Shown: piece after piece, positions 1 through 46,652 of the stretch | Layout: each line of letters begins with the position of its first letter | How positions within the stretch are numbered: position 1 is the first letter of the stretch | Assembly: GCA_944358865.1 (NCBI GenBank) | Contig: CALVRV010000010.1 | Location: 1-46,652 of the forward strand | Direction of reading: 5' to 3' | Source: an uncultured Bacilli bacterium | GTDB lineage: Bacteria > Bacillota_I > Bacilli_A > RFN20 > CAG-826 | Length of the DNA stretch: 46,652 nucleotides | Position numbers and translations under genes: made by a program | Notes under the pieces: model-generated | Seen by the model: the letters and a program-made list of their open reading frames with translations, nothing else | What the model was told of the DNA's origin: nothing | The model's database searches: none

Positions 1-322
1 GTATTGGATAACTTAATTATAAGCGAGGACTATTTTTTATGCTTTAATTTAGTCTCACATCATTTGAATTAGTACAACGATAAAATGGAGCAGGAAAATA
101 TTACTTGTTTAAAATAGTGAATATCACTATATATTGATGTTAAAAAGTTGCAAATTTAGACTCTTTTTATAAATTTAGGAAAGACAAACGTTTTAATGTA
201 AGAAAAGCACGAGAATTAACCCATGCTTTTATAACCCCGTTTAATTTAACAGTTATAACATGTTATGGTCTATCGACCCCGATAACCTCGTTTAATTTTA
301 GGAGCCTATTTTACAAAAGACT
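1..322. other. Non-coding left edge with short repeats
   Basis: I find no convincing gene here. A 23-codon open frame runs from base 1 to a TAG at 70-72 on the plus strand, but it is too short to call as a gene end. The second half carries two imperfect 19-bp direct repeats (231-249 and 282-300), a 12-bp palindrome (255-266) and a stem-loop at 267-287 (8 bp with one bulged base and the loop ACCC). The structure lies downstream of the small gene at 323-490 on the minus strand, so it may be its 3' region. Confidence 0.5.
231..300. repeat. Paired direct repeat around palindromes
   Basis: ATAACCCCGTTTAATTTAA (231-249) recurs as ATAACCTCGTTTAATTTTA (282-300); the units start 51 bp apart. Between them lie the palindrome ATAACATGTTAT (255-266) and a hairpin whose core arms TATCG and CGATA (271-275, 280-284) are extended by GGT/ACC across a bulge. 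The repeats are visible directly; their role is unknown (protein binding site, structured RNA or element remnant). Confidence 0.5.
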
Positions 323-490
323 TTAAATCATATAATTTGGTTTGTAGCCAGGGAATGAAGGTTTTTCGTCAGATTTAAAAGTGATTTTAGATGAAATTTT
401 GCTTTCTTTACTAATTTCTCGAACTTTTGCTAAAATTTCAGGCGTGATTTCAACGCTATTATTATTATTAACTTTCTTTTCTTTTGCCAT
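323..490 (-). CDS. Small hypothetical protein, 55 aa
   Basis: This short frame starts at an ATG (490-488) preceded by an excellent Shine-Dalgarno, AAGGAGG about 9 nt upstream, and ends at TAA 323-325. The product is hydrophilic: it starts MAKEKK, has a run of four Asn at residues 8-11, then a mixed charged segment (VEITPEILAKVREISKESK) and a Pro/aromatic tail ending NYMI. The middle looks like one amphipathic helix. I recognise no family. The start signal is the main evidence; the gene lies 52 bp downstream of the membrane protein at 543-1184 on the same strand and may share its transcript. Confidence 0.6.
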   Translation of the reverse strand: MAKEKKVNNNNSVEITPEILAKVREISKESKISSKITFKSDEKPSFPGYKPNYMI

Positions 491-542
491 TTTTCAAAAC
501 CTCCTTGTGTTTATATTATACCATATATAATTTTATTTTGCT

Positions 543-1184
543 TTATTTATAAATTGTTTGACAAAGACTTTTTATATTTGAAATTATTTGTATATTACTT
601 TCAAATAATCTTTCAAACATTTTACTGTCTACTTGGCCGCTGTCACCCCATGCATTTAATGTTAATAATAAAGCGTCCAATTTACTAATGTACCTTTTTA
701 CATAATTTGACATCTCTTTAGCGTTTGATGTAACTAGATTAATTAAGCCTTTATCTACTAAATCTTGTGCAATATAGTAAAAGATTTTTTCGTCATTTGT
801 TAATGATAATTCAATTTTAATAATTTTTTCTTTGTTTGCAATAGCGGAGTTTAAAATATCTAAAAATTTGCTTGCAAAAGTAAAAGTTTCTGCGTAATTA
901 CTATACAATTTTATAGTTTTTTCGATATTTGAATCTTTTTTATTTTTGCCGCTTTTAACTATTATTGCAAATTGGATTGCTGCTGCTAATAATCCTACCG
1001 AAAATGTTGCCGTTGCGCTTATTAAAGTATTATCATTTTCGTGAGTAAAGTAACTTGTTAAACACATCACTATTCCAACTGCACAAAAAGCAATAAGAAT
1101 TATTGTAGAAATATACAATATCCACGTTTTAGTGATTTCGACTTTGAATTTTCTTTTTTCTTTGTTTGGCGTTTCTTCTTCCAT
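543..1184 (-). CDS. Hypothetical two-TM membrane protein
   Basis: A 213-residue protein with a charged N-terminus (residues 1-20), two hydrophobic segments (about 21-43 and 54-76) joined by a short polar loop, and a soluble, probably helical C-terminal part of about 135 residues. The positive-rich flanks suggest that both ends face the cytoplasm. A recognisable ribosome site (AAAGGATG) precedes the ATG. I do not recognise a family or catalytic motif. Upstream lies the presumed terminator of the long surface operon, so this gene probably has its own promoter; several palindromes occupy the 98-bp gap. Confidence 0.7.
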   Translation of the reverse strand: MEEETPNKEKRKFKVEITKTWILYISTIILIAFCAVGIVMCLTSYFTHENDNTLISATATFSVGLLAAAIQFAIIVKSGKNKKDSNIEKTIKLYSNYAETFTFASKFLDILNSAIANKEKIIKIELSLTNDEKIFYYIAQDLVDKGLINLVTSNAKEMSNYVKRYISKLDALLLTLNAWGDSGQVDSKMFERLFESNIQIISNIKSLCQTIYK

Positions 1185-1251
1185 AATTTATCATCCTTTA
1201 TTTAAATTATGTATGTTATACATAACTATTGATCGTTTTAAACGTTATTGA

Positions 1252-1288
1252 AAACAATTATTGCAAGTGTAAAACGCAATAATTATTT
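1252..1288 (-). terminator. Probable terminator of the surface operon
   Basis: The perfect 9-bp arms AATTATTGC (1256-1264) and GCAATAATT (1276-1284) enclose an 11-nt loop, and the stem extends by three more A-T pairs past one mismatch. Read on the minus strand, the hairpin overlaps the stop codon of the Hint-domain gene and is followed by GTTTTC, a weak T-run. Position and symmetry fit an intrinsic terminator; the short T-tract is the weak point. Confidence 0.5.
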
Positions 1289-4200
1289 GAAATTAAACAC
1301 AAATGGTGAAACAACAATTTCACCAGATTCAATAAGTGAATAATACCAATCTATGAAATAGTAAATCTGCTGATATGTAATTGATCCGTTTCCAACCGCT
1401 AACTTGAAATATGGCCCATTAATTGCATTAAATACTTCAAGCGATACATAATCTGACCATTCTTCATAAGTAAATAATCCATATGTAGCAATAGCTAATT
1501 CTACTTGATTTTGATCGTACATCATATTATCTGTGTAATCAAATATATTATAGAATCCAGTCAACATGCTTGTTACATTCAACATATTATTAGCAACGCA
1601 ATTGTAATTGCTTGCGGTAATTACGGTATATGAACATGTTTGTTTTTGCACTATATCTCCTTTAATTAGAGTAGTTTTTTCTGTTTTGCCATTGCTAACT
1701 TTAGCAAATTCATGACCTATAAATTCTTCATAGTTGCTTGGTGTTATTTCAACATATCTATTTAGTGTCAAGTCATATAAAGCATGAGTAGCTATTAATC
1801 CGATATATGAATTATCGCTGAAATATAATTCAACAACATCGTATAAAGATTCACCGTGATTAACAACAGCAAAGATAGGTTGATATTCGTATTCACCTGT
1901 ATAGTGGTTAAATGATAATAACAAATCATTTTCTGTTAAATCTTCAACTGCTTTTTCGCCGCTCATGGTATTTATAATGGTGCCTTCTTCAAAGCAGCCA
2001 CCAGAGGCTGACCAATCCAAAGTTGCATATGCAATCGGTGTTGCGTGAGCTTCGTCGCTTTTTTTATTATACAATGTTACTGTCATTGTTCCACTCAAAT
2101 TATTATGCGGTCTAATATATAAAGTGGTTTTCAATACATTTTGTAATTCTAAAGTATCCTCATTTCTATCATTTTTAAAGTAAGCTGTGTATGTCCATCC
2201 ATCATTAGCTGGTTCGTTATCTGAAATTTTCCAAACAATATCAAAGACATCACCTACGTTTTCTCCATCTTTAAGGTAATCACTAGTGATATTTAAGCTT
2301 ATTGTTTGTTCTAGAGGATCTGGATCGTTTCTTCCGCCTCCAGTTTTTGTAACTTCTGTTATTTCTTCTCCGTTTTCATCAACTAATTTTAATGTTGTAG
2401 TGGGCCCATATGAAGATAATACTATAGAATTTGAGACAACACTCTTATCTAATTTGTTAGTTATATTTATAGTAACTGTAGCGGTATAACTTCCATTATC
2501 AATATCGCACTTATCAATAGAGATATTTTTAATTAATGGATTATCTGTATCAGTTAATTTTATTTCGTTAGTGTTGATATCATCCCAACTAACAGTATAA
2601 TCTCTCGCTGCTTCAGGATTTATAGTAGCTATAATTTGATCTTCAAATTTGCTCCATCTTGTTTCTGTTTTGCCGGATGCAGTTTTCAAAGTAACGCCCG
2701 TTACTTTATCAACAACTAAAGCAGTATCATTAAAATAATCTAATCTGTCTTCGCTTATATATTTATAACCGCTTTCGATGTTTGTTTTGTTACCTTTCGA
2801 ATTAAAATCAGTTTGAGCATTTAAAGAAATATTCTTACTTGTTGTTGTTTTAAATGCGCTTCCAACAATACTTTTTATGTCATCATCAAACGGTTTATCG
2901 CCTTTCATAAAGTCCGCTAAATTATTAAATGCAGTGATCGCATCCCCACTGTTTATTAAATCCCCAAGACTCATGCTACCGCCTTCAGATTCTGTAGTAG
3001 AAGCGTTTACGCTAGATAAATAATCCACGCTAATAATAGAAGGGGTATAATTTGACGAATTTTCAATCGAACTTTGATTTAATGTAATATAGCCACCAAA
3101 AGAAGCGCCTGCTGCAATGTTTAAAGTTGAATAATTTAATTCAACAACAGAATCTTGCTGTGTATTATAAGTTTTTGTTGTTTCAGTCCAAGATGTATTA
3201 TTATATGCCATGACAGAGTTTATTAAATCTATTTGACAATTTGTAAATCTTACTTGTGCTCCAGGCAACAACTTAACCATATTCGAAATTGTTACATCTC
3301 CGTTATAAAAATTAACATTCATTTGCCACGGAATAGGAAAATAAATATTTTGCGTCGATATCGGAACAATTTGTTCAAAAATTGAAACGTTCAATGTTAA
3401 GTATCCAATGTTGATATCACCATATGCTTTGATAGTGGTAGTTGCTAAACCATCAGCACTTACTGCGGTCTTTGAAATATTGTTAGTATTACCAATATTA
3501 TAACTTTTTCCACCAATCGTTATTGGTGATCTATTCGATGGATTGTATTTTGTAATTACTATTGAATTTGCAGTTGTTTTTAAGATATTTGTATCAGAAT
3601 TACCAACAACATCCACAAAACACACATTTTGTTGTGGATAAAATCTTAAATCCTCCTCATATATACCTTTTAATTTAAGCGCCTCTTTTATAAGACCTCC
3701 CATAAAACCAGCGTTATCGAGTGTTTGATTCAAATCCTGATATCCGGTATATAGGTCTGCACGAGCTTTAATCGCTCCCGAATTTTGCGTTGTTATAGTT
3801 GAATGAATGTTAGGCATGTCATATTGTGAAAACGGGCATTCATTACCTTGAGCGTATATAGCAATAGTCGCTGTTCCGCCACCATAATCATAAACGACAA
3901 AAGGAACATAAATTGTTCCATTATTTATTATTTGCGTATAGTTTAATGCCTCGTTAACATTATTTGCTTCTTTTATATAACCCCTGACATCTAAAATGCC
4001 ACCGGCATCAACACTAATTTTTGCTCCGTTTAGCAATATGACTTGTGAATAATACCCGCTAGTATGCCCATTTAAATCCGTTCCCGGTTTTCCTAACTGA
4101 CCATAAATAACCATTTGGCTATTATTTGATATTGTTAATTTAACGTTTTCATCAATTATGAGAGTGGATGAAATTTTGCTAGTAGAACCATTAGCATCAG

Positions 4201-4717
4201 CAAAATTAGATAACGCACTATCATATTCTGCTAAGGTTTTGTAAGGTTCTTCCTTGGGATAATTATTGCCTCCAGACGTATACAAATATTTTGCAACATA
4301 TAATCCATCTTCACCTTTTCTAATTTCTGTCATTTCTGGAGCGTCTAATTTTACACGAGTATTATTTCCATCAAGAGTAGTGGAATAATCAGTAGTATAA
4401 GGCATTAATAAATCAACACCTGATTGCAAGGTTGTATCGTTATTGATATAGACAGTTTTGTTAGGAATTACTATAACTGTAGCATTACTAGCAGTTCCTT
4501 TTCTTACATATTCATTAGCGTCTTTTATTGCACCTTCTAATGAACTATAATAATATCCAGTTTCATCAATATAACAAACAGAATTATCTTCTCTAATGTT
4601 GCTTGGTCCACCATTTATAGTGGGGCTTGTAATTATCCATGTTGCAGAGCCACTTACTGCTAGTGATAAAGAAAGTAAACCAAATAATATAGCAAAACTA
4701 GTTTTTTTATGCTTCAT
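1283..4717 (-). CDS. Exported protein with C-terminal Hint domain
   Basis: A 1144-residue protein. It starts MKHKK and a hydrophobic stretch ending near SGSATW (residues 23-28), a signal peptide resembling SipW-type ones. The long middle part is rich in Asn, Ser, Thr and Ile and looks like beta-solenoid or Ig-like sheet (inference). At Cys908 a Hint domain begins: CFEEGT, then a GEKAVEDLTENDLLL stretch like the G..IEDL..GD of inteins and hedgehog proteins, then ATH (His978) and a late NYNCVANNML segment. About 90 further residues follow. In the family, the first Cys attacks its own preceding peptide bond, so the 907-residue exterior part could be released or attached to something. The Thr that normally sits three before the His is here directly before it, so activity is uncertain. 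A good SD (AAGGAGG) precedes the ATG, 5 bp after the gene at 4723-5433. Confidence 0.8.
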   Translation of the reverse strand: MKHKKTSFAILFGLLSLSLAVSGSATWIITSPTINGGPSNIREDNSVCYIDETGYYYSSLEGAIKDANEYVRKGTASNATVIVIPNKTVYINNDTTLQSGVDLLMPYTTDYSTTLDGNNTRVKLDAPEMTEIRKGEDGLYVAKYLYTSGGNNYPKEEPYKTLAEYDSALSNFADANGSTSKISSTLIIDENVKLTISNNSQMVIYGQLGKPGTDLNGHTSGYYSQVILLNGAKISVDAGGILDVRGYIKEANNVNEALNYTQIINNGTIYVPFVVYDYGGGTATIAIYAQGNECPFSQYDMPNIHSTITTQNSGAIKARADLYTGYQDLNQTLDNAGFMGGLIKEALKLKGIYEEDLRFYPQQNVCFVDVVGNSDTNILKTTANSIVITKYNPSNRSPITIGGKSYNIGNTNNISKTAVSADGLATTTIKAYGDINIGYLTLNVSIFEQIVPISTQNIYFPIPWQMNVNFYNGDVTISNMVKLLPGAQVRFTNCQIDLINSVMAYNNTSWTETTKTYNTQQDSVVELNYSTLNIAAGASFGGYITLNQSSIENSSNYTPSIISVDYLSSVNASTTESEGGSMSLGDLINSGDAITAFNNLADFMKGDKPFDDDIKSIVGSAFKTTTSKNISLNAQTDFNSKGNKTNIESGYKYISEDRLDYFNDTALVVDKVTGVTLKTASGKTETRWSKFEDQIIATINPEAARDYTVSWDDINTNEIKLTDTDNPLIKNISIDKCDIDNGSYTATVTINITNKLDKSVVSNSIVLSSYGPTTTLKLVDENGEEITEVTKTGGGRNDPDPLEQTISLNITSDYLKDGENVGDVFDIVWKISDNEPANDGWTYTAYFKNDRNEDTLELQNVLKTTLYIRPHNNLSGTMTVTLYNKKSDEAHATPIAYATLDWSASGGCFEEGTIINTMSGEKAVEDLTENDLLLSFNHYTGEYEYQPIFAVVNHGESLYDVVELYFSDNSYIGLIATHALYDLTLNRYVEITPSNYEEFIGHEFAKVSNGKTEKTTLIKGDIVQKQTCSYTVITASNYNCVANNMLNVTSMLTGFYNIFDYTDNMMYDQNQVELAIATYGLFTYEEWSDYVSLEVFNAINGPYFKLAVGNGSITYQQIYYFIDWYYSLIESGEIVVSPFVFNFK

Positions 4718-4722
4718 ATTAT

Positions 4723-5433
4723 TTAATTACCTCCTTTTTGAGAAATTGTTGCACTTACATTAAAAGAAAATGGGGAAGTTACAGGAGCAATCCAATTATA
4801 AAAACTTGTATAATTATCTCTATTATGGAATGTTGTGTAATATCTTAAATGAAAATACATTTCTTCATTAGCGTTTAAATCTAAATCAGTTTTAAACCCA
4901 ATAAAAGCACTTCCATTTGTTAAAGATTGGCCAACAGTATTAACTGTAGTAGCGTTATCACCACTTGCAGTTAAATCATTTTGATCAGTTGTATAAGTAA
5001 TGTCAGCGCCTTTTCTTTCAAAATTAACATCTAAAAAGTAAGTATAATCAGTAATATTGTTTTGTCCTATTTTAATTTGAAAATCTGCTTCATAATTATT
5101 GATGGTTTGTTTTGAAACGACATGAAAATATAAATCAAAATAGCATGTAAAATTATAAATTTGATATGTTTCCCCACTATCTAGTGTACCTTCATGGATA
5201 AAACCGCGTTCATTATAATCACTAATTTTATAATTGTATACTTGGAATCCTTCTCTTACGTTAGTCAAATTAATTTCAATAATATTAGCTATATCGATTT
5301 TGCCTTGCAAAGATTCATCATTACCACCATAAATATTAAAACTAGCAAATCCCGCACTAAAAAGAGATAGACTAGTAAATATTAGTCCTGCATAGAATAG
5401 TCTTTTAGCTGTGCGATACTTGCTTCTTTTCAT
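4723..5433 (-). CDS. SipW-type secreted protein
   Basis: A 236-residue protein with an N-terminal KRSKYRTAKR basic segment, a hydrophobic core (about 12-30) and a junction LFSAGFASFNIYGG of the kind seen in SipW-processed precursors (TasA/CalY-like). The rest is a small beta-rich domain with many Asn, Tyr and Thr and no Cys pairs. No SD is visible before the ATG; instead a promoter (5471-5443) puts the expected transcription start about 3 nt before it. It is followed 5 bp later by the Hint-domain gene, so the two may form a separately regulated end of the operon. Export is well supported; the exact function (fibre subunit, anchor, adhesin) is unknown. Confidence 0.7.
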   Translation of the reverse strand: MKRSKYRTAKRLFYAGLIFTSLSLFSAGFASFNIYGGNDESLQGKIDIANIIEINLTNVREGFQVYNYKISDYNERGFIHEGTLDSGETYQIYNFTCYFDLYFHVVSKQTINNYEADFQIKIGQNNITDYTYFLDVNFERKGADITYTTDQNDLTASGDNATTVNTVGQSLTNGSAFIGFKTDLDLNANEEMYFHLRYYTTFHNRDNYTSFYNWIAPVTSPFSFNVSATISQKGGN

Positions 5434-5442
5434 AGTTGCTAA

Positions 5443-5471
5443 ATTATAATATATAAATATATATTATTCAA
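5443..5471 (-). promoter_or_regulatory. Internal SigA-like promoter for last two genes
   Basis: On the minus strand, TTGAAT (5471-5466), a 17-nt spacer and a perfect TATAAT (5448-5443) overlap the stop codon of the preceding lipoprotein gene. The -10 box ends 9 nt before the ATG at 5433 and there is no Shine-Dalgarno, so the transcript would have almost no leader. Confidence 0.6.
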
Positions 5472-6573
5472 CAATACTCCATCTTGCGTACAAAATTATG
5501 TCGCTATAAACAGGGGTATTATTAGTAAATTGTCCTACTGTTGGATTATATTCATTACTAGTATACCAACCCATAAATTCATAATTATCACGAATAGCGC
5601 TTGGTAAAACATAGCCAAGATTATTTAAACTTGAACCATTTGGAATTTCATATTGGTTATTACCAATTAATTTTGCACTTGCATCACTAGATGCATTTAA
5701 GTCAAAACTAACTTTATGAGTCACCTTATTAGTGTTGTCTAAACTAATAATTAATTCCCATCTATTATTCGTGTAACGATATATTGAATATGAAGATATA
5801 TTAAAATAATAATCACCCTCACTACCAATAACATTATTATCATTAGGATTACCTTGTCCAGATTGCCATCCTCTTGGCACGACTAAGGTATGATCTTTAA
5901 TATCAAGTGTCCCATCTTGATTTCTATATGTAACAGTGATGGTAAAAGTTACATCATTTTTAAAAACATTAATTGATTGAATACCAGCACCTTCTTTTCC
6001 ATCTGGTAGTGGTGGAATAATAATAGTGGATGTTGTTTGATTACTATATTGAATTGTTAATATTACTGTATCATCCTCATTTACAATAGATGTAACACCA
6101 ATAATTGATACACCATCATCGCCAGTTAATCCTTTTTGAATGTTAAATGATAATACTTCATTATTACTTAAAATAATATTAACAGTGTTTGAACCATCAC
6201 TATTTTTGGTCTCGTTTATTGATAATATATAGACACCTTCTTCAATAGAAAATGTGATTGGATCAATATTTTCATCTGTATAAGTAATTGTAATATCAAT
6301 TTCACTATTAAATTCATCTTTAACCTGGGTAATACTTTCAATCCCATTTCCTAATTTACCTTGGTTTACAATAAATACCATTGGTTCTTGTTTAGGATCA
6401 TCAAAAGTAATTGTTAATTGTAAATTACCATCTTCTAATTGTTCACAAGTAAAAGAATTAATTAAAGTATTTGTATCATTTGTTTTAAAAAACGAACAAG
6501 AAGTAAGACTAATAAGAGGTAATGACACAACACTTATTAGACCAAGAAGAAATTTATGCCATTTTCTTAGCAT
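5464..6573 (-). CDS. Lipoprotein with InlB-type repeat (paralogue 2)
   Basis: A 369-residue lipoprotein. The start is taken at ATG 6573 because GGGAGG lies 10 nt before it; the frame is open further to a TTG at 6591 with no site of its own. The signal peptide ends in LTSC, so Cys26 would be lipidated. The body has several repeated beta modules of about 45 residues with Gly-Asp/Gly-Asn turns (GNGIESI, GDDGVSI, GAGIQSI). Then comes a segment ending in NRWELI, and a C-terminal InlB B-repeat-like unit (HKVSFDLN through NYEFMGWYTS to ILYARW). It is a clear paralogue of the next gene upstream, with 2 nt between that stop and this start. It is expected on the outer face of the membrane; the ligand is unknown. 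Confidence 0.82.
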   Translation of the reverse strand: MLRKWHKFLLGLISVVSLPLISLTSCSFFKTNDTNTLINSFTCEQLEDGNLQLTITFDDPKQEPMVFIVNQGKLGNGIESITQVKDEFNSEIDITITYTDENIDPITFSIEEGVYILSINETKNSDGSNTVNIILSNNEVLSFNIQKGLTGDDGVSIIGVTSIVNEDDTVILTIQYSNQTTSTIIIPPLPDGKEGAGIQSINVFKNDVTFTITVTYRNQDGTLDIKDHTLVVPRGWQSGQGNPNDNNVIGSEGDYYFNISSYSIYRYTNNRWELIISLDNTNKVTHKVSFDLNASSDASAKLIGNNQYEIPNGSSLNNLGYVLPSAIRDNYEFMGWYTSNEYNPTVGQFTNNTPVYSDIILYARWSIVE

Positions 6574-6575
6574 TT

Positions 6576-7727
6576 TTAAATAGCCTCCCAATGTGCATAT
6601 AAGATCATATCTTGATAAATTGGTGTCGTATCAGTAAACATACCAATTGTCGGATTATCATAAGTAGGGGAAGTATACCAACCCATAAATTCATAATTAT
6701 CACGACTCGCTAGAGGCATCTTATAATCTAAACAAGCAAAATATCTACCATTAGGAATATTTTCAAACGCTGTTTGGACTAAAGAATCATCTTGTGATAT
6801 AAATTTAGCGCTTTCATCGCCTTCAGCGTTTAAATTAAATGAGACACTATGAGTGTCGGTCAAACCAGAATTATCTAAATCGGCAATTAAAACCCATCTA
6901 CCATTACTATATTTATATATAGTGTAATTAGATTCGTTAAAATATAAATCACCTTCCACACCACTTATATTAGGCGCACCACTTCCACTATACCATGAAG
7001 CAGGAACAGGGAATTGCACTGTTGTTCTTGTTTCTTCTACACCATTAAATAAAGTAAATGTAATTTGATACATTCCATCTTCTTGTGTAAAAGTAATGCT
7101 TTCTAAATTGTTTCCATTCGCCCCATTACTAGGTGCAGGAATTCGAATAATTGATGGTTCTTGTTCTGGATCAGAATAAGTAATAGTTAAAACAATATCT
7201 CCTGTTTCTTCATCAATTGTAGAAGTAACACCGCTAATGGATGTACCATCTTTTCCTGGATCACCTTTTGGAATATCAAATGTTAATGTTTCGCCATTAC
7301 TTAATTTAATTTGTAAAGTAGAATTACCATCTTCATCAATTAAAATATTACCTTCATCATCTAATAGTTGTTCAATTGAAGAAATGCTAATGCCATTTGC
7401 AATATCAAAGCTAACAGGATCCATATTATCATCAGTGTAAGTGATTGTTACTGTTGTATATGTACCATCATCACTTAATTCTTGTTGAATTGATTCGATT
7501 CCATTACCAGTTTCACCTTGAGGAATTGTTACTGATACAGGTTCATGACTATCGTCAGTAAAAGTAATAGTTAATCGAATATTGCCATCACTTAATGTTG
7601 TAGCAATAATATCTTCAATCATAACAACATCGCTTTTAAAGAACCCACCTGTACATGAAGTTAAACTAATAAGTGGCAAACTAAATAGTGACAGTGTCAT
7701 CAAGCATAATTTCTTTATTTTATTCAT
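6576..7727 (-). CDS. Lipoprotein with InlB-type repeat (paralogue 1)
   Basis: A 383-residue lipoprotein whose signal peptide ends LISLTSC, making Cys25 the lipid site. It has the same plan as the downstream gene: successive short beta modules (GETGNGIESI, GKDGTSISGV, GANGNNLESI), a conserved SWYSGSGAPN...GDLYFNESNYTIYKYSNGRWVL block, and a C-terminal InlB B-repeat-like unit ending DMILYAHW. The shared signal peptide core and order of modules indicate tandem duplication. InlB B-repeats are common in surface proteins of gut Firmicutes; binding function is not shown. It follows the beta-helix gene by 4 bp. Confidence 0.82.
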   Translation of the reverse strand: MNKIKKLCLMTLSLFSLPLISLTSCTGGFFKSDVVMIEDIIATTLSDGNIRLTITFTDDSHEPVSVTIPQGETGNGIESIQQELSDDGTYTTVTITYTDDNMDPVSFDIANGISISSIEQLLDDEGNILIDEDGNSTLQIKLSNGETLTFDIPKGDPGKDGTSISGVTSTIDEETGDIVLTITYSDPEQEPSIIRIPAPSNGANGNNLESITFTQEDGMYQITFTLFNGVEETRTTVQFPVPASWYSGSGAPNISGVEGDLYFNESNYTIYKYSNGRWVLIADLDNSGLTDTHSVSFNLNAEGDESAKFISQDDSLVQTAFENIPNGRYFACLDYKMPLASRDNYEFMGWYTSPTYDNPTIGMFTDTTPIYQDMILYAHWEAI

Positions 7728-7731
7728 CTTA

Positions 7732-10206
7732 TTATAATTCCTCCTTAGCGTTGTTAATTAAATCATTGATATTTGGTGTTTCACCATATAAATAACCTTG
7801 CTTATAACCCATTACTTTAAATGGTGAAAATCCAATTGCTATTGGTACACATCTAGCCAAGACATTTAATATCATTTCACCAGAAGAAGTGACAGGTTTA
7901 GTTAAAGAATAAGTAGTGATATCAATATCTTGTGGTGATGAAAGATATTCCTTACCAACACTATTATCGATAACACTAGATAAATTTAGACCTCCGCCAT
8001 AATAAACAATCGGAGTGTTAACATATAATTTAACACTAGAAGATTCTTCATCTAAGATTTGATGTCCTATACCCATATTCATAGCCTCTTCTTTAAGTAT
8101 CTTACGATATGGGAATATCGAGTCAACATTGACTTCAACACCTTCAAAAATATCTCCTAATTGACCATCTTCACCTTCAAACATACGAGAGATGTTTTCT
8201 TTAATAATAGAAGAAACATCTAATGAATCAACTTCTTTATAATCATAAAATTTAGTATTACCTGATAAAGTTACTTGGCTTGGATAATTCACACCAGATA
8301 TATGTTCCATATTAAGCATAGGCACCATTGATTGTAATACTTGATTAATTAAAGTAGGTAAAGAATTATAAACATACGCACCATTAAACATTGTTTCTAA
8401 AGAAATAGAAGCAATTCCACTTTGATAGAAGTATGTATCATTAACATTTACTGTTGTCTTATATATTGGATTATTGTCTTGGTCAACAATTTTACTTATT
8501 GGTGACAAGACATTTTGCATTGCTTCTAAAGCTTTTAAAACATTATCTAAAGAAACACTTCCAAGTATATCTGTTCCATAGGCAGCCATATTCATTAAAA
8601 TATTATCTGCAATAGAAAGATTTTCAAAATCCATTCCATCACTAGATTTAGCAAAAAATTCATTTGTAGGAATATTTAATGATTGGCCATTAATATCATA
8701 GACACTAACATTTTGTGTGTGATCAATTTCTTCATATTCATTCGTGCCTACTGATAATAAGAATTGTCTAGCGTTAGTTAATAAAGAATTATCTAATAAG
8801 AAATTTTCACTAGAATACACTCTAACATTATTTTTCGCATTTCTTATTTGACTATTTTTGATTGTAATATTATCGCCAAAAACATCAATACCAGTACCGA
8901 CTGTATTTAAATTGTTTAAATTATTGCCAAAATCTGCATTACGCATATTTATATCATTTAATGTGATATTATTACCATCAACATAAATTAAACTATTATC
9001 TTGACCATATGCTTCTATTAGTAATGTCGCATCATTATTATGGTCGCCTAACGTGACAAATGGTAGGGGTCCTCTAAATAAATCATCACTTCCTAAAATA
9101 GGAATTGTTACACCATCACTAGAAACACTAGTTAATGTAGGATAAGTTAAATTATGGCCATTAATAATAAAACCATTGCCATAAAAATCTTTTTGAATGT
9201 GGATACCAGATATAACTAAATTAGAGATTTTATCTTGATTTACCGCGTTCCATTCTTCAATAAATTTATCATTGTAAGTCGTTTCAAAACGATATACTTC
9301 CTCATCAAAATTTAGTTCTTGTTCTTCAAAATCAAAATTACCAAATAATTTAGTATCTTCATTTAAATATTCATCAAAATAATATATTTCATTGCCTCTT
9401 ATTTCACTTCTATAAGTATTAATTAGAGATTCTAAATTAGTTTGTAACACTCCAATTAAACCATCATTAGAATAATTTGTGCAATACAATAAGTCGTTAT
9501 AATCGTAAATATTATAACCATCTTTAACAATACCAAATTCATATGTAGATTTAATTTCAGTATTGGCAATGCTAAAAGTTAAATAAGCATCTTCAACATC
9601 TTCATTAATATTTTTAAATGTGATTTTGTTGTTGCCATAACTGACATTATCACTTGAATCATCTAAGACTAAATGTCGTTGCATATCGCTTGGTAAAACT
9701 TCAACAGATAAAGATATTTCTTTATTAGTGTGACCATCATGATTGTTATTAAAATCATATTGTCCAAAATATTGTTTATCATCAATCATCGCAGAAGAAG
9801 TATTTTCTAAACTATTAATGATAATTGCGCCATCTTCAAATATAACTGCATTAAAAGATCTAGATATTGTATTACGTAAATTTGATACCGTAATAGTGGT
9901 CTCACCAGCGCTTAAAGCATTTAAATAATAAGAATCGTTTTCTTGACTAATTGATGCATATTCACTATTAGAGGTGGTCCACACTAAAGCATTACCTAAA
10001 TCTTGTAAAGCTTTTTCGCTTCCAACTGGTGTTGCTTCTAATAATGTTTTGCTATTAATTGCAAAACCTTCATTTTGACGATAATCAAAACGGATGTCTT
10101 GTAGATCTTCGCTGACAAGATTGACATTAAAATTAATCGCATAAACACTAAGAATTGATACTGCAAATGGCAAGATTAATAGAATTGGTAAAGATTTTTT
10201 AGACAT
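7732..10206 (-). CDS. Exported beta-helix protein with Ig-like domain
   Basis: An 824-residue exported protein. ATG 10206 is chosen because GGAGG stands 12 nt upstream; a TTG at 10218 abuts that site and is unlikely. Residues 1-23 form a signal peptide (KKS, hydrophobic run, VYA). Next comes a Big2-like bacterial Ig domain (LVWTTSNSEYASIS...LSAGETTITVS). The centre has short Ile/Asn-rich turns typical of a right-handed beta-helix (NNITLNDINMRNADF, GDNITIKNSQIRNAKNNVRV). The C-terminal 300 residues are unassigned. No LPXTG or other wall anchor is visible. The ABC permease gene ends 1 nt before this start, so the transporter may serve this protein or its partners (inference). Confidence 0.75.
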   Translation of the reverse strand: MSKKSLPILLILPFAVSILSVYAINFNVNLVSEDLQDIRFDYRQNEGFAINSKTLLEATPVGSEKALQDLGNALVWTTSNSEYASISQENDSYYLNALSAGETTITVSNLRNTISRSFNAVIFEDGAIIINSLENTSSAMIDDKQYFGQYDFNNNHDGHTNKEISLSVEVLPSDMQRHLVLDDSSDNVSYGNNKITFKNINEDVEDAYLTFSIANTEIKSTYEFGIVKDGYNIYDYNDLLYCTNYSNDGLIGVLQTNLESLINTYRSEIRGNEIYYFDEYLNEDTKLFGNFDFEEQELNFDEEVYRFETTYNDKFIEEWNAVNQDKISNLVISGIHIQKDFYGNGFIINGHNLTYPTLTSVSSDGVTIPILGSDDLFRGPLPFVTLGDHNNDATLLIEAYGQDNSLIYVDGNNITLNDINMRNADFGNNLNNLNTVGTGIDVFGDNITIKNSQIRNAKNNVRVYSSENFLLDNSLLTNARQFLLSVGTNEYEEIDHTQNVSVYDINGQSLNIPTNEFFAKSSDGMDFENLSIADNILMNMAAYGTDILGSVSLDNVLKALEAMQNVLSPISKIVDQDNNPIYKTTVNVNDTYFYQSGIASISLETMFNGAYVYNSLPTLINQVLQSMVPMLNMEHISGVNYPSQVTLSGNTKFYDYKEVDSLDVSSIIKENISRMFEGEDGQLGDIFEGVEVNVDSIFPYRKILKEEAMNMGIGHQILDEESSSVKLYVNTPIVYYGGGLNLSSVIDNSVGKEYLSSPQDIDITTYSLTKPVTSSGEMILNVLARCVPIAIGFSPFKVMGYKQGYLYGETPNINDLINNAKEEL

Positions 10207-10207
10207 A

Positions 10208-11806
10208 TTAATTAACAACCTCCAATCCTAAAACATCATTTTTAAATTTCCTGATAAGGTAATATATAACATATCCTAACAATATAAAGACAATAATTAG
10301 GTCAAATAAATAAGTATAAATGTTAAGCCATCCTAATAAAGACGCTAGTAAAATGTTTACACCACATATAATTAAAGGAATAAAAAATGATAAAAAGTTA
10401 GATAAATAAGAATTAGCTTTTTCAAATTTGCTACTTCTTAGTTGTTCTTTTAATGAAAGAACCATCAATGAGAAAATAATAATAATTGATAATAATAATC
10501 CCATAAAGAATGTATCTAGACCAATTAAAGAAGTAGAAACTAAAACAATAAATGTAATTATTGTTGCAAACAAACTACAAATAAATGGAATTAATAATTT
10601 AATATAGACATGTTTATACATTGAATAGGGGATATATTTCATAACACGTATTGTTTTTAATTCAGATTTATAAATATTAACTGCGTTTAAAGAAATAACA
10701 CTTGAAAATAATAACGCCATTAATAAATCAAAATTATTTAATAAATAAGGCATAATAGTGATATATATTGCTAAATTACCTCTTAATAAGGCAACATTAA
10801 TTGCATTTATTACTAAAAATGTTAAAACTGGTTGTAAAATAATTAAACTTGTAAATGAATATGTCGTATCATTTTCTTTAAAAAGAAGTAAAAATTCCTT
10901 TTTAATAATCGCACGATCACTTTTTAAAATGTGATATTGGTATTTATTATTATGTTCTTTAACAAATTCAAATTGATTAACTTTGACATAAAATAAGGCA
11001 ATTAAAGAAACACCAATTGCTAGGGCAATTAAACTTATGACTAAATAAATAATAAAGTCAACACCATGACTAAAATTTAAATACGAAACACATAAATATG
11101 AATAAGGGTAGAAGTTATGCGCTAGATCATTAATTAACGCTAAATTTTCACTTGAAAATAATATTTGCATTGAATTGTTATTCATTAAATCTACAAATAG
11201 GTTTAAAACTAAAGAATATAAATAACAGGCAAATGATAGACCAAGTGCGACGATAATTAATTGCACGATTGGATATTGTTTTAATAAACGGTATATATAT
11301 TGAATTGGAATAGAAATAATTAATGAGATTCCAATATTTAATAAACTTAAAAATAATGGATAAAATATTGTAGCAAAACCTAGAAGTGTCTGCATCGCTA
11401 CTTTTGGTACAATACTATATAAAATAGGGAAATTAATGACCGCGGCAAAAACATAATTGATAATTAAACAATATATTAATTTAGAAATAATAATTTTCAT
11501 ATAATCAATAGGCTTATTTATTGTTAACGACATATCAAGCCGATTGAAAAATATTCTTTGTACATAAAATATGGAAATTATTAATGAAATTAACGCGACG
11601 ATTATTAAAAATAAAACACTGAAAGAAAAACTCGCCCCTTCATAAGCATCAAATTTATCATATAAAGAATTAAATAAAAATGTTTCGATCACAACAAGAC
11701 CAACAATAAGAATAATAGCTAAAAGAAAAGACAACCAATTTTTCTTATTTGGTTTGATAAAAAATGGATTAAGCTTAAATTCTTTTTTAAGCAATGTAAT
11801 CATCAT
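10208..11806 (-). CDS. ABC transporter permease
   Basis: A 532-residue polytopic membrane protein with about 12 hydrophobic segments and a larger cytoplasmic part in the middle (around residues 285-310), as in ABC-2-type or ATP-driven export permeases. It overlaps the ATPase gene by 20 bp, with AGGAG before a doubled ATG (11806 and 11803; the second has better spacing). The pair would form one transporter. Substrate cannot be read from the sequence; its place between an AAA+ ATPase module and a run of exported proteins suggests an envelope role. Confidence 0.85.
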   Translation of the reverse strand: MMITLLKKEFKLNPFFIKPNKKNWLSFLLAIILIVGLVVIETFLFNSLYDKFDAYEGASFSFSVLFLIIVALISLIISIFYVQRIFFNRLDMSLTINKPIDYMKIIISKLIYCLIINYVFAAVINFPILYSIVPKVAMQTLLGFATIFYPLFLSLLNIGISLIISIPIQYIYRLLKQYPIVQLIIVALGLSFACYLYSLVLNLFVDLMNNNSMQILFSSENLALINDLAHNFYPYSYLCVSYLNFSHGVDFIIYLVISLIALAIGVSLIALFYVKVNQFEFVKEHNNKYQYHILKSDRAIIKKEFLLLFKENDTTYSFTSLIILQPVLTFLVINAINVALLRGNLAIYITIMPYLLNNFDLLMALLFSSVISLNAVNIYKSELKTIRVMKYIPYSMYKHVYIKLLIPFICSLFATIITFIVLVSTSLIGLDTFFMGLLLSIIIIFSLMVLSLKEQLRSSKFEKANSYLSNFLSFFIPLIICGVNILLASLLGWLNIYTYLFDLIIVFILLGYVIYYLIRKFKNDVLGLEVVN

Positions 11807-12581
11807 TTTTCTCCTTTTCTTCGCTACGTTTATACATATCTAAGAATATTTTGTTAAGTTGATAACGTTTATCTGGATCTTTATTTAAATCAATTACTTT
11901 TTCTATTCGACCATTATTAACTAATGCGACACGATCACAAATTTTCGCTACTAAATCGATGTTATGAGATGTAATAAAAATAGTTTTTTGATGTTTTTTA
12001 AATTCAACCATCATTTCTTTTAATGTTTCAAAAACCATGATATCTAAACCAACAGTTGGTTCATCCATAATCCACACTTTAGGATTAGCGATAAGTGAAG
12101 CAATAAGACATAATTTTTGTTTCATACCATGACTATAAGTAGCAATTATTCTTTTTAAATCAGCGTCTGGTAAATCTAATTTGTTAGATAAATATTTTAA
12201 ATTATTTTGATAAGCATCATCGCTCATATTGTAAACTGAACCAATAAATTGCAAATATTCATAGCCAGTCATCATTTCATATGTTGTTGGTTCACTAGAT
12301 ACATATCCAAATTGTTTTTTAGCTTTAAATGGTTCTTTTAAAATATCAAAACCATTGATGTAGATGTGCCCGCTGTCAAATTTTTTCGCGCCAATCAAAC
12401 AATCAATTGTTGTTGATTTACCGACACCATTTTTACCGACATAGCCAAATAATTCGCCTTCATAGACTTCTAGGTTTAAATCATTGAGGACATGTTTTTT
12501 TCCATAAGATTTATTTAAATTTTCAATTTTAATGGCAATTTTTTTATCATTATTTTGATTTTTTAATTCTTCTTGTTCCAT
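11787..12581 (-). CDS. ABC transporter ATP-binding protein
   Basis: A 264-residue ABC ATPase with all core motifs: Walker A GKNGVGKST (49-57), signature YSHGMKQ (149-155, the variant common in CcmA/drug-exporter-type ATPases), Walker B VWIMDEP (169-175) and the switch His206 in SHN. It acts on the cytoplasmic face with the overlapping permease. The start has an AAAGGATG ribosome site. It follows the DUF2357 gene by 12 bp in the same operon. Confidence 0.93.
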   Translation of the reverse strand: MEQEELKNQNNDKKIAIKIENLNKSYGKKHVLNDLNLEVYEGELFGYVGKNGVGKSTTIDCLIGAKKFDSGHIYINGFDILKEPFKAKKQFGYVSSEPTTYEMMTGYEYLQFIGSVYNMSDDAYQNNLKYLSNKLDLPDADLKRIIATYSHGMKQKLCLIASLIANPKVWIMDEPTVGLDIMVFETLKEMMVEFKKHQKTIFITSHNIDLVAKICDRVALVNNGRIEKVIDLNKDPDKRYQLNKIFLDMYKRSEEKEKNDDYIA

Positions 12582-12593
12582 AAAACATCCTTT

Positions 12594-13979
12594 CTAGACA
12601 ATTGATTTAAGCCATATCGTATTATCTTTAATAAACGAATAATGTCTTTGGCAATTTAAACACGAATAATCATCATGATTATCCATAATTTCTTTTTCTC
12701 CACATATTGGACATGTCTTAACATATATATTTTTTAAAGCTTCAATCGTATAAGTTAAAGATTCAATAAATACGCAAATCAATTCAAAATCCTTTTGAAA
12801 TGGCGATATTTTGATTTCTTTAAATTGACCATCTTGATATTTTTTAATAAAGTCATAACCAAAAATAACAATATTGTTATAAGAAGATGTATCAATATTA
12901 GAAATATCAATATTTATTTCTTGTAATTGACTAATGCTGTAATAAGGAATAAATAATGTTTTTGAATAATCATATAAATTTTTAATATTTCTTACATATA
13001 TTTCATATCCTAAAACACTATTATTAAATCCTATTGAGACAACAAATTGATCATTTTTAAATGAAAATATCGCGTCACCTGCAACAATATCTTTATTAAA
13101 GGGATGATATTTACTTTTTGGGTAATCATCAATATATAAATAGCCTTGTCTTCCTAAAGATTTAAATAATAACAACAAAGTATAATTAATCAATGAATCT
13201 TGTCCTTTTTTAATATCAACCATTTCATTTGTCTTATTCATGAAACGATATATTTTATTGTATTGACGATTGTCTTTAAAAATATTTGTTAACATTATTT
13301 TGCCTGTCACAGGTTTAAAATGTTTTAAAGAAAGATAAAAACGAGAATTACGAATTCTTTTCATCTTGTCATTTAATTTATCGATAAATTCATTGAGTTT
13401 TGCAAAGAATAATTCTTTATTTGTCAATAAATTTGAAACAAGCATCTTATTTGATTTATAAAATTTACTTGAATAAGTATAGTCATTTTCATTACTAGTG
13501 TTATTTAAAGTTAAAATTTTACTATTGTAATAATATGAATAATTTTTAATCAATAATTCCATACGATTTAAGCATGTCATAACAACACGGTTTTCGTATG
13601 TATTTAAATCGTCATCAATTTCATAACTATAAGCATATTCTGGGGTCATTTTAAAATCTTTTTTTGACCATAATTTGCTATCTTTTAATGTCTTTTCAAA
13701 ACTTTGATTATCAAAAGTGGATATTAATGAACTTCTTAATATCACTTCATTGTTTTTAGTAGTTAAATAATGCTTTCTAGTAATAGTTAAAACAGTATTT
13801 AAGATGTCATTTAATTGTTTTAAAAATTCTAAATCAAAATTAAAATCAATCTTAAAAATATCTTCTAATCTTTTACTTTCTAAAACAAGATAAGCACTTT
13901 GTTTAGTGCTTACTTTATTAAAGGCTACTAATAATTCATCAGATATGTTAAATAATGTTTTAACATTATTAAGACGCAT
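12594..13979 (-). CDS. DUF2357/McrC-like protein with zinc ribbon
   Basis: A 461-residue protein. Residues 124-133 (DLNTYENRVV) and the helical stretch after it match the conserved 'YENR' region of DUF2357 proteins, which accompany McrB-type ATPases in McrBC-like systems. A C-terminal zinc ribbon has Cys423, Cys426, Cys440 and Cys443. I do not see an intact PD-(D/E)xK nuclease pattern: the segment AGDAIFSFKNDQFVVSI has the Asp but no E-x-K. It lies 13 bp downstream of the AAA+ ATPase gene, the same pairing as mcrB-mcrC. It may couple the ATPase to a non-DNA substrate here. Family assignment is from motif memory, not from a search. Confidence 0.7.
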   Translation of the reverse strand: MRLNNVKTLFNISDELLVAFNKVSTKQSAYLVLESKRLEDIFKIDFNFDLEFLKQLNDILNTVLTITRKHYLTTKNNEVILRSSLISTFDNQSFEKTLKDSKLWSKKDFKMTPEYAYSYEIDDDLNTYENRVVMTCLNRMELLIKNYSYYYNSKILTLNNTSNENDYTYSSKFYKSNKMLVSNLLTNKELFFAKLNEFIDKLNDKMKRIRNSRFYLSLKHFKPVTGKIMLTNIFKDNRQYNKIYRFMNKTNEMVDIKKGQDSLINYTLLLLFKSLGRQGYLYIDDYPKSKYHPFNKDIVAGDAIFSFKNDQFVVSIGFNNSVLGYEIYVRNIKNLYDYSKTLFIPYYSISQLQEINIDISNIDTSSYNNIVIFGYDFIKKYQDGQFKEIKISPFQKDFELICVFIESLTYTIEALKNIYVKTCPICGEKEIMDNHDDYSCLNCQRHYSFIKDNTIWLKSIV

Positions 13980-13992
13980 AAATACTCCCTAA

Positions 13993-15804
13993 TTATAAGC
14001 GTTTAATCATTTGATCAATCATATGCTTAGACATTTTAAAGTCTTTATTTGGATATAATTTTTCAATTAATTTCTTTAAACCAATTAGACTATCTTTTAT
14101 ATAATCTTCAAAACGTCCTTCTAATTTATATAAAATTTTTCTTGATAGCATAAAATCAAGAGCTTCTAATTTTGTTCCACCACATTTAACATAAACAGGA
14201 ACAAAATTATTAATTTGATTCATAATACGGTTACCAAAGGCAACATCGAAATTATCTAAAACAAATTTAGTAACTTCATTAAATGTTGATAAATCTTCTT
14301 TTGTTAAAGAATTGTTTTTATCTTTTAAGGCTTCATCAAATAGTTGTTGTAATTGATGATAACCAAGATGAATAGCTTCGACATCTTCTTTAACCACAAA
14401 AGGTTCATTTTTATCATCAAAATCTAAAATGATCGCTCTATCGTAGACTTTATCAGAGATAGAATAAGTTGAATCGTCTTTGTTAGCGGTGCAAACAAAG
14501 TAAGTGTTTTCTTCTATTTTTAAAATACCATCATGAAGCATTGATGGCGCATCAAATTCATAAGGAAGATTCATAACACGAATTTTCCAATCTTGTTTTG
14601 GATATTCTAATAAAGAAAGAAAATCTGCAAAATAATATTCAACACGAGCAATGTTAAATTCATCTAAAACCATAATGTTAATATGGTCTTTTAAATAATT
14701 CGCGCGATATAAACTTTTTAAAAAGTCAGTTTCATTATAAGTTTGGCTAAAATCATTAAAATAGCCAATTAAAGAAGTCTTATCTCTAAATGTAGTTTGG
14801 ATTGCTAAAAAATTAGATTCGCTAGAAATAAATTTAGCAAAATATCTAGGTAAAGAAGATTTACCAGTACCAGATAGACCTTCTAAAATGATGATTCTAG
14901 AAGTAGCAAAAGCGGAAATAAAACTTCTAATTGTTTCTATATCAAAATATAAATTTTCTTTTTTACAAAGATAATTTCTAAAGTCGTTACAAAGTTTTTC
15001 TAAATTAATATTTACTTCTGGTAAATTATTTTCTTCAAAACCAGAAAATTCTTTATCAATGGTAGATAAAGAAGGAAAGACCTTTTCACGATCTCCTAAT
15101 TCAAAAGTTGTTTGACCCATGCTAGCAGAAGCACTTCCTCCAGCAATAATTGCGTTATTAGCGTTACTAGTGGAAGCTTTAATATCTCCAAATTCTGCTT
15201 CAATATGGTTTTGTTCATCTATTTCTTTTTCTTCTTCAGCATCAATATTAGCTTCATATTGAACTTGTTCATCAATATTGAAGAAACGATAAGGTTTATC
15301 AATATTTTTAAAGTTAACAATAAGTAAGAAAACAGCAAAGATAATTAAAGCAAGAATAAGATAAATTATGACACTTATTAATAACGAACCACCAAAAGCC
15401 ATCATTATTAATCCAACATTTTCTTTATCAATAATGCTCGCTAATAAAAGTCCTAAACCTAAAGAAAGTAATAAACATAAAACTAGCCATCCTAAAACAA
15501 TTAAAATCCATTTATATGACCAGAATCTTTCTTTTCTAAATTTAACTAAACGTCTAATTAAAATTAATCCTGCATCAAAGACAATGCCATAAATAGTGAA
15601 TAAAAATCCAACTAAATATCCCATTGTACCAAGCTCAACAGAAGGGAAATTAAACCCCAAATAGATTAATTCAACAGGATTTTCTTTTGCCATGAAAGTA
15701 TGAGATCCATCAACACAAACATAACAAAATAAAAACAAAATAAAAAATAAAAATACAAATCCTAACTCAATTAAATTTTTTCTTGTAAAATATACTTTTT
15801 TCAT
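13993..15804 (-). CDS. Membrane-anchored McrB-like AAA+ ATPase
   Basis: A 603-residue protein. Four hydrophobic segments occupy roughly residues 11-31, 60-83, 99-124 and 131-165. An acidic stretch (EEEKEIDEQ) and an Ala/Gly/Ser linker (216-230) follow. The AAA+ domain starts near 290: Walker A GLSGTGKS (309-316), Walker B MVLDEFN (378-384) running into ARVEYYFADFLSLLE, sensor-1 Asn441 in CTANKDD, and ISDKVYDRA (449-457) with the Arg456 finger. The DEFN-ARVEYYF block and ISDKV..RA are typical of McrB-family ATPases, not of classic MoxR. Anchoring in the membrane is unusual for a restriction motor. Its ATG shares ATGA with the signal peptidase stop and has a strong GGAGG. Confidence 0.85.
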   Translation of the reverse strand: MKKVYFTRKNLIELGFVFLFFILFLFCYVCVDGSHTFMAKENPVELIYLGFNFPSVELGTMGYLVGFLFTIYGIVFDAGLILIRRLVKFRKERFWSYKWILIVLGWLVLCLLLSLGLGLLLASIIDKENVGLIMMAFGGSLLISVIIYLILALIIFAVFLLIVNFKNIDKPYRFFNIDEQVQYEANIDAEEEKEIDEQNHIEAEFGDIKASTSNANNAIIAGGSASASMGQTTFELGDREKVFPSLSTIDKEFSGFEENNLPEVNINLEKLCNDFRNYLCKKENLYFDIETIRSFISAFATSRIIILEGLSGTGKSSLPRYFAKFISSESNFLAIQTTFRDKTSLIGYFNDFSQTYNETDFLKSLYRANYLKDHINIMVLDEFNIARVEYYFADFLSLLEYPKQDWKIRVMNLPYEFDAPSMLHDGILKIEENTYFVCTANKDDSTYSISDKVYDRAIILDFDDKNEPFVVKEDVEAIHLGYHQLQQLFDEALKDKNNSLTKEDLSTFNEVTKFVLDNFDVAFGNRIMNQINNFVPVYVKCGGTKLEALDFMLSRKILYKLEGRFEDYIKDSLIGLKKLIEKLYPNKDFKMSKHMIDQMIKRL

Positions 15805-16805
15805 TTGATATTTTCCTCCTCTTCTTGAGCGTGATCAATGTTTCCTAATTTAATTTGGATATTGTCATCACTTGTTTTAATTACTGTGACAACTTCTCCT
15901 TTGTTAGAAGGTTTATGTTCATCATCTTCTTTAATTGCTTCTTTTCCGATAAATTTTTCAGCGTTAAATTGATAAACATAACCTCGGTAATATATTCTTT
16001 CGATGAAGTCATGAGAGACATCTTTATGCTCCAAATCAACATCGATAACATTCATAAGTTCTTTTGTTCTTTGTTCAAGTTTTTTATCTATCTTGTCTTG
16101 TAAGATACCAAACAAGACTAGACAATACATAATTGCGATTACTGTAACAATACCAGAATTTGATTGCAAGAAGATAATAAATATGCCCATAAGTGGTATG
16201 TTAAAACCATTATAAACACCAATTATATCTTCGTATGTAGTATCCCAAGAATCGCTTTGATCATTCGCGTCCCCGCGCGTGATATAATTATTTCCATCGA
16301 TTTCAATAATTCGATGGATGATAATATTTCCTTCGTCATTTCTAAAGGCGATAACATCATAAAGATTAATATCTTCTTTTTCTTTTTTTGTTATTCCAAT
16401 GATATCAAATGCTTGAAATTGATTATCATAATTTTCTAAATAAGTATTAACTTCATTTTTATAAGACATTGATCCAGTTTCAACAACAATAATAGAATTT
16501 TCTCCTACTACAATTGATCCACCTGATATTCGGTTTATTACAGATAAGACGAACACCCCAAGAACTAATCCTGTGAAAACATAAGAAATAGTTTTGATTA
16601 AAATGACAAATATCTTGTGTTTTTTTGACTTAGCTTTGAGCTGTTCGTCTATGTTGTTGTCAATAATATCGATGTCTTGACGTCCTTGCGCTATAGACTT
16701 AATGGAACCCCTATAGTAATGGACATAAAACAAAGTAAATACGATTGATAAAGAGATAACACATAGCGAAGTTACTACAAGAGTTAGTATTTCTTCGCGT
16801 GACAT
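15801..16805 (-). CDS. sipW: Signal peptidase I, SipW/ER type
   Basis: A 334-residue membrane protease that would cut signal peptides outside the membrane. Catalytic Ser112 lies in ETGSMS and His164 in IIIHRI; the following TRGDAND (177-183) is the third conserved box. A Ser-His pair, not Ser-Lys, marks the SipW/archaeal/eukaryotic branch. Hydrophobic segments lie at about 6-31, 66-90 and 204-235. The soluble C-terminal tail of about 95 residues is longer than in Bacillus SipW. It lies 20 bp after the TasA-like gene, with no clear Shine-Dalgarno. Its neighbours with SipW-type signal junctions are the likely substrates. Confidence 0.9.
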   Translation of the reverse strand: MSREEILTLVVTSLCVISLSIVFTLFYVHYYRGSIKSIAQGRQDIDIIDNNIDEQLKAKSKKHKIFVILIKTISYVFTGLVLGVFVLSVINRISGGSIVVGENSIIVVETGSMSYKNEVNTYLENYDNQFQAFDIIGITKKEKEDINLYDVIAFRNDEGNIIIHRIIEIDGNNYITRGDANDQSDSWDTTYEDIIGVYNGFNIPLMGIFIIFLQSNSGIVTVIAIMYCLVLFGILQDKIDKKLEQRTKELMNVIDVDLEHKDVSHDFIERIYYRGYVYQFNAEKFIGKEAIKEDDEHKPSNKGEVVTVIKTSDDNIQIKLGNIDHAQEEEENIK

Positions 16806-16825
16806 ATGTTAATATTTTTTAAAAA

Positions 16826-17563
16826 TTATTCACCAACAGTATTTAAAGTTGCTTCTAATGTAACTTTAAATTTTAATCCATTTAATGAATATAGGTTATT
16901 TAAAGCAGTCTTAACATCACTAAATGATGTGCTAGCACCAGCAGCATCATAATATAATGAGGGATTTATATTACCAAAGACTGAACCCCAATTTAAAACA
17001 AGATCTAAATCAAATGTACCATCAGTGTCGCTAACTGTTAAAGGAGTTCCTTCTCCTCCAACTGGACATGCTTTTTTTGCTGTATTGTCTGGTGTTCCTG
17101 CTTTTGTATCAGTGTAAGTGAGAGTTAAATATTCATATTCAGTAGCGCCGGTATCTGTTGTTACATATTTTTTAAATTCAGTACTTTTATCTACTTTTCC
17201 TTCAGCGTCTAGAACAGTAAATGTAAATGTAAGAGCAACATCTGACCAATTAATATCAGCACCTTTGGTTATTGTTCCAGCAATATCAACATGCATATTT
17301 GGAGTTTGTTCTCCTTCTTTTGAATATTGAACTCTACCAGTACTATCAGTGGTATCTGCGTCTAACATAAAATATCCTTTTTCAGGAGGTGTTATTGAAA
17401 TTTCTAATCCTTTGTCGACTACAGTACCAACATTGATATTACCAGTTGTATCTTTTGTTGCTTCATTTGTTAATACAAATGCCGCGGCACCTGTCGTTAA
17501 GAGTGCGACCGCGCTGAATGCAGCAACTCCAATGGTAACTGCTTTTTTGTAAGATTTTGACAT
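16826..17563 (-). CDS. TasA/CalY-like secreted protein
   Basis: A 245-residue precursor: SKSYKK, a hydrophobic core and a TTGAAAFVLTNEATKD junction, as in SipW-dependent substrates, followed by a Thr/Asp/Gly-rich beta domain with NVGTV near its start. In Bacillus, SipW processes TasA and related fibre or surface proteins; the same neighbour order (substrate then sipW) supports this. It is the first gene after a perfect consensus promoter and has a strong AAGGAG site, so it is probably the most highly made protein of the operon. Its G+C looks higher than neighbouring genes, consistent with high expression. Confidence 0.8.
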   Translation of the reverse strand: MSKSYKKAVTIGVAAFSAVALLTTGAAAFVLTNEATKDTTGNINVGTVVDKGLEISITPPEKGYFMLDADTTDSTGRVQYSKEGEQTPNMHVDIAGTITKGADINWSDVALTFTFTVLDAEGKVDKSTEFKKYVTTDTGATEYEYLTLTYTDTKAGTPDNTAKKACPVGGEGTPLTVSDTDGTFDLDLVLNWGSVFGNINPSLYYDAAGASTSFSDVKTALNNLYSLNGLKFKVTLEATLNTVGE

Positions 17564-17606
17564 TTTTTAAAATTCTCCTTTTTAAAGTTTCCTTAAAAGT
17601 GCCTCC

Positions 17607-17635
17607 ATTATAAGCAAAGCAGAAATTTTTGTCAA
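17607..17635 (-). promoter_or_regulatory. Consensus SigA promoter of the surface operon
   Basis: On the minus strand, TTGACA (17635-17630) and TATAAT (17612-17607) are separated by exactly 17 nt. This is a perfect housekeeping promoter, followed by a leader of about 35-40 nt with AAGGAG before the TasA-like gene. Confidence 0.9.
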
Positions 17636-17798
17636 ATTTTCAAGCCTAGCTTAAACACTTCTGGCTCCTATTTATATAACAATTGATTTTCTTTGTAAAC
17701 AAAAATTTTTCCTTGGTACTCCTTTAAGGGCTTAACGTCCATTTTTATGTATTTTATTTCATTATTTAATTAGATAATCAACAAAATTATTCTTAGTG

Positions 17799-17828
17799 TT
17801 GAAAAAGTATTATATTAAAAATTATAAT
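17799..17828 (+). promoter_or_regulatory. SigA-like promoter of the EFR1 gene
   Basis: TTGAAA (17799-17804), 18 nt, TATAAT (17823-17828). The ATG follows 14 nt later and no Shine-Dalgarno is visible, so the leader would be only about 8 nt. Confidence 0.6.
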
Positions 17829-17842
17829 TTATTTAGTAAGTT

Positions 17843-18754
17843 ATGTATAAAAATGTTTTAATCATTTATTTTAGTGGAACAGGCAATACTCGTCTTTATG
17901 CACGTAATATCGCTAATAACTTTAAAAAGTATGATTTGAATGTTGATGTTTTTGAATACGATAACAAATTAGATATTAATAATATTGATATTAATAAATA
18001 TGATTTGATCGGTATTGGATATCCAATACATGCGTTTAATGTGGTTAAAAGTTTTTATTTATTTTTAAAAAGTTTTCCTATTGTTAATAAAAAAATAGAT
18101 TATTTTATTTTTAAAACATCAGGTGAACCATTTAAATTTAATTCTTGTTCTTCTTATCGAATATATAAGCTATTTAAAAAGAAAGGTTTTAATTTAATTT
18201 TAGAAAAACATGTATTGATGCCTTATAACATTATGTTTCGTTATAAAGATAATGTTGTTAAACAACTTTACTCATATGTTAATCCTTTATCAGAATTAAT
18301 TGTGATGCAAATAATGAATCATGATATAGATAAAATTAGATATAATCCTTTTTATATATTTATATCATGGATATTTCGTATTGAATATCTTGCACCAAAA
18401 GTGAATTATCGATTTTGTAAAATTAATCAATTAAAATGTGATAACTGTTATTTGTGTATAAAGTCTTGTCCAAATCACGCTATATATATTAATAATAATA
18501 ACAAAATCGATTTTAATAAAAATTGTTGTCTTTGTATGCGATGCACGATGTATTGCCCTAATGATGCGATTGTCTTTGGATTTTTAAATAATTGGAAAGT
18601 ATCGCCATATTATAATTTTGAAAAAATAAAAAAAGATAAAAATATTAGTGATTATTATATTAACCCATATACTAAAGGTTATTTTAAGCTGTTCTATAAA
18701 TATTTTAAAAAACAGGATGAATTATTAAAAAAATATCATATTGTTGTTAAATAA
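17843..18754 (+). CDS. EFR1-type flavodoxin/ferredoxin protein
   Basis: A 303-residue cytoplasmic redox protein. Residues 1-150 form a flavodoxin-like domain: an IIYFSGTGNTR phosphate loop for FMN near the start, then GIGYPIHAFN. Two 4Fe-4S motifs follow: CDNCYLCIKSCP and CCLCMRCTMYCP, each C-x2-C-x2-C-x3-CP. This layout matches the EFR1 ferredoxin family common in anaerobic Firmicutes; the physiological partner is not known. It is transcribed divergently from the surface operon and ends 1 bp from the convergent gene. Confidence 0.88.
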   Translation: MYKNVLIIYFSGTGNTRLYARNIANNFKKYDLNVDVFEYDNKLDINNIDINKYDLIGIGYPIHAFNVVKSFYLFLKSFPIVNKKIDYFIFKTSGEPFKFNSCSSYRIYKLFKKKGFNLILEKHVLMPYNIMFRYKDNVVKQLYSYVNPLSELIVMQIMNHDIDKIRYNPFYIFISWIFRIEYLAPKVNYRFCKINQLKCDNCYLCIKSCPNHAIYINNNNKIDFNKNCCLCMRCTMYCPNDAIVFGFLNNWKVSPYYNFEKIKKDKNISDYYINPYTKGYFKLFYKYFKKQDELLKKYHIVVK

Positions 18755-18755
18755 T

Positions 18756-19541
18756 TTACGCTTTTTCAATATCGTCAAGATATTCTTTTTTAAGACGATA
18801 AAACTTATCTTTTGTAATATTTAATAATTTACATGCATCTTGAATAGAAATTTGATTGTTATTAATTTTATCTAAAACTTCCATTACTTTAATTATGTCT
18901 AATTTCGCTTTTGGTCTTCCTTTTAATTTTACTTTTTTTATTCCATCGTTTATTTTATTTTCATTTATTTTTTTATTTTTCTTATACATTTCAAAAAGTA
19001 AAAGAAATATTTCTTTATTTTGTTCAATGTTAATGATGGTATTATCTATTTTTATATCGTGTCCTAGTGCAAGAGATTTTAAACATTTTAAAACCATGAT
19101 ATTGATATTATCTTTTGAGGTTATAGATCTTATACTTATCACATCTTTTTTAATATATGGAAGGACAAATAAATTATCTCCAAAATATGATATATTTGTA
19201 TTGTAAAGATATTGAATTGGTTCTAAATACCTTAGATTTGCTTCATTTAAGAAAGAATTTAAAGACTTATCAAATTTTGATGGGACACGTTGACTTATAA
19301 AAATTGGGGTAATATTTTTTCTTAAATATTGTTTCTTTTTTAAAGATAAATCTATGCCAGGAATACCATTAAAAATGATGTCATTTCTATTTTCAATTAA
19401 AGATAAAATATGATAATTAGGAATAAAGGTATAACAAAAAGAATCATCTTTATTTAATGTATGAACTATTTTACAAATATTGTATGTTATGCCATACATA
19501 TCACAAACGCAGATACAAGCAGTAGTGTTAAATGCAATCAT
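18756..19541 (-). CDS. HipA-partner-like protein with HTH tail
   Basis: A 261-residue protein. Residues about 85-130 (PIFISQRVPSKF...LRYLEPIQYLYNT) resemble, from memory, the N-terminal-domain-like partner encoded beside stand-alone HipA-like kinases. The C-terminal 55 residues start KGRPKAK and end in a helix-turn-helix of the resolvase-tail type (ISIQDACKLLNITKDKFYRL), which could bind DNA. Its start overlaps the kinase-like gene by 14 bp, so both are made from one transcript. It might act as antitoxin or regulator of the pair; this is inference. Confidence 0.6.
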   Translation of the reverse strand: MIAFNTTACICVCDMYGITYNICKIVHTLNKDDSFCYTFIPNYHILSLIENRNDIIFNGIPGIDLSLKKKQYLRKNITPIFISQRVPSKFDKSLNSFLNEANLRYLEPIQYLYNTNISYFGDNLFVLPYIKKDVISIRSITSKDNINIMVLKCLKSLALGHDIKIDNTIINIEQNKEIFLLLFEMYKKNKKINENKINDGIKKVKLKGRPKAKLDIIKVMEVLDKINNNQISIQDACKLLNITKDKFYRLKKEYLDDIEKA

Positions 19542-20397
19542 CTTTTATTAATCCTTTATATGTTGGTTTTAAAATGTGTTTATAACGATACATGATAAGT
19601 TTTTTATAAAATGTTTTTCTTAAATCGTTTATAAATATTGTTTCATCAATAATTTTATTTATTTTATTAAAATCAAGAGCTTCACAAATTTTAATCAAAG
19701 CTTGATTAATATAATAATATTTTTTTGAAGAAATAATTTTTAAAAAACTATTCTCATAAGGAATTAAACTATCTATTTTAAAATTGCCATTTAAAGAAAT
19801 ATCTTCAAGATAATCAATGTTATTTAAGGCATCTTGAATATCTTTATCTGTTATTAAACTAGGATAAAGGCAATTTGTAAAACGATAATATGGAGATAAA
19901 TGATATTGATTGTTAGTAATTAAAAATCCTAGACAATTTTCAAAACAATCAAAATTACCAATAAGCGCGTTAAGTATATAGCATTTAAAAATTCCTAATA
20001 AGATATCTTTTTTATTTTTTATATTATTATTAGTATTTATAACATCAACAATATCATTATAAGAATATATATAAATGTGATCACTTTTATCAAGCTGTTC
20101 CTCAAATAATGTCTCAAGAGGAATAAAAGTATTTTTATTAATAAAATCTTTTATTAAAATTGCCTCTTTATCTTTATAGTTAACTAATTTAGTTTCAATC
20201 ACATCAACATTAAATAATTGAAATATTTTAGCGGCTATATATTCATTAACATGAGAATAAGTTAGATTATTTTTACTAGTCATAGGAAATTTTACATAAT
20301 AATAATTTTCGTCTATGTATAACGATATTTTTTCTTCTCTACCAGGATAAAAAATTTTAGTAATTGGATAAACACTATAATCGATATTTTTTAACAT
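19528..20397 (-). CDS. HipA/CtkA-like kinase fold, altered motifs
   Basis: A 289-residue protein matching the C-terminal kinase domain of HipA-type Ser/Thr kinases. Visible are a YYVKFP Lys segment, SHVNEYIAAKIFQLF, IGNFDCFENCLGFL in place of the usual GN-x-D-R-H-x-x-N-x-G-F-x, and LSPYYRFTNCLYP where active relatives have a P-x-(F/Y)-D-N-G-x-S-L-x-P. The catalytic Asp and following Asn are kept, but the His is Phe and the metal-binding Asp is Arg, so it may be a pseudokinase. ATG 20397 is chosen over a TTG at 20418: a promoter lies 6 nt upstream and neither has a ribosome site. Confidence 0.65.
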   Translation of the reverse strand: MLKNIDYSVYPITKIFYPGREEKISLYIDENYYYVKFPMTSKNNLTYSHVNEYIAAKIFQLFNVDVIETKLVNYKDKEAILIKDFINKNTFIPLETLFEEQLDKSDHIYIYSYNDIVDVINTNNNIKNKKDILLGIFKCYILNALIGNFDCFENCLGFLITNNQYHLSPYYRFTNCLYPSLITDKDIQDALNNIDYLEDISLNGNFKIDSLIPYENSFLKIISSKKYYYINQALIKICEALDFNKINKIIDETIFINDLRKTFYKKLIMYRYKHILKPTYKGLIKDDCI

Positions 20398-20403
20398 GTC
20401 GTT

Positions 20404-20432
20404 AATATAACATATCAAATATTGAGTTGCAA
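20404..20432 (-). promoter_or_regulatory. SigA-like promoter, likely leaderless
   Basis: On the minus strand, TTGCAA (20432-20427), 17 nt, TATATT (20409-20404). The -10 box ends 6 nt before the ATG at 20397, placing the expected start of transcription on the start codon itself. Confidence 0.55.
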
Positions 20433-20504
20433 TAAACTATATTTAGATTTTTCAAACTTTATTATTAATATATATTAATGTTATACTATACTACTAGGAG
20501 ATAA

Positions 20505-22106
<1,602 letters not shown>

Positions 22107-22112
22107 TTTTGC

Positions 22113-22547
22113 TTAAAAATAAATTATTTTTGCGTCAATTTTATCTTTTTCTATATTAATTATCATATATGATGGAGAATTACCTAATCTTGGATAGACA
22201 ACACTTCCAGGATTTAAAATGTAAAGATCTTCTACTTTTTTTATTTGTGGTACATGAGTATGGCCATTAATTAAAATTTTAATGTCATTTTCTTTTATTA
22301 TATTTGGGTTTATCAAAGGCTTATGTGTCATATATAAGTTGCCATAAGGTGTATTTATTTTAATATGATCCATAAAATCTTCATCATAATCACAATTGCC
22401 TTTGACTGAGATAAAAGGTGCGATTTCATATGGTGATGATTGACTATCTCCTGCGTGAAAATAAAAATTCATATTAGGATATTGTCTAACTAAATTCTTT
22501 AATATTTCATTATGACCATGAGAATCGCTGACTAATAAAATTTTCAT
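22113..22547 (-). CDS. YfcE/MJ0936-type metallophosphoesterase
   Basis: A compact 144-residue calcineurin-fold phosphodiesterase. The metal-binding blocks are SDSHGHNE, HAGDSQS, KGNCDYD, THKP and NGHTHVP, ending in the NPGSV of the YfcE/YmdB-like family. The physiological substrate is unknown. It converges with pyrG, 6 bp apart. No Shine-Dalgarno is visible; an extended -10 box sits 6 nt before the ATG. Confidence 0.9.
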   Translation of the reverse strand: MKILLVSDSHGHNEILKNLVRQYPNMNFYFHAGDSQSSPYEIAPFISVKGNCDYDEDFMDHIKINTPYGNLYMTHKPLINPNIIKENDIKILINGHTHVPQIKKVEDLYILNPGSVVYPRLGNSPSYMIINIEKDKIDAKIIYF

Positions 22548-22553
22548 AAAATA

Positions 22554-22562
22554 ATTATAACA
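22554..22562 (-). promoter_or_regulatory. Extended -10 promoter, likely leaderless
   Basis: On the minus strand the sequence TGTTATAAT (22562-22554) is an extended -10 element (TG-n-TATAAT), ending 6 nt before the ATG at 22547. No good -35 is seen at 16-18 nt, which the extended element could compensate. Confidence 0.5.
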
Positions 22563-22611
22563 TTTATACTTAATTTTAAGTTAAAATTAATATAACAAGT
22601 AGGTAACAAAT

Positions 22612-24288
22612 ATGTCAAAACACACGAATTGGTATAAAGACGCGATCATTTATCAAATATATCCAAGATCTTTTAAAGATTCAAATGATGATGGTATTGG
22701 TGATATTAAAGGTATTATTTCTAAGTTAGATTATTTAAAACAATTAGGAATTAATTGTATATGGCTTTCTCCTATTTATGATTCACCTCAAAAGGATAAT
22801 GGTTATGATATTGCAAATTATAAAGATATTTATAAACCATTTGGTACATTAAATGATGTTAAAGAATTAATTAAGAAAGCTCATAATTTAGATATTAAAA
22901 TCGTAATGGATTTAGTTGTAAATCACACAAGTGATCAACATAAATGGTTTTTAGAAGCAACAAAAGATAAAAATTCACCATATCATGATTACTATATTTT
23001 TAAAAAAGGTAGAAAAAATAATAAATTACCACCCAACAATTGGAGCGGATTTTTTGCTGAAGGTGCTTGGTCTAAGGTAAATGATGATGCAGATGAATAT
23101 TATTTACATTTATTTGCTAAAGAACAACCTGACTTAAATTGGGAAAATGAAAAAGTAAGACAAGAAGTTATTGATATATTAAGATTTTGGCTTGATTTAG
23201 GTGTAGATGGTTTTAGATGTGATGTTATTAATTTAATTAGTAAAAAACAAGATTTTAAAAATAGAATCAAATCTTTGGCTTTAACTGGAAAAGATGCATA
23301 TATTAATGGACCTCGTTTACACGAATATCTACATGAATTATATGAAAAAGCATTAAAAGATTATGATTGCTTTACTGTTGGTGAGACAGTATTTTGCAAT
23401 ATGAATGATTTTAAATTATTGTGTGATCCAAAACGTGAAGAACTTGATATGGCTTTTAGCTTTGAACACACTGATTGTGATAATTATTTTGGCGTAAAAT
23501 ATTTAAAAAGGAAATTTTCTTTAAAAAGATTTAAAAAAGTAATAAATAAATGGGAGCAAAATATTGATATTAATAATATTTGGTATCCTTTATTTTTAGA
23601 AAACCATGATCAAAGAAGATGTGTTGGAAGATTTTTAACTAATGATGGTAAATATCGTAAACAATCTGCGACTATGCTAGCGACTTGCTATATGTTATTA
23701 AAAGGAACACCTTTTATTTATCAAGGCCAAGAAATTGGTATGACAAACGCAAACTTTACAAGTATTAGTGAATTAAAAGATGTTGAAGCTTTTAATATGC
23801 TTAATTTATGTAATAAAAATAAGATTATTTCTTTATTAATTAAGAAAAACATATTCGATTTATCTAGAGATAACGCTAGAACACCTATGTGTTGGGATAA
23901 TAGTCAATATGCTGGTTTTTCAAATCATGAGCCTTGGATAAGAGTTAATCCTAATAAAGATAAAATAAATGTTGAAAAAGATTTATCAAGCCATCGAAGT
24001 GTTTTTAAATATTACCAAAAATTAATTAATATTAGAAAACAATATAAGTTAATTAAAGAAGGTAAATTTAAATTGTTATATAAACAAAATAAGAATTTGT
24101 TTATATATGAAAGAAGATATGAAAACGAATCACTTATTGTTATTTGTTCTTTTAAAAAAGATATTATTAAATTACCTAAAAAATTATTCGTTTCTTTGTC
24201 AAATTATGAAAAAATCTTAGGCAACACTAATAATGATAAAATATATTTAATGCCTTATGAAGCCAGAGTCTATTATAAAAAGTCTTAA
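22612..24288 (+). CDS. malL: GH13 oligo-1,6-glucosidase-type alpha-glucosidase
   Basis: A 558-residue cytoplasmic GH13 (subfamily 31-like) enzyme releasing glucose from short alpha-glucosides. Catalytic residues are Asp204 (GFRCDVIN), Glu258 (TVGETVF) and Asp333 (ENHDQRR); IYQIYPRSF and the DSNDDGIGD calcium-type loop are typical of the family. Val205 after the nucleophile is the residue associated with preference for alpha-1,6 links (oligo-1,6-glucosidase type), against Ala or Thr in alpha-1,4 enzymes. There is no signal peptide. The GH1 gene starts inside its last 32 bases, so the two are translated from one mRNA. Confidence 0.92.
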   Translation: MSKHTNWYKDAIIYQIYPRSFKDSNDDGIGDIKGIISKLDYLKQLGINCIWLSPIYDSPQKDNGYDIANYKDIYKPFGTLNDVKELIKKAHNLDIKIVMDLVVNHTSDQHKWFLEATKDKNSPYHDYYIFKKGRKNNKLPPNNWSGFFAEGAWSKVNDDADEYYLHLFAKEQPDLNWENEKVRQEVIDILRFWLDLGVDGFRCDVINLISKKQDFKNRIKSLALTGKDAYINGPRLHEYLHELYEKALKDYDCFTVGETVFCNMNDFKLLCDPKREELDMAFSFEHTDCDNYFGVKYLKRKFSLKRFKKVINKWEQNIDINNIWYPLFLENHDQRRCVGRFLTNDGKYRKQSATMLATCYMLLKGTPFIYQGQEIGMTNANFTSISELKDVEAFNMLNLCNKNKIISLLIKKNIFDLSRDNARTPMCWDNSQYAGFSNHEPWIRVNPNKDKINVEKDLSSHRSVFKYYQKLINIRKQYKLIKEGKFKLLYKQNKNLFIYERRYENESLIVICSFKKDIIKLPKKLFVSLSNYEKILGNTNNDKIYLMPYEARVYYKKS

Positions 24289-25540
24289 TTTAGAAAAACC
24301 TATACCTTTTGAATTTAAAAATGATTTTCTTTTTGGTGTTGCAACTGCGTCAACTCAAATAGAAGGTAAAGATTATAATTCAAATTGGTCAAATTATTGT
24401 AAACAAAATAAAATTAAAGACGGATCAAATTCTTTAATATGTAATATGTCATATGATAATTATCTTAGAGATATCAAATTATTAAAAGATTTAGGTATAC
24501 AAACATATCGATTTTCATTGGATTGGCCTAAAATAAATCCTAAATTTGGTGTTTTTGATTTAGATGTAATAAATCATTATTTACTTCAAATAAAATTACT
24601 AAAACAAAATAATATTGTCCCATTAGTAACTTTGTATCATTTTTCACATCCATTATGGTTTGAAAAAATGGGCGGATTTTTAAAAAAGAAAAATATCAAA
24701 TATTTTTTAGAATATGTTAAAGTTGTCTTTAACTATTTTAAAGATGAAATTAATGAAGTTTGTACAATAAATGAACCAAATGTATACGCAGTAAATTGTT
24801 ATTTATTTAAAGAATGGATCAATGAAAAATCGAATCTTTATAAAACAATTAAAGCAATGAAAAATATGTCTATTGCGCATCGAAAAGCTTATCCTATTAT
24901 TAAAAGTTTTAATAAGAATATTAAAATTGGATTTGCTATGCACATACAAGATTTTGTTATTAATAAAAAAACGTTAAAAAACAAATTAACTCTTAAAATT
25001 TTTGATTCGTGTTTTAATAATGCTTGCTTATTTGCGATGTCTGGTAAAAAATTTGTATTTCCATTTGGTTTTTTATCTTTTAAAGAACATTCTTATATGG
25101 ATTATTTAGGAATTAATTATTATACACAAAATGTTATTGATAATTTTGCCTATAAACCAGATGATAAATATTTTAAAAATGATTTAGGATGGGCAATCGT
25201 TCCAAGTTCATTAAATAAAATTTGTAAAAAATATCATAATTTATTTAAAAAAGATATTTATATAACAGAAAATGGCACGTGTGATGCGAATGATACATTT
25301 AGAAAAGAATACATCTATACTCACTTATATGTTTTAAAAGATTTAGATTTTGTTAAAAGATATTATTATTGGACATTCATGGATAATTTTGAATGGAAAG
25401 AGGGTTTAAAAGCTCGATTTGGCTTATTTTATTATGATTTTGAAAATCAATTACCATATTCAAGAAAAAGCGGTGAATTATATAAAGACATTATTGAAAA
25501 TCGTGGTATAAATGAGACGATGATTAAAAAATATTTCTAA
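24257..25540 (+). CDS. GH1 beta-glycosidase
   Basis: A 427-residue GH1 enzyme. The opening FLFGVATASTQIEG (from about residue 24), the acid/base Glu173 in INEPN and the nucleophile Glu338 in ITENG are all present. At 427 residues it is shorter than the usual 450-480, with the missing part probably in loops. The start ATG overlaps the alpha-glucosidase gene by 32 bp and lacks a clear ribosome site, so the exact start is uncertain. No signal peptide is visible. GH1 covers beta-glucosides, 6-phospho-beta-glucosides and beta-galactosides; the sequence does not decide between them. Confidence 0.88.
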   Translation: MKPESIIKSLNLEKPIPFEFKNDFLFGVATASTQIEGKDYNSNWSNYCKQNKIKDGSNSLICNMSYDNYLRDIKLLKDLGIQTYRFSLDWPKINPKFGVFDLDVINHYLLQIKLLKQNNIVPLVTLYHFSHPLWFEKMGGFLKKKNIKYFLEYVKVVFNYFKDEINEVCTINEPNVYAVNCYLFKEWINEKSNLYKTIKAMKNMSIAHRKAYPIIKSFNKNIKIGFAMHIQDFVINKKTLKNKLTLKIFDSCFNNACLFAMSGKKFVFPFGFLSFKEHSYMDYLGINYYTQNVIDNFAYKPDDKYFKNDLGWAIVPSSLNKICKKYHNLFKKDIYITENGTCDANDTFRKEYIYTHLYVLKDLDFVKRYYYWTFMDNFEWKEGLKARFGLFYYDFENQLPYSRKSGELYKDIIENRGINETMIKKYF

Positions 25541-25561
25541 TATGAAGATATTTAAAATAAA

Positions 25562-25586
25562 GCACTAATTTTAGTGTTTTTATTTT
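25562..25586 (+). terminator. Intrinsic terminator after GH1 gene
   Basis: Stem CACTA (25563-25567) and TAGTG (25572-25576), loop ATTT, one extra G-U pair, followed by TTTTATTTT. It lies 21 bp after the GH1 stop. Confidence 0.7.
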
Positions 25587-25682
25587 GCCTAAAACTATTT
25601 AAATGCGAAGTTGCATTTTTATAATAGTAACATACAAAATGTTGCTTAAAATTGAAATTATGTTGAAATATACTAATAAATA

Positions 25683-25719
25683 TAATGGTTAACATAAAAT
25701 AATAATGGTTTACATAAAA
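25683..25719. repeat. Two 17-bp direct repeats, 20-bp phase
   Basis: TAATGGTTAACATAAAA (25683-25699) is followed by TAATGGTTTACATAAAA (25703-25719), 16 of 17 bases alike, starting 20 bp apart, about two helical turns. This spacing suits side-by-side binding of a protein, but no gene starts here. Confidence 0.55.
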
Positions 25720-26190
25720 AAATAGTTTTTTATTTTAAACAGAGCATTAGTAGGGCTAATACCATTTAAAATAATATGCAAAAAATGCAAGTTTTTGTAA
25801 TATATTTAAAAGTCTATTTTTTGTAATTTTATATCTTAGTTAATCTTATATAAATTTTATCTTATTAATTGATATAATTTTTTATTTTATAAAGTGATAT
25901 TTAACACCTATAAAATGATTTAATATTTTGTAAATAATTAATAAATGATTAGCGCTTTTAATTGTTATTTTTTTTGCTTTAAATGATATTCATAATTTGA
26001 TGTCTAATTTATATTTTTAATAGTTAAAGTAAAGTTTAAATTTTATTGATCTTTTTAAAGTGAAAAAAAGTAATTATTTTTATTTAAATTTTTAACTATT
26101 AAGTTACTTGTTAAAAAGATATTTTTTATTTAATCTTTTTTTAACAAAACATAGATTATTTTATGTAATTTTTTGATTTATATTTTTTAT

Positions 26191-27324
26191 TTATTTTAAA
26201 GGAATAATTTCCCAATTTTTATTTGAATTTTTAATGGCTTTTTTTAAGATTTTTAATTTATTATTTTTTATAAAGGCGATGCAAGCACCAGCAAAGCCAC
26301 CACCGGTTAACTTTATCGCAATTTCATTATGTAATATATTCTTAGAAAAATCAATTATATTTTGCAAAGAATCTATATAAATATCGCCAATTTGCGAGTT
26401 TTTTAAATTATTTTGATTAGATTTTGCAGAATTATCAATACATTCAAATAATGTATCAATATCATTATTTTCTATCGCTTTTAATCCTTTTTTAACCCGT
26501 TTATTTTCTTGATAGAAATGGTTACACACACTTATTTCTCTATCACTAAATTTTGATATATTTTCATGATATTTTTTATAAGAAATTTCTCCTAAAAATT
26601 GTTTATGAAAATATCCTGCAACACGATACATATTATTAGGTATTTCTTCGTATAAATTTTCTAGTTTTTCATGGGTTGAATTTGACTTAATTATTACTAT
26701 TTCTATTTTTGATAAAATATCATCATTTAGTAATGTAATTTTTGGTTTATTTTTGGTATGAAAATCTATAAATTTTATTCCTGGATACGCAATTGAAATT
26801 TGATCTAATAATCCACAGGCTTTTAAATAATATTTATTTTCAGCATATTGTCCTGCATAGGCTTTTGTTAAATTATCAATTTTATTGTTATTAAAAAGTA
26901 TCGATATTATGTTCGCTATTAAAATTTCAAATGAAGCGGATGAGGATAAACCACTTCCAATTGGAATTTGACTATAACAATAGCAATTAAAACCACCTAT
27001 TTTATATTTTTTAGTTTTTAAATAAAATATAACACCTTTAATAATTGCTTTACTTGTTTTATATTCGTTTGGATTTATTTTTAAATCATCGATATTAATT
27101 TTTATTGGCTTATAACCATGAGAAATAAAATTAATGATATTTGTACCGTTTTCTTTAACTGCCGCGATATTTTTAAGATTGCAATCACTAGATAAGCATA
27201 ATCCATGATTATGATCAGTGTGATTTCCTAAAATCTCAAATCGTCCTTTTGATTCTACTATGACACAATCAAAGCCGGGGAAGTATTTTTTAAATTGGTT
27301 TTTAACATACGAAACATCTTTCAT
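26191..27324 (-). CDS. galK: Galactokinase
   Basis: A 377-residue GHMP kinase that phosphorylates galactose at C1. The galactokinase signature appears as GRFEILGNHTDHNHG (about residues 27-41), with Asn in place of the usual Glu (GEHTD), a variant I recall from other low-GC Firmicutes. The ATP-binding PIGSGLSSSASFE and the GGGFAGACIAF block are intact, as is CGLLDQ. It is divergent from the GPH-agalactosidase-galM-galT operon with an 89-bp shared promoter region holding a 16-bp palindrome. No clear Shine-Dalgarno before the ATG. Confidence 0.95.
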   Translation of the reverse strand: MKDVSYVKNQFKKYFPGFDCVIVESKGRFEILGNHTDHNHGLCLSSDCNLKNIAAVKENGTNIINFISHGYKPIKINIDDLKINPNEYKTSKAIIKGVIFYLKTKKYKIGGFNCYCYSQIPIGSGLSSSASFEILIANIISILFNNNKIDNLTKAYAGQYAENKYYLKACGLLDQISIAYPGIKFIDFHTKNKPKITLLNDDILSKIEIVIIKSNSTHEKLENLYEEIPNNMYRVAGYFHKQFLGEISYKKYHENISKFSDREISVCNHFYQENKRVKKGLKAIENNDIDTLFECIDNSAKSNQNNLKNSQIGDIYIDSLQNIIDFSKNILHNEIAIKLTGGGFAGACIAFIKNNKLKILKKAIKNSNKNWEIIPLK

Positions 27325-27375
27325 ATTTATATGATAAGAATTAATTTGTTTATTTACTATATAAAAAATATTATT

Positions 27376-27391
27376 TTATAATTAATTATAA
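27376..27391. promoter_or_regulatory. 16-bp palindrome between galK and GPH gene
   Basis: TTATAATTAATTATAA is a perfect palindrome that also contains a TATAAT on each strand, so a regulator bound here could block -10 boxes in both directions. It is all A+T, so a chance origin is possible. Confidence 0.35.
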
Positions 27392-27413
27392 GATTTATTG
27401 GGAGAAAATAATT

Positions 27414-28997
27414 ATGAAGTTCTTTGATACCTACGATGGTAATAATTTAGACAAGAAAAACAAATGGCTTTATAGCGTCGTCAGTGTTGGTAGAGATGCT
27501 TGTTATGCACTTGTAAGTTTATTTTTACTTACTTTTATTCAATATAGTGGCATCTTAACTCCTAGTGGCACTGATACATCAAGCTTTATTGCTATGTTTG
27601 GTGTAATATCAGGTATTGTTATTGGCTATCGTATTTTTGATGCGTTAAACGATCCATTTATGGGCGTATTAATTGAAAAATGTCATTTTAAAACAGGTAA
27701 ATATAAACCTTGGATTTTGATTGGTGGTTTAACTAATTCAATTACAGTTTTGTGTTTATTTGTTGTTCCTATGTTTGTAGAAGGGTTACAAGGCTGGGGA
27801 TATGTTGGTTGGTTTGCTTTATTTTATTTGTTGTATGGGCTTACTTTTACAATGAATGATATTGCTTATTGGTCTATGCTTCCATCTTTAACAAGTGATG
27901 AAAAACAAAGAACTTCTGTTACTACCATAATGTCTATTTTTTGTAGCGTTGGTCAATTCGCTACTGCTGGATTAATGCCTATATTAAGTGGTAGTTTTGG
28001 CTATCAAAATTCATATCTTTGGGCGACAATAATTATTGTTTTAGTTTTTGCTTTGTTTCAAGTAATTTTATTTTTCTTTGTTAAAGAACATAAAAGAGAT
28101 TTAGAAGAAGAAAAAAAGCATCCCGCACCAAAATTTAAAGATATGTTTTTAGTTATTAAAAATAATGATCAAGTCAGATGGATGACAATAATTTTATTAA
28201 TCTATTATATTGCTTCAGGAATATTAAATGCTTTAGGGATGAATTATTTCTATTTTGCGGTCAATTTTACAGTTGGAAGTACAGTAATGACTATTTTTAC
28301 AGTAGTGTATGCTTTAGGAATGATAATATCACAATTCATATTCCCGTTATTAGCTAAAAAGTTTACTAGACAGCAATTATTTACAGCATGTATTTTATTA
28401 ACAGTCATAGGGTATATTGCCTTCTTTATTTATGGATTACCAATAGGGAATAATATATATTTATCTCCTTCACCTATTGTTAATGGTGAAATGAATATAA
28501 TGTATTTAATTCCATTATTTTTCATTGGTATTTTAGTCTTTGGTTCACAGGGTTTATTTTATTTAATGCTCATCATGATGATGGCTAATACAATCGAATA
28601 TAATCAATGGAAATTTGGTGAAAGAAAAGAATCCGTTATCTTCTCTTTGCGTCCTTTAACCGCGCAGCTAGGAAGTTCAATACAGCAAGGAATTCTCTAT
28701 TTATTTTTAATATTTGCAGGTCTTCTTCCAATTGTTAATTCAATTAGCGAAACACAACAAAATCTCGCGATTGGTCAAATCACTCAAGAAGAAACTAATA
28801 TTTTATGTAATTCTTTTACAAGTGAGGTAGAAGTTTGGCAAGTTATTGTGTATAAATTAGGCGTTGCTATATTACCTTTAATTCTTTATTTAATCGCATA
28901 TTTTTTAGTTAAGAAATTTTATAAATTAGATGAGAAAACTTATTCTCAAATGCTTAAAGATATTGAAAATGGTAATAATCCGGGTGTCAATTTATGA
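27414..28997 (+). CDS. GPH-family sugar:cation symporter
   Basis: A 527-residue, about 12-segment membrane protein of the glycoside-pentoside-hexuronide family (MelB/LacS type). The marks are FFDTYDGNNLD at the start, a first segment around WLYSVVSVGRDACYA, DALNDPFMGV and YKPWILIGG in the loop after TM2, and a second-half repeat. It lacks the EIIA regulatory tail of LacS. Placed directly before a GH36 gene with ATGA overlap, it probably imports alpha-galactosides such as melibiose or raffinose. GGGAGAAA precedes the ATG. Substrate is inference from neighbours. Confidence 0.9.
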   Translation: MKFFDTYDGNNLDKKNKWLYSVVSVGRDACYALVSLFLLTFIQYSGILTPSGTDTSSFIAMFGVISGIVIGYRIFDALNDPFMGVLIEKCHFKTGKYKPWILIGGLTNSITVLCLFVVPMFVEGLQGWGYVGWFALFYLLYGLTFTMNDIAYWSMLPSLTSDEKQRTSVTTIMSIFCSVGQFATAGLMPILSGSFGYQNSYLWATIIIVLVFALFQVILFFFVKEHKRDLEEEKKHPAPKFKDMFLVIKNNDQVRWMTIILLIYYIASGILNALGMNYFYFAVNFTVGSTVMTIFTVVYALGMIISQFIFPLLAKKFTRQQLFTACILLTVIGYIAFFIYGLPIGNNIYLSPSPIVNGEMNIMYLIPLFFIGILVFGSQGLFYLMLIMMMANTIEYNQWKFGERKESVIFSLRPLTAQLGSSIQQGILYLFLIFAGLLPIVNSISETQQNLAIGQITQEETNILCNSFTSEVEVWQVIVYKLGVAILPLILYLIAYFLVKKFYKLDEKTYSQMLKDIENGNNPGVNL

Positions 28998-31315
28998 TTG
29001 CATTTAAAAATAATGTCTTTAAACTTGATACAAAAAATACTTCTTATGTTTTTTCTATATCAAAATTTAATCATTTAGTTTTTCAATATTATGGAGAAAG
29101 ATTTTTTGATGATAATTTAGATTTTGTTTTAACAAATTTTCCTACTCCTAATGGAACGACAGTTATTTATGATGACGATATTGATCCTAATTATTCTTTA
29201 GATTTATATAACTTAGAATATTCTTGCTTTGGTAAGGGTGATTTTAAAAATCCTTCATTAATAATTGATTCTAATGGTAACTATATGTTGGATTTAAAAT
29301 ATCATCATCACAAAATTTTAAATAGTGTTCCAAATTTAAAAGATATGCCTAATATTCATGGTGATAATTTAGAATGTCTTGAAATTACTTGTTTAGATGA
29401 AGCTAAAAATATCGAGGTTTGTTTTTATTATATTATCGATTATGAAAGCGATGTCATCATTAGAAACAATGTTATTAAAAATAAGTCTAATAATATAATA
29501 AAAATTAAAAAAGCTTCTTCTTTTCAACTCGACTTATATAATGATGATTTTAATTTATATACTTTATATGGTGCCTGGGGAATGGAAGGGCACATTGCAA
29601 AAAATAGAATAGAACACCTTACCTATCTAAGTGATTCTAAGACGGGAAATTCTTCAAATAGACGTAATCCTTTATTTTTCTTAGCAAATGAAAAATGCGA
29701 TGATGATAATGGTGTTGTATATGGTTTTAACCTTATTTATTCTGGCAATCACTTTGAACTTATTGAGCATTCTACTTTTCATCAAGTTCGTATCCAAAAC
29801 GGAATAAATTGCTTTCAATTTGATTACCCTTTAAATGTTAATCAGTCATTTGAAACACCATACGCTATTATGACTTATTCAAATAAAGGATTTAATCAAA
29901 TGGCAAGACAATTTCATAATTTTGTTATTAACCATGTTTTGCCAATAAATTACTTTGATAAAAATCCTCCAATTGTTATCAATAATTGGGAAGCTACTTA
30001 TTTTAAATTTACATATAAAAAAGTTAAATCTATCATTAAAAAAGGTTCAGATTTTAATATTGAATTATTTGTTTTAGATGATGGCTGGTTTTCAAATAGA
30101 AATGATGATTTTCATGGTCTTGGCGATTATGATGTCAATAAGAAAAAACTGCCATTTGGTTTAAAAAAGCTTGCAAAAGCGGCACATAATAAACAAATGT
30201 TGTTCGGAATATGGGTTGAACCAGAAGCGTGTAATAAAGATAGTAAATTATTTTCTAATCATCCTGATTGGATTATAAAATCAAAAGATTATAAACCTAG
30301 CATGGGAAGACATGAATATATTCTTGATTTAACAAAATTAGAGGTAAGAAATTATATTATTGAGTCTTTAGATAATTTATTAAAAAGCGCTCCGATTAAT
30401 TATGTTAAATGGGACATGAATCGTCATATTAGTGATGTTGAAAATATCTCTTATTTTTATCATGATTATATGATTGGATTATACAAAATATTAAAAGAAA
30501 TTAAAAAACGACATCCTGATGTTTATATGGAGGGCTGTGCATCTGGCGGAAATCGTTTTGATTTAGGCATGCTTTGTTATTTTAATTCGATATGGGCAAG
30601 TGATGATACAGATGCTTTTGAAAGATTACATATACAAAAAGGTCTTGCGTATGGTTATCCTTTAAGATGTATTTCTAGTCATGTTAGTCAAGTTCCATCT
30701 CATTCTGTATTAAGAAATACTTCACTAGAATCAAGATTTAACTCTGCTTTATTTGCTAATATGGGTTATGAATTAGATTTATCAACACTCCTTCCTTATG
30801 AAAAGAAAATGGTAAAAGAACAAGTTAGTTTTTATAAAGAATATCGTGATGTTATTTTAAATGGTGACTATTATTCTTATAAGGATGTCGATAAAGACAA
30901 TTACACGTTGAATTATGTTGTAAGTAAAGATAAAAAAATCGCAATAGTAGGGGTCTTTATTGGCATACAAAAAATGAACCCAGAAATTATTAATTTTAAA
31001 ATCAATGGTTTAGATGATGACTCTATTTATCAAATAGATATACGCAAATATCAAAATAATTTAACAATTTTTGGTGGGCTTATAAATACATTATTGCCAT
31101 TTCATGTAAACGAAAGAGGTTTTCTAATTCAAACAATTGCTAAACATAAACAAATTGATGGTGAAGAATTTTCTTATCGTTGTCATGGTAAAGCATTACG
31201 TGTTGGTGCAATAAAACTCAATCAACAATGGAATGGAACAGGTTATAATAATAAAGTATCAGTTTATAGAGATTTTAATTCACATCTATTTATTATTAAA
31301 AAAGTGGAGGAATAA
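28994..31315 (+). CDS. GH36 alpha-galactosidase
   Basis: A 773-residue cytoplasmic enzyme of the large bacterial GH36 type (RafA/AgaN), with an N-terminal beta supersandwich to about residue 325 and a TIM barrel starting NNWEATYFKF. Nucleophile Asp474 lies in KWDMNR; the acid/base Asp is in the ASDDTD block (535-540). LDDGWFSNRNDD and EGCASGGNRFD are the other conserved substrate-binding blocks. It releases galactose from melibiose- or raffinose-type sugars. It shares ATGA with the symporter gene and is followed 2 bp later by galM. Confidence 0.94.
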   Translation: MIAFKNNVFKLDTKNTSYVFSISKFNHLVFQYYGERFFDDNLDFVLTNFPTPNGTTVIYDDDIDPNYSLDLYNLEYSCFGKGDFKNPSLIIDSNGNYMLDLKYHHHKILNSVPNLKDMPNIHGDNLECLEITCLDEAKNIEVCFYYIIDYESDVIIRNNVIKNKSNNIIKIKKASSFQLDLYNDDFNLYTLYGAWGMEGHIAKNRIEHLTYLSDSKTGNSSNRRNPLFFLANEKCDDDNGVVYGFNLIYSGNHFELIEHSTFHQVRIQNGINCFQFDYPLNVNQSFETPYAIMTYSNKGFNQMARQFHNFVINHVLPINYFDKNPPIVINNWEATYFKFTYKKVKSIIKKGSDFNIELFVLDDGWFSNRNDDFHGLGDYDVNKKKLPFGLKKLAKAAHNKQMLFGIWVEPEACNKDSKLFSNHPDWIIKSKDYKPSMGRHEYILDLTKLEVRNYIIESLDNLLKSAPINYVKWDMNRHISDVENISYFYHDYMIGLYKILKEIKKRHPDVYMEGCASGGNRFDLGMLCYFNSIWASDDTDAFERLHIQKGLAYGYPLRCISSHVSQVPSHSVLRNTSLESRFNSALFANMGYELDLSTLLPYEKKMVKEQVSFYKEYRDVILNGDYYSYKDVDKDNYTLNYVVSKDKKIAIVGVFIGIQKMNPEIINFKINGLDDDSIYQIDIRKYQNNLTIFGGLINTLLPFHVNERGFLIQTIAKHKQIDGEEFSYRCHGKALRVGAIKLNQQWNGTGYNNKVSVYRDFNSHLFIIKKVEE

Positions 31316-31317
31316 TT

Positions 31318-32301
31318 ATGGAAATTACAAAGAAAAATGATCAAGGAGTAGAATTTATCGTTATAGATTTTAAAAATTCTTTTGTTGTGACTTTAGCAAA
31401 TTTAGGAGCCTCTTTATTTAGAGTGCAATATTTTGGTAAAGAAATGTTACTATATCCTAAAAATGTAAATGATTTTAAAAGAAATGATTTATATTTTGGA
31501 AAAACTATTGGTCGAGTTGCTAATCGTATCAAAAATAGTGTTATATGGATTAATAAAAAACCATATTTTTTAGCTTCAAATGAAAATCAAAACACGCTTC
31601 ATGGTGGTATGTTTGGACTTCATACATGCTATTTTAAAAGCAATGTCAATTGTGTTGATATCGACCATGTGATAGTTAAATATCATTATTTTAGTTTTGA
31701 TTTAGAAAGTGGATTTCCTGGAAACTTAAATATTGATGTTATTTATGACATCACTAGCGATGGAAATATTAAAATTACCTATGATGCGATATGTGACAAG
31801 GATAGTGTTTTAAATTTAACTAATCACGCTTATTTTTGTTTAGGTGAAAATAGTAATGAAAATCTTGTTTTAACATTTAAAACTGACAAATATATTGATG
31901 TTGATAATAAAGATTTAACCCCTCTAAAATATGATGAAATAAAAGAATATTTAGACTTTAATAATGGTCTAAGAATTGGCGAATATATTGATGATGAAAG
32001 ATTAATTAAAAACGAGACATTTGGATATGATATGCATTTTTGTTTTACTAAAAATGATAATGATTTATATCATATCGATTTACAAAGCGATTGCTTTCAT
32101 CTAGATATTGATACTTCTTTTAATGGTGTTCAATTATTTAGTGATAATCTATTTGATGGAATTAATACTAATTCTAATTTAAAAAGAAGAAGGGCTATTA
32201 CATTAGAATGTCAAGATAGTCTTTTAGAATCACATTTTTTAAAAGCTAATAAACAATATAATAAATTTATAAATTTAAAATTTTCTTATCAGGATCGTTA
32301 A
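31318..32301 (+). CDS. galM: Aldose 1-epimerase (mutarotase)
   Basis: A 327-residue galactose mutarotase that converts beta- to alpha-galactose for galactokinase. The family blocks are IGRVANRI, NTLHGGMFGLHT (with the active-site His), LTNHAYFCLG and a late ALECQD-like TLECQDS containing the base Glu. It has GGAGG 8 nt before the ATG and lies in the alpha-galactoside operon. Confidence 0.93.
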   Translation: MEITKKNDQGVEFIVIDFKNSFVVTLANLGASLFRVQYFGKEMLLYPKNVNDFKRNDLYFGKTIGRVANRIKNSVIWINKKPYFLASNENQNTLHGGMFGLHTCYFKSNVNCVDIDHVIVKYHYFSFDLESGFPGNLNIDVIYDITSDGNIKITYDAICDKDSVLNLTNHAYFCLGENSNENLVLTFKTDKYIDVDNKDLTPLKYDEIKEYLDFNNGLRIGEYIDDERLIKNETFGYDMHFCFTKNDNDLYHIDLQSDCFHLDIDTSFNGVQLFSDNLFDGINTNSNLKRRRAITLECQDSLLESHFLKANKQYNKFINLKFSYQDR

Positions 32302-32302
32302 T

Positions 32303-33748
32303 ATGGATATTTTAGATAATGTTAATTTATTGATTAATTATGCTTTAAATTATTTAGATTTGGATAAAGATGACATAATTTACGCTTATAATTTTATTAT
32401 TCATAAAATTGGTATTTCCGGTGAATATAAATATAGAAAAGTCCATGTAAAACAAAATGATTTATATAAAATTATTTTTACATTTAAACAATTTTTAAAT
32501 AATGGCACTTCTGATGATACAATAAATGAAATTTTATCTTTTTTAACACCTAAACCAAGCCAAATAATTAATAAATATCATTCCTTTAATAATAAAGAAG
32601 ATGCTTTTAATTATTTTTATAACTTACAAATAAATAATAACTACATTAAAAAAGAAGAAATCGCTAAAAACATTATTATTAAAGATAAAAAAAGTAAGTA
32701 TAAGATTATAGTCACTATTAATTTATCTAAACCAGAAAAAGATAATAAAGAGATCGCAAAATTAATAAATAATAATCAAGATATTATTTATCCAAAATGC
32801 GCTTTATGTATTGAAAATGTTAATAATTTTAAAAACAAAAAACTTGATTTAAGAATTATTCCATTAAAATTAAATAAACAAGATTGGTTTTTACAATTTT
32901 CACCTTATTCATATTTTTATCAACATTGTATTGTTATTAAAAATAATCATGAGCCAATGGCGGTTTGTTTAGACAACATTAAGGCTTTATTTGATTTTGC
33001 TAGCCAATATAAATTTCTTTTTATTGGAAGTAACGCTGATAAACCAATCGTGGGAGGTTCAATTTTAAATCACGAGCATTTTCAAGGTGGAAATATGATA
33101 ATGCCATTAATGAACGCTAAAACAAAAAGGGAAGTACTAATTAATAACTTTAACAATGTTAAAACATATTTGATGGATTGGCCTTGCACAACATTTAAAT
33201 TTGTTAGCAAAAACAAAAAAGATATCATTAATGCAATTGATAACTTTTTAAATTATTATAAAAGCTATAACAATAAAGAAATTAATATTGATTGTAATTA
33301 TTCTACCGCGACAATTATTGCTCGTTATTTTAATGACAAATATGAAGGGTATTTTATTTTAAGAAATGCAAAAACTAATAACGAATATCCAAATGGATTA
33401 TTTCATGTTAGAGATAACTTACAATTTATAAAAAAAGAAGGCATTGGGTTAATTGAAGCAATGGGTTTATTTATTTTACCACCTAGATTAAAACGTCAAT
33501 TAAAAGATGTTGACTATTTATTAAAAAATTACGCAAAAAAAGATGAAATTTATGCAAAATTGCCTTATTTAAGCGAATTTTTGCCAATGGTTAACGCAAT
33601 TAACAATAAAGAAGTCAAAAGTATAAATGACTACTTAATTAAAGCTTGTATAGAGATATTATTTGATATTGATATATTTAAATTTGCTAATAACAAAGAT
33701 AAAACAATCGATGAGTTTTTATCTTTATACAATAAAAAAGAAGGCTAA
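32303..33748 (+). CDS. galT: UDP-glucose-hexose-1-P uridylyltransferase, Firmicutes type
   Basis: A 481-residue enzyme moving UMP from UDP-glucose to galactose-1-phosphate. It is the longer Firmicutes form (GalT class II, COG4468-like), with the active-site block NHEHFQGG and FLFIGSNADKPIVGGS just before it, and PNGLFHVR and GLIEAMGLFILPPRL later. It starts 1 bp after galM. Its last codons overlap a terminator for the opposing cold-shock gene. Together with galK and galM this completes the Leloir pathway apart from UDP-galactose 4-epimerase, which is not in the window. Confidence 0.94.
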   Translation: MDILDNVNLLINYALNYLDLDKDDIIYAYNFIIHKIGISGEYKYRKVHVKQNDLYKIIFTFKQFLNNGTSDDTINEILSFLTPKPSQIINKYHSFNNKEDAFNYFYNLQINNNYIKKEEIAKNIIIKDKKSKYKIIVTINLSKPEKDNKEIAKLINNNQDIIYPKCALCIENVNNFKNKKLDLRIIPLKLNKQDWFLQFSPYSYFYQHCIVIKNNHEPMAVCLDNIKALFDFASQYKFLFIGSNADKPIVGGSILNHEHFQGGNMIMPLMNAKTKREVLINNFNNVKTYLMDWPCTTFKFVSKNKKDIINAIDNFLNYYKSYNNKEINIDCNYSTATIIARYFNDKYEGYFILRNAKTNNEYPNGLFHVRDNLQFIKKEGIGLIEAMGLFILPPRLKRQLKDVDYLLKNYAKKDEIYAKLPYLSEFLPMVNAINNKEVKSINDYLIKACIEILFDIDIFKFANNKDKTIDEFLSLYNKKEG

Positions 33749-33755
33749 TGCCTTC
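33734..33755 (-). terminator. Terminator of the cold-shock gene
   Basis: Read on the minus strand: GAAGGC, loop ATTA, GCCTTC, then six T. It is strong and ends csp transcription. Its stem covers the last bases and stop codon of galT on the other strand and may also end galT transcription. Confidence 0.8.
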
Positions 33756-33762
33756 AAATTAA

Positions 33763-33963
33763 TCATTTAACGTTGATTGCTCGTGGCTTACCGTTTTTAG
33801 GATCGATTTCTTCATCAAAAGTAACTCTTTGACCATCTTTTAATGTTCTGTGACCTTCGCCTAAAATTCCAGTGTAATGTACAAAAACATCTTTGCCAGT
33901 TTCTTCTACAGTGATAAAACCAAAACCTCTTTTATCATTGAAGAATTTTACTATACCTTCCAT
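33763..33963 (-). CDS. csp: Cold-shock domain protein
   Basis: A 66-residue single cold-shock (OB-fold) protein, the usual length. The RNA-binding motifs are KRGFGFI (RNP1) and DVFVHYT (RNP2). Such proteins bind single-stranded RNA and keep it unfolded. A TACAAT -10 (34025-34020) gives a leader of about 50 nt with AGAGG before the ATG; the -35 is weak. It stands alone between galT and an ATP-grasp gene, with its own terminator. Confidence 0.96.
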
Positions 33964-34072
33964 GGTGTGCCTCTTCTTTCTAACAATTATTAGCGGTTAG
34001 GCCAACGATTATTATCTTTATTGTACCATAGAAAAAACAAAATATGATATTTTTTTGATTTGTCCTAAATTT

Positions 34073-35266
34073 TTATTGTTTATCTTGGATGTAATTTTTA
34101 AATTCTATTGCATCTTCAACACTGTTAAAACGGCCAAAATAGTATTCATCTCCCATGTTAAGAGCGATTTCTTTATTATATCTTCCATTTTCAATAAAAT
34201 GGCTTTGGTATTTATTTTGTATTTCATTTAAATTATGAACATAATTAAATCTATCTTTTCTTGCAACAGAAATAGCAATATATGAATCATTTGATAGTGG
34301 AAAAGATAATTTATTATCACTAATAATATCCGCGTAACAATCATAAAATGAGGCGTTTAAACATATAGAAAGTAAATCTGGTGTATTGCCACCTGGTGGA
34401 CGCATATTTACCTCAATAGCAACAATATCACCAACATCTCCTAATCCTAATCTTTCTTTTGTTAATTTAAAAAATTCGATATGGAAACATCTTTTTCTAA
34501 TCTTAAAAGATTTAACAACTCTTTTTCCTAATTCTAAAAACTCATTATCAAATTTTTTTAAAGCATAATAATAATCATCGATATCTAAATTAACCACATC
34601 AGCGTTAGAAATAGGGAAGTGTTCTTGAAAGCATATAACAACATTACTTTCATCATCACATATACCATCAAAAGAAACTATTTCACCTTCTACATATTCT
34701 TCCATTATATATTGAGTATGTTTTTCTTTATTAATAAAGTTTAATAATTCGTCATCATTATGTATAGCGTAAGAATCACACGCACCTACGCCCATATTTG
34801 GTTTAACAAACACAGGATAAGAAACTTCATCTATAAATTTTTTTGCATTTTCATAATTATCAACAAGAGTGTATCTTGCAACTTTTACTCCAGCATTAAT
34901 AAAGCAATCTTTCATTTTAGATTTGTATTTTATATGATCCATCTCAAAAGGTCTTAAACCATTTGGAATATTAAAAATTTCTCTTAATTTTGCGTCTTGA
35001 ACTAACCAATATTCATTATTTGATTCTATATAATCGATTGGTCCATATTTATTAATAAAAAATTGCACTGCATTTTTAACATCTTCAAAATTAGATAAAC
35101 TATTTACAAAATAATATTCAGTTATATCTTTTTTTAATTGTTCCTCTAAATCATAATAAGGGCCATCACCAATTCCAAGAACATTAAAACCTTTATTTTT
35201 TAAAGCGGTAACAAACTTGTAATATACTTGAGGAAAGTTAGGAGAAATAAATAGAAAATTTTTCAT
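34073..35266 (-). CDS. ATP-grasp ligase of unknown substrate
   Basis: A 397-residue protein with an ATP-grasp fold like carbamoyl-phosphate-synthase or amino-acid ligase enzymes. An N-terminal Rossmann-like part (FLFISPNFPQVYYKFVTALK) is followed by the ATP-binding VFVKPNMGVGACDSY, IMEEYVEGEIVSFDG and the metal-binding EVNMRPPGGNTPD. These enzymes join a carboxylate to an amine through an acyl-phosphate. No partner that defines the substrate is adjacent. There is no Shine-Dalgarno; a promoter ends 5 nt before the ATG, so it is probably transcribed alone and leaderless. Confidence 0.82.
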   Translation of the reverse strand: MKNFLFISPNFPQVYYKFVTALKNKGFNVLGIGDGPYYDLEEQLKKDITEYYFVNSLSNFEDVKNAVQFFINKYGPIDYIESNNEYWLVQDAKLREIFNIPNGLRPFEMDHIKYKSKMKDCFINAGVKVARYTLVDNYENAKKFIDEVSYPVFVKPNMGVGACDSYAIHNDDELLNFINKEKHTQYIMEEYVEGEIVSFDGICDDESNVVICFQEHFPISNADVVNLDIDDYYYALKKFDNEFLELGKRVVKSFKIRKRCFHIEFFKLTKERLGLGDVGDIVAIEVNMRPPGGNTPDLLSICLNASFYDCYADIISDNKLSFPLSNDSYIAISVARKDRFNYVHNLNEIQNKYQSHFIENGRYNKEIALNMGDEYYFGRFNSVEDAIEFKNYIQDKQ

Positions 35267-35271
35267 CGCTT

Positions 35272-35302
35272 AATATAATATATTAATATCTTATTAAATC
35301 AA
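35272..35302 (-). promoter_or_regulatory. Promoter of ATP-grasp gene, likely leaderless
   Basis: On the minus strand, TTGATT (35302-35297) and TATATT (35277-35272) with a 19-nt spacer (or TTATAT with 18). The -10 ends 5 nt before the ATG and no ribosome site exists. The long spacer lowers certainty. Confidence 0.4.
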
Positions 35303-35314
35303 GGATAAATATAT

Positions 35315-35533
35315 TTATTTGTTTTTTATTATTCTTACAACATAAGAAAGAAAACTAAATATAAAAAATACAATAAAACCAATTAAGATAAACCAACTAA
35401 AATTATTAAAATTCCCATCAGGAAAAAGATGATAAGAAACAATTAAAGTTACAATAATCCCTATTAAGCAAATTAAAGAAATAAGTAATAAGATTTTACT
35501 TTCCTTATCAAAAAATATTTTATTATTTTTCAT
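35315..35533 (-). CDS. Small two-TM membrane protein
   Basis: A 72-residue protein with two hydrophobic segments (about 13-36 and 43-66) and basic ends (KNNK, RIIKNK), so probably a hairpin with both ends inside. I recognise no family. It starts 29 bp after the preA stop and might be its distal operon member. No clear ribosome site is seen. Confidence 0.6.
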   Translation of the reverse strand: MKNNKIFFDKESKILLLISLICLIGIIVTLIVSYHLFPDGNFNNFSWFILIGFIVFFIFSFLSYVVRIIKNK

Positions 35534-35562
35534 AAATAGTTAATTTTTGCAAGATTTTAAAG

Positions 35563-36810
35563 TTAAAGAGATAGATTTTTAATATCAACTTTTCGATTTG
35601 GTTTAACTTTAATTTTGCCTTTACTAATCGCATCAACAGGACACACTAAAGCGCATAAATGACAGCCAACACATTTTTCTTCATTACAAAATGGTTTTCT
35701 TGTCTCTTTATTAAATTCCATCGCTTGATGCGCTCCATCAAAACAAGAAATATAACATCTACCACAACCAATACATGTGTCTAGATCTATTTGTGGATAA
35801 ACGATATAATCACGATTTAAATTTTCGGCTGGAATAATATTTTTATTAGCTAGACCAACTAAATCTTTTAAACTATCGACGCCTTTATCTTCCATATAGT
35901 GCATTAGACCATTTTTTAAATCTTCAACAATACGATATCCATATTGCATTAAAGAAGTAGTCATTTGTAATGTTGAAGCACCTAAAAGAATAAATTCAAC
36001 AGCGTCAACCCATGTCTCTATTCCTCCTATACCTGATATTTCAACATTTTTAAGTTTAGGATTATCTCTCATTTGTTGAATAAATCTAAGTGCGATAGGT
36101 TTAATAGCTTTGCCTGAATAGCCAGATATAGATGATTTACCATCAATAATTGGCATGCCAACATATTTATTTATATCAACATTACATATTGATTTGACTG
36201 TATTAATCGCCGCTATACCATCTGCGCCACCATCTAAGCAAGCGATAGCGACTTCACACATATCAGTGATATTAGGTGTCATTTTTGCCATCATAGGAAG
36301 TTTGCTACCTCTTTTTACGGCTTGACAATATTTTTTACATAATTCTGGATTAGTGCCAACATCACTTCCCATCGCATGAGAAGTCATTTGTGGGCAAGAT
36401 AAATTCATTTCAATCATATCTGCACCAGCCTCAGTTACTAATCTTGCTAATTCTTCCCAAGTTTTTTCATCGTTACCCATAATTGAAGCAATCAAGACTT
36501 TATTAGGAAATTCATCTTTAAGCTTTCTTAAATCGGCAAGATTTTCTTCTAAAGGATGTTCGGCGATTTGTTCCATATTTTTAAAGCCAATAAATGGAGT
36601 ATCTTCTTTATCTAGTTTGTCAAATCGTGGTGAAACTTCATCAATATAATAAGATTTTGGACCGATTGTTTTAAAAACCACGCCACCAAATCCTACTTCA
36701 TATGCTTTTTTACACATTTCATAGCAATTACCAACTGGTGAAGATGATAAACAGAATGGATTTTCAAATTTTACTCCTAAAAATTCAATACTTAAATCTT
36801 TGTTTACCAT
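35563..36810 (-). CDS. preA: Dihydropyrimidine dehydrogenase subunit PreA
   Basis: A 415-residue protein: a dihydroorotate-dehydrogenase-like FMN barrel ([46 protein letters not shown]) followed by two 4Fe-4S motifs ([23 protein letters not shown]). With PreT it forms the NAD-dependent dehydrogenase acting on uracil and thymine. preT lies immediately upstream with 1 bp between. No downstream hydantoinase or ureidopropionase gene is present, so the direction or wider pathway cannot be told here. Confidence 0.93.
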
Positions 36811-36811
36811 A

Positions 36812-38044
36812 TTAAAAACCTCCTAAATATTTATTGATGTAGTAAAGTGCTTCTTTTGCGCTTTTTACTGAACCAACAACGGTCTTTTCTTTATTTATTG
36901 ATATATCACCAATAACAAATACATTACTATCACCAACTTGATAATTATATTTTGTTTTAACTTGTCCTCTTTCCATTTCTAAATCGATGTTACCTAGATC
37001 ATATGTTTGTCCAACGGCAAGAACAATTTTATCTGCGGTCATTTCTAATTGATAAGGCAATCTTCGATGTTTAAATGTCACATGATTATCTTTACAAGCG
37101 GTAGGGACATAACCATCAATAATTGTGACATTATGTTTTCTTGCATCCTCTAATTCTTTTTTAGAAGCTTTAAATTCAAACAATTCTTCATAAACAACTG
37201 CACTGACATTTGTAGAACCTAATATTTTTAAAGAAGTACAAATATCCATCGATACATCGCCGCCTCCAATAACTAAAACATTATCATCGACTAAGACATG
37301 ACCATCGTTTTCTTTTATTCTTTTTAAGAAATCAACCGCGCTTTCAACATATGGATTATCTTTAAACATGTCTAAAACTTTTCCTTTTGAATATCCAATG
37401 GCGACTACAACCGCGTCAAAATATGTTTTTAATTCATTTAAAGTAATATCTTTACCTATTTCTGTATTTGTATGGTATTTTAGACCTAAATCAATTATTT
37501 TATTTATTTCATTATCTAAAACTTCATTGCTTAAACGATATGATGGAATACCATATCTTAAATATCCACCCAATTTATCATTTTTTTCATATAGATCAAC
37601 ACTATAACCATGTTGTAGTAATAATGAGGCAAGAGATAAACCACTTGGACCAGAGCCGACAATAGCAATCCTTTTATTGTTATCGACACCTTTTTTAAGA
37701 ATTTTCATATTTGTTTTTTGTTCAAAATCACAAACATATCTTTGTATTGAGCCTATATCTATTGGTTTATCAATTCCACATCTTAAACATCCCTTTTGAC
37801 AATATTTTTCAGTAGGGCACACTCTCGCGCAAATCCCTCCAAGAGGATTATTTTCACGAATTGTTTCTGCCGCACCTTTTAAGTTATCAAAACGGACACT
37901 TCTAATAAATTTTGCCGGATCAGTTCCTGCTGGACATTCTTTACTGCAAGGCGCATCTAAACACAAAAGACAGCGACTTGCTTCTAATTTTAAAGTCTTA
38001 AAATTTAGACCTGCATCTAAATCATTTAGGTATTTGCATTCCAT
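36812..38044 (-). CDS. preT: Dihydropyrimidine dehydrogenase subunit PreT
   Basis: A 410-residue GltD-like flavoprotein: an N-terminal Cys-rich Fe-S part ([34 protein letters not shown]), the FAD-binding [17 protein letters not shown], and an NAD(P)-binding [13 protein letters not shown]. It takes electrons from NAD(P)H or gives them, through FAD and Fe-S centres, to PreA. A TTGAAA-17-TATAAT promoter and an AAGGAG site head this two- or three-gene operon. Confidence 0.92.
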
Positions 38045-38072
38045 ATAAAAATTTACTCCTTAGGTAAAATGT

Positions 38073-38101
38073 ATTATAGCAAAAAATGGGGGGAGTTTCA
38101 A
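38073..38101 (-). promoter_or_regulatory. SigA promoter of preT-preA
   Basis: On the minus strand, TTGAAA (38101-38096), a 17-nt spacer with a run of six C, and TATAAT (38078-38073). It lies within the end of the upstream kinase gene boundary. Confidence 0.8.
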
Positions 38102-38578
38102 TTAATGGAAATAAACAGTAATATATTCCCACTCATCAAAAATTTCTAAAATATCTTTAGTGGGTTCTTCAAATTTATTATAAAGATTTATTAAAACATC
38201 TTCTGGAACCCATTTTTCTTCTTTTCTTTCTTTATTTAATTTTTTTAATAATTCAAGTGGTTTTCTTAAAATTACAAGTATTTTTCGATCAAAATCTTTG
38301 CCTAAATCGTAATATTTTTTTCTTAAAGAGTTTAAATCAATAACTGCATCTAAAATGACAGTAAAATTACCATCTTGTTTTGAATAATTTAATAATCTAT
38401 TTTCAAATTCTTCCCAAACTTCTTTTTGTTTTGAAAAATCTTGATATTGTCCAGTTAATTCAAATCTTATTTCATCGCTAGATATAATGTAAGTATTTGG
38501 ATGTGAGGCTTGATATTTTTTAGCCCAAGTCGACTTACCACTTCCAGGTACCGCACTTAAAATGATTAACTGTTTCAT
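38102..38578 (-). CDS. P-loop kinase-like protein
   Basis: A 158-residue single-domain P-loop NTPase of the AAA_33/polynucleotide-kinase-like type. Walker A is VPGSGKSTW near residue 10, followed by IISSDEIRFELTG and a VILDAV Walker B strand; the C-terminal part has ILRKPLELLKKLNKERK typical of small-molecule or nucleic-acid kinases. The substrate is unknown. A TATAAT (38592-38587) ends 8 nt before the ATG and no ribosome site is visible, so its mRNA may be leaderless. Confidence 0.8.
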   Translation of the reverse strand: MKQLIILSAVPGSGKSTWAKKYQASHPNTYIISSDEIRFELTGQYQDFSKQKEVWEEFENRLLNYSKQDGNFTVILDAVIDLNSLRKKYYDLGKDFDRKILVILRKPLELLKKLNKERKEEKWVPEDVLINLYNKFEEPTKDILEIFDEWEYITVYFH

Positions 38579-38628
38579 ACGTTAAAATTATATATGATGG
38601 ATTGTATAAATAAAATATTTTATTTATT

Positions 38629-40191
38629 TTAATTATCTTTTTCTTCGTAAAGTTTTATATCACGATAAATATCTTTTAATCTTGGATACATTTTTTTATA
38701 GGCATGTTTATATAAATAATCGTAATGCTCTGCATTTTTCTTGTTAGGATAAAATACTTTACCTTCGTGTACCATTGCTTTTATAGCGTCATAAACATTA
38801 TTAAATTCGCCTGCTGCAATAAAGGCCGCGATTGCAGCGCCTAAAGAGGATGTTTCATAAGTTTGAACACGATATGTAGGTAAATTAAATATATCTGCTG
38901 CGATTTGACATATTTCATCACTTTGTGAAGCTCCACCAGATATCATTATTTTTTTAATTTTTTTGTGTTGTCTTTTTTCTATTCCTTCTAATCCTCTTTT
39001 TAATTCATAATCAATGCCTTCAATAATGGCACGATATAAATGAGCTTTTGTATGTGTATCACTAAACCCAATAACAGCACCTCTTGATAATGGTCTACCT
39101 AAACCTGGCCCCCAATATGGTTGCAAAATTAAACCATTACAGCCTGGAGGTACATCATTAAGATGAGAATTTAATATATCTTCAATAGGAATATTTGTTT
39201 CTTTTGATTGCTTTTTTTCTTTTTGTGCGAATTCAGTAGCGAACCATCCAAGCATCCAATAAGCACGATATACTTGAATTTCTGTATTGTAGTAATTATT
39301 AATCACACTTGGATAGGCAGGTAAAAATGGTTCAGGAGATACATATTTTTTATTTGTAATAGTAATAGTTGATGCAGTGCCACAACTAACCGCTCCAACA
39401 TCGTTATTAATAACACCTAAACCTAATGTTTCACAACTCTTATCAGAACCAATAGAAAACATTTTAAGTCCTTCTGGCAATCCTGTTAATTCGCTTGCTT
39501 TTTTAGTAATTGTTCCTATAATTCCTCCAACTGGAACAATCTCACAGAGCATTTTAAGTTTAACACCAAAAATTTGGCCTTGAAAATGTTTATCAGATTT
39601 ATAAAATCTTCTTTTTCTAAACTGTGTTGGAAAATGACCAGTGTAATTTGAAATAGAATCTTTATATTGATTGGTCAATTGATATGTTACATATGTAGCA
39701 ACAGACATATAGCGAGTAACTTTTTTCCATATTTCTGGTTCATTTTCCTTAATCCAATGAGCAGGGGTACGAGCACGATTTAATACTAAAGTTTGATATT
39801 TTCCGGCAATCCAAAATAGTAAAGTTGAATACCATGATATTTTTTCTTTTGCTTGTGCTTGTCTTTGATCTAACCATAAAATAGCAGGTCTTAAAGGATT
39901 CATATTATCATCACAAACAATAACTGAATCTCTAAAGCAATCTAAAGCAACGCCGATAATATCATCTTTTTTATCAGCGTGTTCTTCTAATAATTTTTTA
40001 CTAATTTTACAAAGCGAATCAAAATATATGTTTGGTTCTTGTTCAGCATAACCTGGTTTAACACTGAAATAAGGTTTTTCATATTTGATTTTTTCAAGGG
40101 CAATAATCTCGCCTTTTTTATTGATTAGTGCGCATCTTAGTGATTGTGTTCCTATATCGATTGTAAATATCAATTTGCCTTTTTTGTTCAT
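38629..40191 (-). CDS. FGGY-family carbohydrate kinase
   Basis: A 520-residue sugar kinase of the xylulokinase/glycerol kinase superfamily. The ATPase core shows FTIDIGTQSLRCALI near the start, WLDQRQAQ, SIGSDKSCETLGLG with SCGTAST, and the FGGY signature SGGASQSDEICQIAADIF before SSLGAAIAA. The substrate is not evident; neighbours do not include an isomerase or transporter. A clear AAGGAGATA site precedes the ATG, and an 18-bp AT-only palindrome (40205-40222) lies in the leader. Confidence 0.85.
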   Translation of the reverse strand: MNKKGKLIFTIDIGTQSLRCALINKKGEIIALEKIKYEKPYFSVKPGYAEQEPNIYFDSLCKISKKLLEEHADKKDDIIGVALDCFRDSVIVCDDNMNPLRPAILWLDQRQAQAKEKISWYSTLLFWIAGKYQTLVLNRARTPAHWIKENEPEIWKKVTRYMSVATYVTYQLTNQYKDSISNYTGHFPTQFRKRRFYKSDKHFQGQIFGVKLKMLCEIVPVGGIIGTITKKASELTGLPEGLKMFSIGSDKSCETLGLGVINNDVGAVSCGTASTITITNKKYVSPEPFLPAYPSVINNYYNTEIQVYRAYWMLGWFATEFAQKEKKQSKETNIPIEDILNSHLNDVPPGCNGLILQPYWGPGLGRPLSRGAVIGFSDTHTKAHLYRAIIEGIDYELKRGLEGIEKRQHKKIKKIMISGGASQSDEICQIAADIFNLPTYRVQTYETSSLGAAIAAFIAAGEFNNVYDAIKAMVHEGKVFYPNKKNAEHYDYLYKHAYKKMYPRLKDIYRDIKLYEEKDN

Positions 40192-40299
40192 GACTTATCT
40201 CCTTAAATATTTATAAATATTTTAGATAGTTCAATAACCATTTATATCATAGTCAATTAATTTATTTTTAGCAAATAGTAAAAAGTAATTGATTGCTGT

Positions 40300-40340
40300 T
40301 TTTAACAAAAAACGCGTAAATTGCAACTATTTTGTTAAAA
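40300..40340. promoter_or_regulatory. 11-bp inverted repeat, divergent promoter region
   Basis: TTTTAACAAAA (40300-40310) is perfectly repeated inverted as TTTTGTTAAAA (40330-40340), 19 bp apart, centre to centre 30 bp (about three turns). It lies between the divergent FGGY kinase and glycosyltransferase genes and could be an operator for either. No regulator gene is adjacent. Confidence 0.45.
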
Positions 40341-40426
40341 TTTACACATTTAATTTTAAATAATTAAATTTATCTTGTTATTTAACTTTACTTTATAAGT
40401 AAAAATTTGTAATAATATTAAAGGTT

Positions 40427-41149
40427 ATGAAACTATTATCCGTTATTATTCCTTGTTACAACGAATCAAAATGTTTAAAACATAATATCGAAGACATTGT
40501 CATTCCTTATTTTAATAATCTTAATATCGACTATGAAATTATTTTAGTCAATGATGGTAGTAGTGATAACACTAAAGAAATAATGAAAGAAATTAAAGGT
40601 GTTATCAGTGTTAGTTATGATGATAATCATGGTAAGGGTTATGCGATAAGGCAAGGTATTTTAGCAAGTAAAGGCGAATATATATTATTTATGGACACTG
40701 ATTTATCAACTGATTTAAGCGCGGTTCATAGTGTTTTAGAAAATATTAATAAATATGATTTTATAGTTGGTTCAAGACATTTAAAAGAATCTGTTATTCC
40801 ACAAAAACAACCTCCAATTAGACAATTTATTGGATGGGTTTGTCGTAAATTAGTTAATATCTCCTTTGGCTTTCATTTAAAAGATACACAATGTGGTTTT
40901 AAGGCTATTAAAGGTGACATTGCAAGAGAAATGTCTTTAAAAACTATTGTTGATCGTTTTGCTTTTGATGTTGAATATTTATATTATGCGAAATTACATA
41001 AATATTCTATTTTAGAAATTCCTGTTACATGGATTAATGATGAAAGTTCCACAGTAAAAATTGGAAAATCAAGCATTGAATTTTTAAAAGATATGTCTAG
41101 AATCAAGGAAAACAAAAAACACTATTTGGAGAAAATAACTAATGACTAA
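40427..41149 (+). CDS. GT2 glycosyltransferase, polyprenyl-phosphate type
   Basis: A 240-residue enzyme like dolichyl/undecaprenyl-phosphate sugar transferases (DPM1/ALG5-like). It shows SVIIPCYNES, ILVNDGSSDNT, the GKGYAIRQGI segment and the metal-binding FMDTDLSTD, with GFKAIKG near 165. There are no membrane segments. It would load a sugar onto a lipid carrier used for cell-envelope glycans; the sugar is unknown. Its stop overlaps the PAP2 gene by 8 bp, and a lipid phosphatase as partner fits carrier recycling. Confidence 0.88.
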   Translation: MKLLSVIIPCYNESKCLKHNIEDIVIPYFNNLNIDYEIILVNDGSSDNTKEIMKEIKGVISVSYDDNHGKGYAIRQGILASKGEYILFMDTDLSTDLSAVHSVLENINKYDFIVGSRHLKESVIPQKQPPIRQFIGWVCRKLVNISFGFHLKDTQCGFKAIKGDIAREMSLKTIVDRFAFDVEYLYYAKLHKYSILEIPVTWINDESSTVKIGKSSIEFLKDMSRIKENKKHYLEKITND

Positions 41150-42071
41150 AAAAATACATTTAGTTGGATTAATAATTATTCCTGTTGTTTTTCTAATTAT
41201 TGGTTCTTTTTTAGATTTGCAAATCGCTCAAGGAATTTACTTTAAAGATAATTACTTTGGCATCATTATGTCAGCCTTTGGTGAATATCCTATATATTTT
41301 TCTATTTCTTTGATTGGTGGATCATTTTTTTATTTAGGATTAACAAATAAAAATATTGCTTTAAAAATATGTTTTCCTATTCTTGGAATTATAGCACTTG
41401 CTATAGCGACATATTTTCAAGGTGAACATATTATTAGCCGTAACGCTTTTGATATAGAACATATGTGGTATGTTAGTTATCCAATTAGTTTGATATTGTG
41501 TAGTCTTGGTTTTGTAGCAGGATTATTTTTAACTAAAAAAAGTGATAATCCACATCTTTTAAAAACTTTAATTATTTTATGTGTTGGAATATTAGTCCCT
41601 GTTATTATTGTCTTTATATTAAAAGATGTTATGTTAAGACCAAGATTTAGATTTTTAATTGGTGATGTTGGTGGTCTTGGTTTAAATTTAGTTGATGATT
41701 TTAAGAATTGGTGGGAAAGTGGTAAGGATTTAGAAAATTCTCTACGTTCACAATATCCAAATATTAAAGACACACTTAGTGAAGAATTTGCATCATTTCC
41801 AAGTGGACATACAAATTCAACCGCCTGTATTGTTATTGTTTTAGCTTATTTAAGTCAATTCAATTCTAAATTAGATAAATATCAAATTCCGTTATTTTAT
41901 ATTGGGTTAATGTGGACAATAATAATGGGATTTTCAAGAATGACTGTCGGCGCGCATTTTTTAAGTGATGTCGCTATGGGAGCGTTAATATCTTTTATTA
42001 CTTTTGTTTGTTTAGATTTAATTTTTTATAAAAACAAAAAGAAAGAGGTTGAGGTAATAACTAATGATTAA
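41142..42071 (+). CDS. PAP2-type membrane phosphatase
   Basis: A 309-residue membrane protein with about 6-7 hydrophobic segments and the three PAP2 blocks: KDVMLRPRFRF, FPSGHTNSTA and SRMTVGAHFLSDV. It dephosphorylates lipid phosphates, possibly undecaprenyl-pyrophosphate, on the outer face. There is an inserted acidic/charged loop between blocks 1 and 2 (WWESGKDLENSL). It overlaps the glycosyltransferase and flavodiiron genes by 8 bp on each side. Confidence 0.9.
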   Translation: MTKKIHLVGLIIIPVVFLIIGSFLDLQIAQGIYFKDNYFGIIMSAFGEYPIYFSISLIGGSFFYLGLTNKNIALKICFPILGIIALAIATYFQGEHIISRNAFDIEHMWYVSYPISLILCSLGFVAGLFLTKKSDNPHLLKTLIILCVGILVPVIIVFILKDVMLRPRFRFLIGDVGGLGLNLVDDFKNWWESGKDLENSLRSQYPNIKDTLSEEFASFPSGHTNSTACIVIVLAYLSQFNSKLDKYQIPLFYIGLMWTIIMGFSRMTVGAHFLSDVAMGALISFITFVCLDLIFYKNKKKEVEVITND

Positions 42072-43395
42072 ATTAATTGAAAAAGATGTTTATTTATTAA
42101 ACCAAAACAATTATTCACAACGCATATTTGAAGGTGAAATACCTTTAAATAAAGGTATGTCGTATAATGCTTATGTTATTTTAGATGATAAAACTGCACT
42201 ATTAGATAGTGCGGATAGTTCTGTTTTAAATGAATTTGTTGATAATCTTAAAACAGTATTAAATGGAAGAAATCTTGATTATTATGTCATTCATCATTTA
42301 GAACCAGATCACACTGCTGGTGTTATGGAAGTTTTAAAATTATATCCAGATGTAACTTTATATATATCAGCATTAGGTTATACATTTTTAAAACAATTTT
42401 TCCCAGATGCGGAATTTAAAAATGTTGTTAAGGTAAGTGAAGGCACTAAATTGAATTTAGGACACCATGAATTAACTTTTGTTAACGCTCCAATGGTTCA
42501 CTGGCCAGAAGTAGTGGTTTCTTATGATGCTTATATTAAAACATTATTTTCAGCAGATGCTTTTGGCTCTTTTACTGTTATTGAAGATATTGATTCTAGC
42601 GATTATAAAGATCAAGATGAACTTCTTTATGAAGAAAGAAGATACTATACAAATATTGTTGGTAAATATGGTGAACAAGTTCAAAACACTTTAAAAAAAG
42701 CAAAAACTTTAGATATTGTAAGATTTTGTCCGTTGCATGGTCCAATTCATACAAAAAGAATTCCGACATGTTTAAAATATTATGATTTATGGTCTAAATA
42801 TGAAAAAGAAGAGGATGGCGTCTTAATTGTTTATTGCTCTATTTATGGACATAGCGTTAAAGCCTATGAATATTTAGACAAACGTTTAACCAAATTAGGT
42901 GTTAATCATGATAGTGTAAATTTAAATAAAGAAGATTTTTCTGTTGCATTATCAAAGAGCTTTATTTTTGAAAAAATTATTTTAATAGCGCCAACATTTA
43001 ATATGGATTTATTCCCATTAATGCGTGAATATTTATTAACATTAAAAGATCACGCTATTAAAAATAAGACTTTTGCGCTTATTGAAAATGGATCATGGGC
43101 GCCACAAGCTAAATCACAAATGGCTAAAATTATTAATCAATTTAATTCTTGTCAAACAATTGCGACAGCATTAACTATTAAGTCATCCTTAAAAGAATGT
43201 GATTTAGAAATTTTAGATAAAATTTGTGATGATATTTTAAAAGGCGATTCATGCCAAATTAATAAAAATAGTTCGAATTTGCATCATTTTAGATGTAAAT
43301 TATGCGGTTTTATTTTAGAAGCAGATAAATTAGATCCTAATTTTAAATGCCCATTATGCGGTAAAGATGCTTCATTTTTTGAAATGATAGATTGA
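42064..43395 (+). CDS. fprA: Flavodiiron protein with rubredoxin tail
   Basis: A 443-residue soluble protein. The N-terminal metallo-beta-lactamase-like domain has the diiron ligands His78, Glu80, Asp82, His83 (HHLEPDH), His146 (VHWPE), Asp165 (SADAFGSF) and a late His in PLHGPIH. A flavodoxin domain (VYCSIYGHSVKAYEYL) follows. The last 35 residues are rubredoxin: Cys411, Cys414, Cys429 and Cys432. This is the flavorubredoxin-like layout used to reduce O2 to water or NO to N2O in anaerobes. The built-in rubredoxin removes the need for a separate electron carrier. Confidence 0.94.
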   Translation: MIKLIEKDVYLLNQNNYSQRIFEGEIPLNKGMSYNAYVILDDKTALLDSADSSVLNEFVDNLKTVLNGRNLDYYVIHHLEPDHTAGVMEVLKLYPDVTLYISALGYTFLKQFFPDAEFKNVVKVSEGTKLNLGHHELTFVNAPMVHWPEVVVSYDAYIKTLFSADAFGSFTVIEDIDSSDYKDQDELLYEERRYYTNIVGKYGEQVQNTLKKAKTLDIVRFCPLHGPIHTKRIPTCLKYYDLWSKYEKEEDGVLIVYCSIYGHSVKAYEYLDKRLTKLGVNHDSVNLNKEDFSVALSKSFIFEKIILIAPTFNMDLFPLMREYLLTLKDHAIKNKTFALIENGSWAPQAKSQMAKIINQFNSCQTIATALTIKSSLKECDLEILDKICDDILKGDSCQINKNSSNLHHFRCKLCGFILEADKLDPNFKCPLCGKDASFFEMID

Positions 43396-43404
43396 GGAAT
43401 TTTT

Positions 43405-45117
43405 ATGGATAAAATATATAAACCTTGGATAAATGCATACGATGAAAATTGCAAAGACACTATAAGTTATTTTGAAGGTTCTTATAGTGCAATGGTTGGA
43501 GATGCTGCTAGTAAATATCCTAATGTCATTGCCTATGAATTTATGGGCAAAAAAGTTAAATATAAAGATTTTAAAAAAGAAATATATGAGGCAAGTTTAG
43601 CTTTAACTTATCTTGGCATTAGACAAGGTGATAAAGTTACTATTGCTATGCCTAATTCACCAATGGGTGTTATCATTTTTTATGCATTAAATAAAATAGG
43701 GGCAATTGCTAATATGATTCATCCCTTATCTAGTCAAGGTGAATATGAATTTTATTTAAACTTTTCTAAAAGTGTTGCTTTACTTTGTCTTGATCAATTT
43801 TATGGAAAAGTCAAAGCTATTAGAAATAATTGTCCAAATTTAAAATATGTTATTGTTGCTTCAATTAAAGATGGACTACCATCTTATATGAAAATTCCTT
43901 ATGCTTTAACACTTGGAAGAAAAATTCAAAAGATTGATAAAAACGAAAATATTATTCGTTATAAAGATTTGATTTCAAGTTCTAAAAAAGTAGGTGGAAT
44001 GATTTTCCCTAAAGTCTCTAGTGATGATGTTGCGGCGATACTATATAGTGGTGGCACTACTGGAACAACAAAAGGTATTTTATTAACAAATAAAAATTTT
44101 AATGCTTTATCTTCTCAAATTTTAGAATTTGTTAAATCTTACCGTGTTGGTGATGTCTTTTTAGCGGTAATGCCTATTTTCCATGGTTTTGGTTTAGGTA
44201 TTGCAATTCATACAATGTTCTCACAAGGAGGACATGTTGTTTTAGTACCTCGTTTTACACCTGACAGCTACGCTAAATTAATTAAGAAATCACACCCTAA
44301 TTTTATTGCTGGGGTGCCTAGTCTTTATGAAGCAATGTTAAGAACTGATTCAATGCAAAAAGCTGATTTATCATCTTTAAAAGGAATCTTTTCTGGTGGT
44401 GATTCATTAAGTATTGAATTAAAAAAGAAACTTGATAAATTCTTAAAAGAACATAACTCAAAAGTTACTGTTAAAGAAGGATATGGGATGACTGAATGCG
44501 TTACTGCATCTTGTATTACTCCTACTCGTTTAGAAAAAGAGGGAAGCATTGGTATACCATTACCAGATATGATCTATCGTATATGTAAACCTGGTACAGA
44601 TGAGGAATTACCTTTTAATGTTCAAGGTGAAATTTGTATTGCAGGTCCTACTGTTATGAAAGGCTATCTTGATAATGAAGAGGAAACAAAACAAACATTA
44701 ATTAAACATCGCGATGGTTTAACTTATATCCATTCTGGTGATATTGGTTACATGGATGAAGATGGTTATATTTATTTTGTTCAAAGATTAAAAAGAATGA
44801 TTGTTTCTAATGGTTATAATATTTATCCAAGCCAATTAGAAAATATTATTGATAAAAATGAATATGTACATATGTCATGTGTTATCGGTGTTAAAGACCC
44901 AATTAAGGTTCAAAAAGTAAAAGCTTTCATTATGCTTAAAAAAGGTATTGAACCATCTGAAAAGATCAAAAAAGAAATTTTTGAATATCTTAAAAAATAT
45001 ATTGCTAAATATTCCATGCCTTATGATATTGAATTTAGAGAGACACTTCCTACCACTTTAGTTGGTAAGGTCGCATATCGAAAATTAGAAGAAGAGGAAG
45101 AGGCAAAACAAAAATAA
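43405..45117 (+). CDS. AMP-forming acyl-CoA synthetase/ligase
   Basis: A 570-residue adenylate-forming enzyme. The P-loop-like motif is YSGGTTGTTKG (usual TSGTTG-x-PKG), with YGMTE, SGDIGYMDEDGY and a C-terminal Lys in LVGKVAYRK. It activates a carboxylic acid, probably a fatty acid, to acyl-AMP and then CoA thioester. It begins 9 bp after the flavodiiron gene, so it is likely in the same transcript. Chain length cannot be told. The third residue of the motif, Gly for Ser/Thr, is unusual. Confidence 0.88.
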   Translation: MDKIYKPWINAYDENCKDTISYFEGSYSAMVGDAASKYPNVIAYEFMGKKVKYKDFKKEIYEASLALTYLGIRQGDKVTIAMPNSPMGVIIFYALNKIGAIANMIHPLSSQGEYEFYLNFSKSVALLCLDQFYGKVKAIRNNCPNLKYVIVASIKDGLPSYMKIPYALTLGRKIQKIDKNENIIRYKDLISSSKKVGGMIFPKVSSDDVAAILYSGGTTGTTKGILLTNKNFNALSSQILEFVKSYRVGDVFLAVMPIFHGFGLGIAIHTMFSQGGHVVLVPRFTPDSYAKLIKKSHPNFIAGVPSLYEAMLRTDSMQKADLSSLKGIFSGGDSLSIELKKKLDKFLKEHNSKVTVKEGYGMTECVTASCITPTRLEKEGSIGIPLPDMIYRICKPGTDEELPFNVQGEICIAGPTVMKGYLDNEEETKQTLIKHRDGLTYIHSGDIGYMDEDGYIYFVQRLKRMIVSNGYNIYPSQLENIIDKNEYVHMSCVIGVKDPIKVQKVKAFIMLKKGIEPSEKIKKEIFEYLKKYIAKYSMPYDIEFRETLPTTLVGKVAYRKLEEEEEAKQK

Positions 45118-45160
45118 TTTTAAAAAACACAAACACTCTTATTTTTTCTTAATTTTTACG

Positions 45161-45189
45161 TTGTAAATTTATAATAAATTTACGATAAT
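45161..45189 (+). promoter_or_regulatory. Candidate leaderless promoter of rnf operon
   Basis: TTGTAA (45161-45166), 17 nt, GATAAT (45184-45189), ending 6 nt before the rnfC ATG, which has no ribosome site. An alternative -10, TATAAT at 45170-45175, would leave a leader of about 14 nt. Confidence 0.45.
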
Positions 45190-45195
45190 AGTATC

Positions 45196-46491
45196 ATGAT
45201 AGCAAAAGTAAAACATATCGTGGATAATAACAAAATAACTAGCATCTTACCTACTCAAAGGTATGTTGATCCTAAATATGTTTATATTGCAACAAATAAC
45301 GCTCGTTGTGATAAATCTGAATTATATATTAAAGAAGGGGATCATGTTAATTGCTTTCAAGTTATTGGAATGCGTTATGCAAAAAATTTTGTTCAACCTA
45401 TTCATGCGACTGTATCTGGCACTTTTGTTGGACTAGAAAAACATTATCATCGTAATGGAAAACTAATCGATTTTATAAAAATTGAAAATGATTTTAAGGA
45501 TACTTTTGATTCTAGCGTTAAAGAAAGAAGTAAAGAGGAAATTGAAAAACTAACAAAAGATGATATGACTAATATCATTAAGGATTGCGCTTTAGTGGGT
45601 CTTGGTGGTTCTTCTTTTCCTACTTATATTAAATTCCAAACTAAAGAAAAAATTAATGTTATTTTAATTAACGCGATTGAATGTGAACCATACATTACTA
45701 GTGATCAAAGAATAATGATGGAATCACCACATCGTATTATTCAAGGTATTCAATATGCTTTGCAGGCATTTGACTGTCATCAAGCTTACATATGCATTAA
45801 GTCTAAATATAAACAAATTAAACAAGTCTATGATTTATTATTAAAACCATATCCAGAAATTAAAATTAAGACTGTTGGTAATTTTTATCCACAAGGCTGG
45901 GAAAAAGCCATGATAAAAAGTGCATTAAATATAGAACTTAATGAAAATGAACTTCCAATGCAAAAAGGAATTATGAATTTTAATGTCTCAACAATTGTTG
46001 GTCTATATAAAGCAATAAAATATAACATTCCTGTCGTTAAAAGAAATATTACTGTTACTGGTGAAGGAATTATGTATCCTAAAAACTTTAGAGTAAGAGT
46101 AGGAACACCTGTTAAAGAATTAATTGAATTATGCGGTGGATATTCTCATCCTGAATTAAATAAAGTTATTATTTTAGGTGGACCAATGATGGGAGCCTCA
46201 CTTCCAAGTGATGATTGTATTATTACTAAAACCGTTACCTCTGTTATTGTTTTAAATGATCATCAATATAAAGAAGAACCTTGTATTCGTTGTGGTTCGT
46301 GTGTGATGTCTTGTCCAACGCATTTGCAACCCGTGATGATTATGAACGCTGTTAAAGCAAAAGATAAAGAAAGAATTAAAACACTTAATCCTCTAAGGTG
46401 TATTGAATGTGGTCTTTGCACATATTCTTGCACAAGTAAGATACATGTATTAGATTACGTTAGAAAGGCAAAAATCTTTGCAAAACTATGA
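45196..46491 (+). CDS. rnfC: Electron transport complex subunit RnfC
   Basis: A 431-residue soluble subunit of the membrane Rnf complex, which couples ferredoxin:NAD oxidation-reduction to an ion gradient. The NADH/FMN-binding half has LVGLGGSSFPTYIKF and NAIECEPYITSDQR; the C-terminal part has two 4Fe-4S motifs (CIRCGSCVMSCP and CIECGLCTYSC). The ATGA overlap with rnfD marks the start of an rnfCDGEAB-type operon. Rnf in this AT-rich anaerobe fits the ferredoxin-rich gene content nearby. Confidence 0.95.
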   Translation: MIAKVKHIVDNNKITSILPTQRYVDPKYVYIATNNARCDKSELYIKEGDHVNCFQVIGMRYAKNFVQPIHATVSGTFVGLEKHYHRNGKLIDFIKIENDFKDTFDSSVKERSKEEIEKLTKDDMTNIIKDCALVGLGGSSFPTYIKFQTKEKINVILINAIECEPYITSDQRIMMESPHRIIQGIQYALQAFDCHQAYICIKSKYKQIKQVYDLLLKPYPEIKIKTVGNFYPQGWEKAMIKSALNIELNENELPMQKGIMNFNVSTIVGLYKAIKYNIPVVKRNITVTGEGIMYPKNFRVRVGTPVKELIELCGGYSHPELNKVIILGGPMMGASLPSDDCIITKTVTSVIVLNDHQYKEEPCIRCGSCVMSCPTHLQPVMIMNAVKAKDKERIKTLNPLRCIECGLCTYSCTSKIHVLDYVRKAKIFAKL

Positions 46492-46652
46492 CATTTATTA
46501 AAAAAACGTCACCTTATTTAGTTAGAAAATCTGATGTCAAATCTATGATGTTAGATGTTTTAATTGCGTTATTACCGACATTAATTTTTGCTTTTGTTGT
46601 TTATCAATTAAATGCTTTATATATCTTTTTAATCTCTAATATTACAATGATT
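46488..46652 (+). CDS. rnfD: Electron transport complex subunit RnfD, start only
   Basis: The first 55 codons of an ORF that runs off the window end. It starts MTFIKKTSPYLVRKSDVKSM and enters a hydrophobic segment (LDVLIALLPTLIFAFVVY), which fits the RnfD N-terminus: an SPY segment, then the first membrane helix. It shares ATGA with the rnfC stop. The FMN-attachment site of RnfD lies further on and is not in the window. Confidence 0.85.
   Translation, partial: MTFIKKTSPYLVRKSDVKSMMLDVLIALLPTLIFAFVVYQLNALYIFLISNITMI

Follow-up and report, generated by a model that had tools for sequence, protein, structure and literature searches.

The window, the whole 46.7-kb stretch of DNA analysed here, contains a run of eleven genes in which an McrB-like AAA+ NTPase and a DUF2357 protein stand among genes for a SipW-type signal peptidase, an ABC transporter and exported proteins. 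The locus raises the question of whether such a pair, which resembles the McrB-like NTPase and McrC-type partner of E. coli McrBC, serves DNA restriction or, as the original prediction proposed, a machine for surface assembly or secretion. Re-examination of the window returned all eleven open reading frames (every one on the minus strand), their close spacing (overlaps of 4-20 bp or gaps of 1-30 bp) and a perfect SigA-type promoter, TTGACA-17-TATAAT (17607-17635, minus strand), as they had earlier been described. The promoter sequence occurs once in the window, against 0.25 occurrences expected, and ends 43 bp upstream of the start codon of the first gene. Among relatives, promoters matching at 11-12 of 12 positions lie no more than 200 bp from the leading TasA-like gene in 14 of 54 operons, compared to 6 of 1200 random 200-mers.

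The proteins of the operon

The first gene (16826-17563) encodes a 245-residue protein with a SipW-type signal peptide, which models as a TasA-like fibre subunit: the AF2 model has a pLDDT of 82, and its top VIA match is the TasA fibre 8aur (Z 6.4 over 151 residues, rmsd 3.8, where Z below 8 is the warning level for common folds), followed by donor-strand pilins, of which FimG is the second match overall (Z 6.0). Foldseek alone returned nothing at E < 0.001 for this model, and a profile of the TasA-like proteins found no useful match among PDB sequences. The proteins share the C-terminal motif WG..F...NP.YY, occur in one to seven copies per operon, up to seven of them in tandem, and diverge fastest among the core genes, for every one of which, where tested, pN is lower than pS. 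A SipW-type signal motif, which was picked after these proteins had been viewed, is found in 105 of 132 TasA-like proteins (80%) and 83% of Hint-type proteins, whereas lipoproteins carry it in 13% of cases, other exported proteins carry it in 23%, and none of 60 beta-helix proteins has it.

The second gene (15801-16805) had been called a SipW-type signal peptidase, and the NCBIfam models agree: the SipW model NF046067 matches with E 1.7e-15 (57 bits, under the equivalog cut-off of 190), and the archaeal-type model TIGR02228 scores above its cut-off. The catalytic residues S112, H164, D179 and D185 are invariant in the homologues. This SipW/ER-type enzyme has 334 residues, compared to the 189 positions of the SipW model, and its extra segments, an N-terminal transmembrane segment and loop and a long C-terminal tail, are kept in relatives.

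The AAA+ protein (13993-15804) was predicted to have four membrane segments, and four hydrophobic segments are indeed present (residues 11-29, 65-83, 107-125 and 145-163), forming an N-terminal membrane domain (residues 11-163; 15316-15774) that is kept in relatives, with four predicted transmembrane helices ahead of Walker A in 64 of 73 relatives and five in 6 of 73. The Walker, NxD and arginine motifs are invariant in 12 genomes; the NxD form, which reads TANKDD in the window protein, is found in 71 of 73 relatives. The adjacent gene (12594-13979) encodes the McrC N-terminal-like DUF2357 protein, an assignment that is borne out by matches to PF09823 in 38 of 64 relatives (best 2.1e-11), although the window's own protein gives no match to that model. 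The original prediction that this partner lacks an intact nuclease motif also held: to judge by sequence, the 64 DUF2357 proteins have no conserved acidic or lysine residue past position 232 from which a PD-(D/E)xK motif could be drawn, and the only invariant residues besides M1 are E129, N130, Y240 and the four cysteines of a C-terminal zinc ribbon (C423-C426-C440-C443; 12651-12713). No DNA-binding domain was recognised in the pair. Because hmmsearch against the PDB gave no match for the AAA+ profile, and zinc-ribbon and chance matches only for the DUF2357 profile, neither protein is tied to the McrBC structures by sequence alone.

The transporter consists of an ATPase of the ABC-2 exporter type (11787-12581; PF00005, 1.5e-25; TIGR01188, 2e-53) and a 12-TM permease (10208-11806), whose relatives match PF16949 in 5 of 22 cases and PF12730 in 3 of 22. 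It is followed by an exported protein of 828 residues (7732-10218, with the ATG at 10206 as the likely start), for which the AF2 model (pLDDT 87.5) combines Ig-like domains, with structural matches to the S-layer proteins SbsC and Sap, and a right-handed beta-helix like those of GH110 and GH28 glycosidases (Z 14.9 to 7jw4); its profile found no useful match among PDB sequences. Next is a lipoprotein (6576-7727) with repeat domains, a C-terminal InlB-type (Flg_new) repeat that scores below the PF09479 cut-off, and a lipobox cysteine, C25, that is invariant in 38 relatives.

The last three genes form an accessory tail that is present in many relatives, though not all. They encode a second lipoprotein (5464-6591, most likely starting at the ATG at 6573), which is a paralogue of the first (48% identical; PF09479, 1.6e-7); a putative second, divergent TasA-like exported protein (4723-5433) with a SipW-type signal, at a position common to relatives; and an exported protein of 1144 residues (1283-4717) that also carries a SipW-type signal and has homologues adjoining the operon in about 18 loci. 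With these, six operon products bear an N-terminal signal or lipobox, which is the number of exported or lipid-anchored proteins that had been anticipated. The 1144-residue protein contains a candidate Hint/intein-like domain near its C-terminus (approximately 1568-1996; PF13403, E 0.011, below cut-off), which the earlier description did not include; the Hint-like motif and the tail are conserved in relatives.

Recurrence of the gene set in relatives

The core of the operon, comprising one to seven TasA-like genes, SipW, the four-TM AAA+ protein, DUF2357, the ABC ATPase, the 12-TM permease, the Ig/beta-helix protein and a lipoprotein, was found in dozens of genomes across several families of uncultured Bacilli, and its gene order is identical in 42 of the 53 loci with enough flanking sequence. 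The linkage counts were taken from six-frame profiles; a simple ORF caller took the wrong strand at loci L067, L102, L107 and L108.

Relatives were checked for AAA+/DUF2357 pairs standing apart from sipW and the exported genes. Every AAA+ gene with a homologous four-helix membrane domain has SipW upstream (57 of 57 loci with enough flank) and a TasA-like gene upstream (51 of 51), and the ABC pair and the beta-helix protein accompany it in 47 of 48 cases. The exceptions to linkage (L106, L117, L118, L120, L122, L123 and L125) are AAA+ proteins without the membrane domain. In a set of 279 genomes from the order, the AAA+ protein is found in 58, the beta-helix protein in 61 and both in 56 (p 2.8e-50, uncorrected for shared descent). 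Plain chance assembly of the gene set is ruled out by the gene-order and co-occurrence counts.

A second gene arrangement brings together SipW-type peptidases and exported proteins that bear AWF-type signals with a one-TM McrB-like AAA+ protein, DUF2357 and EAL c-di-GMP proteins, whose genes fit with surface structures.

Known systems and competing explanations

The operon and the Bacillus tapA-sipW-tasA operon both combine a SipW-type peptidase with TasA-like substrates, and the TasA fibre is the top structural match of the first gene product; we know of no AAA+, DUF2357 or ABC transporter gene in the Bacillus operon. The present sequences have diverged beyond the reach of every TasA family model, and the TasA/camelysin models of Pfam and NCBIfam gave zero matches across 59 and 42 TasA-like homologues. 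B. subtilis and B. cereus make their TasA fibres with the help of the chaperone-like proteins TapA or CapP, and no motor of the AAA+/DUF2357 kind has been reported for them (PMC10151520, PMC13082335).

A literature search for SipW combined with McrB found nothing, and the original prediction had called the system undescribed. It is not wholly so: one paragraph of Bell et al. 2024 (PMC11090510) introduces McrBC systems associated with signal peptidases under the name CoCoPALM. The operon shares with these an NxD McrB-like GTPase bearing a membrane part at its N-terminus, a DUF2357 partner and a linked signal peptidase. By its description, CoCoPALM carries an FtsB-like fusion of one TM and a coiled coil, whereas the operon has four predicted TM helices, a DUF2357 protein with a zinc ribbon but no nuclease motif, and a defined TasA-ABC-beta-helix-lipoprotein gene set. 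The description suits the one-TM second arrangement better. Compared to E. coli McrBC, the pair differs in being membrane-anchored, in having NxD rather than NxxD, and in lacking a recognised DNA-binding domain and a conserved PD-(D/E)xK motif.

The operon probably encodes a machine for assembling TasA-type surface fibres, in which a domesticated McrBC-like NTPase would serve as motor or regulator. The fibre role is well supported, and the SipW and TasA-like linkage, the missing nuclease motif and the TasA-fibre match all favour surface assembly or secretion over restriction. TasA-like subunits would be exported, trimmed by the dedicated SipW and assembled into fibres outside the membrane through donor-strand-type contacts. 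The Ig/beta-helix protein would leave by its own signal, as would one or two lipoproteins able to sit in the membrane, and the large Hint-domain protein would be exported via its SipW-type signal. The AAA+ protein would form a hexamer held in the membrane by its four helices, with a cytoplasmic NTPase domain stimulated by DUF2357 as McrB is by McrC. The nuclease-free pair may have given up DNA cleavage and now power or regulate, as a motor or switch, the export, processing or assembly step, perhaps via the cytoplasmic extensions of SipW, and the ABC exporter would presumably carry cargo serving the same cell surface.

Phage defence, in which the NxD McrB/DUF2357 pair would detect infection from its place at the membrane, with the exported proteins as a barrier or effector arm, is an unlikely alternative. 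Other descriptions of the NxD McrB clade place it among relatives of CoCoNuT-like type IV restriction systems (PMC11090510), the AAA+ protein also matches the PADLOC phage-defence candidate PDC-M26A (E 2.4e-37), and the distribution is patchy (58 of 279 genomes); however, DUF2357 has no nuclease motif, no HEPN or other nuclease was recognised among the core genes, most of the core consists of fibre, peptidase and transport genes, and the EAL genes of the second arrangement suit surface structures. We attach a similarly low probability to quality control, in which the pair would extract or inactivate SipW or stalled fibre precursors as a membrane-anchored AAA+ unfoldase. The intact, membrane-anchored AAA+ domain and the conserved extra segments of SipW agree with it, but no protease domain or gene was recognised in the core, and to our knowledge McrB-type AAA+ proteins are not unfoldases.

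The host, an uncultured gut bacterium, probably has no cell wall, and peptidoglycan synthesis is predicted to have been lost in this genome. An S-layer-like or sugar-binding coat, with the beta-helix protein and the ABC transporter as the main actors instead of fibres, is also improbable, somewhat more so than the other two alternatives: the SbsC- and Sap-like Ig domains and the glycosidase-like beta-helix speak for it, and most operon carriers in the window's family give no PBP transpeptidase match, so that a protein coat would be useful to them, but TasA-like genes, the best-matched fibre module, stand first in almost all of the operons and number as many as seven.

Possible implications for fibre assembly in gut Bacilli

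Fibre subunits, their signal peptidase, a transporter and adhesin-like proteins are thus paired with a membrane-bound relative of a restriction motor that shows no nuclease motif. This pairing, repeated in dozens of relatives' genomes, suggests that cells have co-opted a defence motor for building or controlling fibres on their surface. A broader proposal, which we hold only tentatively, is that uncultured, partly wall-less Bacilli run SipW-dependent fibre assembly with a membrane-anchored engine, a restriction-derived McrBC-type NTPase that was domesticated in two or more gene arrangements, and that a Hint surface protein of the system cleaves itself for covalent attachment. TasA-type fibre assembly is not known to need cytoplasmic energy. 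If the assembly-machine reading is correct, an intact McrB-like NTPase coupled to TasA-type fibres would alter that picture, providing a cytoplasmically energised route that is not known for the Bacillus system, and a defence motor would have been converted into an envelope machine. For the CoCoPALM idea, the operon provides a definite set of genes together with substrates and relatives in which it can be tested. It is also a candidate system for surface structures in those gut Bacilli that are predicted to lack a peptidoglycan wall.

Conservation of the operon in related genomes

The eleven open reading frames of the minus-strand operon (17563 down to 1283), their spacing, the membrane segments and a perfect SigA-type promoter upstream (TTGACA-17-TATAAT, 17635-17607), all of which formed part of the original prediction, were borne out in the window. 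The promoter is a trait of relatives too: in 14 of 54 operons an 11-12/12 match is found no more than 200 bp from the first TasA-like gene, compared to 6 of 1200 random 200-mers. Upstream of the operon lies a HipA_C-like kinase gene (19528-20418; PF07804, 4.7e-11), adjoined by a small open reading frame (18756-19541) which has no Pfam match.

A scan of public genomes yielded 80 named loci. Their sources are without exception uncultured Bacilli or MAGs labelled Clostridia, Oscillospiraceae and so on, among them one MAG named Anaeroplasma bactoclasticum. Gene order was counted on six-frame profiles in the 53 loci with enough flank; the order SipW, AAA+, DUF2357, ABC, permease, beta-helix protein, lipoprotein is found in 42 of these, and the lipoprotein precedes the ABC pair in four further loci. 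AAA+ genes with a homologous membrane domain are accompanied by SipW (57/57) and by TasA-like genes (51/51), and only one such locus, L116, is without ABC, permease and beta-helix genes. In the exceptions (L106, L117, L118, L120, L122, L123, L125) the AAA+ match starts at residue 40 or later. At L106, in an Acholeplasmatales MAG, the AAA+/DUF2357 pair lies among many exported proteins, with no SipW match at the locus. Across 279 genomes of the order, the AAA+ occurs in 58, the beta-helix protein in 61 and both in 56 (p = 2.8e-50, a statistic that ignores shared descent). Some 4 kb separate the AAA+ from a beta-helix gene for 45 AAA+ copies, and the membrane AAA+ is also present in two families outside the order. 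Every core gene tested has pN < pS, the TasA-like genes being the most diverged. In genus g32 (L026, L028, L029) the genes for SipW and the AAA+ are separated by that of an exported protein of 840-890 aa.

The AAA+/DUF2357 pair

The AAA+ protein has four transmembrane helices. Its Walker A, Walker B, NxD and arginine motifs are all intact, and they are invariant in 12 genomes and near-universal in 73. The four helices, together with a basic N-terminus, would place the NTPase domain on the cytoplasmic side. The identity of its partner as DUF2357 was confirmed through relatives, with a PF09823 match in 38 of 64. Across 64 sequences the invariant residues other than the start Met are Glu129, Asn130, Tyr240 and the four cysteines of the zinc ribbon. 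These sequences conserve no acidic/Lys pattern of the PD-(D/E)xK nuclease type, although the fold could still be that of an inactivated nuclease. The intact AAA+ motifs, the missing nuclease motif and the obligatory linkage suggest that the pair acts as a motor.

In a sister layout (L032-L038, L146, L148), one-TM AAA+ relatives of about 510 aa adjoin DUF2357, and the set includes a SipW-type peptidase (E 3e-20) as well as exported proteins whose signals are of the AWF type. Two layouts therefore tie a membrane McrB/DUF2357 pair to SipW and its probable substrates. EAL proteins and an MTA/SAH-nucleosidase-like protein also belong to the sister layout, the latter weakly similar to Spiroplasma Fib. 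In L146 and L148, two complete genomes of another family, two SipW-like genes flank the pair. A third arrangement (L149:8086-12328) places a DUF2357 gene between two short McrB-like AAA+ genes of about 450 aa.

SipW and the exported proteins

In profile searches SipW matches both SipW and archaeal-type signal peptidase models, and its catalytic residues are kept (Ser112, His164, Asp179/185). At 334 aa, versus 189 positions in the SipW model, it has an additional helix and loop at the N-terminus and ends in a long tail. A short SipW-type motif ends the signal helix in 105/132 TasA-like and 15/18 Hint-type proteins, and occurs in 0/60 beta-helix proteins, 8/60 lipoproteins and 18/79 other exported proteins; because it was defined after inspection of the same proteins, these counts are a consistency check, not an independent test.

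The first TasA-like protein yields a good predicted model (pLDDT 82), for which VIA ranks the TasA fibre first (Z 6.4), ahead of donor-strand pilins such as FimG. Since this Z is below 8 and the TasA-like proteins have no family-model match, the label is kept at "TasA-like". In the exported 828-aa protein, S-layer-like Ig domains are combined with a beta-helix resembling GH110/GH28 enzymes (Z 14.9), and the permease has a weak PF16949 match in relatives. The 1144-aa exported protein carries a SipW-type signal and, near its C-terminus (1568-1996), a Hint/intein-like domain (PF13403, E 0.011, below cut-off), followed by a tail of roughly 95 aa that is kept in relatives; the domain might mediate self-cleavage and covalent anchoring of the protein.

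Relation to known systems and hosts

Fold, signals and linkage together suggest an operon that would build TasA-type fibres; the fibre, any interaction and an NTPase cycle are inferred. The TasA fibres of B. subtilis and B. cereus form through donor-strand exchange, with TapA or CapP in a chaperone-like role, and the portions of these accounts drawn on here report no NTPase like the window's AAA+ (PMC9674648, PMC10151520, PMC13082335). The NxD motif and the signal peptidase are shared with CoCoPALMs, the signal-peptidase-linked NxD McrBC systems named by Bell et al. 2024 (PMC11090510), but the FtsB-like part is absent from the window set, which for this reason is not classed as a member and is best called a variant that works like a CoCoPALM, set apart from them.

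The penicillin-binding transpeptidase PF00905 has no match in the window's genome (98% complete), which suggests that the host lost peptidoglycan synthesis. Given that PF00905 is present in several carriers from other families, the system would span both walled and, probably, wall-less hosts.
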